Below, one piece after another: positions 1 through 57,030 of a stretch of 57,030 nucleotides of DNA (its first letter is position 1; each line of letters begins with the position of its first letter). Origin of the DNA: Oceanicaulis sp. (GTDB taxonomy: Bacteria > Pseudomonadota > Alphaproteobacteria > Caulobacterales > Maricaulaceae); assembly GCA_020832735.1 (NCBI GenBank), contig JAFIEB010000066.1, positions 1-57,030 on the forward strand, read 5' to 3'. The notes beneath the pieces were generated by a model. The model was not told the origin of the DNA, ran no database searches, and was given only the letters and a program-made list of their open reading frames with translations. Position numbers and translations under genes: made by a program.

Positions 1-125
1 CCCCCCCCCTGGCGCCCGCCTTGGGGGGGGGCCCAGTTGGCTTTCATTACGCCACCCATACACCCCACCCGCGCGCGCTGGGGGGTTTTCCCCACCCGGG
101 CCCCCCCCCGGGCGCGGGCGGCGGG
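1..125. other. Low-complexity, probably low-quality sequence end
   Basis: The first ~125 bases are dominated by runs of C and G (9-10 long) with scattered short homopolymers. The leftward oxygenase gene reads well down to about position 125 and then loses family resemblance, although a short downstream stretch (around 30-50) again reads like the family in another frame. That is what base-call or assembly errors at a contig end produce. It is unlikely to be a biological feature. Confidence 0.6.
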
Positions 126-533
126 CAGGGTGAAGGCGTCAAGATGGCGGGCGTAGAACCCGCCTGACGGATACACAGCAAAATGCGCTTCGAATTCGAA
201 CAGGCCCAGAAAGAGAGTGCGGTTCAGTGCCTGGCGCAGACATTCAGCGCCCTCCAGAAAGCGCGCCTGGGCGGGGCTGGAGCCGTCCAGCCAGGCGATG
301 CGGGTGCGCCTGATGGTGCGGTCCTGCTGCTCGTGGCGTCCGCGTCCGACCGCGCCGGCGCGGGTGTCGCCGGTCTCATCCAGCATCAGCGCCTCGGCGC
401 GCAGATCGCGTACGAGGTCTTGATCAAGCGCGCCGGGCGCATGCGCCCAGCCGCGCGTCTCCAGCCCGGCGATCAGGCTGTGAGCGAGGTTCTCTCCGAA
501 CAGGGGCCGGGGCGCGGCGGTGATCTGGCTCAT
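1..533 (-). CDS. 2-oxoglutarate/Fe(II)-dependent dioxygenase, SM-20/PiuC-like, 3' end missing
   Basis: A leftward frame opens at ATG 533 (an in-frame ATG at 545 is the alternative; neither has a clear ribosome site) and runs off the window. The protein starts MSQITAAPRPLFGENL and reaches FYARHLDAF, the HxD iron-binding motif of prolyl-4-hydroxylase-like 2OG-Fe(II) oxygenases, at about residues 125-135. The distal His and the 2OG-binding Arg are not visible, because the sequence after about position 125 is corrupted by homopolymers and then ends. It lies downstream of and co-directional with the sulfotransferase, HAD and msrA genes, about 70 bases from the sulfotransferase stop. The family assignment rests on HxD and its context; the substrate is unknown. 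Confidence 0.6.
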   Translation of the reverse strand, partial: MSQITAAPRPLFGENLAHSLIAGLETRGWAHAPGALDQDLVRDLRAEALMLDETGDTRAGAVGRGRHEQQDRTIRRTRIAWLDGSSPAQARFLEGAECLRQALNRTLFLGLFEFEAHFAVYPSGGFYARHLDAFTLPAARARGGARVGKTPQRARVGCMGGVMKANWAPPQGGRQGG

Positions 534-604
534 CGCCTCGCCCATGCGCCCGCGCGCGGCGCTGCGCAAGATTGCTTGAGCAGGCGGCTCATCCTGCGCG
601 CCTG

Positions 605-1258
605 TCAGGGCGTGTCCGGACCGATCTCGCGCCAGAGCGCCTTGGTGGACTTGTGAAACGCCAGCGACTGGCCGCCCAGCCGGGTGTATTTGCGCTTGAG
701 CAGCACGTTGACGCCGCTGGCCGGCAGCGACCAGTAACGCTCGATCCCTGCGATCACCGCTGCCGGATCGCGCACCAGATCGTCATAATCAATGATATGG
801 CGGTCGCCGGCATGAGCCATCCAGCGCTCGCGGAACGCCGCCAGATCCCGGTGCAGACCCAATTGCTTCGCGCGCGCAATCCAGTCGTCGTCGCTCACGC
901 AGCCGTCGAACGCATCGTTCTTCTGGCGGTACACCCCGGTTTCCTGACCGCGCCGGTAAGCGCGCACGATGTCGTCTGGATGGCGCAGCAGGATCACCTT
1001 GGGCTGGCCGTGCAAAAGGGCCTGATTATTGGTGCTGGGCACGACATGCAGTTTGTAGAGCGTCTGCGACGCAGTGAGATCGGCGGCGGTGTCCGGGTCC
1101 AGCTCCCAGCCGTAATTGTGCTGAATGTGGAAGTTCGGGAATTCGCGCGAACGCTCGCCGGGCCATTTGCGCCACATGTCGCAACGCAGGCCATGGGTGC
1201 GCGCCAGCGTCTCCATCAGGGCCGTGCTGGCGCTTTTGGGTATGGCGATGAGCAGCAT
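605..1258 (-). CDS. Sulfotransferase-family protein
   Basis: A 217-residue protein beginning MLLIAIPKSASTAL; the IPKSASTAL segment (residues 5-13) matches the 5'-phosphosulfate-binding loop of PAPS-dependent sulfotransferases, and the later LLRHPDDIVRAYRRG segment matches the 3'-phosphate-binding region. ATG 1258 was chosen because it follows the HAD stop by 13 bases, has AAGGA-type pairing upstream, and places the loop at the N-terminus; the longer frame would overlap the HAD gene. There is no signal peptide, so it is probably cytoplasmic. The acceptor cannot be told from sequence. It probably forms an operon with the upstream HAD phosphatase and msrA. Confidence 0.75.
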   Translation of the reverse strand: MLLIAIPKSASTALMETLARTHGLRCDMWRKWPGERSREFPNFHIQHNYGWELDPDTAADLTASQTLYKLHVVPSTNNQALLHGQPKVILLRHPDDIVRAYRRGQETGVYRQKNDAFDGCVSDDDWIARAKQLGLHRDLAAFRERWMAHAGDRHIIDYDDLVRDPAAVIAGIERYWSLPASGVNVLLKRKYTRLGGQSLAFHKSTKALWREIGPDTP

Positions 1259-1271
1259 GGCCGTCCTTCCC

Positions 1272-1949
1272 TTAAACGCCGAGCAGGCGCGCCAGCGTGT
1301 CGACATCCTCAGCCCAGGCCGGGGCGCGCGCGCGCACTGTTTCGCGCGCCGTCACGCCGCCAAAGCCGATAAAAGCATCGGCTGCGCCGTCTGCGAAGGC
1401 TTCATAATCGGTCATGCCGTCCCCGACCATCACCGCGCCGCCCGCCCCGGTCTGGCTTTTGAGCGCACGCACCACCACTGCCTTGCCGCCCGAGCGCGAC
1501 AGGGGATTGGCGCCGTCATAGCCGGTCACGCCAGCGCCGGGTCCGGGGCCGTCATATGTGAAGGTGTTGGCCCTGACATCGCCGGGCGAAAATCCCAGAT
1601 CCGCAAGCGCGGGCATGATCAGATCGCCAAAGCCGCCAGAGACCGCCGCCACCGGCCCGCGCCGGCGCAGGCTGGCGAGCAGGCCGGCCATGCCGGGCGT
1701 CGCTTGCGCGCGCAGCGCCTCGCGGGCGTCCTCGACGGCGGTTCGGGTGAGCCCGGCCAGCGCCAGGCGCTGGTCCAGCGAGGCGCGGAAATCGAGGGTC
1801 CCGGTCATGCCCCGGTCTGTGATTTCAGACAGGCGGGCGGCGCGCTCAGCCCCGTCGGGCGCGCCCGCCAGCGAGCGCGCCACGGCGAAATCGAGGCTCT
1901 CCACCTTCAGCAGCGTGGAATCCACATCGAAGACGACAAGGCGCGCCAT
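1272..1949 (-). CDS. HAD-superfamily phosphatase, phosphoserine-phosphatase-like
   Basis: A 225-residue protein with the HAD motifs in order: DVDST near residue 8 (nucleophile and acid/base Asp), SGGF near residue 110 (motif II), a Lys near 155, and [10 protein letters not shown] near 175 (motif III, Mg binding). The layout and the helical cap between motifs I and II match the SerB/HAD-IB group. ATG 1949 starts 6 bases after the msrA stop, and the longer frame would run into msrA, so the internal ATG is preferred. It may hydrolyse phosphoserine or a related small phosphate ester; pairing with a sulfotransferase gives no firm substrate clue. Confidence 0.75.
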
Positions 1950-1954
1950 GCCAC

Positions 1955-2620
1955 TCAGCGCGCCGCGACCCCGGTCCCGATGGGACAGGTCACGCCGGTG
2001 CCGCCAATGCCGCAATACCCGTCCGGGTTCTTGGCCAGATATTGCTGGTGATAGTCCTCGGCATAGTAGAACGGCCCGGCCTCGCGGATCTCGGTGGTGA
2101 CCGCGCCGCGCCCGGCGGCGGAAAGCGCCTGGCCATAAGCTTTGGCGCTGGCTTCGGCGGCGGTGCGCTGGGCCTCATTGGTCCAGTAGATGGCCGACCG
2201 GTACTGGGTGCCGATATCATGACCCTGGCGCATGCCCTGGGTGGGGTCATGGTTTTCCCAGAACACCTTGAGCAGCGCCTCGTGAGATATCTGCGCCGGG
2301 TCATAGACCACGCGCACGGCCTCGGTGTGGCCGGTGCGGCCCGAGCACACCTCCTCATAGGTCGGGTTCGGCGTGACGCCGCCGGCATAGCCGGCCGCGG
2401 TGCTGATCACGCCGGGCAGGCGCCAGAACACCCGCTCCACGCCCCAGAAACAGCCCATCGCCAGGATGATCTCTTCGGCTCCGGCCGGGACCGGCGCCTT
2501 GAGCGCCCCACCCAGCGTATAATGGGTCTGGGCGGTGGGAATGGCCTGGAAACGGCCTGGCAAGGCCTGATCGGCGGGCACCAGAACGGTCTTGAATTCA
2601 CTGTCGCTGCGCAGACGCAT
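1955..2620 (-). CDS. msrA: Peptide-methionine (S)-S-oxide reductase MsrA
   Basis: A 221-residue protein that reduces methionine-S-sulfoxide in oxidised proteins. The catalytic motif GCFWG is present with Cys at about residue 57, followed by the family segments [20 protein letters not shown] and TQYRSAIY. The C-terminal stretch [18 protein letters not shown] carries the cysteines that can resolve the disulfide. The start was set at [10 protein letters not shown] (2620); an upstream in-frame start at 2656 would add 12 residues. No secretion signal is seen. It is first of the leftward core-gene series, ~190 bases from the tRNA-Ser gene, which points the other way. Confidence 0.93.
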
Positions 2621-2809
2621 TTCATGCTCCCGGACGAGGCTGGGCCGCGCGTTCACGGACGCATGGCGTCACACAAGATAGGCGCCCGCACGCGCCGCGT
2701 CACGGGCAGGGCGCCGCAGCCCGCTGCACAAGGCCGAGCAGGGCGGCTGAGGGCCATGGCGGGCGCGCTTGACCGGCCCGCCAGATCGGCTAGGTTCCGC
2801 GCCCTTGAC

Positions 2810-2899
2810 GGTGAGGTGGCCGAGTGGTCGAAGGCGCACGCCTGGAACGCGTGTAGGCGGGAAACCGTCTCGTGGGTTCGAATCCCACCCTCACCGCCA
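2810..2899 (+). tRNA. tRNA-Ser (anticodon GGA), island insertion site
   Basis: A class II tRNA: acceptor GGTGAGG (2810-2816) pairs with CCTCACC (2889-2895), discriminator G at 2896 and encoded CCA at 2897-2899. The anticodon arm is CACGC-CTGGAAC-GCGTG, giving GGA. A long variable arm (TAGGCGGGAAACCGTCTC) and a T arm with GTTCGAATC follow. The last 15 bases of the tRNA with its CCA lie within a 24-bp sequence repeated at 42006, and an integrase gene starts 108 bases downstream, so the gene is the attachment site of the island while staying intact. Confidence 0.96.
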
Positions 2900-2904
2900 C
2901 CATC
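2881..2904 (+). repeat. Attachment site (attL) at the tRNA-Ser 3' end
   Basis: Bases 2881-2904, from AATCCCACC in the T arm through the CCA and five bases beyond, recur exactly at 42006-42029. Beyond the core the two sites remain alike for another ~200 bases, because both are followed by an integrase gene of one family. This is the expected product of tyrosine-recombinase integration at a tRNA 3' end. Confidence 0.85.
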
Positions 2905-2962
2905 TCGAAAATCCGTTTCCTTTCATATGGTTACGATTCTGGCCCCCTAAGGGGCGGCCGAA

Positions 2963-2986
2963 ACGTTCCAATTCACTGTTCCAATC
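2963..2986 (+). repeat. Putative integrase arm-type sites (left arm)
   Basis: ACGTTCCAAT at 2963-2972 is followed by the near copy CTGTTCCAAT at 2977-2986, between the attachment core and the integrase start. The same decamer occurs as direct repeats in both right-end copies (33600-33633, 41903-41936) and at 42088-42110. Direct repeats on both flanks of an att core are typical arm-type integrase binding sites; the role is inferred from position only. Confidence 0.5.
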
Positions 2987-3007
2987 CCGGTTTGCGGGGC
3001 TGGCGCA

Positions 3008-4714
3008 ATGAGCCGGCGGCGCGTCCAGCACCTCGTCTCAAGAGGGCCGGGCTATCAGGTTCGCCTTCCCATACCCGTGGACCTTCAGCCCGTCCTGGAA
3101 CGCAAGGAACTGCGCTGGTCAGTCAGAACGCGTGAGCCCTCCGTGGCGGCAAGGCGTGTATTGAAGACGACTCTCGCGTTTTGGCGGCTGTGCGATAAGC
3201 TCCGTGACATGAAAGAACTGACCGTCTCAGAAGCGCAGCAAATCGCGCGCGCTTTCTATGCCAAGCAAACCGCTGCCTACGCGTCGCCACCCCCGATAGC
3301 CGACGACAAGATCGACTACGAGATCGGCTATCAGGAGCTGCTCGCTGACGAGTACATCACGGCGCGAGAGGACCAGATCAAGGCGCGTTCCTTTGGTTCG
3401 GAGGTGACAGTTCCAGCCAAGCAGCAGGTGGAAGCCGGTGGATTTCAGATGCCTGACCCGGGCAGCGAAGCTTTCCGGGCGCTTTGTGAGGGCATTGCAC
3501 GGGCGCAGATTGAAAATGCTCGGTTCGTCCTGTTTCGGCAGGACGCGCTGTTGGGAGGCTACCAGCCGCAGGATGAACTCTTTCGGGGCGCTTCCCCGCT
3601 GGAACCTTCTACCCAGTTGCTGCAATCAAGTGCAGCTCCCGCTGGGCTGACCCTTGCGGAGGCGGTTGGGCGGCATGTGGATTTCTATTCATCAGGCCCT
3701 TCAGCTTGGGAGCCCAAAACGAAGGAAGAGAAGGAGCGGACATTCAGTCTCGTTCTGCGCCTCTGGGGGCCAGAGCTGCCGGTGCGAGCCATCAGCACCG
3801 AGCACGTCCGAAAGCTCCGTGACTTCATTCAGGCCCTCAAGCCTCGCGTACGGGTCGATATTGACGCGCTTGACGATATGACGGCCTCCGCGCAGGGCGA
3901 ACGTCTGAATCCCAAAACGGCCTCGAAATACTTTGGGTACGTCAAAACGCTGCTCAACTGGCTGGACGCCGAAGGTTACATTGACGGCATACCGGGTTCA
4001 TCGGTGAAACTGGCGGTTCCGAAATCGGCGATGAAGCGAACTGTGCGCCCGTTTACGCCAGACGAATTGAATTCGATTTTTTCATCACCGCTGTATGCAG
4101 GCTTCAAGTCTCGCAGCCAGCGCCATCTGCCAGGGCAAAAGAAGGCCCAGGACGGCATCTACTGGATGTTCCTGCTGGCGCTCTATGCCGGAATGCGGGA
4201 GGGCGAGGTGCTGCAGCTTCGAAAGGCGGACCTGCATCTCGATCATTCTGTGCCTCACATTGATATTCAGGAGGAGCTCGATCTCAAAACGGCGTCTTCG
4301 GTCAGAAAAATTCCCATCCACCCTGACCTTATGGCTTTCGGGCTGGCATCATGGGTTGCTCGTCGGCCAAAGCAGGCGGAACACCGTCTGTTCTATGAGA
4401 TCCAGTTAGGTTCTGCTGGCCATCGCACCAGCGCCGCCTCGAAGCGCCTGAACAAGTATCTGGAGCGCATAGCGGTGAAGGCGGGGCGTGAACTCGTGTT
4501 TCATAGTTTCCGGCATTGCTTCAAGGACGCGATGCTCAATGCCGAAGTGCCGAACGACCTGATCAAGCAGTTGCTGGGGCATAAGGACCCGTCGGTGACG
4601 GGGCAATACGGGCAGGGTGCCAATCTCCAGACGCTCCGGAAGCAGGTGGAGAAGCTAGATTTCGAATTGTCGGAATACACGCGCGGCCTGCTGATTTCGA
4701 ATTGTCTGAAGTAG
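3008..4714 (+). CDS. Tyrosine recombinase/integrase of the genomic island
   Basis: A 568-residue integrase. The N-terminal ~60 residues (MSRRRVQHLVSRGPGYQVRL) resemble the short leader domain common in alphaproteobacterial island integrases; a SAM-like core-binding region lies around 215-330 and the catalytic domain around 345-550. Active-site residues are visible: Arg397 in AGMREGEVLQL, His499 and Arg502 in FHSFRHCF, His525 in LLGHKDPSVT and the nucleophile Tyr534 in GQYGQG. It starts at ATG 3008, 108 bases after the tRNA CCA, and is transcribed away from the attachment site. All catalytic residues are present, so it may be active. A truncated relative sits beyond the right end of the island. 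Confidence 0.93.
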   Translation: MSRRRVQHLVSRGPGYQVRLPIPVDLQPVLERKELRWSVRTREPSVAARRVLKTTLAFWRLCDKLRDMKELTVSEAQQIARAFYAKQTAAYASPPPIADDKIDYEIGYQELLADEYITAREDQIKARSFGSEVTVPAKQQVEAGGFQMPDPGSEAFRALCEGIARAQIENARFVLFRQDALLGGYQPQDELFRGASPLEPSTQLLQSSAAPAGLTLAEAVGRHVDFYSSGPSAWEPKTKEEKERTFSLVLRLWGPELPVRAISTEHVRKLRDFIQALKPRVRVDIDALDDMTASAQGERLNPKTASKYFGYVKTLLNWLDAEGYIDGIPGSSVKLAVPKSAMKRTVRPFTPDELNSIFSSPLYAGFKSRSQRHLPGQKKAQDGIYWMFLLALYAGMREGEVLQLRKADLHLDHSVPHIDIQEELDLKTASSVRKIPIHPDLMAFGLASWVARRPKQAEHRLFYEIQLGSAGHRTSAASKRLNKYLERIAVKAGRELVFHSFRHCFKDAMLNAEVPNDLIKQLLGHKDPSVTGQYGQGANLQTLRKQVEKLDFELSEYTRGLLISNCLK

Positions 4715-4872
4715 CGGCGGACAGCGTTTCGGACTTCACTGCTGCCCTCGTTATGCATCCTCTGGGCAGTTGATATGGCCCGTGGATTAAAGGGTGAGCT
4801 AGCGAGGGTGGCGTGACATCGCAAGTCAGTCCCTGAAGGGAGCGGGCGATGGAGCGGGGAGGGTTCGAGGTT

Positions 4873-5220
4873 TTATCGAACTATCAGGTCAACGGCGGTA
4901 TTGATCCGTTTGACGTCTTCGGGAGAAAGCGTCCGTATGCGGTCAATCAGGGTGCGGGTGTCCATTGGCAGGGCCATCGTAGTGCTTTCTTCTTCTCCAC
5001 CAAACAAGAATTGTGCATCCACTTGCAGGGTCGAGCACAAGCGGGCAATCGTCTCAAATGACGGTTGAGTAGTGCCGCGCTCCAGCCTGCCGACCATATC
5101 GACGCTCATCGAAATGGCGTCGGCCAAAGCCTCCTGTGTCAGCTGACGCCGTTTGCGCGCCTCATTGAGACGGCGCCCGAAGACAGCTTTCAGTTCAGAT
5201 TCCGAAACCCGTTTGCTCAT
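4873..5220 (-). CDS. XRE-family helix-turn-helix regulator
   Basis: A 115-residue protein with a Cro/CI-type HTH at about residues 11-68 (FGRRLNEARKRRQLTQEAL, then MSVDMVGRLERGTTQPSFETIARLCSTL). The remaining ~45 residues may serve in dimerisation. It is divergent from the membrane protein starting at 5333, so the 112-base gap probably holds its operator. A phage/plasmid-type repressor next to the integrase is typical of mobile islands. Targets are unknown. Confidence 0.85.
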   Translation of the reverse strand: MSKRVSESELKAVFGRRLNEARKRRQLTQEALADAISMSVDMVGRLERGTTQPSFETIARLCSTLQVDAQFLFGGEEESTTMALPMDTRTLIDRIRTLSPEDVKRINTAVDLIVR

Positions 5221-5332
5221 TGAACCTGAATAAGAAGTCTGATTGCTCGCAAACAGCGACCATCATTCTTGCTCCGTCCAAAAATCCAGAATAGAATTCA
5301 AGAAAGTTGGTTGTTCTGATGCGAGGATATCT

Positions 5333-6718
5333 ATGAGCGTTGAGGGTCGTAGCCGAACAATTGGTTCGCGCATTTGGGAGGTGGCGTGCTGGGGCGTGGG
5401 CAGCGTCTTTTTCGCTAGCGCAATCTCGCTCATTAGCCCTCTGCTAGCCTACGCAGTCGCAATCGCGGGGGCTGTTGCAGCCGTGCTTACCTTTCTCGGC
5501 AAGTTGCGGGTTTCCAGATTTGGCAATCTACGGGCAGCTGGCGCGTTGTGGGTCTCATTCGTGCTGGTGATATCGGCTGTAGGCATTCAGACCCGGGACG
5601 CGGAGGACGCTCGTGAAGAGGCGGAAATGGCGGCTCTCCGTGAATCCTCGCCCGCGCAGTACCTTGCCCGCATCAGGGAAGATCGTGGCGAGGACGTATG
5701 GCTAGGTGAACTCGAGCGCCTGGACCCGGACGCCTTTCGAAGAGAGATCGAGGCGCGGGAGCGGGTTGTCGCTGAAGCGCAGGCCAATGCCGCTGAAAGC
5801 GAAAGAGTGCCCGAGCCGCAAGGCGGCCCAGTAGGTGATCGTGCTCCCCAAGGCCCGTTCCAAGCTATGGACTGGGCCGAAAGTGACATTGGCCGCCCGG
5901 TGACCCTGCCTACGAGGACAGCTGATGTTTCAGACTTCCTGGACCGGGTGGACGCGTATTCTGAGCTAGTGCACCGTTTGGAGCGGTACGCGATAGACTC
6001 GGAATTGCGCGAGCGCCTCGGTCGGTTCCGCGTCGAGCTGGTCGAGTTCCAGCGCCGCGAATTTCCGCGGGTGAGGGATGCGTTGGGGCCAGCAATGCGG
6101 AGGGGCCTCTGGATCGACAACGCCTCCGCCCGCACTATCGGAGAGGGCTATAGGACCATTGAAATAACGAGTTTTCGTTATGTGTTGAATGTCAACATTC
6201 AGCGAGACTACGAAACGGTGCAAGAATCGCTGAGGCGTCTTCGCTTCACTCGTGCTGTCTTTCGCCAGCCAGAGGGCGGTTCAGGAGCAAGGTATAATGT
6301 GGGCCGGTTTGCGCCCGCCGATGACGAGATCGTAGTTTGGCGGAATGGTTTCGCCCTGGAAGTAGAGGCCCCAACTGAGCGCGTGCAAAGCCCCTCATTT
6401 GAAGCGTCTCGGCCAGGGATACTCGGAACATGGACGGCCGATTGCGGGGTGCCGTGCGAAATCTCAATCGAGGTGGCTACGTCAGGAGATGTAGACACCG
6501 TGTGGCGCTTTTCCGATGGATCAACTGGAAGGCGACCGTTGGGAACGCCAACCATTTCCGATGGCGCATATCATTTTCGGTTCACGGATCAAACAGGGCT
6601 TGATCTCGGTGAGCACCTAATCGTCCGGCCCTCTGGAGAATTGTCTGTCTTTGATCGACTGGGACTCACCATGACAGGGGAGGTGGTTGATGAAGTTGAT
6701 TTTGAGCTCTTTGAGTAG
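5333..6718 (+). CDS. Uncharacterised membrane protein
   Basis: A 461-residue protein not recognised as a known family. ATG 5333 has GAGG about 6 bases upstream; a longer frame begins at 5243 without support. Residues ~15-50 and ~65-85 are hydrophobic and likely span the membrane two or three times. An acidic, Arg/Glu-rich helical stretch with coiled-coil character follows (~90-175), then a helical middle part and a C-terminal region (~365-460) that looks beta-rich, with GTWTADCGVPCEISIEV and WRFSDGSTGR. It is divergent from the XRE gene. Function unknown. Confidence 0.6.
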   Translation: MSVEGRSRTIGSRIWEVACWGVGSVFFASAISLISPLLAYAVAIAGAVAAVLTFLGKLRVSRFGNLRAAGALWVSFVLVISAVGIQTRDAEDAREEAEMAALRESSPAQYLARIREDRGEDVWLGELERLDPDAFRREIEARERVVAEAQANAAESERVPEPQGGPVGDRAPQGPFQAMDWAESDIGRPVTLPTRTADVSDFLDRVDAYSELVHRLERYAIDSELRERLGRFRVELVEFQRREFPRVRDALGPAMRRGLWIDNASARTIGEGYRTIEITSFRYVLNVNIQRDYETVQESLRRLRFTRAVFRQPEGGSGARYNVGRFAPADDEIVVWRNGFALEVEAPTERVQSPSFEASRPGILGTWTADCGVPCEISIEVATSGDVDTVWRFSDGSTGRRPLGTPTISDGAYHFRFTDQTGLDLGEHLIVRPSGELSVFDRLGLTMTGEVVDEVDFELFE

Positions 6719-6917
6719 GGGTGTTCAACCAGAATGGCAGCGGACAATTGCAACGGCATCGGCGGTTGCCCCATCAGATAGCTGCACATAATGGCTGTCC
6801 TTTCTTGATTCCTTCAACTTCAAGAATGTTGCTCTGTGAGATGTATTGTGATTAGATATAGCTTGGTGCAGGGCGTCGCTTACTCTCGGGTGTGGAAGAC
6901 ACCTTTGAGGGTCCAAT

Positions 6918-8042
6918 TTGAGCGCCAACCAGATCAAAATCGCTGACGCCTACACCTTTCCCTCTAACAGCCCAGCGATAGGAGTGGAAAAGGAGCGTGT
7001 AGCAAAGGTCATTCAGGCAACGAACACACACAAGATCGTATTGCTCAAGCCTGTTATCGATAAGCTGCGCCTGACTTTCTCTGGGAAAGGTGTGATCGGA
7101 CACATCGATGGCCTGCAAGCCGAGGCGTACTGGAGCGACGTGCACAGTCTCGCCTATGGCCTGGCGAAAGAGTGCGATGACCCGAATATTACTTCCTGTC
7201 AGGTAGACGGCTATTTTACAGGGCTGCGTGTGGATCTGGGAGGCGGTGCGGTGGCCACCTTCGGGATTAAACCGAAACGGCAAAAGGGCGCAGCTGTACG
7301 CCTAGAGTTCAATCCCTCAAAACTCACTGAAACTAGCATTCAGCGGCTACAAGACGCTTGGGAAAATATTGAGGGTGGCAACATTCCTTTGGCCGCGCAT
7401 CTGACCTCGGCAAATGTCACACGGTGCGATGTTGCGATTGATTTATTGAACCTTAAGCTGGCGGACTTATTTGTTTATTGTCCAGATGTGTGGAAAGTGT
7501 GGATGTGCTCGACTATGGAAGGTGGGGTTCAGACTCTGAACTTTTACAAAGTAAAGAAGAATTCACCATTCGCCGACCCGAAGAAACGTGCTTGCGTCAT
7601 GGTGTACGACAAGAAAGCGGAACGCGAGTCTTTTGGTGCTGAGCCAGAATTCGGTCAGCTAGCGCATACTCGAATTGAGCTTCAAATCGACAAGAATTCT
7701 CCTTTAAAGAATTTGCCAAAAACAAAATTTCCGGCGAATGAGTGGGTTTTCAGTCGAATAATCGTGAACGCCCCGCCCATTTGTCCAACCCGGTGGCTGC
7801 ACTTTCTGGATAGTGCTCGTTTTCGTGGCTTCGTCGCTGCTGAAAATATGTTGGATGCTTCCGACAAGGCTGCACTCGATGAAGCTGGTGCGGAACCAAC
7901 AAGTCATTTCAAGAATTTGGTCGACAAATCCATCTGGACGCACTGGCCTGGCGCTGTGGGCTCACCTGCCGTTGCGTCGCTATTGAAACTCGCATCCTCA
8001 GAGCCCACAGCGCTTCTAAAAACCAAGATTTTTGTTCTCTGA
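6918..8042 (+). CDS. Rolling-circle replication initiator-like protein (Rep_trans type)
   Basis: A 374-residue protein. TTG 6918 is preceded by GAGGG six bases upstream and no better ATG lies nearby. VTRCDVAIDLLNL at about residue 166-178 and the later CVMVYDKKAERESFG, followed by THTRIELQID-like spacing (here HTRIELQID), match the pattern of the Rep_trans/phage-type replication initiators, in which acidic residues bind metal and a tyrosine nicks the origin strand. The nicking Tyr cannot be assigned by eye. Such genes are common on integrative mobilisable elements that replicate after excision. The gene following, at 8159, is probably associated. The family call is moderate. Confidence 0.55.
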   Translation: MSANQIKIADAYTFPSNSPAIGVEKERVAKVIQATNTHKIVLLKPVIDKLRLTFSGKGVIGHIDGLQAEAYWSDVHSLAYGLAKECDDPNITSCQVDGYFTGLRVDLGGGAVATFGIKPKRQKGAAVRLEFNPSKLTETSIQRLQDAWENIEGGNIPLAAHLTSANVTRCDVAIDLLNLKLADLFVYCPDVWKVWMCSTMEGGVQTLNFYKVKKNSPFADPKKRACVMVYDKKAERESFGAEPEFGQLAHTRIELQIDKNSPLKNLPKTKFPANEWVFSRIIVNAPPICPTRWLHFLDSARFRGFVAAENMLDASDKAALDEAGAEPTSHFKNLVDKSIWTHWPGAVGSPAVASLLKLASSEPTALLKTKIFVL

Positions 8043-8158
8043 GGTCGAGCTGCAATCAATTGCAGATCAGCCTGCGGGGCAATTGACCCTAACGCGCCTT
8101 CAGTCACGATAGTAATGGGCGCGGGTGTTCGCGGCCTCCCGAATTGAGGAGGTCACCT

Positions 8159-9268
8159 ATGATGAACGCGTTCCTTCTAGGCATCAGACAGCAGGTCATC
8201 GACGACGCTGGGTCGGCTGCGCTGCCTGATATTCCTTATCTTCGCACAGATGCCCACACCGCTGTTTCATTGCTTCAAAAGGCAATACGTCGCAGCCGGA
8301 CTAATTGGGCCCTTAGCGCTGCCCAGCGTGTGTTCGACATCCAACCAACGCGGCTCTGGCGAAGGCTTGGCATCACGCTGTTCGAGGATGTTGGGATACT
8401 GGACGAGCAACTCGCTCTTGATGTCTTGGCCTGTGCGCCTCGGAGGGACGCCGCACAGGTGCCCTGGCCCGTCGTGGCCACTTTGGTCCGCCGGCTATGT
8501 GATGCCCCGAAAACCCAGGTCGCGAATAACCTCCTCCATCTGGGCATTGTTGACCTGACAGAAACAGGAGCAATGGAGCATCTCGCCTTCGTGCCCATTG
8601 ATGAGGCAAGTCAATACGTGGTGGGGGAGCCATGGTCCTTGGTTCAGCGCGCGAGAGCGGTTTGGCAGCTAAGCGGGGTCGCCTGCACCGGGTGGGTGCC
8701 ACGTCACCCTGACAGTGACAGAGAGCGCACATTATCCCTTCTGGCGGAAATCGCGCCGGGCACTTCAATGGAGATCATCGCCCGGGAGGGCTTGCGCGTG
8801 ACCGAACATGTCCTGCCTCTGGTGTCCGTTTTGGAAGCTGCTGCGACCTCCGCCCCAACGTGTTGCGATGTCGCGCCAGACCTGATGCCGCCAGAGCGGG
8901 TGATTGCCGGGCTGCCGACCTGGGTTTTTGACCAGTATACGCGTGCGGGTAAGGCGGCGCTTCGAATTGCGCAGACAGAATGCCCGGCGATCGCGTCTGA
9001 TTTGAAAGTCCGCGCGGCGACCGGGGGGCAGCGCTACAGGGCGCTGGCCGACGCTCATTTCGAGTATGAAAGCGCCAATCTTGCCAGAAGGGCTCAGATC
9101 CCCGCCCATATTGCCCTTTGGAGGCGCGCACAGGGGCTCGGGGCTCACCGGCGCCCGGAGGACGCAGAAAGACTCTACGGGGCTCTCAGGGCGGACTGGG
9201 GTGCGTTTCTAGGTATCCGGGAAAGGGCGGTTAAGCACCAGGCGCATGATATGACTTGGAGGAAATGA
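8159..9268 (+). CDS. Uncharacterised protein, resembles RarA/MgsA C-terminal helical domain
   Basis: A 369-residue soluble protein. ATG 8159 has a strong GAGGAGG six bases upstream. Residues ~20-75 (SLLQKAIRRSRTNWALSAA ... RLWRRLGITLFEDVGILD) resemble the helical substrate/tetramerisation part of RarA/MgsA-like AAA proteins, where the EDVG motif is usual; no ATPase domain is present. The rest is helical with no motif I recognise. It sits 116 bases after the Rep-like gene on the same strand, so it may assist replication or maintenance of the element. This role is inference. Confidence 0.45.
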   Translation: MMNAFLLGIRQQVIDDAGSAALPDIPYLRTDAHTAVSLLQKAIRRSRTNWALSAAQRVFDIQPTRLWRRLGITLFEDVGILDEQLALDVLACAPRRDAAQVPWPVVATLVRRLCDAPKTQVANNLLHLGIVDLTETGAMEHLAFVPIDEASQYVVGEPWSLVQRARAVWQLSGVACTGWVPRHPDSDRERTLSLLAEIAPGTSMEIIAREGLRVTEHVLPLVSVLEAAATSAPTCCDVAPDLMPPERVIAGLPTWVFDQYTRAGKAALRIAQTECPAIASDLKVRAATGGQRYRALADAHFEYESANLARRAQIPAHIALWRRAQGLGAHRRPEDAERLYGALRADWGAFLGIRERAVKHQAHDMTWRK

Positions 9269-9497
9269 TTCTGGATTGGGATTGCGTCCATCCGGGATTC
9301 CATTCCTAGAAACTGGACCATGAGCGTTTCAGCCTATGACAGTGTCTAGGCTGCTCGATGCCGCAGATGGGGAAGTAGCTAGGGGTTCCAGGGCGACGCA
9401 GCAACGGGTGATCGCCTCAGGCATCCGGGAGTTGCAGGCAGACTAAAACTGGTCTGCGCAGCTATTCCGGTTATTTCTTATGACACCGCGCCACAAA

Positions 9498-12400
9498 TTA
9501 CGCCGTCGCCTCTTCTGGCCGGGCTGGCAATGTACGCGCTTCGATTTCTCGCAGAATGTGAACGACCTGCTGGGCGTCGGGATCGCTGAAAATGCCGCCT
9601 ACACCGAGCGGATTGGCATCTGTAAACGGCGGCTCATAGAGCCGTTCCGGCGCAACGAGCCCAGACCGGCTGAGCTCATCAATGATCAGCTCAATGAAAT
9701 CGATCTGGTTGCTCGTCATGGGTGCGCCGTTCAGAAGCGAGGAAAACGCTTGTTTGGCCGCCTCACGGTCCAGGCCGACAAGGCTTCTGATGAATCGTCC
9801 CAGTCCCCCGAAACCGCTTTGTACTTTCTCGAACGTGGCGTCGTCGCCAACCCCGTTCGAACGCATAATCTTCTCAAGTTCGTCAAGATCGGTGGGCGTA
9901 AGGCGCTCGTTCCGATACAGTTTACGCACGGCGATATGATCGCGATGACTATCGAGAAAACGTCGCGTTTTCATCCGGAAGCGGCCAAGGTCGGTGCCGA
10001 CAGAGCTGTCGGAGAGCGCCGTTTCCTTGGCCGGGCCGATCTCATCTTCAAAGTCTGTATAGACCGGCTTGCGTGATTTCGGCTCGATGAGCTGGACCAG
10101 AGCGCGCAGTTTGAGACGCACGTCTTCGAGGAGGAGGATGTTGACGCCTTCCCAGAAGCTGTCGGTCTGGATGTCCTCGATGAGCTCGATGCGGGCCGCG
10201 ACAGTGGGAATGTTGGTGCGCTCAGCCAGCTCGCCAGCGATCAATCGGATACGGTCAGCCAGCCTGGCGAAGGACGCGTCATTCGAAAGCAGGGCCAGCT
10301 GAGCGCTCAGCACGAGGCTGTCGAACTGCTTGGCTGTGATATGCTCAGGCTGCTGCGCCGAGGGCAATCCGGCCACATGCTCGATAAGCTGGTGGCGGTC
10401 CTCATGAGACAGATCAGACCAGCGCTCACGGCTCTGAAATGGCTCGACAATCTTGCGCCTGGCTCGAACGATGAAATTGTCGAGGTTCATCGCAGCGACT
10501 TCGTCGTGCAGAAGGTCGGTCAACTGTTTCTTGAGCGAGTTTCGGCCTTCGTCCTTTTCAGACAGAAACGGCTCGCCGTCTTCCGCGACGCCCTCACTGG
10601 GCCGGGAGCCAGTTTCAGGAGCCAGCTTGGCGACCAGTTCGAGGCGCTTGATAAAGATGCGCTTGGTGATCGTGTCCGGCGCCTTTGGCTCGCGCTGGTC
10701 CGGGTTCTGGTTAAAGAACTCGAAGTTCTGGCAGAAATCGAAGATCGCGAAGTGGTCCTTGTCGCGTCCCGGACCGAACAGGTCTTCGCAAAGACGCGTG
10801 CCGCGTCCAATCATCTGCCAGAACTTGGTCTTCGAGCGGACCAGCTTGAAAAAGACAAGGTTCACGATCTCGGGCACGTCGATGCCGGTGTCCAGCATGT
10901 CCACCGAGATCGCGATGTGTGGCTCCTTCTCCGGCTCCGAGAAGTCGTCGATCAGCGATTGGGCATGTTCGGTCTTGTAGGTGATGACCTGCGCAAATTT
11001 GCCCTTCAGGTGCGGATAGTTGGCGTCGAAGCGTTCAGCGATGAAGTAGGCATGGTCGTTCGATTTTGCGAAGATGATGGTCTTGCCCAGACGATCACCC
11101 TCGTTCACGCGAACGCCATGCTCCATCAGGTGGGCCAGCACCTTGTCGACGGTGTCGGTATTGAACAGCCATTTATTGACGGCTGCCGATTCCACCTGAT
11201 CAGGAATCTCGCCGTCCTCGCTCCATTCCAGTGCGTCCCACTGATCCTTTTCTTCGTCCGACAGGTCATCATACCGGATGCCGTCGCGCTGAAACTTCAA
11301 CGGAACCGAGTACGCAATCGGCGGAACCAGATAACCGTCATCAACAGCTTGCTCCAGCGGGTACGCATCGGTCGGAACACCGTTTTCGAGGTCGAACGTT
11401 TTGTAGGTGTCGCGGTCAATCTCGTCCTTTGGCGTCGCCGTGAGCCCAAGGAGGTAGCCGTCGAAATACTCGAAGATCGCGCCAAACTTTTTGTAGATCG
11501 ACCGGTGGGCTTCATCCACGACAATCAGATCGAAATGGCCCACGCCGTAGGGCCGCTCCCCGGCTTCCACCACATCAATCCGCTTCATCATGGACGGATA
11601 GGTCGCGACCACGACCCGCGAGTTGAAGAGGTCGTTGCCGCCAGCCGGATCGTGCCCGGCATTGGACGTGGCGATGGTCGCGCTGGGCAGGTGCTTCTTG
11701 AAGGCGTTATAGGCCTGCTTCACCAGCGCGCGGCGGTCTGCGAGGAACAGAATGCGGCGCGCCCAGTGCGCCCGCATCAATAGATCAGACAGCGCAATTG
11801 TCGTGCGCGTTTTGCCGGTTCCGGTCGCCATCACCAGCAAGGCCCGCCGACGCCCCTCGACCTCGAAGCTTTCGCACACGCGGCGGATGGCCCGCATCTG
11901 GTAGGAGCGGCCCGCAATCTCGGCGTTGATATCGAGCGTGGACGGTGACTTCGCGCGGCTGCGGCGCTGGATGAGCAGGCTCAGCTCGTCTTTCTTGTAG
12001 AAGCCCTGCACCTCGCGCGGCGGATGGGCCTCGTCGTCCCACAGCCAATGGTCATATCCGTTCGAATAGAAGATCACCGGCCGCTGACCGTACCGCGCTT
12101 CGAGGCAATCGGCGTAGAGCTTGGCCTGGTGGCCCCCCTCACGCGGATCGCGCTTGGTGCGCTTGGCCTCGACTAGGCCGAGCGGTTTTCCGTCATCGCC
12201 CCACAACACGTAGTCGATATAGCCCTTGCCGGTACTGGTCGGCTCGCGCTTGGGCATGCCGTCAACTTGAAACTCGATGTCTTCAGGGCGATCCAGCGTC
12301 CACCCGGCCTCGCGCAGCAGCACGTCGATCAGCGCGTCGCGCGTGGCGGCCTCGTTGTAGTCATGGCGATCTGGGACCGCCGCGTTCTCGGCCTTCCTGC

Positions 12401-12989
12401 TGGCGATCTGGGCGCGCAGGTCAGCAAGCTCCGCCTCAAGCGCCGCGCGCGCCTCGGCGTCCTTCAGCTGCGCGACCTCAGCCGCTTTCAGCTGTGCGGT
12501 TTGCTCCGAGTAGCGCTTGGCGAGGGTGGTGAGCTGGCCGAGGGTGGAGGCCTTGACCTCGGCCAGGTGCGGCAAGGCGTCAGCCGAGAACTGCAGCCCG
12601 TCATCCGGGATGCTGCGGCCATAATTGCGCTGAAGCCAGTACGTGAAATGGAACAATTCGCGCACCGCCGAGACCGCGTCGGCCTCGGAGATCGACCGGC
12701 TGTCATGCGCGGCGATATTGCCGCGCTTGATGATCACCCGCGCCTTGGCGACCAGCGCCTCACCGGCTACGGCCCGGAAGCTGGAATGATGGATCATTGC
12801 TGACAGGGCGTCCTGGTACGGATCGCCGAGGGCGCCATCGTGCCGGTACATCCACTTCACAGCGGTTTCGAGGGCCAGCCGCGCGTAAAACGAGGCCCCC
12901 CTCGCATCCCCTTTCACCAGCCTTTCAGCGCGCTCGGCGTTCGCGAAGACCTCGGGGAAGTCAGCTTTCAGGAAGGCGAACTGGGTCAT
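9498..12989 (-). CDS. hsdR: Type I restriction enzyme R subunit HsdR
   Basis: A 1163-residue motor/nuclease subunit. The N-terminal ~140 residues resemble the DUF4145 domain seen in many HsdR proteins, followed by a coiled coil (~150-200). The PD-(D/E)xK nuclease motif is visible as YIDYV near residue 258 and LVEAKRTKR near 273. SF2 helicase motifs follow: Walker A MATGTGKT near 388, VVDEAHRS near 491, LTATPKD near 520, and QMIGRGTRL near 728. ATG 12989 overlaps the stop of the PLD gene in an ATGA arrangement, indicating translational coupling. Last gene of the leftward locus; no damage seen. It should translocate and cut DNA lacking the HsdM/HsdS modification. Confidence 0.95.
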   Translation of the reverse strand: MTQFAFLKADFPEVFANAERAERLVKGDARGASFYARLALETAVKWMYRHDGALGDPYQDALSAMIHHSSFRAVAGEALVAKARVIIKRGNIAAHDSRSISEADAVSAVRELFHFTYWLQRNYGRSIPDDGLQFSADALPHLAEVKASTLGQLTTLAKRYSEQTAQLKAAEVAQLKDAEARAALEAELADLRAQIASRKAENAAVPDRHDYNEAATRDALIDVLLREAGWTLDRPEDIEFQVDGMPKREPTSTGKGYIDYVLWGDDGKPLGLVEAKRTKRDPREGGHQAKLYADCLEARYGQRPVIFYSNGYDHWLWDDEAHPPREVQGFYKKDELSLLIQRRSRAKSPSTLDINAEIAGRSYQMRAIRRVCESFEVEGRRRALLVMATGTGKTRTTIALSDLLMRAHWARRILFLADRRALVKQAYNAFKKHLPSATIATSNAGHDPAGGNDLFNSRVVVATYPSMMKRIDVVEAGERPYGVGHFDLIVVDEAHRSIYKKFGAIFEYFDGYLLGLTATPKDEIDRDTYKTFDLENGVPTDAYPLEQAVDDGYLVPPIAYSVPLKFQRDGIRYDDLSDEEKDQWDALEWSEDGEIPDQVESAAVNKWLFNTDTVDKVLAHLMEHGVRVNEGDRLGKTIIFAKSNDHAYFIAERFDANYPHLKGKFAQVITYKTEHAQSLIDDFSEPEKEPHIAISVDMLDTGIDVPEIVNLVFFKLVRSKTKFWQMIGRGTRLCEDLFGPGRDKDHFAIFDFCQNFEFFNQNPDQREPKAPDTITKRIFIKRLELVAKLAPETGSRPSEGVAEDGEPFLSEKDEGRNSLKKQLTDLLHDEVAAMNLDNFIVRARRKIVEPFQSRERWSDLSHEDRHQLIEHVAGLPSAQQPEHITAKQFDSLVLSAQLALLSNDASFARLADRIRLIAGELAERTNIPTVAARIELIEDIQTDSFWEGVNILLLEDVRLKLRALVQLIEPKSRKPVYTDFEDEIGPAKETALSDSSVGTDLGRFRMKTRRFLDSHRDHIAVRKLYRNERLTPTDLDELEKIMRSNGVGDDATFEKVQSGFGGLGRFIRSLVGLDREAAKQAFSSLLNGAPMTSNQIDFIELIIDELSRSGLVAPERLYEPPFTDANPLGVGGIFSDPDAQQVVHILREIEARTLPARPEEATA

Positions 12990-14200
12990 GCCGGTCCTTC
13001 CGCCCATTCAGGCCAGTCGAGCTCTGACATGACGCGATCAGGTATCATACCGTGGCGGGCGAAAGCCGCCTCCAGGCGGCAATTGGCCTCTTGAAAGCCC
13101 TCGACGCTCATCAAGACGTGCGGGGCGTGTTGTAGCGCAAGCCTCGGATTATCGACGATGCGTTGCGAGCGTATGTGGCTCTGCCAGACGTCAGGGCCCA
13201 TGTCAGCGATGAGGTCGTAGACGGACACGCCTTCACCCAGGGTCGCGTTCAGAAACTGGCCGCCATGGACGCGCACGTAATGCGGCCATTTCCCTTTCCA
13301 ATCGCGCCTTGGATAGGCGATATCGGCTGGCGATGCGTCATCGCGCCCGTCGACATGACCTTCAGACACTCGGACCCGACCGAAGATGCGGGCGTCGTTC
13401 CCGGTCTGCTTGTTGCGAACCAGCTGTGCAACGAAAGCCACGGCGCCCGCCTTAACCTGCCGGGGGCGCTTGTTGGTGGGATAGTGCAGGGACCAATGCG
13501 TCCCTCCAGATTCAACACAGCTCAAAACCGTTTCATCAAGCGATGCGCGATCTCCGGCGGTCCCAAGAAGCTTGACCAGGAATTGGGGTGCGTCCTCATC
13601 GAACAGCTCGCTGTTCGGGAAATCCATAACCGCGCCGTCGGCGCCGTCAGCGCCTGCTGACTGGCCCACTACCGCACCCAAATCCTGAAGCCCGCGCGAA
13701 AGCGACGATGGCGGCTGAGGCATTTTGCGCCCCGCGATCAGGGTTCTGATGTCTGCAATCTGACTTCTCGAGACTGACGGCCCCGACTCGGCCCAGAGCC
13801 AGTCGAACCAGCGCTCCGTTTCGCCGACGATCTTCGGATCAGTCAAAAGAACGCCGTACTCATGATTTCTGTTCAGGGCGGCGCTCGTCAGATTGGCCGA
13901 CCCGACGACCACCGAGCGGCCCCTTGAAAGGAATACCTTGGCGTGAAGCCCCCGCAGGCCCCTGACCTCAACGCCGTGCCTAATCATGCGGTCAAGCGCT
14001 TCGATATCATGGACGCCGGTGAGCATATCCAATGGACTCAAGCGCGTGAGAAGCCGCCGCGGTTGGGCGGCACCATCTGGAAACACGGTTGCGACCGCGC
14101 CCGATTTGACGAACGGGCACACGACGTCGAACCCATGCTCGGAAGCGGCGGCTTCTTGCGCAATAACCTTGGACCAGTTCTCGAAGATCGCCTGAGCCAT
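12986..14200 (-). CDS. Phospholipase D-like (HKD-motif) protein embedded in the type I RM locus
   Basis: A 404-residue protein. Near residues 84-105 it has LHAKVFLSRGRSVVVGSANLTSAAL-type sequence (HxK followed by GSxNLT), the signature of the PLD superfamily, which includes nucleases and helicase-linked restriction proteins. Only one clear HKD-type motif is visible, so an active form would probably be a dimer. The C-terminal ~230 residues match nothing I recognise. It is directly coupled to hsdR by overlapping stop and start codons and is 177 bases downstream of the unknown gene at 14378. Role in restriction or as an added anti-phage effector is inferred from position. Confidence 0.75.
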   Translation of the reverse strand: MAQAIFENWSKVIAQEAAASEHGFDVVCPFVKSGAVATVFPDGAAQPRRLLTRLSPLDMLTGVHDIEALDRMIRHGVEVRGLRGLHAKVFLSRGRSVVVGSANLTSAALNRNHEYGVLLTDPKIVGETERWFDWLWAESGPSVSRSQIADIRTLIAGRKMPQPPSSLSRGLQDLGAVVGQSAGADGADGAVMDFPNSELFDEDAPQFLVKLLGTAGDRASLDETVLSCVESGGTHWSLHYPTNKRPRQVKAGAVAFVAQLVRNKQTGNDARIFGRVRVSEGHVDGRDDASPADIAYPRRDWKGKWPHYVRVHGGQFLNATLGEGVSVYDLIADMGPDVWQSHIRSQRIVDNPRLALQHAPHVLMSVEGFQEANCRLEAAFARHGMIPDRVMSELDWPEWAEGPA

Positions 14201-14377
14201 ACCCGTCCCCGTAACCCTTTGACGCAGAAGCTAGCCCGATGCTGGCGCCAGGCGCAATCGTTACGGGAGCTGCGCGTCGGGTTTAACCCTGGTCTTGGCG
14301 TGGCTCGCGGTCGGGATAGGCCAGATTCCCTTTAGTGCGAATAGTCTCTGGCCTCGTCATCGTGATGGCGATCAGGA

Positions 14378-15319
14378 TTACTCGCCCCGAAATATGTGGT
14401 TGGCGTCAAGCGCGGTGGAGAGATAGGGGGAAAAGCCTGACAAAACGATACTCGTCGCGACCAGATCGCGAAGTTCAATTTCACGCATCACAGAGGCTGG
14501 ATTTCCCGCATGCCCCATGCCCGGGTAATTGGAGCGGAACCCGTACATATTGCCCAGCACCGCCCTTACGGAAGGGTGCGGCCATTGATCGTCGAGGCGG
14601 CGCTGAAGTTCACCGAGCGTTAAACCATGCTCACCGACGGAAGCGCAGCCGAGCGCTTCGGCGAGATAGAATTGCCGGGAAATGGCCGTTTTGATCCGGA
14701 AGGGAGAAGGATCGTGCCAAAGATCGCGGAACGCTTCTTCGAACTCTCTGAGAAGACCCGCTAAATGAGCGTCCGTCTGGCAGTGATCGCGCAGGTCGCG
14801 GATGAGCATCGCAAATACGCCAGGCAATGAAGGAGACAGCTCCAATGGCCGCCTCAGTTCATACCGCAGGCTATATCTCGCGATGAAATCCCTGATCCGG
14901 ATGAAATGCCGGTTCGAGAAGTCCTCGCCAAACTCGGTCGCTACCTCGAACGAGGCTTCCAGAACGCGGCAGGCCGTGTACTCACTACTGATGGCCTTGG
15001 CGAGTTCGGGCCGCAACCCCTTCCGTGCAAGCTTGGGATCGTTCAGGATCAGCTCGCGAAGGGATCGCTCAATGTCAAAGTTGGCCATCGCGTCCTGATA
15101 GCTGCGCTCGGCTTCAATCCACTCCGGGTCAGCGAGCTCGCCATTTTCGTCATAGGCGTCGGCTGGCGGCCGAGGGTCATCGCCCGGTGGGAATGGCTGA
15201 GGAACCAGAGCGCGGTAGAGCTCAATCGCGCAGCTATCGCCGTGAACCGCGTGACGCACCAACGGGCGGAACACTTCGCGCCACACTGCTGGCCAGACAG
15301 CGACGAATTGACCGCGCAT
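14378..15319 (-). CDS. Uncharacterised protein coupled to hsdS, possible abortive-infection C-terminal domain
   Basis: A 313-residue soluble protein whose ATG (15319) overlaps the hsdS stop in a TGATG arrangement, so it is translated with hsdS. It is not a standard type I subunit. The C-terminal ~60 residues (NMYGFRSNYPGMGHAGNPAS, then a helix SVMREIELRDLVATS) resemble the pattern of the Abi_C domain found at the end of abortive-infection proteins, where a G-x-R-N...HG core precedes a hydrophobic helix. This resemblance is weak and by eye. The middle is helical with many charged residues. Confidence 0.5.
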   Translation of the reverse strand: MRGQFVAVWPAVWREVFRPLVRHAVHGDSCAIELYRALVPQPFPPGDDPRPPADAYDENGELADPEWIEAERSYQDAMANFDIERSLRELILNDPKLARKGLRPELAKAISSEYTACRVLEASFEVATEFGEDFSNRHFIRIRDFIARYSLRYELRRPLELSPSLPGVFAMLIRDLRDHCQTDAHLAGLLREFEEAFRDLWHDPSPFRIKTAISRQFYLAEALGCASVGEHGLTLGELQRRLDDQWPHPSVRAVLGNMYGFRSNYPGMGHAGNPASVMREIELRDLVATSIVLSGFSPYLSTALDANHIFRGE

Positions 15320-16488
15320 CACAATTCCCCTGAGAAAGCGCGATGTTGGAGCAAGGCGAACAACTCCGAGGATCGTGCAGCAGCTGCCTTAGTCTGCGCC
15401 CGAATTTTCTGACATCGCGCGCCAGCAATATGAAACCGAGCAAGCCACTGATCATCCGGCATGTCGATCTCAAAGGACCGAATGTCATTTGGCGAAATAT
15501 GTGGAACTGTCGTTTCAGTAGTATTGCAATGCAACTGGAACGCTCGACTGTTGAGCGAAAAGAACACCAGAAAGGCATGCGTTGGATTTTTCGCTCGCAA
15601 TCGGGCTACGCGTTGAACCAAGAGTGAAGGCAGGTCTGCTTGCTCAACACGTGCGAGCTTCAACCCGCTACTAATCCAGGGGCGGTCCATGGCTAGCACG
15701 ATGTCGCCCTCACTCAAGTCGAACTTGCAAAACTCTTCATAGCCCGCCTTTGGCCAGAGCCGAAGGTCACTCCAATCGATACCTTTAGGAGAGACATTAG
15801 CGCCGCGACACAGGCGGATGCCATCATCGGCCTCCGTATAGAGCTTGCTCTGAAAAGGGTGCCCGATCTGAATGTCCGCGAGACCTGCCATCGTGCGGCG
15901 TTGGCCCGTCGTCGGACGCGATTCAAATAGTGAGGTCAGAAAAACCTCGACAAGAGTCTGTTGCCGCTCCCGCGCCCGCCGTAGCGCATCGGCCTTGTCC
16001 AGGATCGCCGCGATCCGCTTCTGCTCGTCGAGGGGCGGGAGGGGGATTTCGAGCGCCTCAAAGAACGCCTTCGGGACACGCCGTTGACCGCCGCTTCCGG
16101 TCATACGTTTGGCGCCTAGGGAGCGAACGCGATCAGCGCGGATGAAGTGGTGGAGATACGCCGCGTCGAGGCGGTTCTCGTTAGCGCGGAGCACATGAAA
16201 CTCCGTCGTCCCGAAACCGTGCTTCGTTGCGATTTCAGCAATCGCCGTCTTATTGTTTTCGTAGCAAGGCGTGATCTTTGCGACCAAGACATCGCCGCGT
16301 TGGAAGTAGGTATATCCCTTGAGGACTTCACCGGCTGCACGCGGTTCCGAGGTAACCACTTTTCCCTGCTCGGACACACTCGCCATGGGCACGAACGAAA
16401 TCGTCTCGTCCGGGGTTTCCCTCAGTGATTTCGGGATACGCGGATTGATCTCCGCCACCTCCCTCAACGCCACCATGGGCCAGCTCAA
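15319..16488 (-). CDS. hsdS: Type I restriction specificity subunit HsdS
   Basis: A 389-residue protein with two target-recognition domains (about 1-150 and 195-345), each followed by a conserved helical spacer. The central conserved region LPPLDEQKRIAAILDKADALR (about 150-170) is the standard HsdS signature. A TTG at 16488 overlaps the hsdM stop and has GAGGAG eight bases upstream; ATG 16476 is the alternative. The two domains should read a split asymmetric DNA site and direct both methylation and cleavage. The target sequence cannot be predicted here. Confidence 0.92.
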   Translation of the reverse strand: MSWPMVALREVAEINPRIPKSLRETPDETISFVPMASVSEQGKVVTSEPRAAGEVLKGYTYFQRGDVLVAKITPCYENNKTAIAEIATKHGFGTTEFHVLRANENRLDAAYLHHFIRADRVRSLGAKRMTGSGGQRRVPKAFFEALEIPLPPLDEQKRIAAILDKADALRRARERQQTLVEVFLTSLFESRPTTGQRRTMAGLADIQIGHPFQSKLYTEADDGIRLCRGANVSPKGIDWSDLRLWPKAGYEEFCKFDLSEGDIVLAMDRPWISSGLKLARVEQADLPSLLVQRVARLRAKNPTHAFLVFFSLNSRAFQLHCNTTETTVPHISPNDIRSFEIDMPDDQWLARFHIAGARCQKIRAQTKAAAARSSELFALLQHRAFSGEL

Positions 16489-18023
16489 CGCAACATCTCC
16501 TCAAGCTCGGTGAGGCCTTCGGCGATTTCCGCCTCAGTCTCGCGCAGCTGGGCGATGATCGTTTCGGGCGGGTCGTAGTCGACCGCCTCGTGCTCGACCT
16601 CCTTGTAGCGGTTGAGCGAGAGGTCATAGCCGGCGGCGGCGATTTCCGCCTTGGGCACGCAGAAGCTCTGGGCGGTGCGGGGGCGGTCGTGTTCCGAGGC
16701 GTTGCGCAGCGACCAGCGCAGCAGGACGTCGGGCAGATTGTTCTTCGCGTGCTCCTCCCCGCTCAGCGCCGTCTCCGGGCAGGGGCCGAGCAATTCGCCC
16801 GGCAATAGCGCGGTGCGCTTGTCATCCAGCGACAGGCCGTCGGCCTGCACATCGTAGAACCAGACGGAGTCGGTGCCGCCAATATCGGTGCGAGTGAAGA
16901 AGAGGATGGCGGTCGACACCCCCGCATAGGGCCGGAACACGCCAGACGGCAGTTTTACGACAGCATCGAGTTTGTGCTTTTCCACCAGCGTTTCGCGAAT
17001 GATCCGGTGCGCGTTCGATGACCCGAACAACACCCCGTCAGGCACGATCACCGCCGCGCGCCCGCCGGTGCGCAGCAGGCGCAGGAACAGCGCCATGAAC
17101 AAGAGCTCGGTCTTTTTTGTCTTCACGATGCGCTGCAGGTCCGCCGCCGTCGCCTCATAGTCCAGCGATCCGGCAAAGGGCGGGTTGGCCAGGATCAGCG
17201 AGTAGGCCCCTTTGTCCCCGGCATGGTCCTCTGACAGGCTGTCGCGATAGGTGATATTGGGGTTGTCCACGCCGTGCAGGATCATGTTCATGGCCCCGAT
17301 GCGCAGCATGGTGCTGTCGAAATCGAAGCCGTTGAACAGGTGCTCGTTGAAGTGCTTGCGCAGCTCGGCGTCGCTGAAGATCTCCGGATGGTTCTGGCGC
17401 AGATATTCGCCCGCCGCCACCAGAAAGCCTGCGGTGCCCGCCGCCGGATCACAGATCACGTCCTTCGGGGTCGGCTTCACCATCTCCACGATCAGCTGGA
17501 TGATGTGACGCGGGGTGCGGAACTGGCCGTTCTGTCCCGCGCTCGCGATCTTTCCCAGCATGTATTCGTATACATCGCCCTTGGTGTCGCGGTCCTCCAT
17601 CTTCACCTTGTCGAGAAGGTCGACGACTTTTGCCAGCAATGCCGGGCTGGAGAAGCCGAGGCGGGCGTCCTTCATGTGCTGCGCGTAGGCGGTGCCGTTT
17701 CCGTTCATCTCCCGCAGGAAAGGGAAGACGTGCCGGTCGACAATCTCGAACATCCGGGCCGCCTCAAACCCCTTGAAGCGCGACCAGCGCATATCCTCGT
17801 AAGGCACGCCCTGCTCGTCCGCGCCTTCAGGGAAGTAGCGGCGAGCGATGGGCTTGTTGAGTGTGTTGGCCTTTTTTTCCTCGAGCGTCTGGAGCTCGTC
17901 GAGCCGCTTGATGAACAGGAGATAAGTTATCTGCTCGATCACCGAGAGCGGGTTGGACACCCCGCCGGACCAGAAGGCGTTCCATATCTGGTCGATCTGG
18001 CTCTTGATCTCGCCGGTCACCAT
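16485..18023 (-). CDS. hsdM: Type I N6-adenine DNA methyltransferase HsdM
   Basis: A 512-residue methylase. The N-terminal helical domain (residues ~5-130) matches HsdM_N, and the catalytic domain shows the SAM-binding motif DPAAGTAGF near residue 194 and the catalytic motif NPPF near 280. Length is usual for the family. First gene of the leftward operon hsdM-hsdS-unknown-PLD-hsdR, with a 238-base gap to the divergent mrr gene that must hold promoters for both directions. It should methylate adenine in the HsdS target on both strands. Confidence 0.95.
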   Translation of the reverse strand: MVTGEIKSQIDQIWNAFWSGGVSNPLSVIEQITYLLFIKRLDELQTLEEKKANTLNKPIARRYFPEGADEQGVPYEDMRWSRFKGFEAARMFEIVDRHVFPFLREMNGNGTAYAQHMKDARLGFSSPALLAKVVDLLDKVKMEDRDTKGDVYEYMLGKIASAGQNGQFRTPRHIIQLIVEMVKPTPKDVICDPAAGTAGFLVAAGEYLRQNHPEIFSDAELRKHFNEHLFNGFDFDSTMLRIGAMNMILHGVDNPNITYRDSLSEDHAGDKGAYSLILANPPFAGSLDYEATAADLQRIVKTKKTELLFMALFLRLLRTGGRAAVIVPDGVLFGSSNAHRIIRETLVEKHKLDAVVKLPSGVFRPYAGVSTAILFFTRTDIGGTDSVWFYDVQADGLSLDDKRTALLPGELLGPCPETALSGEEHAKNNLPDVLLRWSLRNASEHDRPRTAQSFCVPKAEIAAAGYDLSLNRYKEVEHEAVDYDPPETIIAQLRETEAEIAEGLTELEEMLR

Positions 18024-18261
18024 GGTCCGGTTTCTCCCCGTTGCTCGATTTTACCCACCATGTAGCTGAGCTGGCGACCAATTGGAAAGCCGCGAGGTCG
18101 GCGCAAGGCGCTGGCCAAGAGGCGAACACGACCGCCCGGCACACAGCGCCCCGCAAGGCGAACGGGCTTCGCTTATTGATTGCCCTTCGGCCCCCACCGG
18201 GTAAGCATGCACTGTCTGTTCGAACCCATCGCCACACCCGCCACAAGGACGCCGTTGCAAT

Positions 18262-19107
18262 ATGACTGGATCACCCAGCGACTTGCCGAGATTCTCTGAG
18301 CTGATGCCGCTCGTCGTCGAAGCGCTGGAGGCCCTGGGCGGATCGGCCTCGATTGATGAGCTGAATGAGTGGGTGGCTGACAAGCTCGCCCTGTCGGAAG
18401 CCCAGCTGGAAATCACTTATCCAAAATCCGGCGACTATGTGTTTCGCGACCGCGTCAGCTGGGCCAGGAGTTATCTCAAGCAGGCTGGCTATGTGGACAA
18501 TTCACAACGCGGCGTCTGGGCGCTCACACCGCAGGGCCGGCAGGCAACCCTCGCCGATATCGCCGCAGTGCCCAAGCATGTGGTGACGGCCTATAACCGG
18601 CGCAAGGCGCAGGAAGCGCCGGGTCTGGAGGACGCCGTCGCCGAAGACCGGGACTGGAAAGAACAGCTGCTTGAGCATCTGGGCCAGATGGCGCCGGACA
18701 CCTTCGAGCGGCTGTGCCAGCGCATCCTCCGGGAGAAAGGCTTCACCAAAGTCGAAGTGACGGGGCGAGGCGGCGATGGCGGCATCGACGGCCAGGGTGT
18801 TCTGCGCATCAATCTCCTGTCGTTCCAGGTTATCTTTCAGGCGAAGCGCTGGAAGGGCTCTGTCGGAGCGAGCGTGGTGCGCGACTTTCGCGGCGCCATG
18901 GTCGGACGGGCGGACAAGGGCCTGATCATGACGACCGCTCGCTTCACAACCGAGGCCAGCCGGGAGGCGACACGTGATGGCGCTCCGGCCATTGACCTGG
19001 TGGACGGTGAGGACTTTTGCGAATTGCTCAAGGAAATCCGCCTGGGCGTCCGCGTGAAAATGGTCGAGGAGGTCGAAGTTTCAGCCAGCGATCTTGCCGA
19101 TATATGA
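18262..19107 (+). CDS. mrr: Mrr-family restriction endonuclease
   Basis: A 281-residue protein. Residues ~5-95 form the winged-helix Mrr N-terminal domain (FSELMPLVVEALEALGG ... WALTPQGR). The C-terminal nuclease domain (~145-265) has FERLCQRILREKGF, then GGDGGIDG and FQAKRWKG, the D...QxK core of Mrr-type PD-(D/E)xK nucleases. Mrr enzymes cut methylated DNA. It is divergent from hsdM and adjoins a methylating system, so its specificity must tolerate the HsdM mark. No frameshift seen. Confidence 0.9.
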   Translation: MTGSPSDLPRFSELMPLVVEALEALGGSASIDELNEWVADKLALSEAQLEITYPKSGDYVFRDRVSWARSYLKQAGYVDNSQRGVWALTPQGRQATLADIAAVPKHVVTAYNRRKAQEAPGLEDAVAEDRDWKEQLLEHLGQMAPDTFERLCQRILREKGFTKVEVTGRGGDGGIDGQGVLRINLLSFQVIFQAKRWKGSVGASVVRDFRGAMVGRADKGLIMTTARFTTEASREATRDGAPAIDLVDGEDFCELLKEIRLGVRVKMVEEVEVSASDLADI

Positions 19108-19434
19108 GGCTGGTAGAGGGCCGTCGCGATATTCGCTCCAGATCGCCATCGGCTGCATTCCATTCGCCTTCGGAGCTTCTATAGGGTTTTGGATTCGCGA
19201 GGATCCGGGACAGAAACATGCCCAGCTTGCGACAGATGCGAGTTGACCTCAACGCACATCCGCTTTCCGAGTGAGGGATGCCACCAGGGTGGTCTAAGGA
19301 CGCTCCCAGGAGCCCCCCAACTGCACAGAGAGATGCAGGATCATCATGAGAGACCCCGAAGCCAGAGAGCGACGTGTTCGCCCCACCTTCTCTGGGGCAC
19401 TCAGAGAAATGCGGCAGGGGGCTTAGAGGGATCA
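19108..19434. other. Intergenic stretch between mrr and the unknown membrane protein
   Basis: 327 bases without a convincing gene. A leftward frame covers it but shows no family resemblance and overlaps the next gene's start. A short inverted repeat (CCCCACCTTCTCTGGGG, around 19380-19396) is present. AGAGGG at 19425-19430 is the likely ribosome site of the next gene. Confidence 0.5.
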
Positions 19435-20103
19435 ATGGAAGCGCTTCAAGAGGCCGCTGGTGAGTTTCTTCAGGAGCGCTGGGCGCAGCTGATCGTGGCG
19501 TTCCTGTTCGCTGGCATCGGCGCGTTCATCACGACCCTGCGCAACCGGCGCAAGACGGCTGACCGAATCGCACTGGAATTGATCGCGACCCATGAAGCCA
19601 TGCTAGCGCGGGCTTTCCCTTACAACGGCTGGCGGGAGAGTGACCCGCGAGAGAAGTGGATGCTTGAGCCCTACGTCCGCCGAATCGACTTCCTGAAGGA
19701 CCTTGCTGGTGAAAGCGGCCTCAGCGCGAACGCGGTCGCTATGGTCCGGCAGTACGAGAGGGCGCTTGAGGACTTCATCGAAACTTGGGCTACAACACGG
19801 CGCCGGCGCGATGGCTTCCAGGACGCACTCAACGTCCTCACTGCGGCCCTGAAAAACGCCCTCAATGCGCTCAGGAGGCTACGCAAGCACCGCAACGATC
19901 CGATCTGGGCGGCTGGAAGCAGGGCCGTCGAGCGGCAGGTTCAGGATGCGCAGAGAGCAGCTCTTGAGATAGGCCCTCGGAGGGAACCAGAGGGACCTTC
20001 CAGCATGGTTGAAGGCGCACCTCAAGGCCGATCAATTCATCACGATGACCAAGGTTCAGTAGCTGGTGAGGATCAATGTGACAGCGCGCCGCTGCGTTCA
20101 TAG
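19435..20103 (+). CDS. Small uncharacterised membrane-anchored protein
   Basis: A 222-residue protein not recognised. ATG 19435 follows AGAGGG at a four-base spacing; the frame extends upstream to 19189 but those residues look noncoding. A single hydrophobic segment (LIVAFLFAGIGAFITTL, about residues 19-35) is followed by a basic patch (RNRRKTADR), suggesting a membrane anchor with a cytoplasmic helical domain (~45-175) rich in Arg, Ala and Leu. The last ~45 residues are disordered and charged. It is the last gene before the IS1111-type element. Confidence 0.5.
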   Translation: MEALQEAAGEFLQERWAQLIVAFLFAGIGAFITTLRNRRKTADRIALELIATHEAMLARAFPYNGWRESDPREKWMLEPYVRRIDFLKDLAGESGLSANAVAMVRQYERALEDFIETWATTRRRRDGFQDALNVLTAALKNALNALRRLRKHRNDPIWAAGSRAVERQVQDAQRAALEIGPRREPEGPSSMVEGAPQGRSIHHDDQGSVAGEDQCDSAPLRS

Positions 20104-20255
20104 CCTGGTGCGAGGTTCGCCCTGCAATTAAGTGCAGCGCTCCACTTAAATATGGTCCAGCCCCATAATCAGGCCGTTTGTTGTTAGTTTTGCTCGTCTG
20201 TGAGCCGCCTCCGATTATGGTCAAAAAGCTAGCGGGGGAGCCAAGGGTCTCATGT

Positions 20256-20268
20256 GTGGACGGCCTCC
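20256..20268 (+). repeat. IS1111-type subterminal inverted repeat, transposase-3' side
   Basis: GTGGACGGCCTCC, the exact reverse complement of 21589-21601. Similarity stops within a few bases on either side, as expected for subterminal repeats. Confidence 0.75.
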
Positions 20269-20500
20269 GTTTGGCAAGCGCTACTTTGGTGATCTGACGG
20301 ATTGGCTGGTAGCGGTCATGTGTCCGGCCTTTGAAGCGCGGCCTTGATCGCCGCCGGCCCTGATGAAGTCCGCGGATCAGGTCCCATACAGGTCATCGTG
20401 CTTTGATGCACAGAGACCCATGATGGCGGGTTTATCTGATCCCGGTGGTCAGCCGTCTGTCATCACCTCCGATGCACTTCGCCAAGCTGGAAGGGAAAGA
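20269..20500 (-). ncRNA. Candidate bridge/seek RNA region of the IS1111-type element
   Basis: The 232 noncoding bases lie between the transposase stop and the distal inverted repeat. In IS1111-group elements the guide RNA that pairs with donor and target is encoded in this downstream position, whereas in the IS110 group it is upstream. No loop or guide could be assigned by eye; the call is from position and family knowledge. Confidence 0.4.
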
Positions 20501-21529
20501 CTACGCGGGCGAGGCTCCCGGTGCCCGGTATCGATCCCCAGTAGTCATGAGAGCCCAGACGATCCGGGCCATTTTGTTGGCCAACGCCACTGCCGCCAGT
20601 TTCTGGGGCTTTCGTTCGCAGAGTTGCCCGATCCACGGCATGGCGTGCGGGGCCTTCCGATGAACTCTGATCGCCGATAGCGCGCCGACGACCAGCAATC
20701 TGCGTATGTATGGATCGCCCTTCTTGGTGATCCGGCCGAGGCGCTCCTTGCCGTCGGAAGAGCTCTGTCGCGGAACGAGCCCCAACCAGGCCGAGAGCTC
20801 TCGGCCCGACCGGAAGAGCGAGGCGTCGCTTATGGTCGCCGCAAGGGCGCTCGCGGTGATCGGCCCCACGCCCGGAATCGTCGCCAAGCGCTGGCTTACT
20901 TCGTTCTCGCGGTGCCAGCGGGCGATCTCACGGTCGAGTTCGGCTACTTTGTCATCAAGCTCTTCGACCTGACGAACCAGCGGAAGCAGCGCGCATCGCA
21001 CCGCTTCGGGCACGAAGGCTTCTTCGTCCTCGTCCACCATGTCCATGAGGAGCCGCGAACCGACCGCTCCCTGCCTTGCGACGATGCCGAGCTCAGCCAG
21101 ATGCGCGCGCAGGGCGTTGATCGTCATCGTCCGCTGCCGGATCAGCAGCTCTCGAGCCCGGTGGGCCATCAACACACTCTGCTGCTCGACCGTCTTAACC
21201 GGAACGAACCGCATCGTCGGCCGCGTCACCGCCTCGCATATCGCCTCGGCGTCCGCCGCATCGTTCTTCTGCCGCTTTACATACGGCTTGACGTAGCTCG
21301 TCGGCATGAGCCGGACATCATGGCCAATCGCCATAAGCTCTCGCGCCCAGTGATGTCCTGTCGCGCAGGCCTCGATACCGATCAGGCAAGGGGCGAGCCC
21401 TTCGAAAAAATCGAGAACCTCAGAACGCCGTAAACGCCTGCGAAGAACGGCTTCCCCGCATGCGTCGACACCGTGAACCTGGAAGACGTGCTTGGCGATG
21501 TCCAAGCCGATCATGGTAACCTCTGACAT
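20501..21529 (-). CDS. IS110-family transposase (IS1111 group)
   Basis: A 342-residue DEDD transposase starting MSEVTMIGLDIAK (ATG 21529). The RuvC-like N-terminal domain shows GLDIAK, IGIEACA and KNDAADAEAI, supplying the acidic residues. The C-terminal Transposase_20 domain has IPGVGPITASALAA and the LVPRQSSSDGK stretch that holds the reactive Ser. The VKRQKNDAADAEAICEAVTRP segment is close to IS1111-type enzymes. All motifs are intact and there is no frameshift, so it may be active. Confidence 0.92.
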   Translation of the reverse strand: MSEVTMIGLDIAKHVFQVHGVDACGEAVLRRRLRRSEVLDFFEGLAPCLIGIEACATGHHWARELMAIGHDVRLMPTSYVKPYVKRQKNDAADAEAICEAVTRPTMRFVPVKTVEQQSVLMAHRARELLIRQRTMTINALRAHLAELGIVARQGAVGSRLLMDMVDEDEEAFVPEAVRCALLPLVRQVEELDDKVAELDREIARWHRENEVSQRLATIPGVGPITASALAATISDASLFRSGRELSAWLGLVPRQSSSDGKERLGRITKKGDPYIRRLLVVGALSAIRVHRKAPHAMPWIGQLCERKPQKLAAVALANKMARIVWALMTTGDRYRAPGASPA

Positions 21530-21588
21530 GGGCGGGCTCCTCGTGTGTGACCAAAACAGCCACACTCTGGCACACAGATGCCGCGGGA

Positions 21589-21601
21589 GGAGGCCGTCCA
21601 C
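21589..21601 (-). repeat. IS1111-type subterminal inverted repeat, transposase-5' side
   Basis: GGAGGCCGTCCAC, complementary to 20256-20268. It lies 60 bases upstream of the transposase start. Confidence 0.75.
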
Positions 21602-21610
21602 CCCATCAGG

Positions 21611-21770
21611 TCACGATGCCCCGGTTCCGACAGATGCGAAGTCTGCAATCCTTCGCCACAGTCCACGTCTCCGTCCACAACCACTTCAATCTGGAACCCC
21701 ACCTCTACAGCCGGGAAGATTTCAAGGAGAACCGTAACGCGGCGTTGCTGAGTGACGTCAGCTTGCCGCC
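21611..21770 (+). pseudogene. IS6-family transposase remnant, C-terminal end only
   Basis: A rightward frame reads MPRFRQMRSLQSFATVHVSV, then HNHFNLEPHLYSREDFKENR, which is the C-terminal end of alphaproteobacterial IS6-family transposases (consensus RFRxMRSLQKFxxVHxxVHNHF). The DDE domain and everything upstream are missing: the IS1111 element lies directly to the left. The matching N-terminal end of a similar transposase occurs at 32541, so the genes between are bracketed by two broken IS6 copies in one orientation. Confidence 0.75.
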
Positions 21771-21862
21771 TGATCAAGGCCGATTTCGCTCAAGCCCAGA
21801 CCCGTTCGCGTTCGTCTGATAGCACTCACCTTCCGGCGGGCCCAGGGCTGAGGCTCAGTACA

Positions 21863-23947
21863 TCATGGTCCGAACTCAAATCGCACTTGATAGGGGCGCC
21901 CAGCGACTGGCTGTCCTTCGCGGTCCAGCCTCTGGCTCTGGTAATATGACGTCATTGCCAGCGCCCACTCAGCATACCGCGTATCTGAAGTGGAGGAGCT
22001 GGTGACTCGGCAATCTTCAAGCCTGGATTGAGCATTGAAACGGCATTCGATCATGACTTCATTGCGTCGGACCTGTCTGAGTAGCCGGGGCTGTTCGCGA
22101 TGGAAGTCTCTCGCTTCGGGGCCGCGCACCCAGACCGGATTCACCACTGGCTCTGGAGCGGCTACAGGCGCTTCCGTAGCGGCCTTGCGGGGCTGCGCTT
22201 CAAAATCCGCCGCTCGCATGTAGGCGACTTGTCCATCTGGCAATATCACTTCAACCCATTCGTGATGCTCCGTCAGCTGGCCCAGGACGTTGACTATTTG
22301 ACCGTCAGAAAATCGCTCGAAAGCCTGATCCGTGGCCGGTTCTGAAAAAACGGGAGCAATCACGGAACGCACGATCGCACGCCCGGCAATCGAGGTGTCG
22401 AGCTGGGGCGGGGGGTGTGATTGCACAAGCGCGGCAGGCAGATAGCCTTCCGTCCCGTTGCGCAGCCGCACGCGCCGCCAGTCGCTCTGCGTTTCAGGTG
22501 AGATTACTGTGAGCGGATCGCCGCGTTGCACGTGTCCGGCAACATTGGCCCCGGATGAAGCTGAAACACGCAGGGGTGATGCAGTCTGGGCAAAAGCGGC
22601 CGACTGTGTGAGGACCGGCGCGGGCGGCGGCGGGGCAGGCGTTGGCGCTCGCTGAGGCGGCGGCGTAAAGGTTGCCAGTGGCGTATACCCGATCCGGCTG
22701 TCATCCATCACGACTTCCACCCACTCGCGCCGCTGACTGAGCCGTCCATTGACACGAACCCGGTCGCCTTGGCTCAGAGACGCGATCACACTCGCGCCCG
22801 CCGGGTTTTCATAGACATCGGCGCGCGCCACAGTCACGGCGCGCTCAATAGACCGTGCGCCTGGCGTCAGAGCCGGAGGCCGCGCGGAAGCCAGGTTTCT
22901 GCTGCGCACATATCCCGTGAGATCGCCGCTTGTGCTCACCCTGGACCAGCCGCCCGGACCGGGCTCGCCAAGCCGTGTCACGCTTTCATTGCGTTCAAGG
23001 TCCCGCAAACGCCGGCTGCTTTCAGTCGCAGATGCATGCATCTGCGTGCGCGTGCGAACGAAAACGGTCGTCCTGGTAATTTGCGGCTGCGCGGGTGCAG
23101 CTGTTTCCGTCTGAACGGCTGTTTGAGCAGGGGCCTGTGGCCGCGCCGGAGCTGGTTCAGGACGAGATGGCGTATTGTCGCTTATCGCATGCAGCAACAC
23201 CAGAACGGCTACGGAAGCGCCGGCGACGCCGGCATACGCTTTCCAGTTGGGGTTTGACGGCGCGTTCGGCGTATGAGCGGGCGCAGAGCTGACGCGATAG
23301 CGCAGATTGTCTTTAGTGGCCGTTTCGTCTGCCGGTCGGGATGGTGCCGCCTTTTGTGTCTTTGCAGCGCCGCTGCCCGCAGCTGTCGATGCAGGTTTGG
23401 TTGCGCGGTGTTTTTGCACGGTCCGCGGCGCGCCCTTCTGTGCGTCTGTTACGCCCGCTATTGAGGCGGGAGAGCGCGGTTCGCCCTGACCTGAAGGCTT
23501 GTGGTCCTGCTTCTTCGGTCTGCTGGCTGGCGCGGGTGCAGGGACGTCAGCCTCGGTCCCGTCATCCTCGACCACGTCAGGCGCGCCATTGGCGCCGGCT
23601 TCATCTGGCATGGGGACGGTTGCCGTGAGAGCGTTGCCATCAACGATGTGCGCGGGCTGTTCTGATGGCTCCGGGTGTCCGGCGCGTGTGGTGTCAACGG
23701 CGCCGACAGGCGATTCAATATCGGCTTCAGGCTGCGCCAACGCGGTGCGGTCTTCATCCGTGAACAGATGGCGGGTCGCCGGATGGAGGGCGGCGGGTGC
23801 GCCTGCTTCCAGGGGGGATGTCCGCACCAAAGTCTGAAAATCCATGGCCCCGCGCATTTTCAGCCGGGCGATGCTAGACAATTGAACGTTGGTCCAGTGC
23901 CCTTCTCGCGTGAAATATGAGATCAGGGCTGGAGGCTGATCGGTCAC
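21863..23947 (-). CDS. Membrane protein with GYF-like, four SH3-like and TonB-C-like domains
   Basis: A 694-residue protein. GTG 23947 is used because it keeps an N-terminal domain of GYF_2-like pattern (residues ~5-65); a ribosome site is not obvious. A Pro/Ala-rich disordered stretch (~70-230) leads to one membrane span (~235-256, AYAGVAGASVAVLVLLHAI). Outside are four repeated SH3-like domains (about 295-360, 375-430, 455-510, 525-585), each with the WxxV...GYxxxxxL-type ending. The C-terminus (~600-694) resembles the TonB C-terminal domain (IECRFNAQSRLEDCRVTSSS). This layout suggests an inner-membrane anchor reaching through the periplasm to peptidoglycan or the outer membrane. It is divergent from the vWA-like lipoprotein. 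Confidence 0.7.
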   Translation of the reverse strand: MTDQPPALISYFTREGHWTNVQLSSIARLKMRGAMDFQTLVRTSPLEAGAPAALHPATRHLFTDEDRTALAQPEADIESPVGAVDTTRAGHPEPSEQPAHIVDGNALTATVPMPDEAGANGAPDVVEDDGTEADVPAPAPASRPKKQDHKPSGQGEPRSPASIAGVTDAQKGAPRTVQKHRATKPASTAAGSGAAKTQKAAPSRPADETATKDNLRYRVSSAPAHTPNAPSNPNWKAYAGVAGASVAVLVLLHAISDNTPSRPEPAPARPQAPAQTAVQTETAAPAQPQITRTTVFVRTRTQMHASATESSRRLRDLERNESVTRLGEPGPGGWSRVSTSGDLTGYVRSRNLASARPPALTPGARSIERAVTVARADVYENPAGASVIASLSQGDRVRVNGRLSQRREWVEVVMDDSRIGYTPLATFTPPPQRAPTPAPPPPAPVLTQSAAFAQTASPLRVSASSGANVAGHVQRGDPLTVISPETQSDWRRVRLRNGTEGYLPAALVQSHPPPQLDTSIAGRAIVRSVIAPVFSEPATDQAFERFSDGQIVNVLGQLTEHHEWVEVILPDGQVAYMRAADFEAQPRKAATEAPVAAPEPVVNPVWVRGPEARDFHREQPRLLRQVRRNEVMIECRFNAQSRLEDCRVTSSSTSDTRYAEWALAMTSYYQSQRLDREGQPVAGRPYQVRFEFGP

Positions 23948-23977
23948 GTTTAGTATCTCTGAGATCGCTCATGAGTA

Positions 23978-24011
23978 GCAGGTTGCTATCCTGCATACTC
24001 CGCCATAAGCT
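23978..24011 (+). promoter_or_regulatory. Candidate promoter and operator of the cytoskeletal-type operon
   Basis: TTGCTA at 23983-23988 and TAAGCT at 24006-24011 are separated by 17 bases, a fair sigma-70 match, 34 bases before ATG 24046. The inverted repeat GCAGG-N7-CCTGC (23978-23994) covers the -35 box and could bind a regulator. No regulator gene lies in the operon itself. Confidence 0.35.
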
Positions 24012-24045
24012 CGTTTACAGCAACCGCATGGTTGGGGGGAGGCAA

Positions 24046-25584
24046 ATGGTAAGGTGGGCGCTCACGCTCATTGTCATTTTGGGAATTGCCGGGGCGGGTG
24101 CTGGCTGCACGCCAGCCGGGTCTGATGCTGATCAGCTCAACGTCGCGGATGTGAGCGCCTCTGGTCCCTATTGCCTACCTGAAGGCGTGTTCGAACACGC
24201 CGCGCCCATGGGCCCGGCTGCTCCGTCTGCCGCGCCGGACCAGGTTTCAATCTATTTTGACGTGTCCCTGGCCAATATCGGCTATGGCGCGCCCGAGTTG
24301 CAGCATGGCTACGCTTCACTGCCATACCGCAATCTGGTTAGCGCGCTGTTCGCACTGGAGCGTGGCGGCATGGACGTCGCGCTCAATGGCTTTGCAGCCG
24401 CGCTTGAGCCTATCAGCCAGGATGCTCTGGTCGCCTTGGCGCGCGGTGAGGCGCGCTGCGCGCTCAGCCAAGCGTCAATGTGCCAGCGCACCAATCTGTC
24501 ACTGCCCTTTGAGGCCATCAACGACCGGGCCAACGGTCCGTCAATCATTGTTAGCGATATGATGTTCCGGGACCCGGACGTCTTCAACCCGGGTCCGCTC
24601 AGCCTGTCTCATACCATCAGGACGGTGATCGCCTCGGGTCAGTCCGTCGGGCTGATCGGCATCAAGGCGCCGTTCCGCGGTGCCCTGTATGACATGCCCG
24701 GCGAGCCCAGCGTCTGGGAGGATGCGCGCCGCGTCGACGGTCGGCGGGTTTTCTCTCCGGTACGCTACATGCCGCTGTTCATCATGATCATCGGCTCAAA
24801 CAGCGAGATCGAGTATCTGCGAAATCACTTTGCGCGCTCCGTCTTCGAGCAGCAGGCGGTTGAACATCATTTCAGTCTGTTTTCGGCGCGCGCACGTCGC
24901 CTTGAACCCATCATCGCCCAGGCGCGCGCTCCCGGCGCGGATCTCGACTTTCTCTCTCCCAGCTTCTTCATCCAGCCCAGTGGTGTGGCCCGCGATGTGC
25001 TTCAGTTGCGTCTGGACCGTCGCCGGCTGCGCGAGTTTCACGCCGAACAGGTTCGGCAAGCCGGAGAGCACGCCCCGGGCGAAGGCCCGCTTGAGATACG
25101 TTTTCCGGTGGACGCCCTGCTCTGGCCTGGCGCGCGGCTGGGTGGCGATTTCGAAGTCGAGGTCGAGGTGTTCCAGTCGCGTACGGCCCGCACGCGGCAA
25201 ACTTGCGATGATGGCTGGGATCGTGTGATGACCAGCTTGCCTGGCTCCGCTCTGGGTGAAGCGCGTTATGATGCGTCCGCAGGCGAGGGCTTGCTGCGGG
25301 TATATCTCGACCATGAGGCATGGCTCGAGGCCGATAGTCGCTTCATTCACCTTGCGCGCGTCTCCGTGCGCGCGCAGCCGGACCGAGCGAGTCCGGCTGC
25401 GCCAGATTGGATTGAGGCGTGGAGCTTCGAAGCCGACAGCATCCCGTCCCTCCGCGCTAGTCCGCCGGAATTTTTCCCCGTTTTGAACGTAGCCGCCCTG
25501 GCTCGCATGCTGGATCGGGAGGCGCGTGAATCAGCCATCGACGAAGCGCTGGCTGAAAGCGCCGTCTATATCGAAATCCGTTAG
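24046..25584 (+). CDS. Putative lipoprotein with a divergent von Willebrand A-like domain
   Basis: A 512-residue protein. ATG 24046 follows GGGGGGAGG closely and gives a clean signal, MVRWALTLIVILGIAGAGAG, ending at Cys21 (lipobox atypical, Gly at -3). An upstream ATG at 24028 is possible. VSIYFDVSLANIGYG (near residue 68-82) resembles the first strand and DxSxS motif of vWA domains, with the last Ser replaced. PSIIVSDMMF (near 165-175) resembles the later vWA Asp, and GQSVGLIGIKAPFRG follows as the next strand. The C-terminal half looks beta-rich. First gene of the rightward operon with the 4-TM protein, tubulin-like and Hsp70-like genes. The vWA assignment is by pattern only. Confidence 0.55.
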   Translation: MVRWALTLIVILGIAGAGAGCTPAGSDADQLNVADVSASGPYCLPEGVFEHAAPMGPAAPSAAPDQVSIYFDVSLANIGYGAPELQHGYASLPYRNLVSALFALERGGMDVALNGFAAALEPISQDALVALARGEARCALSQASMCQRTNLSLPFEAINDRANGPSIIVSDMMFRDPDVFNPGPLSLSHTIRTVIASGQSVGLIGIKAPFRGALYDMPGEPSVWEDARRVDGRRVFSPVRYMPLFIMIIGSNSEIEYLRNHFARSVFEQQAVEHHFSLFSARARRLEPIIAQARAPGADLDFLSPSFFIQPSGVARDVLQLRLDRRRLREFHAEQVRQAGEHAPGEGPLEIRFPVDALLWPGARLGGDFEVEVEVFQSRTARTRQTCDDGWDRVMTSLPGSALGEARYDASAGEGLLRVYLDHEAWLEADSRFIHLARVSVRAQPDRASPAAPDWIEAWSFEADSIPSLRASPPEFFPVLNVAALARMLDREARESAIDEALAESAVYIEIR

Positions 25585-25604
25585 CCCATTGCCCCGAGGA
25601 CCCA

Positions 25605-26147
25605 ATGCCCCGCTGGATCCGTTACCTTGTCGTACCTGGCGTCTTGTCTCTGTTGATCTTTCTGGTCGCCGTAACCGCAGCGCTGTTCGCTTGGGAGCGG
25701 TTCGTCGAGGATGTCAGCTTGCTGGTTCCTGACTGGCTCAGGGATCGGACGCCGGGCCAGATTCGCCAGGCTATGGCGACTGTGAACACTTGGGTCGCCA
25801 CCCTGATCTGGAGCGCAGCCTGTGCTGGGTTTCTGGCGAGTTTTTTATGGTTTTTCTTGGCCATGAGCGCTCAGCCAGGACGCCATCCCAAAGGCGCGGC
25901 TGGCTATCGCAGCCAATGGCTGGTGGCCATGGGCGGGGGCGTGCTGGTCCTGACTGTTTTCAACGTCCTGTCGGTCATTCTTGATCCGGCCAACAACATT
26001 ATGCGGATCGTCCGCCCGGCCATGATTTTCGGCCATGGGGCCGCAACTATAACGGGCATCTTGGTGATGTTCTGGCTGTGCACGGTGCTGACCACGCCGG
26101 ACAGAATGAAACCCGCAGTCCCGCTCAGCGGCTGGCGCCCCTGGTGA
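25605..26147 (+). CDS. Small multispan membrane protein of the tubulin/Hsp70-like operon
   Basis: A 180-residue protein of no recognised family with four likely transmembrane helices: about residues 8-30, 60-88, 105-127 and 140-163. An acidic/aromatic loop (WERFVEDVSLLVPDWL) between the first two probably faces the periplasm. The start is 20 bases after the lipoprotein stop and its stop is 15 bases before the tubulin-like gene, so the genes are surely co-transcribed. It may anchor the soluble NTPases to the inner membrane. Confidence 0.6.
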   Translation: MPRWIRYLVVPGVLSLLIFLVAVTAALFAWERFVEDVSLLVPDWLRDRTPGQIRQAMATVNTWVATLIWSAACAGFLASFLWFFLAMSAQPGRHPKGAAGYRSQWLVAMGGGVLVLTVFNVLSVILDPANNIMRIVRPAMIFGHGAATITGILVMFWLCTVLTTPDRMKPAVPLSGWRPW

Positions 26148-26162
26148 CAAGGCAGTGACATC

Positions 26163-27785
26163 ATGACTGAAGACACCACGCAAAACGTATTCATCGGGTT
26201 CGGCGGTACCGGCGCCAAGATTGCCGAGTGCGTCATGCATCTGTGCGCGGCCGGGCTTGGGCCACGCTCGATTACGCTGGGGATCGGCGACCAGGACGAC
26301 AGCGGTGGAAACACCCGGGCAGCGCTGGACACGCTTGAGAAGTATATCAAGGTTCAGCGGCGCCTGCGCAGCCAGGAGGGCAAGTTCGCGATCCCAGAAA
26401 GCGCCCGCAAGGAGCCCCTGTTCCGCACTCGTATCGATCCGGTCTATGGTGGCGACGGGCCCGATCTGCAATTGAACGAAAATATCTGGATTCCCCAACC
26501 CCGAGATGGGGGGGAGCAGACCTTGCGTAAGGCCGCAGACCTCGGCGCCGCAGATCCACATGTTGAGGACTTGCTTGAGCTCTTGTTTGCAGAGGGCGGC
26601 TCCGAACAGGAACTGGACCTTGCGAAAGGTTTCCAGGGGCGGCCGCATGTCGGTGCCGCCAGCATTCTTCTGAGCGTGGACGGGTCGGACTTCTGGCAGA
26701 ATCTCAAGGAAATTCTGGACAGCGCCCAGCAGCACAAAACCCGGATATTCCTCGCAGGATCGGCCTTTGGCGGTACGGGAGCCTCCAGCTTTCCCACCAT
26801 GGCGCGCCTGATACGCAAGACGCTGGGCGAGAAGCATTCCGGCGTGCAGGTATCCGGCGTGCTAATGTTGCCTTACTTCAAGTTTCCCCCGCCCAGGGAC
26901 GAAGGTGATCAGCATGCCGCCCGGGCTGACGAGTTTTTCGCCCAAACCAAGCACGCGCTTGACTACTATGCCGGTCAACTGGACCAGGGCGAGTTTTTCG
27001 ATGATCTCTATGTGATCGGCTGGGAGCCGCTGATTGATCTGGGTTATTTCTCCAAGGGCGACGCGACCCAGAAGAATCCGCCTCTGGTGCCAGAGCTGCT
27101 GGCGGCGTTGGCGGCCATGCGCGAGTTTCAGCGCCCGGTCAGCAAGCGCGGCTCGGGCGCGAAGCATGCAGGCCAAGTGCACCTGCTTGCGCGCAAGTCG
27201 AAGACGGCCCTGAGCTGGTCTGACCTGCCACCGGCGACTATCGAGACTGAACTGGCACCTCATGACACCGTGCGCGCCCGCCTCGCCCAGTGGCTGCGCT
27301 TTGCCTACGCTTGGCGTTACCGATACCGCCCTGCATTCAACAAGAACCAGCGCAAACTTCTGGGCGGGGAAACCTGGTTCAAGAACCATCTCGCCGGCGT
27401 TGATTTCAACGACAACCCGTTCGTTGACGAAATGTCAGATTTTGTGGATCGCGCCCTTCTCTATTTCGCCGGCATGTCCGCGTGGAGCAAGGAGGCCATG
27501 GAGTTCCGGTTGTGGAATGCTGACGCCTTTGCGCGATCTTCTGTCGAGGTCACGGCCAAGGGTCCCCGGCCTCCCTCGCTGCTCAGCGAGGACGAGGCAG
27601 CCAGGGAGAAATATGCCGGTTTTGATCGTATTTTAGTGGCAGAAGCGATTGAGGATGCGCCGCGCGATATCTCCGAGTGCTGGAACTGGCTTGGCGCCCG
27701 GAAATCGGATCCAAAAACAATCGGCGCGTTCACCGCCGCCCTGTATCAGTCGGTCGCTTTGGCGATGGGTGAGGAGCGCAAATAA
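26163..27785 (+). CDS. Tubulin/FtsZ-superfamily-like GTPase
   Basis: A 540-residue soluble protein. FIGFGGTGAKIAE at residues 10-22 matches the first Gly-rich loop of tubulin-like proteins, and FLAGSAFGGTGASSFP at about 197-212 matches the tubulin signature (GGTG[AS]S) that binds the phosphates of GTP. It is much longer than FtsZ and resembles the Tubulin_2-type uncharacterised bacterial family. The long insert between the loops (~30-190) is acidic. A polymer-forming GTPase is the family expectation, not shown here. Its stop codon directly adjoins the start of the Hsp70-like gene, arguing for tightly matched expression. Confidence 0.75.
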   Translation: MTEDTTQNVFIGFGGTGAKIAECVMHLCAAGLGPRSITLGIGDQDDSGGNTRAALDTLEKYIKVQRRLRSQEGKFAIPESARKEPLFRTRIDPVYGGDGPDLQLNENIWIPQPRDGGEQTLRKAADLGAADPHVEDLLELLFAEGGSEQELDLAKGFQGRPHVGAASILLSVDGSDFWQNLKEILDSAQQHKTRIFLAGSAFGGTGASSFPTMARLIRKTLGEKHSGVQVSGVLMLPYFKFPPPRDEGDQHAARADEFFAQTKHALDYYAGQLDQGEFFDDLYVIGWEPLIDLGYFSKGDATQKNPPLVPELLAALAAMREFQRPVSKRGSGAKHAGQVHLLARKSKTALSWSDLPPATIETELAPHDTVRARLAQWLRFAYAWRYRYRPAFNKNQRKLLGGETWFKNHLAGVDFNDNPFVDEMSDFVDRALLYFAGMSAWSKEAMEFRLWNADAFARSSVEVTAKGPRPPSLLSEDEAAREKYAGFDRILVAEAIEDAPRDISECWNWLGARKSDPKTIGAFTAALYQSVALAMGEERK

Positions 27786-30700
27786 ATGTCCAATGCTTCC
27801 ATGACGGACTATGAATGGAACCTGCCCTCCCACGGGTCGGGTGAAAACGAGAGTATTCCCGGAGCGACCAATGATGGGCGCTGGCAGACGGGGTTATGTG
27901 ATCTTGAGAAACTGGGTGATGCCCTGAAGGTCCACGCCGACCGCATGGCCGATGTCGCACAGGTCAAGTCGGTGCCCGATATATGGGGCCATACCATTGC
28001 GTTCCGAAACGCACTCTTCAATCCCGACCCGGAAGATCAACTGCAAAAGCAGGCCGTGTCGCAATGGCGCGGTCTGCTCACCCTGATCGGGCTTCGGCAG
28101 ATGCAGAGCAGCGTCTACACGCTTGATATGATCGAGATCCGAACCGATGAAGCGCCCGAGAATGGATTGACGAGGCTGGCCGGGGATTTCCGCCCGGCGC
28201 TCTCCATCGACAAGAATTTCAATACCAAGGTGATCCACCTGCTCTTTATTGAGTGCGAGGCGCGCCGAAGCCTGGTTGGCGTGCTGACCCCAGATACGCT
28301 TGTGGCACCAGGACGCAATGTTGGGCTGGTCTCTATCGCCAATACGCGCTGGTTCCAGAAGGGTCCCGCCTGCCCATTGGCTAATGGTGCAGGCTTATCG
28401 CCAGAACAGGAACTTGCTCTGGCCGCGTTCGTCGAGGGATTGGCCAACGCCGTAAAGCAGGCCCCGGTTGCTGCAGCCCGCTCACGAGGCGATTCTGTCC
28501 GGTCCTCCCTCCGCCGGCTTCTCGATGAGTTCGCCGCGGAGCTGCGCAACAGCTCAGGAGAGGATGCACGCGCCCAGCCGGAGCTGCGCGCCGTGCAGAC
28601 CATCGGGCCCAGCGCAGGCATTCTGGCCGCACTGGACAAAGTTTACGCTCCGGGAGAGATTGACGAAGACGCTACGGATCTCATGGTCAACCTGCGCTCC
28701 GATTTGCCAGAGGGCGAAGATCGGAGCGTGTTCAAGGGCTTTGTGCTGGCGGATCCGAAATTTGCCGAACGCCACGGCCGGCGCGCGGATCGGGTAACGG
28801 TCTGGCGTGAACGGCGTCTGTCTGAGGTCGCAGACCCGCGCACCTTTGAGTCGGTGCGGGAAGATGCGCTGAAATCGCGGTATCTGCTGATCAGGCCCGA
28901 AGACATATTCACCGATGTGTTCGTGCCCTTCTCCAGTAATACCATCGCAGCCCACGCGGATGCCTTGAAGGGCGGGCTCCTGCCGCTCAAGCCAATCATT
29001 CTGATGATGATGAGCCCGGAGGAAATCGCCGAGAACTTCAAGCTGGTCGAGCACAGAAAAGGGCGCTGGGTGTTCGAGCTGACCGTTTCGGTCATAACCA
29101 ATGACGCCCGCTCCAAAGTCGTGCGCCACACATTGGTCAAGGAGTATGTGACCTCAGACGCCCGCAGCGAGGCGCGCTGGGACAAACCGGGATTGGTGGT
29201 GGCCAATGCAGGTATGGGGTTCAGACTGGATGCGCCTGACACGCTCGCCGCGTGGCCGAACTTCAAGCACCCGGAATGGCGCTGGAATTTTCTATATTTC
29301 AAGACCCCTCACCACGCCGCCATACCGCTGACCGGCATTTCGGGTGACATACTCAGGCGCGATCTTAGCCAGGCGACGACCATGCCCGGCCGCCTTGCCC
29401 GATTGGAGCAATGGTCCAGACTGAACCAGAACGGGGAATGCGAGCGGTGGCCGGGTACGGAGACGCGCGAGCCTGAAGACGCGCCCCCCTGGTTTGAACG
29501 CATCGCGATAGACCAGCACTCGCCTAGAGGCGGTCAACACCAGACCGAAGTGCAGCGCTGCGACGTGCCGTTCGAGGCTGTGACTTTCCGTTGCGAGGCC
29601 GAGAGCGATCTGGTCGGTCCTGATGACGCACAAACCTATTTTGCGGGCTTAGGCCTGCTCCCGGCTCTGTCCTCGCCACCGCAAATGCCGGAAGCGAAGG
29701 CAACGCTTGCCATTGATTTTGGAACCACCAACACCACGGTCTATTACCAGCTCAATGGCATGAATGAATGCCGCTTTCAGCCAAGATTGCGCCTTTTCAG
29801 CACGATTGAACATGGCGCCGGCTCTAAACCATACGCGGGCTTCATGCCGTCTAGCATTATCGCGCAGCCCTTTGGAACGATACTGGCTGATCGAACGCTC
29901 AATCGGCATGGAGAAACTTATCCGGACTGGCGCAATATGGGCACGCCTGAACCGGCGCTTTGGCGCTCGCACATCGCGTTTGGAGAGGATTTCCAAGAAT
30001 TGCTGTCCGGACTTCTACCTCAAGAAAGTGATCGCAGCGCTGGCAAATCGCCGCCCGCCGCCGCCAGCGACCGGCAATTACGCTTCGGGTTCAAGTGGAG
30101 CGCGGAAGAGGGTGATCGTGATGCAATCAACCGATTCCTGATGCATTGCGTCGTTCTCTCATTGGCGGAATTATGCGCGCAAGGGGTCACGCCAAGCCAT
30201 GTGGATTGGCGTTTCTCCTTCCCGACAGCCATGAAAACCGATGATGCGCGCGATTATTTCGACCGGGCGTCACAGATCGTGACAGTCGCCAGCGGCGAGC
30301 ATGCCAAAACCAAACTGGCTACTACCACCGAAGCGGAAGCCGCCGCTGTATACTTTCGGGAAGCCTTCAAGGCCGATATTCCCCGCTCCTATCTCGTGCT
30401 GGATATCGGAGGCGGGACGACAGACATCAGCGTCTGGACCTACAAGGGCCAGCTCTGGTCCGGCTCCTTCCTGTTGGCCGGCGCCGACCTGATGTTAGAC
30501 TTCGTAATCAAGAATAAAGACTTCTTGGATGCGCTTGCTGTTGAAACCGATGACATGCTCGGCAAGCACAAAGCTAGAGAGCTTTTGAAAGCTCTGCCCC
30601 AGCAGCAGCGCTCGGATACGCCAGCAGATAAAACGATTGCATTTTTGGTTAATACTGAAGCCTTCCGCAAACGTTTCAACGAGCGCCGGTCTAGCATTTC

Positions 30701-31529
30701 AGGACGCAGGGAAGTTCGCAAACTCCATGCTGGCGCCCGTCTGATGCTAGGCGGGTTGCTCTATTATTCCGGCATGCAAGTGCGCGGGCTATTGGAGCAC
30801 CCTGAATTTTCCAAGAATGTTGATCCTGATGCGTTTGATGCCATCCGGATCGCCTTTGCGGGACGTGGTTCGACCCTGTTCAACCAGATGCATGGGGACG
30901 GGGCTAATTCGAAGTTGACCGGGGCCTTCGCCCTGTTCAATGCCGGCCGCAATCAGAGCAATGACCCAGACGACGATCTCAAGGCGTCGCTGTCGCCCGA
31001 GGACATAAAATTCAGCCCGGTGCCCAAGCACGAAGTGGCGCTGGGCATGCTTCACATGATGGAGGACGAGCTAGTCAATCTCGGTCAGGCGCTTGATTCC
31101 AAGCGGGGCAGACGGGCGGACTTCATGGTCAGCGGCGAGGTCATCACCGGTCCGCCCGACGCCGCGTCGGACAATCAGAGCATTGTCGTGAACGCCATGG
31201 ACAGCGTGTTTGACCTGACGACGCGGCTGAAGGACAAACATTTGGAAGTCCAGTCGCTTCAGCAGTTCGACCGGTTCCTGACGGCTCTGCGCGTGAATAC
31301 CGGACTGCAGCTGCATTTGAACCAGAATGTTCGCAAAACCCTCCAGGAAGCGCTGCGCCTGGAAGCGGAAGCCTGGACGGGGGCGACCTCGCTCAAGGGC
31401 TCGGACAGCTTGCGCCGGCCCGAGCCGCCATTCATCCGCCTGCTGAGGGAAACGCTTTCCCGGCTCTATTCAGAACCGGGGCAAGGTGTAAGCGAGAATT
31501 CGGTCATTGGCTTCGACATGGAGCAATAG
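27786..31529 (+). CDS. Large protein with C-terminal Hsp70/actin-like ATPase domain
   Basis: A 1247-residue protein. The first ~630 residues match nothing I recognise. From residue ~638 an Hsp70/actin fold is visible: phosphate-1 loop LAIDFGTTNTTVYYQ near 641, phosphate-2 loop YLVLDIGGGTTDISVW near 868, and adenosine motif AFAGRGSTLFNQ near 1020. There is no Hsp70 substrate-binding domain; the tail is helical. Size and layout recall the SrfB-type large Hsp70-like proteins, but the N-terminal part cannot be matched by eye. It starts at the base after the tubulin-like stop. With its neighbour it would put two cytoskeletal-type NTPases in one operon. Confidence 0.8.
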   Translation: MSNASMTDYEWNLPSHGSGENESIPGATNDGRWQTGLCDLEKLGDALKVHADRMADVAQVKSVPDIWGHTIAFRNALFNPDPEDQLQKQAVSQWRGLLTLIGLRQMQSSVYTLDMIEIRTDEAPENGLTRLAGDFRPALSIDKNFNTKVIHLLFIECEARRSLVGVLTPDTLVAPGRNVGLVSIANTRWFQKGPACPLANGAGLSPEQELALAAFVEGLANAVKQAPVAAARSRGDSVRSSLRRLLDEFAAELRNSSGEDARAQPELRAVQTIGPSAGILAALDKVYAPGEIDEDATDLMVNLRSDLPEGEDRSVFKGFVLADPKFAERHGRRADRVTVWRERRLSEVADPRTFESVREDALKSRYLLIRPEDIFTDVFVPFSSNTIAAHADALKGGLLPLKPIILMMMSPEEIAENFKLVEHRKGRWVFELTVSVITNDARSKVVRHTLVKEYVTSDARSEARWDKPGLVVANAGMGFRLDAPDTLAAWPNFKHPEWRWNFLYFKTPHHAAIPLTGISGDILRRDLSQATTMPGRLARLEQWSRLNQNGECERWPGTETREPEDAPPWFERIAIDQHSPRGGQHQTEVQRCDVPFEAVTFRCEAESDLVGPDDAQTYFAGLGLLPALSSPPQMPEAKATLAIDFGTTNTTVYYQLNGMNECRFQPRLRLFSTIEHGAGSKPYAGFMPSSIIAQPFGTILADRTLNRHGETYPDWRNMGTPEPALWRSHIAFGEDFQELLSGLLPQESDRSAGKSPPAAASDRQLRFGFKWSAEEGDRDAINRFLMHCVVLSLAELCAQGVTPSHVDWRFSFPTAMKTDDARDYFDRASQIVTVASGEHAKTKLATTTEAEAAAVYFREAFKADIPRSYLVLDIGGGTTDISVWTYKGQLWSGSFLLAGADLMLDFVIKNKDFLDALAVETDDMLGKHKARELLKALPQQQRSDTPADKTIAFLVNTEAFRKRFNERRSSISGRREVRKLHAGARLMLGGLLYYSGMQVRGLLEHPEFSKNVDPDAFDAIRIAFAGRGSTLFNQMHGDGANSKLTGAFALFNAGRNQSNDPDDDLKASLSPEDIKFSPVPKHEVALGMLHMMEDELVNLGQALDSKRGRRADFMVSGEVITGPPDAASDNQSIVVNAMDSVFDLTTRLKDKHLEVQSLQQFDRFLTALRVNTGLQLHLNQNVRKTLQEALRLEAEAWTGATSLKGSDSLRRPEPPFIRLLRETLSRLYSEPGQGVSENSVIGFDMEQ

Positions 31530-31543
31530 CAGCGGAGACAGTC

Positions 31544-32422
31544 ATGATGATCGCGGTCCATATGGAGCCTGACGCGCGAATCGCGCTGGAAGCCCTTACC
31601 GGGTCTGGCGCTCTGCCGGAATGGGCCGTGTGGGCCGGGGTGGCGGCCCTCGTGGCGGTGGCGGTTCTCGCAGTCGTCATAAGCCTTGCAGCGTTAAACA
31701 AAACGCAGTCATTTGCCGCCAGGTTGAACCGCCTCAATCTGGATCAAACGGTATCGGACAAGTCTGTGTCTTTGCGCCCGCTTCAGCAGGATCAGTCGGC
31801 ACCGCCCGCCGAACCAACGGACCGTGAGGATTACCGGCGGCTGTACGATGCCTATATGCAGTTGACCGAGCGGGTAAGGCTCCTTGAGGAAGAACGCAAC
31901 CGGCTCCGCGATGAGCCCGATCACGCTGAACTGGGGTATTCTGCGAATGACGCAGAGGCGGGCAGGGCATCAGTACATCCTGCGCATTCGGCAGGGGCGG
32001 CGTCAGATGCGATATGTGCGAATGATGTCCGTGAGCGCACCCGGCTAGCCTCTGCTGATCTGACGGCCTGTTTCGAGCGGCCATATCCCCTTCAATCTGC
32101 AGCCAGACGGATCGGGGCGAAGTTTTTCAGATTGAGTTCCAGCGGGGAGCTGGTCGGAGAAGATGAGGGGGGCCCACATTCGGACCGCTGGTTCATGGCT
32201 GTTCCAGATTCCAAGAGCAGCGCATACACTTTGCATTTCGGGCCGCGCGTAATGCGTGAGCGCACAAAATTGCGTGTATCCTCACAATTTATCGCAAGTC
32301 TGGAGGCCTATTTCGATATCCAGCACGGCTACCATAATCTCGAACAGATTGATTCGGCTGTCGTCGAGCTAGTTCAGGGAGGCGCGCCGATCATTCTTGA
32401 CCGGGGCTCCGTGCAAGCGTGA
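31544..32422 (+). CDS. Membrane-anchored coiled-coil protein of the same operon
   Basis: A 292-residue protein of no known family. ATG 31544 has GGAG seven bases upstream; ATG 31547 is the alternative. One transmembrane helix at about residues 27-50 (WAVWAGVAALVAVAVLAVVI) is followed by a likely coiled coil (~95-130, YMQLTERVRLLEEERNRLRD) and a globular C-terminal domain (~165-285). It starts 14 bases after the Hsp70-like gene and ends the operon. It could be the membrane receptor of the NTPase complex; that is inference. Confidence 0.6.
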   Translation: MMIAVHMEPDARIALEALTGSGALPEWAVWAGVAALVAVAVLAVVISLAALNKTQSFAARLNRLNLDQTVSDKSVSLRPLQQDQSAPPAEPTDREDYRRLYDAYMQLTERVRLLEEERNRLRDEPDHAELGYSANDAEAGRASVHPAHSAGAASDAICANDVRERTRLASADLTACFERPYPLQSAARRIGAKFFRLSSSGELVGEDEGGPHSDRWFMAVPDSKSSAYTLHFGPRVMRERTKLRVSSQFIASLEAYFDIQHGYHNLEQIDSAVVELVQGGAPIILDRGSVQA

Positions 32423-32540
32423 GCATTGGTTCCGCCGGACTGACCTAGCATGAGCTGGGCAGGGCGACTTCATTGTCTACGCGGGTATTGTCAGAGGATA
32501 CCTGCTTGAGCCTGGCAGGGTGGTCTCGTAGGCTCTGGGA

Positions 32541-32711
32541 ATGAGAAATCCGTTCCACTATTTCAATACGTCGCCAGAGGTGATCCGCCTTGCGGTTTTT
32601 ACGTACGTGCGGTTTCCGCTGTCGCTGCGAAACGTGAATGATCTGCTCCATGAGCGTAGCGAGGATGCCAGTCATAAAGCTGTGTGGATGCGGCTGAGAC
32701 AATCAGGTTGA
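32541..32711 (+). pseudogene. IS6-family transposase remnant, N-terminal end only
   Basis: A 56-residue frame reading MRNPFHYFNTSPEVIRLAVF, then TYVRFPLSLRNVNDLLHERS, is the N-terminal HTH region of alphaproteobacterial IS6-family transposases. Resemblance fades around residue 45 and the frame stops at 32709. The DDE domain is absent. Same orientation as the C-terminal remnant at 21611. An IS5-family element lies 70 bases downstream. Confidence 0.75.
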
Positions 32712-32782
32712 CCGATTCTCAGAGAGCACGCACGTGCATTGACTGGGTTCTGTACCCATAAACGGGATTCCCAAATCAGCTG

Positions 32783-33583
32783 GGTCGTGATTCAAGCTCC
32801 TTGAAGGGAGTTTGGTCATGGCCCGATTTGATTTGAGTGATGCGGAGTGGTCGATCATCGCGCCGCTCCTGCCGAACAAGCCGCGCGGCGTGCCGCGCAC
32901 GGACGACCGGCGTGTGCTGAACGGGATTTTCTATATTTTGCGGACGGGATCGCCGTGGCGCGATCTGCCGGAGCGCTACGGCCCGTACACGACGGTCTAC
33001 AACCGCTTCAACCGGTGGGCCAAGGCGGGGGTATGGGTGAATGTTTTCAATGCGCTGGCCGACCAGTCTCCAGAGTCGATGACGTTTATCGACAGCTCCA
33101 TCATCCGCGCCCATCAGCACGCCGCCGGCGGAAAAAAGGGGGTCCGGATCACGCCATCGGTCTCTCTCGCGGGGGACTGAGCACCAAGATCCACGCCATC
33201 GTGGACGATCAGGGCCTGCCCATCCGCCTGGCCCTGTCTCAAGGCCAGGCCGGCGACAAGAGCGCCGGCGCCGAGCTGATATCCACCCTGCGCCGGGCCC
33301 GCCATGTGGTGGCCGACCGCGGCTACGACGCCCGCGCCCTGGTCGAGCAGATCGAAGCCATGGGCGCCACGGCTCACATCCCGACCCAGAGAGACCGAAA
33401 GGTCCAGAGGTCCGTCGCGCCGCACATCTATCGCCAGCGCAATCTCGTCGAGCGCTACTTCTGCAAACTCAAGCACTTCAGACGATGCGCCACACGCTTC
33501 GAAAAGCTGGCCAGAAACTTCCTGGCCGCCATCGCACTCGCATCAGCAAGGCTCTGGGTCAGAGCTTATGAGTCCACGACCTA
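32783..33583 (+). mobile_element. IS5-family element (IS427-type)
   Basis: An ~800-bp element with imperfect terminal inverted repeats: GGGTCGTGATTCAAGCTC at 32783-32800, and at the right end (33562-33582) a sequence that reads AGGTCGTGGACTCATAAGCTC on the other strand. A two-frame transposase fills the interior and its stop codon lies at the right terminal repeat. The target duplication could not be defined. It was inserted just inside the first island right end. Confidence 0.7.
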
Positions 33584-33584
33584 G
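32818..33584 (+). CDS. IS5-family transposase made by -1 frameshift
   Basis: Two overlapping frames: the first from ATG 32818 to 33180 (MARFDLSDAEWSIIAPLLPN; DDE first Asp in TFIDSSIIRAHQ) and the second ending at 33584 (second Asp in VVADRGYDA, Glu in RNLVERYFCKLKHFRR). The heptamer A-AAA-AAG at 33132-33138 is in the correct phase for a -1 slip, which joins AAGGKK to GGPDHAI and gives one ~256-residue enzyme. All three catalytic residues are then present. This arrangement is usual for this IS group, so it is not a broken gene. Confidence 0.85.
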
Positions 33585-33589
33585 CGCCG

Positions 33590-33710
33590 TCGGCCAAAAA
33601 CGTTCCAACAACGTACCCATAAAACGTTCCAATTCTCATTGACCCAACCGCTCCCTGTGCAATAATTACAAAGGGTTATAAGGGTTAGAGCATGAGCACC
33701 AAATCCCACC
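33590..33710 (+). repeat. Island right-end sequence, copy 1 (internal)
   Basis: From TCGGCCAAAAACG to AAATCCCACC this stretch is nearly identical to 41893-42014, and both copies end in the beginning of the attachment core. It carries the direct repeats ACGTTCCAAC (33600) and ACGTTCCAAT (33624). In this copy the core is cut after AATCCCACC and runs into unrelated sequence, so this is the remains of an internal junction between two stacked elements. Confidence 0.8.
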
Positions 33711-34114
33711 TGCAGCTCTAAAAGCCAACAAAGTCGTTTTAAATCAGATGTATGAAGCCAGGCTCGGTTTTGTACGGAGTAAAGCGTTCCCATTTCCGCG
33801 CTGATCTGACGCCAGATGCCGTTCGTCTGCATGCACCCTCAGCCAGCAAGAGCTAGTGGCGTAACGGCTGGGCCATGCTCTTCAAGGAAAGGTTTGAGCC
33901 GCCATCGCGATCCAGGCCTAAATATTTCACCTTCCGGCATTCCAAAGATGGAGCTCAGTGCAAAGCGGTCTACGTAAATGGCGGGTCGGGCAAAGCGGTC
34001 AACGATAGCTGTCTTCGTTATGTCGGCCAGCTTTCCCTGTCGGTCATCAGCTTGCAGTTACCGAGACGGAAGTAGCTGACGGAGGCAGCGTGCACGCCTA
34101 GCCCTTTCACCTCA
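33711..34114. other. Stretch without a recognisable gene
   Basis: 404 bases between the internal right-end copy and the methyltransferase. A 66-codon rightward frame (33875-34075) has no family resemblance or ribosome site. GGCAAAGCGGTC-like and CAAAGCGGTC segments repeat twice around 33961-34002. It may be debris of the element whose left end was lost. Confidence 0.4.
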
Positions 34115-34780
34115 TTACGGCTTGTGGGCGGAATAGATTGAAATCGATCCGGTGACAGTGGGGTAAACCTTGACCTCCCGCACGCCGTCGAATCCGGCTT
34201 GTTCAATCAGCAAGGGGAGCACGCCTTCAGCGTTCGGCGTGGTGTCCGCAACACCGTCCAGCCGCTGCACCGTGTTGCGAAAAAGGGTCCGCATGAGCCT
34301 TGTCCTTTGCAAACCGTAGTCAGCGATTACCAGCCGCCCTCCTCCAGGCAGGATACCCCAGGCATGCGAAAGGATGCGGCGCTTCTCCGCCATCGGGACT
34401 TGATGGAACACCAGGCTGCTGGTGATCACATCCGGTTGCCAGTCATGTTGCAGGGCGGCATCGCCGAAGAAGCCCTCAACGAAAGCAATGCGCGCCTTGC
34501 GCTTTTCTGCCTTGCGCCGCGCCCTCGCCAGTACGGCCGGATCAGGATCAAGACCGACCAGGTCGGCATTCGGCTCCGTATCGTTTATGGCGAGCAGCAA
34601 GGCGCCGGTGCCGCACCCGATATCGAGTACCCGCATGCTGCGCCGCGGGGCGATGCAGCTGACGAGGGCGGTTCGCCACACTCTTTCACGTGTCAACAGC
34701 GCGATAGCTGCGTCGTAGGCGGGCGTCAGCCAAGCCTTGCCGAGGGCCGGGGTGAAGGTCGGGGGAGCGGGGCCGGTCAT
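34115..34780 (-). CDS. Class I SAM-dependent methyltransferase, metal-linked
   Basis: A 221-residue protein starting MTGPAPPTFTPALGKAWLTP (ATG 34780, with GGAAAGG nine bases upstream). VLDIGCGTGALLLAIN near residue 50 is the SAM-binding motif I, and GLDPDPAVLARAR near 75 is motif II. It is of the UbiE/COQ5-like group. A CueR/MerR-type promoter drives it about 35 bases upstream, so expression is probably metal-induced. Substrate unknown; in such settings small-molecule or metalloid methylation is possible but unsupported. Confidence 0.8.
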   Translation of the reverse strand: MTGPAPPTFTPALGKAWLTPAYDAAIALLTRERVWRTALVSCIAPRRSMRVLDIGCGTGALLLAINDTEPNADLVGLDPDPAVLARARRKAEKRKARIAFVEGFFGDAALQHDWQPDVITSSLVFHQVPMAEKRRILSHAWGILPGGGRLVIADYGLQRTRLMRTLFRNTVQRLDGVADTTPNAEGVLPLLIEQAGFDGVREVKVYPTVTGSISIYSAHKP

Positions 34781-34821
34781 GGCGCTGGCCTTTCCTGGCG
34801 GCTCGGGGTCAACAGGGGTCC

Positions 34822-34852
34822 ATCGTGAACCTTCCCGCCATGGGAAGGTCAA
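34822..34852 (-). promoter_or_regulatory. CueR/MerR-type metal-responsive promoter of the methyltransferase
   Basis: On the minus strand TTGACC (34852-34847) and CACGAT (34827-34822) are 19 bases apart, the over-long spacer that MerR-family activators need. Within it lies ACCTTCCC-N5-GGGAAGGT (34829-34849), close to copper-type CueR operators such as that of E. coli copA. It points leftward into the methyltransferase. No MerR-family gene is present in the window, so the regulator must be elsewhere. Confidence 0.75.
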
Positions 34853-34962
34853 GCGGGATAATCCAGGCGCGGGCTGCGTTATGGTTCAGCTGAAAAGTGA
34901 GGGAAATCCACGCCTGTCGCGTATTGTGTCGCGAGCAGCAGGTTATGGCGGGTGTTATTGGG

Positions 34963-36405
34963 ATGACACTTCTGAGGGTTAGAGGCGCAATAGCGTCCGG
35001 GGCATTGGCGCTGGCGGTTTCCGGATGCGCCAGCATGGCGCCTGACGCAGGCTTGGCCGAGGTCTCGGCATTGGTGGAAGCGCGCACTGGCGCAGCGCCG
35101 GCCTGGGCGCGAACCGATGAAGAGAGGGCCGCCCTGGCCGCCTCGGTCGATAGTCTTCTTGATGCGCGGGTAGGCATGGATGAGGCGGTCGCCATCGCGT
35201 TTCTCAACAGTCCCGCCATTCAGGCAGATCTCGAAGAGCTCGGCATAGCCAGAGCTGCGTTCCTCTCTGCGGTGCTGCCGCCCAATCCGGTGCTCGAAGT
35301 CATCCGGGCGGCGCGCGGCAATGAGCTGGAGGTGGAGGTCAGCGTGTCCCTCCTCGAGCTGTTGTTCTGGCCGCAGCGCGTCAAGGCGGGCGAAGCGGGC
35401 ATGGATGCTGCGAAAGCCCATGCGGCGCGACGGCTTGCCGATGCTGCAGCGGACGTGCGGGTCGCCTATGTGGACTATGTCGCCGCGCGTCAGGCGCTCG
35501 ATCTGTATGAGCAGGCCGAAAGCGCAGGAGAAGCCGCCCAGCTGGCCGCGCAGGCGATTTACGCTGCGGGCAATATCGCGCGCGTCGACCTCGACCGGCA
35601 GCGCCAGTTTGCAGCCCGGATGACTGCCGAACGCATGCACGCGCAGGGCCGCATCGGTCCGGCCCGGCAGCATCTGATCGCAATGCTCGGGCTTGATGAG
35701 CGCCAGGCCGGGAGACTGCAAACCCTGTCCCGCCTGCCGGCTCCTCCAGGCGCCATGATTGATGCAGACCTCGCCGCGGAGGCTGCCGTTACCGGCAGCT
35801 TCTCCATAGCTGCGGCAGAAGCCAGGTTGCGTGAAGTGGCTTCGCGGCGCGGCATCCGGAATGTCGAAGCCCTGCTTGGCGATGTGGAGCTGATCGGAGA
35901 GTTCGAGCGTCAGGGCCGCTGGTCTGAAGCCTACGGGCTGGGCTTTGCCCTGCCTCTCGATCTCGGGGCTGCCGGACGGCTGCGGGCAGGCGCAGAGTTT
36001 CGGCAAGCCTGGAGCCAGCTGCAGCAAGCGCGTCTCGACAGCCTGACGGCCAGCCGCGCAGCGGCCATGCGCGCTGAAGGGGCCCGTGAACTGGCCTTGT
36101 TCCACCGCGATGTGTCGCTTCGGATATCAGCCGAAGTCTTTGACGGTGTCGTGCGGGATTTCAACGCCATGCAGATCGGCATGTTCGACCTGCTGCTAGC
36201 AAGACGGGACCGCGTCGAAGCAGGCCGTGATTATGTGCAGGCCGTTGCGGAGTACTGGAGGGCGCGCGCCGAGCTGGAACGATATGTCCGGGTCGCCGAT
36301 ATCCCGGCCTCCAGGGCCAGGGCTGAACCCCGGCAAGCGCCTGCAAGCGCGAGCGCTCCCGCAGACCATGATCACTCGCACCAGCATGAAGGGCATGTTC
36401 ACTGA
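34963..36405 (+). CDS. TolC-family outer-membrane lipoprotein of the copper module
   Basis: A 480-residue protein. ATG 34963 gives a signal ending in the lipobox AVSGC (Cys about residue 22); starts at 34945 or GTG 34897 are possible. Two repeated outer-membrane-efflux (OEP) halves follow (~75-265 and ~275-455), with the usual NPAIQADLEELGIARAAFL and long Ala-rich helices. The C-terminus ends in a His-rich tail (DHDHSHQHEGHVH), suggesting metal binding. The stop overlaps the multicopper oxidase start. There is no RND pump or periplasmic adaptor gene beside it, so it may act with the oxidase instead of as a CusC-type exit duct. Confidence 0.85.
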   Translation: MTLLRVRGAIASGALALAVSGCASMAPDAGLAEVSALVEARTGAAPAWARTDEERAALAASVDSLLDARVGMDEAVAIAFLNSPAIQADLEELGIARAAFLSAVLPPNPVLEVIRAARGNELEVEVSVSLLELLFWPQRVKAGEAGMDAAKAHAARRLADAAADVRVAYVDYVAARQALDLYEQAESAGEAAQLAAQAIYAAGNIARVDLDRQRQFAARMTAERMHAQGRIGPARQHLIAMLGLDERQAGRLQTLSRLPAPPGAMIDADLAAEAAVTGSFSIAAAEARLREVASRRGIRNVEALLGDVELIGEFERQGRWSEAYGLGFALPLDLGAAGRLRAGAEFRQAWSQLQQARLDSLTASRAAAMRAEGARELALFHRDVSLRISAEVFDGVVRDFNAMQIGMFDLLLARRDRVEAGRDYVQAVAEYWRARAELERYVRVADIPASRARAEPRQAPASASAPADHDHSHQHEGHVH

Positions 36406-37742
36406 TGAGCGATTTCATACTCAGTCGCCGCAGAGCGCTGGCAGCAGCAGGATTGGCCGCAACTGGAGCCGGTCTGGCGGCGGGGGGCGCGCATGCGTCT
36501 GCGTCCAGCACTGGTCCCCATCATGCGCGCAGCGTGGAGCCGGGCGAGTATCCGCCCGGCGAGCCTGGGGTCCACTACACGCCCGTGGTGACGCCCAACG
36601 GCTCTACGCTCCCCTACAGGCTGGTCGGGAGCGTGAAAGTGTTTCATCTCATCGCTCAGGAGATTGAGCATGAGTTCGCGCCGGGACTCAGAGCGACCTG
36701 CTGGGGCTTTAACGGTCAGGTCCACGGACCCACGATCGAAGCGGTCGAGGGTGACCGGGTGCGGATTTACGTCACCAACCGGCTGCGGGCGGCGACATCG
36801 GTGCACTGGCACGGCCTGATCCTGCCGTCGGGAATGGACGGTGTTGGCGGCCTGACGCAGCCCCTCATCCGTCCTGGTGAGACATTTCGGTATGAGTTCC
36901 CGCTGGTGCAGCACGGGACGCAAATGTATCACGCCCACCATGATGAAATGACCCAGATGGCGATGGGTTTGATGGGCATGTTCGTCATCCATCCGCGCAG
37001 GGCCGCGCGGCGGGTGGACCGCGATTTCGCCCTGCTGCTGTCGACCTGGAAAATCAGGCCAGGCGCACGCCGTCCCGATCCCAACGAGATGACCGATTTC
37101 AACATCCTGACGATCAACGCCAAGGCTTTCCCTGGCACCGATCCGCTCGTGGTGCGACAGGACCAGAGGGTGCGCATGCGCGTCGCGAACCTGTCAGCGA
37201 TGGATCACCATCCCTTCCACGTGCACGGCCACACGTTTCAGGTTGTCGGCACCGATGGTGGCGAGATACCTCAAGCGGGGCGCTGGCCGGAAGCGACCGT
37301 GCTGGTGCCGGTCGGTTCCGCCCGCACCATCGAGTTTGTCGCCGATAATCCTGGCGACTGGGCGGTTCACTGCCATATGACGCATCACGTCATGAACCAG
37401 ATGGGCCACGACATCGAGAATATGGTCGGTGTTGACCAGTCTGCGTTCGCGGGACTGGTGGCCGATCTGGTGCCCGGCTACATGGCGATGGATGGCGATG
37501 ATATGGCCGCGCATGGCGAGCACGTTGAAATGGGGCATATGCGCATTCCCGAAAACTCCATCCCGATGGTCGGGGCTCCGGGTCCGTTCGATTATATCGG
37601 GATGGGCGGAATGTTCACGATCATGAAAGTTCGCCCGGGCATCACGCGCTACGACGATCCCGGCTGGTACCAGGCTCCGGACGGCACCACGGCGCGCGCC
37701 GCAACACCCGGTGAGCTGGCCCGCGACGGCATCCGCACCTGA
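36405..37742 (+). CDS. Periplasmic multicopper oxidase (copper resistance)
   Basis: A 445-residue protein with a twin-arginine signal (SRRRALAAAG, residues 7-16). Three cupredoxin domains are implied by the copper ligands HWHG near 138, YHAHHDEM near 180, HPFHVHGH near 268 and HCHMTHHVMNQM near 325; the last has the His-Cys-His of the type 1/type 3 sites. Met- and His-rich stretches near the C-terminus (MDGDDMAAHGEHVEMGHM) may bind Cu(I). It should oxidise Cu(I) to less harmful Cu(II). Start and upstream stop overlap (TGATG), so it is coupled to the TolC-like gene. Confidence 0.92.
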   Translation: MSDFILSRRRALAAAGLAATGAGLAAGGAHASASSTGPHHARSVEPGEYPPGEPGVHYTPVVTPNGSTLPYRLVGSVKVFHLIAQEIEHEFAPGLRATCWGFNGQVHGPTIEAVEGDRVRIYVTNRLRAATSVHWHGLILPSGMDGVGGLTQPLIRPGETFRYEFPLVQHGTQMYHAHHDEMTQMAMGLMGMFVIHPRRAARRVDRDFALLLSTWKIRPGARRPDPNEMTDFNILTINAKAFPGTDPLVVRQDQRVRMRVANLSAMDHHPFHVHGHTFQVVGTDGGEIPQAGRWPEATVLVPVGSARTIEFVADNPGDWAVHCHMTHHVMNQMGHDIENMVGVDQSAFAGLVADLVPGYMAMDGDDMAAHGEHVEMGHMRIPENSIPMVGAPGPFDYIGMGGMFTIMKVRPGITRYDDPGWYQAPDGTTARAATPGELARDGIRT

Positions 37743-37761
37743 ACGCTTGCAGCCAGGCCTG

Positions 37762-38337
37762 TCAGACATCTTCTGGCTGGGAGAGGGATTGCGCGAGCGC
37801 CTTGCGGGCGCGATAGAGGCGGTTTTCCACGGCCTTGGCGCTCATTCCGAGAACTACCCCCGCCTCGGCCATCGTGAGCCCTTCAATAGCCGTGAGCAGG
37901 AGGGGCGCTTTAAGGCCGTGCGGCAGGGCCGCAATGGCTTCGTCTGTCCGGCGCAGCGCGTCGCGATCCATAAGCCTGGTTTCAGGGCCTGCCTCGGGCG
38001 AGGGCGGATCGGCAAACCTTTCAGGGAGTTGGCCGAGCGCGGTGATGAAATGGCGCACCTTCCGGCGCCGGGCCATGTCGCGGCACTTGTTCAGCGCTAT
38101 GGCCCGAAGCCAGACGTCGAACGCCCGGCCGGAATCAAAGCGCGCGAGCGCTTGCCAAGCTGAAATGAAGGTGAGTTGCACGATCTCCAGAGCGTCGTCG
38201 CTATCGCCGCTATAGCGCCGCGCAAAGCGGTAGAGCGCGCCCTTGTGGCGCGTCATTAGCAGCGAATAGGCGCGCTGGTCACCGGCGAGGGCGCGGTGGA
38301 CGAGGTCAGTGTCGCTCTCATGGGGCTCGACGGTCAC
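37762..38337 (-). CDS. ECF sigma factor, CnrH-like
   Basis: A 191-residue ECF sigma factor: region 2 at about 20-90 (LYRFARRYSGDSDDALEIVQ, with WLRAIALNKCRD) and region 4 at about 125-180 (LPHGLKAPLLLTAIEGLTMA, with MSAKAVENRLYRARKAL). GTG 38337 overlaps the sensor stop (GTGA). The order sensor/anti-sigma/sigma matches cnrYXH of Cupriavidus, where metal binding by CnrX releases CnrH from CnrY. It is convergent with the multicopper oxidase, 20 bases apart. Confidence 0.88.
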   Translation of the reverse strand: MTVEPHESDTDLVHRALAGDQRAYSLLMTRHKGALYRFARRYSGDSDDALEIVQLTFISAWQALARFDSGRAFDVWLRAIALNKCRDMARRRKVRHFITALGQLPERFADPPSPEAGPETRLMDRDALRRTDEAIAALPHGLKAPLLLTAIEGLTMAEAGVVLGMSAKAVENRLYRARKALAQSLSQPEDV

Positions 38338-38774
38338 CAGTCCTGATCTGTCAGGTAAGCAGTGACAGTTGCGTCAAAATGCTCGCGTTGCTCTTCATCG
38401 AGTATCTCGCGCACATCGAGGACGTAACGGATCGTCTCCAGCTGAAGCTCTCCCATGGCATGGTGAAAGTCCTGCATCGCGGCGCGGACGTTATCATCGA
38501 GTTGATGCTCCGCACTGATGGCCTCGGCGAGCCGGGCGTTCGCAGTACGCATCTGATGTTCGCGAGCCTGGCGTTCGGTTCTGTAGCGGGCCTCGATTTC
38601 GTTGACGCGCGCGCGTTGATCGGCGGTCAGGTCGAGCTCGTTATGGATGATGCGATGAAGAGACCGCTCAGCGCCGGATGACGAAAAATAGTGGGTGGCG
38701 CACCAGGCCGCGAAAACCCCGGCGAGCACGGCCAGGACAAGACTGATGACGAGGTAGGTCCGTAAGGGCGCCAT
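38334..38774 (-). CDS. CnrX-like periplasmic metal sensor
   Basis: A 146-residue protein starting MAPLRTYLVISLVLAVLAG, a signal anchor, followed by an all-helical periplasmic domain (~35-140) with DLTADQRARVNEIEARYRTE and the distal HFDATVTAYL, the pattern of CnrX/Spy/CpxP-type sensors. His residues occur at HRIIHNE and FHHAMGE, where CnrX has metal ligands. ATG 38774 overlaps the upstream gene's stop (TGATG). In this copper setting the metal may be copper instead of nickel/cobalt, but sequence cannot tell. Confidence 0.75.
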   Translation of the reverse strand: MAPLRTYLVISLVLAVLAGVFAAWCATHYFSSSGAERSLHRIIHNELDLTADQRARVNEIEARYRTERQAREHQMRTANARLAEAISAEHQLDDNVRAAMQDFHHAMGELQLETIRYVLDVREILDEEQREHFDATVTAYLTDQDW

Positions 38775-39058
38775 CAGCTTGTTCTCGTCAGCAATGTTGA
38801 TGGAGCCAGCGGGGTGTTGGTGGAGAACACGGCCATGTCCTCTGCTGCATGCTTTGGCGGCGCGCTCAGCATTGCCGTGGCGAAGCCGAGAGCCAGCGCC
38901 GAAGCGGTCGCCGTTACAGGCAGAGCGCGCAGCCAAGCCATGTTTCTGCCCTCCTGCATCGCTTCGATCCGGCGCCAGACGCGCGTTTCCAGTCCGGTCA
39001 GATCGCGGTCCAACTCCGCCCTGGACAGGCGGTATAGAATATCGTCGAGCTGGTTCAT
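38774..39058 (-). CDS. CnrY-like short anti-sigma factor
   Basis: A 94-residue protein: a helical cytoplasmic part (~1-40, MNQLDDILYRLSRAELDRDL) and one membrane helix (~44-64). This size and layout match CnrY, whose short cytoplasmic helices wrap the sigma factor. It has no zinc-binding anti-sigma motif. First gene of the leftward three-gene set; its upstream region, divergent from the CopC-like gene, should hold the ECF-dependent promoter, but I could not fix the boxes. Confidence 0.7.
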   Translation of the reverse strand: MNQLDDILYRLSRAELDRDLTGLETRVWRRIEAMQEGRNMAWLRALPVTATASALALGFATAMLSAPPKHAAEDMAVFSTNTPLAPSTLLTRTS

Positions 39059-39250
39059 GTCTGGGACCTTTTGAGTTCTACGGTATTACGTTTCCGCAGC
39101 GCATGTCCCTCATATGCATCCGCCTGCGGATGAAGCTGGCGCCGGACGGGCTCGCTGCCTGTCGCTCAAACGATCCGCCAAAGGCGTTAAAGGGACATCG
39201 CGTGCTGGCGCGTAAACACTGTAGACACGTTACAACAAGGAGATTGGGTA

Positions 39251-39994
39251 ATGCCATTGATCAGACTCGCCGCAGCCGGTGTGATTGCCATATCGATGGC
39301 GGCGGCGGCGTTCGCACACACCGTGATGACCCATTCCAACATCAGGGACGGAGATGTGCTGGCCGAAGCGCCGCCATCATTCGAATTCGGCTTTGCCGAT
39401 CCGGTATCCCTTGTGGGCTTGGCGCTCGTCGACGCTGAAGCAGACGACGCAATCGATATCGGCTTCGAGCGCGTACGAGGGATGCAGGAGGCGTTTTCAG
39501 TGCCGTTGCCTGCCCTCGGCGAGGGCAATTATGTGATCAGGTGGCGCGCCGTGGCGCAGGACGGGCACGTCATGCGTGGTGAGATAAGCTTCCAGCTGAG
39601 CGCGGATGCCGAGCCTCACAGCCAAGACGGAAACGGCCACTCTGGTCACGCCGAACATCACGCCGAACATCACGGCCATGATCATGGCCATGATCACGCG
39701 GGGCATGAGGATTTGGTGGGGTTGATCCGCTCAACGCCCTCAGACGGCGCCACTGTCGAGAGCGGCATCGACCGGATTGAGCTGCATTTCGATCACCCGA
39801 TGGCTGTGCGGTCGATACAGCTCTTCACTCTCGCACTGGAGCGCATTCCGGTTCAGTTCGAAGCTCAGGAGGACCCGGTCACCTCAATCGAGGCGGCCAT
39901 GGAGCCGCTCGATCCGGGCGAGTATGAGTTGAATTGGCGTGCTGATGGCGGTGACCACGAAATGAGCGGGTCAATCCGGTTCACTGTGGAGTAG
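39251..39994 (+). CDS. Tandem CopC-like periplasmic copper-binding protein
   Basis: A 247-residue secreted protein. AAGGAG lies nine bases before ATG 39251. The signal (to about residue 22, AAAAFA) is followed by HTVMTHSN, so the mature protein begins with the Cu(II)-binding His of CopC; QDGHVMRG (~98-105) supplies the other ligands. A His-rich linker (HAEHHAEHHGHDHGHDHAGH, ~133-152) then joins a second CopC-like domain (~157-247) with HFDHPMAV and DGGDHEMSG but no N-terminal His. Single-domain CopC is about 120 residues, so this is a duplication or fusion. It precedes the convergent copD. Confidence 0.85.
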   Translation: MPLIRLAAAGVIAISMAAAAFAHTVMTHSNIRDGDVLAEAPPSFEFGFADPVSLVGLALVDAEADDAIDIGFERVRGMQEAFSVPLPALGEGNYVIRWRAVAQDGHVMRGEISFQLSADAEPHSQDGNGHSGHAEHHAEHHGHDHGHDHAGHEDLVGLIRSTPSDGATVESGIDRIELHFDHPMAVRSIQLFTLALERIPVQFEAQEDPVTSIEAAMEPLDPGEYELNWRADGGDHEMSGSIRFTVE

Positions 39995-40030
39995 CCGAGT
40001 CCCTTCGCAGGCCGTGAGTGTGGCGTGTGA

Positions 40031-40918
40031 TCAGCCGGGGTGGGGCGAGGTGACGCCCAGCACGCTGACGCACGCCACGACGCCTGCTCCGAGGATCACC
40101 TCAACCATGACTGCCAGGCGCATCCTGTGCGCTGCCTGATCGGTGAGGCGCTCTGCAAGCGCGGGCGCGAGAATGAAACGATTCAACGCCGCCACGCCCA
40201 GCATGCCGGCAAACAGGGCGAGCTTGACCATCAACCAGCCGCCATAACCGGTTTCGAGGGTGGATATCACATTGCCCGGCCCGGCGATCAGGACCGCATT
40301 GACCGCACCAGTGACGACCAGAACGCTGACGGTCATGCTTCCGAGGCCGGAAAAGCGCAACAGGAGGCGGGCTGTGCGCTGGCGATATTCGCTCGCGGCG
40401 CCTTCCGGGCTCAATAGACGCGACAGGAAGAGGCCTAGTGAGCCCAGCCATACCGCAGCTGCGATTATGTGGGTGATAGTGGAGACTTTGTGGAGCCCCC
40501 CCTGCCATCCCTCACCTGATGCGGCGTGACCGGTCCAGGCGAAGGTGCTGATCGCCGCGGCAAGGAGTGACATGGCGATCCATGCGCCAGCTTTGCCCCG
40601 AACGCTCAGAAGGGCGATCAGGGCGGCTGCGGCCAGGGCGGCGCGCCCGACGAAACCCCAGGCCGGTTCGAAGGTCGAAAGTATGAAGAGCAGCCCGTCC
40701 GAGGTGAACACCTCACGCCATGAATCCAGCACCAGATAGGAGAATATCAGGCCGTTTGCGAGCGAGCTGGCTGCCAGCAGACCGCAACAGGCGGCCAGCA
40801 CTTGGCGGCTTGCTCTGCCCGGCGCTTCACCGGCCCAGAGCGTTGCGGCGAGAAGACCCAGACCGATCAGCCCGGCGCCGTACTGCAGTGCGCGCACCAT
40901 TATCTCTGCGGCGTCCAT
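40031..40918 (-). CDS. copD: Copper-resistance inner-membrane protein CopD
   Basis: A 295-residue protein with about eight transmembrane helices. ATG 40918 has AGGAG seven bases upstream. The central THIIAAAVWLGSLGLFLSRL and HKVSTITH segments are the CopD-domain core, with His residues likely to bind copper. CopC-CopD pairs are known to move copper over the inner membrane. It is convergent with the CopC-like gene, 36 bases apart, which is unusual because they are most often in one operon. Confidence 0.85.
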   Translation of the reverse strand: MDAAEIMVRALQYGAGLIGLGLLAATLWAGEAPGRASRQVLAACCGLLAASSLANGLIFSYLVLDSWREVFTSDGLLFILSTFEPAWGFVGRAALAAAALIALLSVRGKAGAWIAMSLLAAAISTFAWTGHAASGEGWQGGLHKVSTITHIIAAAVWLGSLGLFLSRLLSPEGAASEYRQRTARLLLRFSGLGSMTVSVLVVTGAVNAVLIAGPGNVISTLETGYGGWLMVKLALFAGMLGVAALNRFILAPALAERLTDQAAHRMRLAVMVEVILGAGVVACVSVLGVTSPHPG

Positions 40919-41208
40919 AGTCGCACTCCTGCGGCCTTGTTCTACGGGGCTATACGCAGCGGAACCCATACCCCCTTCGCCAGGATGCGGCATGGCGCGT
41001 GCGGCATGCACAAGCAGACGGACCCGTCTTCATGCTGGTGGAGGGGGCATAGCGCTCGACCCATTCTGTCGCCAAATATCATTAGCCGGAGGGAAAGCAT
41101 CCATCACATCAGGAGATCAAACGAGACCCGCTTGCGCAGGTGAAGCATTATCGTACAGTTTATTGAACGCTTTGCGCCTCAGCCTCTAACCAATGCCAGG
41201 AGAGCAAG

Positions 41209-41652
41209 ATGAAGCATTTTTTCCAGGGAGCCCGGATTATTGCCGCCATGCTCCTGGGCGCCAGCGCGAGCGCTGCGCTGGCCCATGAGGTCGAGGAAGT
41301 CGGTGACGGCCGGTATTTGGTGATTGTCGGGTTCGTCAACGAGCCGATCTTCACCGGCGAGCGCAACGGGCTTGATCTGATTATACGCCCCGCCGGCGAA
41401 CGCGAAGCGATCGCCGGATTGGAAGACGGGCTGAACGCCGAGCTCATCGCTCCCGATGGCGAAACGCGCAAAGCTTTCAGCATACGCCCGCAATACCCGC
41501 ACCCGGGACGCTATACCTTTGATGTCGTGCTGACCGAGCCTGGACGCTATCAGGTGCGAGTCTGGGGACAGATTCACGATGTAAACTTCGATGTGACGTT
41601 GCCGCTCGATGAGGTGAGGCTGATTTCGACTCTGCGCTTTCCGAGCGATTGA
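41209..41652 (+). CDS. Small secreted protein of the copper module
   Basis: A 147-residue protein. AGGAG precedes ATG 41209 by six bases. The signal peptide ends around ASAALA (residue ~25), and the mature protein begins HEVEEVGDGRY. The body is beta-rich (YLVIVGFVNEPIFTGERNGL, later GRYTFDVVLTEPGRYQVRVW) and has an immunoglobulin/YtkA-like pattern with proline-glycine turns. The mature N-terminal His could bind copper as in CopC. No firm family; last gene before the island's right end. Confidence 0.6.
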   Translation: MKHFFQGARIIAAMLLGASASAALAHEVEEVGDGRYLVIVGFVNEPIFTGERNGLDLIIRPAGEREAIAGLEDGLNAELIAPDGETRKAFSIRPQYPHPGRYTFDVVLTEPGRYQVRVWGQIHDVNFDVTLPLDEVRLISTLRFPSD

Positions 41653-41892
41653 TCTGACCAGAGGTGCGGCATGTCCAGCGGGAGCTGGTCCCGGTCCGGC
41701 TCAATATGCTGTCGCAAGTGCTCGATGCGCCGGTGAGCCGGGCCAGCGAGCAATGGGGGCTCACTGGCAAGCCTTCGATGTCGCCCATACGACCGCAACC
41801 CCTTCAAAGGCCGAGCGCCCTAGCTGTTTGAGAGCTAGCGTGTTCGTGTTGCAATCAAGTGCAGCTCTCCGCCCGGCTATTAGGAGCAGCCC
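41653..41892. other. Short stretch before the island right end
   Basis: 240 bases with no gene I can support. An open stretch reads PEVRHVQRELVPVRLNMLSQ, which may be debris of an older gene. It contains TGCAATCAAGTGCA at 41850-41863, one of four such 14-mers found in the island. Confidence 0.4.
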
Positions 41893-42014
41893 TCGGCCAA
41901 AAACGTTCCAACAACGTACCCATAATACGTTCCAATTCCCATTGATTTCACCGCTCCCTGTGCAACAATTTCAAAAGGTTACAAAGGGCTAGAGCATGAG
42001 CACCAAATCCCACC
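41893..42014 (+). repeat. Island right-end sequence, copy 2 (outer)
   Basis: Nearly identical to 33590-33710 and directly adjoining the complete 24-bp attachment core at 42006. It contains ACGTTCCAAC (41903) and ACGTTCCAAT (41927) as direct repeats, the likely right-arm integrase sites. Confidence 0.85.
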
Positions 42015-42029
42015 CTCACCGCCACCATC
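42006..42029 (+). repeat. Attachment site (attR) of the island
   Basis: Exact 24-bp copy of 2881-2904, holding the last 15 bases of tRNA-Ser with CCA (42006-42024) and five bases beyond. No tRNA body precedes it. It marks the outer boundary of the ~39-kb insert. Confidence 0.85.
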
Positions 42030-42087
42030 CCGAAAACCCATTACTTTTCATATGGTTACGATTCCGGCTCCCTGGTGGGCGGCGGAA

Positions 42088-42110
42088 ACGTTCCAATTCA
42101 ATGTTCCAAT
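42088..42110 (+). repeat. Putative arm-type sites of the third element
   Basis: ACGTTCCAAT (42088-42097) and ATGTTCCAAT (42101-42110), arranged as at 2963-2986, between the outer attachment core and the integrase remnant. Confidence 0.5.
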
Positions 42111-42132
42111 CCCGGCTGGCGGGGCTGGCCTG

Positions 42133-42240
42133 GTGAGCCGGCGGCGAGTCCAGCGCCTCGTCTCCAGAGGGCCGGGCTATCTGGTTCGCCTTCCCATACC
42201 CGTAGACCTTCAGCCCGTCCTGGTCCGCCATGCGCTCTGC
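42133..42240 (+). pseudogene. Truncated second integrase (N-terminal ~35 codons)
   Basis: GTG 42133 opens VSRRRVQRLVSRGPGYLVRL, almost identical to the start of the integrase at 3008, through PVDLQPVL; similarity ends near 42225-42240. The rest of the integrase is gone. The frame stays open and runs without a stop into the LacI-family regulator. It is the left end of an older element deleted at its right. Confidence 0.85.
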
Positions 42241-42330
42241 ATCTATGGACCCTCGACCGGTAAGGCTATATCGCAGGGCGAACGCTTTTTTGGCGAGCAG
42301 ATGCAAACTGCCAACGAAGGGCAAGCATAC

Positions 42331-43380
42331 ATGGCCAGAGACAAGCTCCGCCGCGGAGCCGTGACGATCGAGGACGTGGCCCGTCATGTTGGCGTCTCGC
42401 CGATGACTGTCTCACGCGTCATCAACGATTTCGCCGGGGTGAAGCAGTCGACGCGCGAAGCCGTGCGCAAGGCCGTGGAAGAGCTGGGCTATTCGCCTAA
42501 CCCGGCGGCCAGAAGCCTTGCCCGGCATGGGGGGCGCCGGGTCGGCCTGCTCTACTCTAATCCCAGCGCGGGCTATCTCAGCGAGTTTCTGGTCGGCGCC
42601 CTGGACGGCGCCCAGTTCAGCGGCTCGCTATTGATGATCGAGAAGTGCGGCACGACGCCCGAAAGCGAGAGGGCGGCGATCGGCCGGCTGGTGGCCGGGG
42701 GCGTGGCGGGCGTGATTCTGCCGTCTCCCCATGCCGAATCTGAATCGGCGCACGCAGAGCTGAAGCTGCACGGTATCGTGGCGGTGGCGGTCGGCACGGG
42801 GCTTTTGCGCCAGGAAGCCAACACGGTGCGCATTGACGACTTCGCGGCCGCAGCAGAAATGACGCGCCATTTGCTGGAGCTTGGACACGCCCGGATCGGC
42901 TTTATCAAGGGCGCCGCAAACCAGACCGCCACGGCGGAACGCCTTCTGGGCTTTGAGACGGAAATCGGCAAAGCCGCGCCAACGGCGAGCGGGCTCGTGG
43001 AGGAGGGGGACTTCACCTATCGTTCCGGTCTGGAAGCCGCCAAGCGGCTGTTGTCGGATGACCGGCCGCCCACGGCGATTTTTGCAAGCAATGACGATAT
43101 GGCGGCCGGGGTGCTCGCCGCCGCGCACCATCGCGGATTGTCGATTCCCGATCAGCTTTCGGTGGCCGGGTTTGACAATACGCCCATCACGACCGCCGTC
43201 TGGCCGGAACTGACCACGATCCACCAGCCGGTTGCAGAAATGACAGAGTCGGCTGTGCGGATTGTCGCTGAATGCGGGCGCACCAGACGGCCAGGGGCTT
43301 CGCAGGCGCCGGTCGACCGGTTGTTGCCTTTCCGGCTGGTGGTGCGCGCATCGACTGGACCGGCGCCGCGAAATAACTGA
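42331..43380 (+). CDS. xylR: LacI-family regulator of xylose genes
   Basis: A 349-residue regulator. ATG 42331 (with AAGGG upstream) starts MARDKLRRGAVTIEDVARHV; ATG 42301 is possible, and the frame is open back to 42052 through the integrase remnant. The LacI HTH lies at about residues 10-33 (VTIEDVARHVGVSPMTVSRV) with the hinge VEELGYSPNPAARSLA. The sugar-binding domain follows (~60-335) with IFASNDDMAAGVL and SVAGFDNT. It sits directly before xylX, whose promoter holds a LacI-type palindrome, so it is probably the xylose-relieved repressor. Its own original promoter seems lost to the island. Confidence 0.85.
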   Translation: MARDKLRRGAVTIEDVARHVGVSPMTVSRVINDFAGVKQSTREAVRKAVEELGYSPNPAARSLARHGGRRVGLLYSNPSAGYLSEFLVGALDGAQFSGSLLMIEKCGTTPESERAAIGRLVAGGVAGVILPSPHAESESAHAELKLHGIVAVAVGTGLLRQEANTVRIDDFAAAAEMTRHLLELGHARIGFIKGAANQTATAERLLGFETEIGKAAPTASGLVEEGDFTYRSGLEAAKRLLSDDRPPTAIFASNDDMAAGVLAAAHHRGLSIPDQLSVAGFDNTPITTAVWPELTTIHQPVAEMTESAVRIVAECGRTRRPGASQAPVDRLLPFRLVVRASTGPAPRNN

Positions 43381-43419
43381 TGGCGCACCCGGTATGCCCG
43401 TCAGCGCGCAGGCGCCGCC

Positions 43420-43459
43420 TTGACAGGTATGAGCTCAAACGACGATGTTAGCGCTAACA
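43420..43459 (+). promoter_or_regulatory. xylX promoter and LacI-type operator
   Basis: TTGACA (43420-43425) and GATGTT (43444-43449) are 18 bases apart. The perfect 14-bp palindrome TGTTAGCGCTAACA (43446-43459) overlaps the -10 box, a repressor-like placement. A near copy lies before the GH3 gene. Confidence 0.75.
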
Positions 43460-43520
43460 AAATCGTGCTCTTGCAGATGCGTCTGGCACGATGCGTCTGA
43501 CACAGGGCCGGGGGAGTGAC

Positions 43521-44693
43521 ATGACCCGTCTTCTTGATTGTCTGCCAGCAGACTGGCGAGACGCGACCCTGATAGGCCGTATCGCGCTCGCCGACGGGCC
43601 CACGCCTGTGATGATCCGCAACGGGCGTCTGTACGACATGTCGGCATTCGCGCCGACATCCGCCGATCTCGCGGCCCGGCTTGGTCAGCTTGGCGAGGCT
43701 GCCGGGGGCGAACTGGGCCGTGATCTGGGCGATGCCGGCGCCTTCTCAGTGGCGACGGCATGGGAGCACGGCGAACCAGGCGCCCTGGAAGTGCTGGCGC
43801 CGGTTGATTTGCAGGCCGTGAAAGCGGCCGGCGTGACCTTCGCCACATCCACCATAGAGCGCGTGATCGAGGAGCGGGCAGGCGGCGACCTCAGCCGGGC
43901 GCGCGACATCCGCGAAACCTTGCAGGAGCGGATTGGCGGGGATCTCGGTTCAGTAAAACCGGGTTCTGACGACGCCGCACGGCTCAAATCCGCGCTGATC
44001 GCCGATCAACTCTGGTCACAATATCTCGAAGTCGCCATCGGACCGGACGCGGAGATTTTCACCAAGTGCCCGATCCTGGCGGCGGTCGGCTTTGGGGCCT
44101 ATGCCGGAGTGCGCTCGGATTCACAATGGAACAATCCCGAGCCGGAAGTGGTGATGGTTTGCAATCCGGACGGCAAGCCGGTGGGCGCCACGCTCGGCAA
44201 TGATGTGAATTTGCGCGACTTTGAGGGGCGTTCGGCCCTGCTGCTGGGCAAGGCGAAGGACAATAACGCGTCGTGTGCGCTGGGCCCGTTTATCCGTCTC
44301 TTGGATCAGACCTTTACGCTGGATGATGTGCGTTCGGCCAAGGTGTCCCTGCGTGTCGAAGGCGCTGACGGGTATGTGCTGACCGGCGAAAGCTCGATGG
44401 CGCTGATCAGCCGTGATCCTCTGGATCTGATCAGTCAGGCTTTCGGCCGCCATCATCAGTATCCCGACGGCATGGCCCTTATGCTTGGCACGATGTTCGC
44501 CCCGATCGAGGATCGCGATGCGCCCGGCCGGGGGTTCACACACAAGCCGGGTGACCGTGTGCGGGTGGCGTCTGAGCGTCTGGGCGTGCTCGAGAACATG
44601 GTGACGAGTTGCGAAAAGGCGCCGCCCTGGACCTTCGGGGTCTCGGCGCTGATGCGTAATCTCGCATCCCGCGGTCTTCTGGAGGAAGCATGA
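43521..44693 (+). CDS. xylX: 2-keto-3-deoxy-xylonate dehydratase (FAH family)
   Basis: A 390-residue protein of the fumarylacetoacetate-hydrolase superfamily. ATG 43521 follows GGGGGAG; the longer frame from 43491 is not needed. The C-terminal FAH fold (~140-380) has EIFTKCPIL, VRSDSQWNNPEPEVVMV and GNDVNLRDFEGRSALLLGKA, whose Glu/Asp residues bind the metal ion. In the Weimberg pathway it removes water from 2-keto-3-deoxyxylonate to give 2-oxoglutarate semialdehyde. First gene of the xylXBEAC operon; its stop overlaps the xylB start. Confidence 0.9.
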   Translation: MTRLLDCLPADWRDATLIGRIALADGPTPVMIRNGRLYDMSAFAPTSADLAARLGQLGEAAGGELGRDLGDAGAFSVATAWEHGEPGALEVLAPVDLQAVKAAGVTFATSTIERVIEERAGGDLSRARDIRETLQERIGGDLGSVKPGSDDAARLKSALIADQLWSQYLEVAIGPDAEIFTKCPILAAVGFGAYAGVRSDSQWNNPEPEVVMVCNPDGKPVGATLGNDVNLRDFEGRSALLLGKAKDNNASCALGPFIRLLDQTFTLDDVRSAKVSLRVEGADGYVLTGESSMALISRDPLDLISQAFGRHHQYPDGMALMLGTMFAPIEDRDAPGRGFTHKPGDRVRVASERLGVLENMVTSCEKAPPWTFGVSALMRNLASRGLLEEA

Positions 44694-45466
44694 TCGCCAA
44701 GGTAAATGGACACGGGGCGGTTTATCCGTCGCTCAGGGGCCGCTGCGTCGTCGTGACAGGCGGCGGATCGGGCATCGGCGCGGCGCTGACCGAGGGCTTC
44801 GCCCGGCAGGGGGCGCACGTGGCCTTTATCGACGTGGCTGAAGACGCCTCGCGCGCACTCGACCAGTCCTTGTCGGGGCTGGACCCGGCTCCGAGCTATT
44901 ACCATTGCAACCTGACCGATCTGGCCGAACTGAAAGCGGTCATGGCGCGCATCGAGTCAGAGCTGGGTTCCGTTGACGTGCTGGTGAACAATGCGGCCAA
45001 TGACGACCGTCACAAAATTGGTGACGTGACGCCCGACTATTGGGACAACCGCATAGCGGTCAATCTGCGCCATCAGTTCTTCGCCAGCCAGGCCGTCATT
45101 GAGGGGATGCGCGAGAAGGGCCACGGCGTGATCGTCAATCTGGGGTCTATCGCCTGGCATATGGGGCTGTCTGATCTCTCGGTCTATGAAACGGCGAAAG
45201 CGGGCGTCGAGGGGATGACGCGGGCCATGGCGCGCGAGCTCGGCGGCGATGGCATCCGCGTGGTGTGCATCGTGCCGGGCAATGTGAAAACGCCCCGTCA
45301 GGCCAATTGGTACACTCCGGACCAGGAAGCCGAGATCGTGGCGCAGCAGGCATTGAAGTTTCGTATAGAACCCAGTGACATAGCAGCTGTCGCGATGTTT
45401 CTCGCTTCAGACGATGCACGCGCTTGCACAGGACATGAATACATAGTCGACGCCGGCTGGCGCTAA
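44690..45466 (+). CDS. xylB: D-xylose 1-dehydrogenase (SDR family)
   Basis: A 258-residue short-chain dehydrogenase. The NAD-binding motif TGGGSGIG lies at about 23-30, VNNAAND at about 98-104, and the catalytic Ser/Tyr/Lys in NLGSIAWHMGLSDLSVYETAKAG (about 148-170; Tyr-x-x-x-Lys present). ATG 44690 overlaps the xylX stop (ATGA). It oxidises xylose to xylonolactone with NAD. Closest known layout is Caulobacter xylB, also between other xyl genes. Confidence 0.92.
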   Translation: MIAKVNGHGAVYPSLRGRCVVVTGGGSGIGAALTEGFARQGAHVAFIDVAEDASRALDQSLSGLDPAPSYYHCNLTDLAELKAVMARIESELGSVDVLVNNAANDDRHKIGDVTPDYWDNRIAVNLRHQFFASQAVIEGMREKGHGVIVNLGSIAWHMGLSDLSVYETAKAGVEGMTRAMARELGGDGIRVVCIVPGNVKTPRQANWYTPDQEAEIVAQQALKFRIEPSDIAAVAMFLASDDARACTGHEYIVDAGWR

Positions 45467-45519
45467 TCGGCCCAGCCGAAAAATCGGGGCCGCAAGAGCC
45501 CCTTGGGGAGGGAATCGAC

Positions 45520-47028
45520 ATGGCCAATCTCTCGGATGCGGGAGCGGTCGAATCTGCTGCGGCGGAAAAGACCAATCTGGGTTTCATCATCATCACCGCG
45601 CTCGTCGCCACCATTGGCGGCTTTCTGTTCGGCTATGACAGCGGTGTGATCAACGGCACGGTTGACGGTCTTCGCACCGCCTTCGGGTCCGAGGATGTCG
45701 GCACCGGGTTCAACGTGGCGTCCATGCTGCTGGGCTGCGCCGTCGGCGCCGCCTTTGCGGGCCGGGCGGCGGATATTTTCGGCCGGCGCACCATGATGAT
45801 CGTCGCCGCGGTTCTCTTCGTCATCAGCGCCTGGGGTTCAGGCGCGGCGGGCAGCTCGGGCGAGTTTGTCTTCTACCGCATTCTGGGCGGCCTGGCGGTT
45901 GGCGCAGCCAGCGTTATGGCCCCGGCCTACATCTCTGAAATCGCCCCGGCACACTTGCGCGGACGCCTGACCACGATCCAGCAGATCGCCATCATTTCAG
46001 GCCTCTTCTTTTCCTTCCTGGCGAACTACCTGCTGGCCAGCGCCGCGGGCGGCTCCACGGCGGAGTTCTGGCTGGGCTTCCAGACCTGGCGCTGGATGTT
46101 CTGGGTCGAGCTGATCCCGGCCGTCGTCTTTTTCGTCGCGCTGTTCCTGATCCCGGAAAGCCCGCGCTTCCTGGTGATCAAGGGCAAGCTGGACAAGGCC
46201 GACGCGGTGATGACCCGCCTGTTTGGCGCCAAGGCCGCCAAGTTGAAAGTGGAGGAAATCCGCGCGTCGCTGGCCGCGGACCACAAGCCGAAGCTCTCTG
46301 ATCTGCTGGACCGCGAGAAGGGCGGCGTGCGTCTGATCGTGTGGGCCGGCATTGGCCTGGCGGTTTTCCAGCAACTCGTCGGCATCAACATCGTCTTCTA
46401 TTATGGCGCCGTGCTTTGGCAGTCGGTGGGCCTGAGCGAAGGCGACGCCCTGATGATCAACGTGGTCTCTGGCGCTCTGTCCATTGCTGCGGTGATCGCC
46501 GGACTTCTCGTGATCGACCGGATCGGCCGCAAGCCGATGCTGCTGTTCGGATCGGTCGGCATGGCGGTCACGCTGGGCCTGGTCGCCTACGCTTTCTCAA
46601 CCGGAACCTTCCTGGCGGCAGGCACAGTGCTCGAAGCAGGCACAGTGCTGGCCAGCGGAACGGCCTATCCAGAAGGTGCGACGCTGACTTCCAGCGTGCT
46701 CGATCTGCGCCCTGAAATGGGTCTGCTCGCACTGGTCTCGGCCAATATCTACGTGATGTTCTTCAACTTCTCCTGGGGCCCGGTGATGTGGGTGATGCTT
46801 GGTGAGATGTTCCCCAACCAGATCCGGGGATCGGCCCTCGCCGTGTCCGGCTTCGCCCAGTGGATCGCCAATTTCGGGATCACGATGAGTTTTCCCATCA
46901 TGGCGGCCGGCCTCGGCCTCATGTCCACCTACAGCTTCTACGCCGTGTGTGCGCTGATCTCCTTCTTCTTCGTCTGGGCGATCGTGCGTGAGACACGCGG
47001 CAAGGAGCTGGAACAGATGACCGGCTAA
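45520..47028 (+). CDS. xylE: MFS sugar:proton symporter, xylose type
   Basis: A 502-residue transporter with twelve predicted helices. Sugar-porter signatures are visible: GYDSGVINGTV near 37, AADIFGRRTMMI near 85, PESPRFLV near 208, QQLVGINIVFYY near 286 and DRIGRKPM near 333. The central loop (~220-265) is basic. It starts 53 bases after xylB with GGGAGGG near the ATG. Imports xylose with protons; the assignment to xylose comes from context. Confidence 0.92.
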   Translation: MANLSDAGAVESAAAEKTNLGFIIITALVATIGGFLFGYDSGVINGTVDGLRTAFGSEDVGTGFNVASMLLGCAVGAAFAGRAADIFGRRTMMIVAAVLFVISAWGSGAAGSSGEFVFYRILGGLAVGAASVMAPAYISEIAPAHLRGRLTTIQQIAIISGLFFSFLANYLLASAAGGSTAEFWLGFQTWRWMFWVELIPAVVFFVALFLIPESPRFLVIKGKLDKADAVMTRLFGAKAAKLKVEEIRASLAADHKPKLSDLLDREKGGVRLIVWAGIGLAVFQQLVGINIVFYYGAVLWQSVGLSEGDALMINVVSGALSIAAVIAGLLVIDRIGRKPMLLFGSVGMAVTLGLVAYAFSTGTFLAAGTVLEAGTVLASGTAYPEGATLTSSVLDLRPEMGLLALVSANIYVMFFNFSWGPVMWVMLGEMFPNQIRGSALAVSGFAQWIANFGITMSFPIMAAGLGLMSTYSFYAVCALISFFFVWAIVRETRGKELEQMTG

Positions 47029-47047
47029 CCGAAAAGGATAACGCATC

Positions 47048-48490
47048 ATGGCCGCCACGCTCGAACTGTCGCACTGGATCGGGGGCAAGAAGCAGGGGGA
47101 TGACCGCCCGGCGCAAAGCCTCAACCCGTCTGACACGCGCGACGTGGTGGCCCGCGTTCCCGACGGCACGGCCGAGGACGTCGATCAGGCGGTCTCCGCC
47201 GCCCGTGAGGCGTTTCCGGCCTGGTCCGAGGCCTCGCCGGAAGTGCGCTCGGATGTGCTGGACAAGGCCGGCTCATTGCTGATGGCGCGTGCGCAGGAGG
47301 TGGGCGCCCTGCTCTCGCGCGAAGAGGGCAAGACCTTGCCGGAGGGTGTGGGGGAGACCATGCGCGCGGCCCGCATCCTGAAGTATTTCGCCGGTGAGGC
47401 GCTGCGCCTGCATGGCCAGAACCTGCCCTCCACCCGTCCGGGGGTCGAGGTGCAGACCTACCGCCAGGCGGTGGGGGTTTACGGTCTCATCACGCCGTGG
47501 AACTTCCCCATCGCCATCCCGGCCTGGAAGGCCGCGCCCGCGCTGGCGTTTGGCAATACGGTGGTGCTCAAACCGGCCGGGCATACGCCTGCGACGGCGG
47601 AGGCGCTGGTTGCGATCCTGCACGAGGCGGGCCTGCCCAAAGGCGTGCTGAACATGGTGATCGGGCGCGGCGGCGTCGGTCAGGCGATGGTCGATCATCC
47701 AGGCGTGAACGCCATTTCCTTCACCGGCTCCCAGAAAGTGGGCGCAGGCGTGGCCGCGGGCGCCGTGGCGCGCCAGGCGCGCGTCCAGCTGGAGATGGGC
47801 GGCAAGAACCCGCTTGTCGTGCTCAATGACGCCGATCTGGAGCGGGCGGTGACGATTGCGCTTGATGGCGGATTCTTCTCCACCGGCCAGCGCTGCACGG
47901 CCTCCTCCCGCCTGATCGTGGAGGAGGGGATACATGACAAATTCGTAGCCGCCCTCGCCGAACGGGTGAAGGCGCTGCGGGTCGGCGATGCGCTGGACAA
48001 GGACACGCAAGTGGGCCCGGCGGTCAGCGAGGACCAGCGCGAGACCAGCTATCGCTATATCGAGATCGCCTCCAAAGAGGGCGGGACCATCGCGGCTGGC
48101 GGTGACCGGCCGCAGATGGAAAAGCCGGGCTGGTATGTCCAGCCCACGCTGATCACCGAAACCCAGGCCTCGATGCGCATCAATAATGAGGAGGTGTTCG
48201 GGCCGGTCGCCTCGGTGGTGCGGGTGAAGGACTATGAGGAAGCGCTGGAGGTCGCCAACGGCGTGGAGTTCGGACTTTCCGCGGGCATCGCCACCTCATC
48301 GCTCAAACATGCGCGCGATTTCCAGCGCCGGGCGAAAGCGGGCATGGTTATGGTCAATCTGCCGACGGCGGGCGTGGACTATCACGTGCCGTTCGGCGGC
48401 ATCAAATCCTCCTCCTACGGCCCGCGTGAGCAGGGCTTCGCCGCAGCCGAATTCTTCACCCAGGTGAAGACCGCCTATAGCTGGTCCTAG
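47048..48490 (+). CDS. xylA: 2-oxoglutarate semialdehyde dehydrogenase (ALDH family)
   Basis: A 480-residue aldehyde dehydrogenase. Seen: TPWNFPIAIP near 152 (NAD site), FTGSQKVG near 226, the general base in LEMGGKNP near 255, and the nucleophile Cys in STGQRCTASS near 283; FGPVASVVRV near 385. ATG 47048 follows AAAAGGA. It oxidises the semialdehyde to 2-oxoglutarate, the last Weimberg step. Four bases separate it from xylC. Confidence 0.92.
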   Translation: MAATLELSHWIGGKKQGDDRPAQSLNPSDTRDVVARVPDGTAEDVDQAVSAAREAFPAWSEASPEVRSDVLDKAGSLLMARAQEVGALLSREEGKTLPEGVGETMRAARILKYFAGEALRLHGQNLPSTRPGVEVQTYRQAVGVYGLITPWNFPIAIPAWKAAPALAFGNTVVLKPAGHTPATAEALVAILHEAGLPKGVLNMVIGRGGVGQAMVDHPGVNAISFTGSQKVGAGVAAGAVARQARVQLEMGGKNPLVVLNDADLERAVTIALDGGFFSTGQRCTASSRLIVEEGIHDKFVAALAERVKALRVGDALDKDTQVGPAVSEDQRETSYRYIEIASKEGGTIAAGGDRPQMEKPGWYVQPTLITETQASMRINNEEVFGPVASVVRVKDYEEALEVANGVEFGLSAGIATSSLKHARDFQRRAKAGMVMVNLPTAGVDYHVPFGGIKSSSYGPREQGFAAAEFFTQVKTAYSWS

Positions 48491-48494
48491 CTCT

Positions 48495-49352
48495 ATGGAC
48501 GCGCCGGAGCTGATCTGGGACAGCAAGTGCGAGCTGGGTGAGGGTCCGGTCTGGGACGCCGCGCGGCGCTGTGTCTGGTTTGTCGATATCAAGGGCCGCC
48601 AGCTCCACCGCTATGGGGTGGATGATGGCGCCAAGCAGAGCTGGGCCACGCCCGACCAGACCGGTTTCGCGCTGCCTGCGGAGGATGGCTCGCTGATATG
48701 CGGCGTACGAGGCGGTCTTGACCGGTTTGATCCGGAAACGGGCCATTTCGCCCGCATTATCAATGTCGAGACGGACCGCCCGCAAAACCGGATCAATGAC
48801 GGTTTCGTCGCGCCTGATGGGTCGCTCTGGTTCGGCACGATGGATGATGGCGAGACGCAGACATCCGGCGCGCTCTATCGCTGGTCTGAAGGTGAGCTGA
48901 AGCTCATGGATGACGGTTACGGCGTCACCAATGGCCCCGCCCTCAGCCCTGACGGCGCTACGCTCTACCATCACGACACGCTGGAAAAGATCATCTACGC
49001 CTTTGACCATGCGGACGGCCGCATTTCGGGCAAGCGCGTGTTTGCGCGCACGCAAGAGGGCTATTGCGACGGGCCGAGCGTTGACAGCGCGGGCACGCTC
49101 CATGTCGGCCTGTTCGGCGGCTGGGGGGTTGCCCGGTTCGCCCCTGACGGGCGGCTGCTTGGCAAAATAGCGTTTCCGGTTTCAGCCGTGACCAAGGCGG
49201 CGTTCGGGGGTGATGATCTCAAAACGCTCTACTGCACGACTGCCTGGCTGGGTCAGGACGCTGATACCCGCGCCGGCCAGCCGCTCGCGGGCGGATTGTT
49301 CAGGGTGCAGGTGGACACGCCCGGCCTGCCGCAACACCGCATCAGGGTGTGA
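48495..49352 (+). CDS. xylC: Xylonolactonase (SMP-30/gluconolactonase family)
   Basis: A 285-residue beta-propeller lactonase. The metal-binding residues sit in CELGEGPVWD (Glu, residue ~15), NRINDGFVAPDG (Asn/Asp, ~98-105), YGVTNGPALSPDG (Asn, ~145) and YCDGPSVDSAG (Asp, ~193). It opens xylono-1,4-lactone to xylonate. Starts four bases after xylA and is last of the rightward operon; convergent with xylD, 99 bases apart. Confidence 0.9.
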   Translation: MDAPELIWDSKCELGEGPVWDAARRCVWFVDIKGRQLHRYGVDDGAKQSWATPDQTGFALPAEDGSLICGVRGGLDRFDPETGHFARIINVETDRPQNRINDGFVAPDGSLWFGTMDDGETQTSGALYRWSEGELKLMDDGYGVTNGPALSPDGATLYHHDTLEKIIYAFDHADGRISGKRVFARTQEGYCDGPSVDSAGTLHVGLFGGWGVARFAPDGRLLGKIAFPVSAVTKAAFGGDDLKTLYCTTAWLGQDADTRAGQPLAGGLFRVQVDTPGLPQHRIRV

Positions 49353-49451
49353 GCGCCGACGCTGGCTGTGTTCAGATCCATACGCCCCGTGAGGGCAGAT
49401 TGTGTTGAATCGAACCGGTCTTGCAGCCCGGTGAAACGGCCCGTACGCCGG

Positions 49452-51236
49452 TCAGTGATTATCCCGCGGATTGCCGAACTTGTGGATGATGCGGTGGAAC
49501 TTGACGGCGGGCTCGAGTGTGGCGCCGGTATCGAGCTGGCCGGTCATGGAGCGCTGGATTTCCTGCCAGGGCGTCTGGGATTCCGGGTAAGCATATCCGC
49601 CAGCGTCTTCCAGGGCCTTGCGGCGCCTGGCGATTTCATCCCCGGACACGAGCCAGTCCACCCGCGCCGCATTCAGGTCCACGCGCAGCCTGTCTCCGGT
49701 CTTGAGAAGCGCGATATTGCCGCCGGCCGCGGCCTCGGGGCTGGCGTGCAGAATGGACGCGGAGCCCGATGTCCCTGACTGGCGGCCATCACCTATGCAT
49801 GGCAGGGCCGTGACGCCCTTTTTGATCAAGTGCGAAGGCGGACGCATATTGACGACTTCGGCTGCGCCAGGATGGCCGATCGGTCCGGAGCCGCGCATGA
49901 CCAGGATGGATCGTTCGGTGATGTTCTCGGCCGGGTCGTCGATGCGGCGGTGGTAGTCTTCCGGGCCATCAAACACCGCCGCCTCACCCTCGAATGCATT
50001 GGGCGTCTCGGGATCAGACAGGTAGCGCTCGCGAAATTCGTGTGAGATCACGCTGGTTTTCATCACCGCGCTGTCAAACAGATTGCCTGACAGGACCAGG
50101 AAGCCGGCCTTGGCGCTCAGCGGCGCGTCATAGGTGCGGATGACATCAGGCAGGATGATTTTCGCGTCCCTGCAATTGTCGCCGATCGTGCGTCCGTTGA
50201 CGGTCTGCGCGTCTTCGCGGATCAGGCCCTGACCGATGAGCTGGGCGATGACGGCGGGTACGCCGCCGGCCTGGTGGAAGTCCTCTCCCAGATAGGCGCC
50301 GGCCGGCTGGAGATTGACCAGCAAGGGTATGTCATGGCCATGCGACTGCCAGTCGCCAAGCTCCAGCTCCACGCCGGAGTGACGGGCCATCGCCATCAGG
50401 TGCACGACTGAATTGGTTGAGCCGCCAATGGCGGAACTGACGGCGATGGCGTTGAGAAACGCATCGCGGGTCAGAATGGACGAGGGCTTCAGATCCTCAT
50501 GCACCATGTCCACGATGCGCTTGCCCGTGGCGTAGGCGTTTTGCGGGCGCTCGCGGTGAGGCGCCGGGATGGCGGCCGAACCGGGCAGGCTCATGCCGAG
50601 CGCCTCGGCAAGCGAGTTCATCGTGGTGGCCGTGCCCATCGTGTTGCAATGCCCGACCGATGGCGTTCCGGTGGCGACAAGATCGATGAAGCCATCATAG
50701 TCCAGCTCGCCCGCAGCCATCATTTGCCGGGCCTGCCAGACAATGGAGCCCGACCCCACGCGCTTGCCTTCACGCCAGCCATTGAGCATGGGCCCGACCG
50801 ATAGCGCGATGGCGGGGATGTCGACGGTGGCGGCGGCCATCAGGCAGGCCGGGGTGGTCTTGTCGCATCCGATTGTCAGCACGACGCCATCGATCGGATA
50901 TCCGTAGAGCAGTTCGACAAGGCCCATATAGGCCAGGTTGCGATCCAGCGCGGCGGTCGGGCGCTTGGCGTTTTCGTGAATGGGATGGACGGGAAATTCA
51001 ATTGCGATGCCGCCGGCCTCGCGTATGCCCTCGCGCACCCGCTGGGCCAGGGTGATGTGATGGCGGTTGCATGGAGCCAGATCGGAGCCGGTCTGGGCGA
51101 TGCCGATAATCGGCTTGCCCGACCGCAGCTCTTCCAGAGTCAGGCCGTAATTGAGGTAGCGCTCAAGGTATAGCGCAGTCAGGTCGGGGTTATCACGATT
51201 GTCGAACCAGTCGCGGGAGCGCAATCGTCTGGTCAT
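49452..51236 (-). CDS. xylD: D-xylonate dehydratase (IlvD/Edd family)
   Basis: A 594-residue Fe-S dehydratase. Start at [20 protein letters not shown] (ATG 51236, with AGGGGA upstream) gives the typical N-terminus for sugar-acid dehydratases. Iron-sulfur ligand segments include [13 protein letters not shown] near 127 and [15 protein letters not shown] near 198; [13 protein letters not shown] lies near 262. It dehydrates xylonate to 2-keto-3-deoxyxylonate. It is on the opposite strand from the other xyl genes, next to the FadR-type regulator, so it may be controlled separately. Confidence 0.92.
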
Positions 51237-51425
51237 GATATTCCCCTGAATTCTACATTTTCCCATCTCTGGCGTGGTTTGCGAGCAGGAAACATAGCCC
51301 GTCGAGCTGATTGCAGGCAGGCAGCAATCGCCAGAATACTCCGACAAATATCGGCGATCGGATCACGCCGCAAGTGCGCTTCACCAGCGTCTTGCCGGAG
51401 CGGTTATGTGTCTGGGGCCTTCGGG

Positions 51426-52208
51426 CTAGCCCGTTCGGGCCTGCCGGGGCTGGCCGGAGTGGCCGGTGCGCTTCAGGGCGCGGGCGGTGTCTCTCAGGGC
51501 GGCGCGAACAAGGGCCTCCATTGCCGAGCGGGCGTCGTCCGGCCCCCCGGCGGCGATCGCGTCAAACACCTTCCAGTGCGCTGGCATGGGGTCGCGCGGC
51601 AGTTCGTCCTTGCGGGCCTTGTAGATAGTTGTCCAGTGCACGCCCGCGCCGATCGTGCTGGCAAGGCATATCAATGGCGGGTTCCCGGTCGCTTCAAGAA
51701 TGATGGCGTGAAACTCGCGGTCGGCGTCGCGCCCTTCGGGCGTTGCGACGGTGTGGCGCTCCATGCGCATCAGCGCTTCGCGCATCCTTGTGAGTTGCTG
51801 GGCGTCGCGCCGTTCCGCCGCGAATGCGGCTGCAGTGGGTTCGATTATGAGCCTCAGCTCGAACAGCCCGTTGACCAGCTCGGGTGACGGTTCAGCCTCG
51901 AAGAACCAGGCGAGCACGTCCGGGTCCAGCAGGTTCCAGCGGGTTCCCGGGGTGACGCGCGTGCCGGTCTTGGGCCGGCTTTCCACCAGGCCTTTCGCCG
52001 CCAGCGTCCGCACCGCTTCGCGATAGGCGCTGCGCGATACCTTGAGCCGTTCGCTGAACTCGATCTCGGTAGGCAGTATCTCGCCGGGCTTGTACTGGCC
52101 GGACACGATCGCCACGCCCAGATCATGGGCGATGGCGCCGTGAATGCGTGCAGACGATTTGCTCTGGCGTGCCGGAGCGGCACGGTCCTCGCTGCGCCGG
52201 GATACCAT
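51426..52208 (-). CDS. GntR-family regulator, FadR subfamily
   Basis: A 260-residue protein. ATG 52208 (MVSRRSEDRAAPARQ) is preferred over a longer frame from 52310. The winged HTH lies at about 20-90 (LPTEIEFSERLKVSRSAYRE, then GLVESRPKTGTRV), and the helical FCD ligand-binding domain at about 115-240 with the metal-binding residues in DREFHAIILEATGNP and HWKVFDAI. It lies between xylD and the GH3 gene. It may sense a sugar acid such as xylonate or glucuronate; this is inference. Confidence 0.85.
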   Translation of the reverse strand: MVSRRSEDRAAPARQSKSSARIHGAIAHDLGVAIVSGQYKPGEILPTEIEFSERLKVSRSAYREAVRTLAAKGLVESRPKTGTRVTPGTRWNLLDPDVLAWFFEAEPSPELVNGLFELRLIIEPTAAAFAAERRDAQQLTRMREALMRMERHTVATPEGRDADREFHAIILEATGNPPLICLASTIGAGVHWTTIYKARKDELPRDPMPAHWKVFDAIAAGGPDDARSAMEALVRAALRDTARALKRTGHSGQPRQARTG

Positions 52209-52337
52209 GTGTCCTGTCTCCGGTTTGCGGGCGCCTTCCCGGACGACCGCAGCTGTCAGATAATTAAACCTGTTATTCCCCAGATAAAGCGATGCGTATC
52301 CCCTGTCCACACGGCGCTGAATAATCAGACAAATGCG

Positions 52338-52404
52338 TTGACCTCGATTGTCCCTTCAAATTAGGCTGTGGTAGCGCTAACAAACATTGGCCTGTTAGCA
52401 GGCC
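52338..52404 (+). promoter_or_regulatory. GH3 promoter with LacI-type operator and inverted repeat
   Basis: TTGACC (52338-52343) and TAGGCT (52362-52367) form a possible promoter with an 18-base spacer. Just downstream, TGGTAGCGCTAACA (52369-52382) matches the xylX operator in 13 of 14 positions. A second inverted repeat GGCCTGTTAGCAGGCC (52389-52404) carries the half-site TGTTAGC and may be an auxiliary operator. Confidence 0.7.
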
Positions 52405-52427
52405 ATAATTCCGGGGAGGATCTCATC

Positions 52428-54854
52428 ATGACCGCGTTTCAAATACGCAGACCAATAGTCTTTCGCCATGTGGCGGCGGTGGGTGTTGCTGGCTTGCTCG
52501 CATTTGCAGGGCTCGGTGATTCAGATGCACGCCGCGCCCTGGCGCAAGACGAAACGCCGCTTTACCGCGACGCCTCCCAGCCGGTTGAAGCGCGTGTGGA
52601 AGATCTGCTTTCACGCATGACGCTGGAGGAAAAGGTCGCCCAGATGATCGGCATCTGGCTGTCCAAGGGCGATATCGAGACGCCGGAGGGCGATTTCTCG
52701 CCGGAGCAGGCGTCGCAGAACTATCCCCACGGCATTGGCCAGATTTCACGCCCGTCCGATTTCCGTGGAGCGGACCCGGAAAACGTTGCGGCTGGCGCGA
52801 CTGAAGGCGCGGTGAACCGTACCGAGCGCCAGACGGCCGAGTACATCAACGCCGCCCAGCGCTGGGCGATCGAGGAAACGCGGCTTGGCATCCCGATCAT
52901 GTTCCACGAGGAAGCGCTGCACGGCTATGTGGCGCGCGGCTCGACCAGCTTCCCGCAATCGATTGCGCTGGCCAGCACCTGGGACCCCGAGCTGGTAGAG
53001 CGCGTGTTCAACGTGGCCTCACGTGAGGTGCGCGCCCGTGGTGCGCGCCTGGTATTGTCCCCGGTGGTCGATGTGGCGCGCGATCCGCGCTGGGGGCGCA
53101 TCGAGGAGACTTATGGGGAAGATCCCTACCTTGTCACCCAGATCGGCCTTGCGGCCATTCGCGGTTTCCAGGGCGAAACCCTGCCGCTGGAGCCGGAGCG
53201 GGTCTTCGTCACGCTCAAACACATGACCGGCCATGGCGAGCCGGAATCGGGCATCAATATCGGCCCGGCCAATATCTCCGAGCGCACGCTGCGCGAGGTG
53301 TTCTTCCCGCCGTTCGAGGCGGCGATCACGCAGCTGCCGGTCATGTCTGTCATGGCCTCCTATAACGAAATTGACGGCCTGCCGAGCCACGCCAACCGCT
53401 GGTTGCTCAATGACGTGCTGCGCGAGGAATGGGGCTTTGATGGCGTGATCGTCAGTGACTATTTCGCGGTCCGTGAGTTGATCACCCGTCACCAGATGCT
53501 TGCCGAGATCGATGACGCCGTGGTGCGCGCCATAGACGCGACCGTTGATATCGAACTGCCTGATCCTGACGGCTATCCGCACCTGGTGCGCCTGGTGCAG
53601 GAGGGCAGGGTGGCTGAGGCGGATATCGACGCTGCTGTGCGCCGCCTGCTCACCATGAAATTCCTCGCCGGTCTTTTCGATGATCCTTATGTCGACGAAG
53701 ACGCCGCCGAGGGTCTGACGGCGACGCCTGACGCCATCGCGCTGGCGCGCGAGGCGGCCCAGCGGGCCATGGTGCTCTTGTCGAATAACGGCGCCCTGCC
53801 GCTTGATCCGGCCCGCACCGGCACGCTGGCTGTGCTGGGCACGCATGCGGTGGATACTCCGCTCGGCGGCTATAGCGATATTCCCCGCCATGTGGTGAGC
53901 GTGCTGGAAGGCATGGAGAACGCCGCTGAGGAACACGGCAATTTCAATGTCATCTATTCAGAAGGCGTGCGCCTGACCGAAAGCCGGGAGTGGGCGGCGG
54001 ACGATGTGGACCCGGTCCCGGCGGAGGTCAATGAACGCCTGATCGCCGAGGCCGTGGAGGCCGCGCGCGAGGCAGACGTGATCCTGATGGTGCTGGGCGA
54101 GAACGAGCAGCTCAGCCGCGAGGCATGGGCCGAGTACCATCTGGGCGACCGTCCGACGCTGGAGCTTTTCGGTCAGCAGATGGACCTTGCCCGCGAAATA
54201 TTCGCGCTCGGCAAGCCCACGGTCGTTCTCCTGCTCAATGGCCGCCCGCTGGCGATTCAGGAGCTTCTTGAAGAAGCCGACGCCGTTATCGAAGGCTGGT
54301 ATCTGGGTCAGGAGACCGGCAATGCGGTGGCCGATGTGGTGTTCGGCGCGGTCAATCCGGGCGGTCGCCTGCCGGTGACATTCGCCCGGTCGGCCGGTCA
54401 TTTGCCGGTCTTCTATAATCAGAAGCCGACGGCCCGGCGCGGCTATCTGCTGGACGATGTGAGCCCGCTCTTCCCGTTCGGCTTCGGTCTCTCCTACACC
54501 ACGTTCGAGATCTCCGAGCCGCGCTTTGATCGCCCCACGATCAGTGTCGGCGAGACCGCCATTGTGGAAGTGGATGTGCGCAATACCGGTAACCGGGAAG
54601 GCGATGAGGTGGTCCAGCTCTATGTGCGCGACGATGTGGCGACCATTACGCGCCCTGTTCTGGAGCTGAAAGGCTTTGAACGCATCACCCTGGCGCCTGG
54701 CGAGCGGCGCACCGTGCGCTTCGAGCTGGAGCCCGAGGCGCTCTCCCTGTGGAACTTGCAGATGGAGCGCGAAGTGGAGCCCGGCACTTTCACCATTTCG
54801 GTTGGCCCTAATTCCGCCGATCTGCGCTCGGCCACACTCACCGTCACGCAATAG
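52428..54854 (+). CDS. Glycoside hydrolase family 3 beta-xylosidase/beta-glucosidase
   Basis: An 808-residue secreted enzyme. ATG 52428 has GGGGAGG upstream; the signal runs to about residue 40 (ALAQ). The GH3 N-terminal barrel (~60-385) has the nucleophile Asp in GVIVSDYFAV near 343 and KHMTGHGEPESG near 265. The GH3 C-terminal domain (~415-640) and a fibronectin-III-like domain (~690-790, VDVRNTGNREGDEVVQLYV) follow. Tyr after the nucleophile Asp (SDY) and the xylan gene setting favour beta-xylosidase. It splits xylose from xylo-oligomers in the periplasm or at the surface. Confidence 0.88.
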   Translation: MTAFQIRRPIVFRHVAAVGVAGLLAFAGLGDSDARRALAQDETPLYRDASQPVEARVEDLLSRMTLEEKVAQMIGIWLSKGDIETPEGDFSPEQASQNYPHGIGQISRPSDFRGADPENVAAGATEGAVNRTERQTAEYINAAQRWAIEETRLGIPIMFHEEALHGYVARGSTSFPQSIALASTWDPELVERVFNVASREVRARGARLVLSPVVDVARDPRWGRIEETYGEDPYLVTQIGLAAIRGFQGETLPLEPERVFVTLKHMTGHGEPESGINIGPANISERTLREVFFPPFEAAITQLPVMSVMASYNEIDGLPSHANRWLLNDVLREEWGFDGVIVSDYFAVRELITRHQMLAEIDDAVVRAIDATVDIELPDPDGYPHLVRLVQEGRVAEADIDAAVRRLLTMKFLAGLFDDPYVDEDAAEGLTATPDAIALAREAAQRAMVLLSNNGALPLDPARTGTLAVLGTHAVDTPLGGYSDIPRHVVSVLEGMENAAEEHGNFNVIYSEGVRLTESREWAADDVDPVPAEVNERLIAEAVEAAREADVILMVLGENEQLSREAWAEYHLGDRPTLELFGQQMDLAREIFALGKPTVVLLLNGRPLAIQELLEEADAVIEGWYLGQETGNAVADVVFGAVNPGGRLPVTFARSAGHLPVFYNQKPTARRGYLLDDVSPLFPFGFGLSYTTFEISEPRFDRPTISVGETAIVEVDVRNTGNREGDEVVQLYVRDDVATITRPVLELKGFERITLAPGERRTVRFELEPEALSLWNLQMEREVEPGTFTISVGPNSADLRSATLTVTQ

Positions 54855-54890
54855 GGATCGTCTGCCCCAACAGGAAAAGGAAAGAAGGCC

Positions 54891-57030
54891 ATGTCGATGA
54901 GCACCCGTTCGTTCTCCCGCGGTCTCGTGCTCGTGGCGTTTTTGGCCTTCGCTTTCCTTGCGGGGCCGGCGGAGGCCGGGCACCCGATCCGCGGAGGGTG
55001 CGAATCCCCTGCGGGCGTATGCGCCGGGTCTCCGCCGGCTTCGGCCTTTCCGCTGATCGTGGCGGGCGAACCCACTGTCGTGCGTACCGATCCGGGCGAT
55101 TATCCCGGGCTTTTGCGCGCTGCGCAGGATCTGCGTGACGATCTGGAGCGTGTGGCGCGCGGGGACATCCCGACCGAGATCACCAATCTGCGGCGTGTGG
55201 ATGACCGGGGCATGGCGATTATGGCCGGCGTGCTCGGCCGCAATCACGATATCGACCGCCTGGTGGAGGAGGGCAGACTGGATGTCTCCGGCGTGGCGGG
55301 CGAATGGGAGGCCTATGTCCAGCAAGTGGTGGATGATCCCGCGCCCGGCATAGACCGCGCGCTGGTCATCGCCGGGTCGGACATGCGCGGCGCCATATTC
55401 GGTATCTATGACCTTTCCGAGCGGATGGGCGTGTCGCCCTGGCACTGGTGGGCGGACGTGCCGATTGAGCGCCGGAGCGATTTGCATGTCACCGAAGGAC
55501 GCCGGGCCGAGCGCCCGCATGTGCGCTATCGCGGCATTTTCCTGAACAATGAAAATCCCGCCCTGCTGGGCTGGGTGGGCGAGACCTATGGCGGGTTCAA
55601 CCACCGTTTCTACGGCGATGTGTTCGAGCTGATCCTGCGCCTGCGCGGCAATTATCTGTGGTCAGCCATGTGGGGCAAGGCGTTCTACGATGATGACGCG
55701 CTGAACCCGGTGACGGCCCAGGCCATGGGCGTCGTGGTCGGGACCACCCATCACGAGCCCATGCTGCGCGCCCATATCGAATGGGACCGGTACGGGATGG
55801 GCGAGTGGAATTACCACACCAACGCAGACAATCTCCAGCGCTTCTGGCGCGAGGGGATCACCCGGCTGGCGCGCCACGAGACCCCGGTCGTGATCGGCAT
55901 GCGCGGTGATGGCGATGAGGCGATGAGTGACGAGACCGAGGTGGAGCTGATGGAGCGCATCGTCGCCGATCAGCGCGCCATTATCGAAGACGTGACGGGC
56001 CGCCCCGCGAGCGAGACGCCCCAGATGTGGGCGCTCTACAAGGAGGTGCTTGATTACTACGACGCCGGCATGGACGTGCCCGACGACGTGATGATCCTGT
56101 TCGCCAATGACAACTGGGGCAATATCCGCCGCGTGCCGCAGCCGGGCGAGGACCGGGCCGGCGGATATGGCATGTACTATCATTTCGACTATGTCGGCGG
56201 GCCGCGGAACTACAAATGGATCAACACCACGCAGATCGCGCGCACCTGGGAGCAGATGAATATCGCCTGGGCGTTCGGCGCCGATCAGCTCTGGCTGGTC
56301 AATGTCGGCGATCTCAAACCCATGGAATTGCCCATCAGCCATTTCCTGACCCAGGCCTGGAATCCGGAAGCGATGACGCAGGAGGTGATGGAGGGGTTCA
56401 CCAGGGACTGGGCTGCCCAGCAATTCGGCGAGGCCCATGCCGACGATATCGCCGCCCTGCTGACCGGCTACACGAACTATAATTCGCGCCGCAAGCCGGA
56501 AATGGTCGGGCCGGACACGTACAGCCTCACCAATTTCGGCGAGGCCGAGCGGATTCTGGCCGAGTGGGATGCGCTGGCCGATCTCGCCAACGCCGTACGC
56601 GAACGACTCGATCCGGAATATGACGACGCCTATGTCCAGCTGGTCTGGTATCCGGTGATCGCGGCGGGCAATCTCAACCGCCTTCACATCGAGACGGCGC
56701 GCAACCGGCTTTACGCTGCGCAAGGGCGCGTGGCGGCCAATGCCAGCGCTGACATGGTCCGCGCCGCCTTTGAGCGCAGCCACGAGCTGGACCGGATCTA
56801 CGAGGAAGACGTGGCGGACGGGAAATGGGTGCACATGATGGCCCAGACCCGCATCTCCTATACCTACTGGCAGCAGCCCGAAGAGGATGTCCTGCCCGAG
56901 CTTGAGACCGTGACGCCCGTGCGCGGCGCCGCGCGGGGGGTTGGTGGGGAGGGTGATGAGCGCGCCTGGCCGGGCGCGGCCGGCGCGCCTGCCCTGCCGG
57001 CCGTCTACCGCCAAGGGCGTCAGACCCGCC
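54891..57030 (+). CDS. GH115 alpha-glucuronidase, 3' end outside the window
   Basis: At least 713 codons, no stop before the window end. ATG 54891 (or 54897) follows AAGAAGG. A signal peptide ends near residue 29 (AEAG). Family GH115 segments are clear: SPWHWWADVP, RYRGIFLNNENPALLGW, LRLRGNYLWSAMWGKAFYDD, GTTHHEPMLRAH, VIGMRGDGDEAMS and LFANDNWGNIRR. These enzymes remove 4-O-methylglucuronic acid from internal and terminal positions of xylan. It starts 36 bases after the GH3 stop and shares its operator. A long leftward frame across it is a shadow. Confidence 0.9.
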   Translation, partial: MSMSTRSFSRGLVLVAFLAFAFLAGPAEAGHPIRGGCESPAGVCAGSPPASAFPLIVAGEPTVVRTDPGDYPGLLRAAQDLRDDLERVARGDIPTEITNLRRVDDRGMAIMAGVLGRNHDIDRLVEEGRLDVSGVAGEWEAYVQQVVDDPAPGIDRALVIAGSDMRGAIFGIYDLSERMGVSPWHWWADVPIERRSDLHVTEGRRAERPHVRYRGIFLNNENPALLGWVGETYGGFNHRFYGDVFELILRLRGNYLWSAMWGKAFYDDDALNPVTAQAMGVVVGTTHHEPMLRAHIEWDRYGMGEWNYHTNADNLQRFWREGITRLARHETPVVIGMRGDGDEAMSDETEVELMERIVADQRAIIEDVTGRPASETPQMWALYKEVLDYYDAGMDVPDDVMILFANDNWGNIRRVPQPGEDRAGGYGMYYHFDYVGGPRNYKWINTTQIARTWEQMNIAWAFGADQLWLVNVGDLKPMELPISHFLTQAWNPEAMTQEVMEGFTRDWAAQQFGEAHADDIAALLTGYTNYNSRRKPEMVGPDTYSLTNFGEAERILAEWDALADLANAVRERLDPEYDDAYVQLVWYPVIAAGNLNRLHIETARNRLYAAQGRVAANASADMVRAAFERSHELDRIYEEDVADGKWVHMMAQTRISYTYWQQPEEDVLPELETVTPVRGAARGVGGEGDERAWPGAAGAPALPAVYRQGRQTR

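What the first reader, a model, noticed from the sequence alone, without database searches (positions are those of the whole stretch)
21863..32422. Six-gene system pairing a tubulin-like GTPase with an Hsp70/actin-like ATPase and envelope proteins
Five tightly packed rightward genes (24046-32422) encode a vWA-like lipoprotein, a 4-TM protein, a tubulin-superfamily GTPase (FGGTGAK and SAFGGTGASS loops), a 1247-residue protein with a C-terminal Hsp70-like ATPase (IDFGTTNTT, LDIGGGTTD), and a TM/coiled-coil protein. A divergent gene encodes a membrane protein with SH3-like repeats and a TonB-C-like end. The tubulin-like stop adjoins the Hsp70-like start, implying fixed stoichiometry. Known work describes bacterial FtsZ-like families linked to vWA proteins and membrane partners, suggested to remodel membranes, and SrfB-type Hsp70-like proteins, but I know of no characterised system with this exact set. 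On a defence-rich island it could be an envelope-spanning conflict or protection system.
Basis: partly seen in the sequence, partly recalled or inferred. Interest (0 to 1): 0.9.

Follow-up and report, generated by a model that had tools for sequence, protein, structure and literature searches.

The report
Tubulin–Hsp70 envelope gene cassette
A mobile gene cluster found in at least nine bacterial phyla pairs a tubulin-like protein with an Hsp70-like protein and membrane/cell-wall proteins, which suggests an undescribed envelope machine that may help bacteria resist viruses, though nobody has tested it.

Summary
The window carries five intact co-oriented genes (vWA-like, 4-TM, tubulin-like GTPase, Hsp70/actin-like ATPase, TM/coiled-coil) and a divergent TM/SH3 gene. 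AlphaFold plus Foldseek support a tubulin-type GTPase core and an Hsp70-type ATPase domain. The cassette is a conserved unit: among 83 loci found through the tubulin-like protein, the Hsp70-like gene is immediately downstream in 81, is 4.2 kb away in one, and the remaining contig ends inside the tubulin gene. vWA and 4-TM partners sit beside most, and the trees mirror each other (r=0.96). In a branch spanning Poribacteria, Acidobacteriota, Nitrospirota, KSB1 and Aminicenantes, the operon also encodes a Zorya-like ZorA/ZorB ion-motor pair. The window copy lies on an integrase/tRNA-Ser island with restriction genes, absent from 60 sampled relatives. The tubulin belongs to the known Tubulin_2/FtsZl1 family. 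The closest described systems, FtsZl1–vWA operons and DO-GTPase/tubulin/HSP70 conflict systems, lack this combination; SrfB membership is rejected. Best explanation: an inner-membrane-anchored, GTP/ATP-driven assembly that senses envelope state, most likely a conflict (antiphage) system. The architecture is well supported; the defence role is inference (about 40%), and neighbours elsewhere are not clearly defence-rich. New variant of a known kind.

The parts
21863..23947 (-). Divergent membrane protein: N-terminal cytoplasmic segment, Pro/Ala linker, one TM (about residue 237), SH3b repeats, TonB-C-like C-terminus (by eye); probable envelope/peptidoglycan sensor arm
   Evidence: SH3_3 E=1.8e-22; one TM. 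Near-relative cassette L019 has a divergent GYF-like/TM/SH3 gene in the same place; accessory family in alphaproteobacterial cassettes has SH3_3 in 7, DUF805 in 8, GYF_2 in 2 and TonB_C in 1 of 23. Direct homology of the window copy to that family not significant
24046..25584 (+). vWA-like protein with N-terminal signal/TM and possible (non-canonical) lipobox; alternative start 23917
   Evidence: Family motif D-x-[ST]-x-S ... [TS]DL conserved in most of 56 relatives, partly degenerate here; found beside the tubulin in 72 of 83 loci
25605..26147 (+). Small 4-TM inner-membrane protein
   Evidence: Hydropathy segments at 3, 63, 104, 140; orthologue by HMM in 66 of 83 loci and a multi-TM ORF in the same position in 11 more
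26163..27785 (+). Tubulin/FtsZ-superfamily GTPase (Tubulin_2 branch) with divergent helical C-terminal half; T1-like IGFGGTGAK and T4-like FGGTGA loops
   Evidence: PF13809 above cut-off; AF2 pLDDT 86.5; Foldseek to tubulin/FtsZ/TubZ; invariant loops, D43, D45, N305
27786..31529 (+). Large protein: about 600-aa N-terminal region of unknown function, Hsp70/actin-type ATPase domain (about 640-1040), helical C-terminus
   Evidence: MreB/DnaK profile matches, AF2 and Foldseek on a homologue; D644, K770, E849, D873 invariant in 51 homologues
31544..32422 (+). TM plus coiled-coil protein; positional counterpart of gene 5 of other cassettes
   Evidence: One TM. Conserved C-terminal domain of gene 5 found in 71 loci but not significantly detected in the window copy
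20501..21601 (-). IS110-like transposase on the left flank (identity from sequence reading)
   Evidence: ORF; not profile-tested
32812..33584 (+). IS5-like transposase in two overlapping frames on the right flank (identity from sequence reading)
   Evidence: ORFs; not profile-tested
2881..2899 (+). Left attachment-type repeat (3' end of tRNA-Ser)
   Evidence: 19-bp exact direct repeat with 42006-42024; tRNA-Ser 2810-2899
3008..4714 (+). Tyrosine integrase of the island
   Evidence: Phage_integrase E=1.8e-18
42006..42024 (+). Right attachment-type repeat
   Evidence: Exact 19-bp copy of the tRNA-Ser 3' end

Best explanation
This is one copy of a conserved, horizontally mobile operon that builds an envelope-associated, dual-NTPase assembly. 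Shown: a tubulin-superfamily GTPase and an Hsp70/actin-type ATPase are encoded side by side as an obligate pair within this family, next to a vWA-type envelope protein, a 4-TM membrane protein and TM proteins with periplasmic SH3-type domains or a shared C-terminal domain; in one branch a ZorA/ZorB-like ion-driven stator is added. Inferred: periplasmic or cell-wall-facing proteins (vWA, SH3b, ZorB-like) sense or grip the envelope. The signal passes through the 4-TM/TM proteins to the cytoplasmic pair. The Hsp70-like ATPase loads, remodels or resets the tubulin-like GTPase, whose NTP-dependent assembly at the inner membrane carries out the response. The likeliest role is conflict (antiphage) defence triggered by envelope perturbation, analogous in logic to Zorya and to the DO-GTPase GAP1-N2 systems. 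My confidence is about 0.9 that it is one system, about 0.75 that it acts at the envelope, and about 0.4 that its role is defence.
For: Strict pairing: Hsp70-like directly downstream of tubulin-like in 81 of 83 loci, median gap 18 bp. Reciprocal searches of 72,556 plasmids hit the same five records. In Alphaproteobacteria samples both families occur in the same two genomes. Mirror trees: TUB-HSP r=0.958, TUB-vWA r=0.870, 0 of 1000 permutations as high. Folds. NTPase motifs intact. ZorB HMM hits to E=2.7e-19, FWPSF[SA]D[LM] with the MotB-type Asp in all 12 ZorB-like copies found, 3-TM ZorA-like partners. Mobility: integrase, 19-bp att-type repeat at tRNA-Ser, and same-genus relatives that keep the left flank and tRNA but lack the insert. 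Type I RM, DrmC-like and Mrr genes on the same island.
Against: No nuclease, toxin or other obvious effector in the window cassette. Not in PADLOC. PADLOC hits among 104 neighbours of other cassettes are few (15 families, each in one member). Many copies are on cyanobacterial chromosomes or contigs and the tree follows phyla fairly well, more like a long-kept accessory machine than a fast-moving defence locus. The tubulin survey used seeds that all had the Hsp70-like partner, so obligate pairing is shown for this clade, not for all Tubulin_2 proteins. The N-terminal 600 aa of the ATPase, gene 5 and the periplasmic parts have no tested function. No interaction between the two NTPases was modelled or measured.
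Confidence: 0.45

Rival explanations
1. A membrane-remodelling, trafficking or surface-assembly machine with no defence role, as proposed by Makarova and Koonin for FtsZl1-vWA operons: the tubulin-like GTPase shapes or positions inner-membrane structures, the Hsp70-like ATPase assembles its parts, and variable gene-5/SH3 proteins are cargo or surface components.
For: Tubulin_2/FtsZl1 membership; mostly membrane or envelope partners; phylum-like tree and chromosomal copies in cyanobacteria; multiple downstream paralogues carrying the gene-5 C-terminal domain in cyanobacteria; few defence neighbours; published prediction PMC2875224.
Against: Very patchy (2 of 372 Alphaproteobacteria genomes; none of 60 relatives); carried on an integrase island with restriction genes and on plasmids; ZorAB-like addition in one branch.
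Confidence: 0.35
2. A cytomotive positioning or partition system (TubZ/ParM-like) that stabilises the mobile element carrying it.
For: Tubulin-like plus actin-clan ATPase, five plasmid copies, island location.
Against: No small DNA-binding adaptor gene in the conserved set; vWA, 4-TM and TM partners are conserved instead; most copies are not on known plasmids; the Gloeothece plasmid already carries ParA/ParB.
Confidence: 0.05
3. A protein-quality or envelope-stress chaperone relay: the Hsp70-like ATPase is a true chaperone and the tubulin-like protein a scaffold, relieving envelope protein stress.
For: Foldseek best matches are DnaK/BiP; catalytic-type residues conserved; envelope partners.
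Against: No substrate-binding domain recognised by sequence, no DnaJ or GrpE gene in the conserved set; by sequence profile the phosphate-2 motif is closest to MreB.
Confidence: 0.12

Closest known systems
FtsZl1 (Pfam PF13809 Tubulin_2) – vWA operons (Makarova and Koonin 2010, PMC2875224)
   Same: Tubulin-superfamily GTPase domain; vWA partner with signal/TM; membrane partners; OmpA-type domains (here only in the ZorB-like branch)
   Different: No P-loop GTPase partner found; typical FtsZl1 members have a long coiled-coil middle part, not found here; an Hsp70/actin-type ATPase is obligate here, and that paper's main text does not mention one (its supplements, which may list cyanobacterial copies under unnamed families, were not readable)
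DO-GTPase GAP1-N2 conflict systems with tubulin or HSP70 (Kaur et al. 2020, PMC7159879)
   Same: Tubulin-like, HSP70-like, vWA, SH3 and GYF domains appear as partners; membrane-proximal; predicted conflict role by NTP-driven assembly
   Different: No DO-GTPase; in that work the tubulin and HSP70 themes do not overlap and are restricted to, or mainly in, Firmicutes and Actinobacteria; no FNIII, GrpE or DnaJ partner recognised here
Zorya antiphage system (ZorA/ZorB; PMC11890865)
   Same: A branch of this cassette carries a ZorA-like (3 TM, long tail) and ZorB-like (TM Asp, OmpA domain) pair in the operon
   Different: Absent from the window copy; no ZorC, ZorD or ZorE recognised in the operons examined; the tubulin/Hsp70 pair is foreign to Zorya
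SrfB (Pfam PF07520)
   Same: About 1000-aa protein with a phosphate-2 DIGGGTTD motif
   Different: Only 44 columns align; the three SrfB loci examined lack tubulin, vWA and 4-TM partners

Membership tests
Tubulin_2 / FtsZl1 | Tubulin/FtsZ GTPase core with T1 and T4 loops, above the curated score | tested here: met
   38.1 bits against 27, also in two other cassette genomes; loops invariant; fold
Tubulin_2 / FtsZl1 | Extended coiled-coil after the GTPase domain, then helical C-terminal domain (majority of members) | tested here: not met
   Proteins are about 500-540 aa; AF2 shows a helical C-terminal half with no long coiled coil; described for the majority of FtsZl1 members, not all, so it does not exclude membership
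Tubulin_2 / FtsZl1 | vWA protein in the operon | tested here: met
   72 of 83 loci within 3.5 kb; motif evidence
Hsp70/actin ATPase clan | Phosphate-1, phosphate-2 and adenosine motifs; actin-like fold | tested here: met
Hsp70 chaperone proper | C-terminal substrate-binding domain and DnaJ/GrpE partners | tested here: inconclusive
   None recognised by Pfam in the protein or seen in the cassette, but the other regions are of unknown fold
SrfB | Full-length PF07520 match | tested here: not met
   11.6 bits against 27.1; 44-column local alignment only
DO-GTPase (GAP1-N2) conflict system | DO-GTPase component | tested here: not met
   PF19993 absent from three cassette-bearing genomes; a GTPase signature in only 1 locus of the survey
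Zorya | ZorA and ZorB | tested here: not met
   No such pair among the window cassette's genes; present in 14 related cassettes
Zorya | ZorC/ZorD or ZorE effector | not tested
   Not searched systematically in the cassettes; none among the proteins scanned
vWA domain | MIDAS DxSxS...T...D | tested here: inconclusive
   Conserved in most relatives, degenerate in the window copy; no Pfam hit for the window copy and weak hits in single relatives
Antiphage defence system | Demonstrated phage protection | not testable with these tools
   Needs an experiment; PADLOC has no model for the core genes

The most novel reading that the evidence does not exclude
A previously undescribed, widespread class of envelope-spanning antiphage system in which a bacterial tubulin and an Hsp70/actin-type ATPase form one machine gated by cell-wall-facing sensors and, in a branch, powered or triggered by a Zorya-type ion motor: a bacterial two-cytoskeleton immune device.
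Probability: 0.3. Interest if true: 0.93.

Novelty: new variant of a known kind. Interest (0 to 1): 0.74.

Why it matters
As far as the searched library shows, FtsZl1/Tubulin_2 proteins have had no assigned function since their description in 2010. An obligate Hsp70-type partner, a fixed set of envelope proteins, and a branch that recruits ZorAB give a concrete, testable hint of a mechanism and a clear experimental unit (five or six genes). If it is defence, it joins tubulin- and Hsp70-type NTPases in one immune machine; if not, it is a widespread undescribed envelope machine, present even in marine Pelagibacteraceae single-cell genomes, where accessory genes are few.

Tried and rejected
SrfB identity: rejected. 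DO-GTPase system: rejected on the missing GTPase. TubZ/ParM-type partition: disfavoured by gene content. Phage origin: no tubulin match in 50,697 phage records, only actin-motif-sized matches in IMG/VR, no viral fold match at E<=0.001. Defence-neighbour enrichment: PADLOC on 104 neighbours gave few hits and there was no control set, so it does not support defence. Homology of the window's gene 5 and of its SH3 protein's N-terminus to the families in other cassettes: not significant, so those two assignments rest on position and architecture only. A single-sequence genome scan found nothing; the four-sequence alignment was needed. PDB sequence searches gave nothing useful for the tubulin or vWA profiles. 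Two neighbouring 374-aa window ORFs are not paralogues.
Full report
WHAT IS THERE. The window holds five intact, tightly packed rightward genes at 24046-32422 and a divergent gene at 21863-23947. With the start at 24046, 98 bp separate the divergent starts, room for divergent promoters. Gene 1 is a vWA-like exported protein, gene 2 a 180-aa protein with four hydrophobic segments, gene 3 a tubulin-like GTPase, gene 4 a 1247-aa protein with an Hsp70/actin-type ATPase domain, and gene 5 a one-TM coiled-coil protein. The divergent gene has one TM followed by SH3b repeats.

FOLDS. Gene 3 passes Pfam's curated cut-off for Tubulin_2 (38.1 against 27 bits). With an alignment of 50 relatives, AlphaFold2 gives pLDDT 86.5 and pTM 0.92. 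Foldseek against the PDB returns almost only tubulin, FtsZ, TubZ and CetZ (best E=4e-4, probability 1.0), but with whole-chain TM of 0.2-0.3, because the second half is a divergent helical region. The tubulin identity therefore holds for the GTPase core only. The glycine loops (G14, G15, G17; G203, G204, G206), D43, D45 and N305 are invariant across 50 sequences; a T6-like guanine-binding role for N305 is my inference. For gene 4, the profile of 51 relatives matches MreB and DnaK. A homologue (the window protein exceeds the length limit) is modelled at pLDDT 88 and matches DnaK, BiP and MreB at E about 1e-8 with TMt up to about 0.5. D644, K770, E849 and D873 are invariant; E849 and D873 have the same 24-residue spacing as E175 and D199 of Hsc70 (numbering from my own knowledge), so the ATPase site looks intact. 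About 600 N-terminal residues are of unknown function.

THE vWA ASSIGNMENT. Pfam does not recognise the window protein and gives only weak hits for single relatives. The family shows the MIDAS-type D-x-[ST]-x-S and a downstream [TS]DL motif in most members; the window copy is degenerate (DVSLA, SDM), so metal binding may be weak here. A lipobox was found in many relatives but the window's is non-canonical.

IS IT A SYSTEM? Four tubulin sequences (window, one alphaproteobacterial genome, two cyanobacterial plasmids) were used to scan 84,980 species genomes; 80 loci were kept. Of 83 loci examined, the Hsp70-like gene lies directly downstream in 81 (median gap 18 bp), 4.2 kb downstream in one, and in the last the contig ends inside the tubulin gene. 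vWA is within 3.5 kb in 72 (51 same strand, 21 divergent, the usual cyanobacterial arrangement); 4-TM is found by HMM in 66 and by position in 11 more (table). Hosts include Alpha- and Gammaproteobacteria, Cyanobacteria, Poribacteria, Acidobacteriota, Nitrospirota, KSB1, Ignavibacteriota, Aminicenantes, Bacillota and Thermodesulfobacteriota. The reverse test: searching plasmids with the Hsp70-like protein or with the tubulin hits exactly the same five records. In Alphaproteobacteria samples, long Hsp70-like matches and tubulin matches fall in the same two genomes. Distance matrices of the three trees correlate at 0.87-0.96, with none of 1000 permutations as high; shared species history contributes to this. 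Caveat: all four seeds had the partner, so obligate pairing is shown for this clade, not for every Tubulin_2 protein, and the 83 loci are not independent.

ADDED PARTS. Gene 5 has a conserved C-terminal domain in 71 loci, often in several paralogues in cyanobacteria; the window's gene 5 has the same position and build but no significant match. Alphaproteobacterial cassettes carry an accessory family with a GYF-like N-terminal domain, a TM and variable ends: of 23 members, SH3_3 in 7, DUF805 in 8, GYF_2 in 2, TonB_C in 1. The window's SH3 gene matches this architecture, and in a near relative (L019, Brevundimonas) a GYF-like/TM/SH3 gene sits divergently at the same spot, but sequence homology is not significant. 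In 14 cassettes of one branch (Poribacteria, Acidobacteriota, Nitrospirota, KSB1, Aminicenantes) the operon continues into a ZorA/ZorB-like pair: ZorB HMMs to E=2.7e-19, OmpA domain, FWPSF[SA]D[LM] with the MotB-type aspartate in all 12 ZorB-like copies found (the other two contigs end first), and 3-TM ZorA-like proteins of about 600-800 aa where complete. ZorA matches lie partly in coiled coil and Pfam MotA is below cut-off, so ZorB is the firmer half.

WHERE IT SITS. A 19-bp exact repeat of the tRNA-Ser 3' end occurs at 2881-2899 and 42006-42024, with a tyrosine integrase just inside. Inside are a Type I restriction system, a DrmC-like PLD protein, an Mrr endonuclease, the cassette flanked by two transposase genes, and an efflux protein and multicopper oxidase pair. 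Four same-genus genomes keep the left flank and the tRNA but not the insert; one (G008) joins the tRNA to the region matching 34.7-41.6 kb, so the 2.9-34.7 kb stretch is the insertion relative to it. None of 60 sampled relatives has the tubulin.

HOW IT PROBABLY WORKS. Shown: two predicted-active NTPases of the tubulin and Hsp70/actin clans are inherited together with membrane and periplasm-facing proteins. Inferred: envelope-facing parts sense or grip the cell wall; the signal reaches the cytoplasmic pair; ATP cycling by the Hsp70-like protein controls NTP-dependent assembly of the tubulin-like protein at the membrane; assembly carries out the response. The ZorAB-like branch and the defence-rich island make conflict the likeliest purpose, by analogy with Zorya, where the ion motor, its tail and peptidoglycan binding are needed (PMC11890865), and with the predicted NTP-driven conflict systems of Kaur et al. 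(PMC7159879). Against this, PADLOC found few defence families among 104 neighbours of other cassettes, and the tree is largely phylum-like, which suits the membrane-remodelling idea of Makarova and Koonin (PMC2875224).

KNOWN OR NEW. The tubulin belongs to the known Tubulin_2/FtsZl1 family. I found no paper in the library describing the obligate Hsp70-type partner, the fixed five-gene set or its ZorAB extension. The 2010 paper's supplements could not be read and may list some cyanobacterial members without domain names; most subscription papers and preprints are not in the library. It is not SrfB, not a DO-GTPase system, and the window copy is not Zorya. I class it as a new variant of a known kind.

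Noticed in passing
window 2881-2899 and 42006-42024: 19-bp exact repeat of the tRNA-Ser 3' end bounds a 39-kb integrase island; same-genus relatives carry the left flank and tRNA without the cassette.
   Followed up: yes
window 42052-42223 vs 2927-3098: 172 bp just beyond the right repeat is 90% identical to the start of the integrase region, so a second, decayed island may adjoin, and the ORF called from 42052 probably has a false N-terminus.
   Followed up: partly
window 9498-18023 and 18262-19107: Type I restriction system (R, S, M) with a DrmC-like PLD protein and a 314-aa protein without a Pfam match inside the operon, followed by an Mrr endonuclease.
   Followed up: partly
L055:15511-18814 and equivalents in 13 other loci: ZorA/ZorB-like motor genes appended to the tubulin/Hsp70 operon in one branch; no ZorC, ZorD or ZorE recognised beside them in the loci read.
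   Followed up: yes
L070:16173-17237 and 19936-21144: KSB1 cassette has extra genes: a TIR/deoxyribosyltransferase-like protein with an Lcl_C domain (PADLOC TIR effector E=3e-13) and a second vWA protein; possible effectors.
   Followed up: no
L029:1-15104: Two vWA-tubulin-Hsp70 cassettes in tandem in a Rhodospirillales MAG.
   Followed up: no
L059:17397, L071:18308, L087:17446: Cyanobacterial cassettes carry a second, shorter (about 735 aa) Hsp70-like paralogue downstream among the gene-5 paralogues.
   Followed up: no
L022, L024-L027, L030, L035: The cassette occurs in Pelagibacteraceae single-cell genomes, surprising for streamlined genomes.
   Followed up: no
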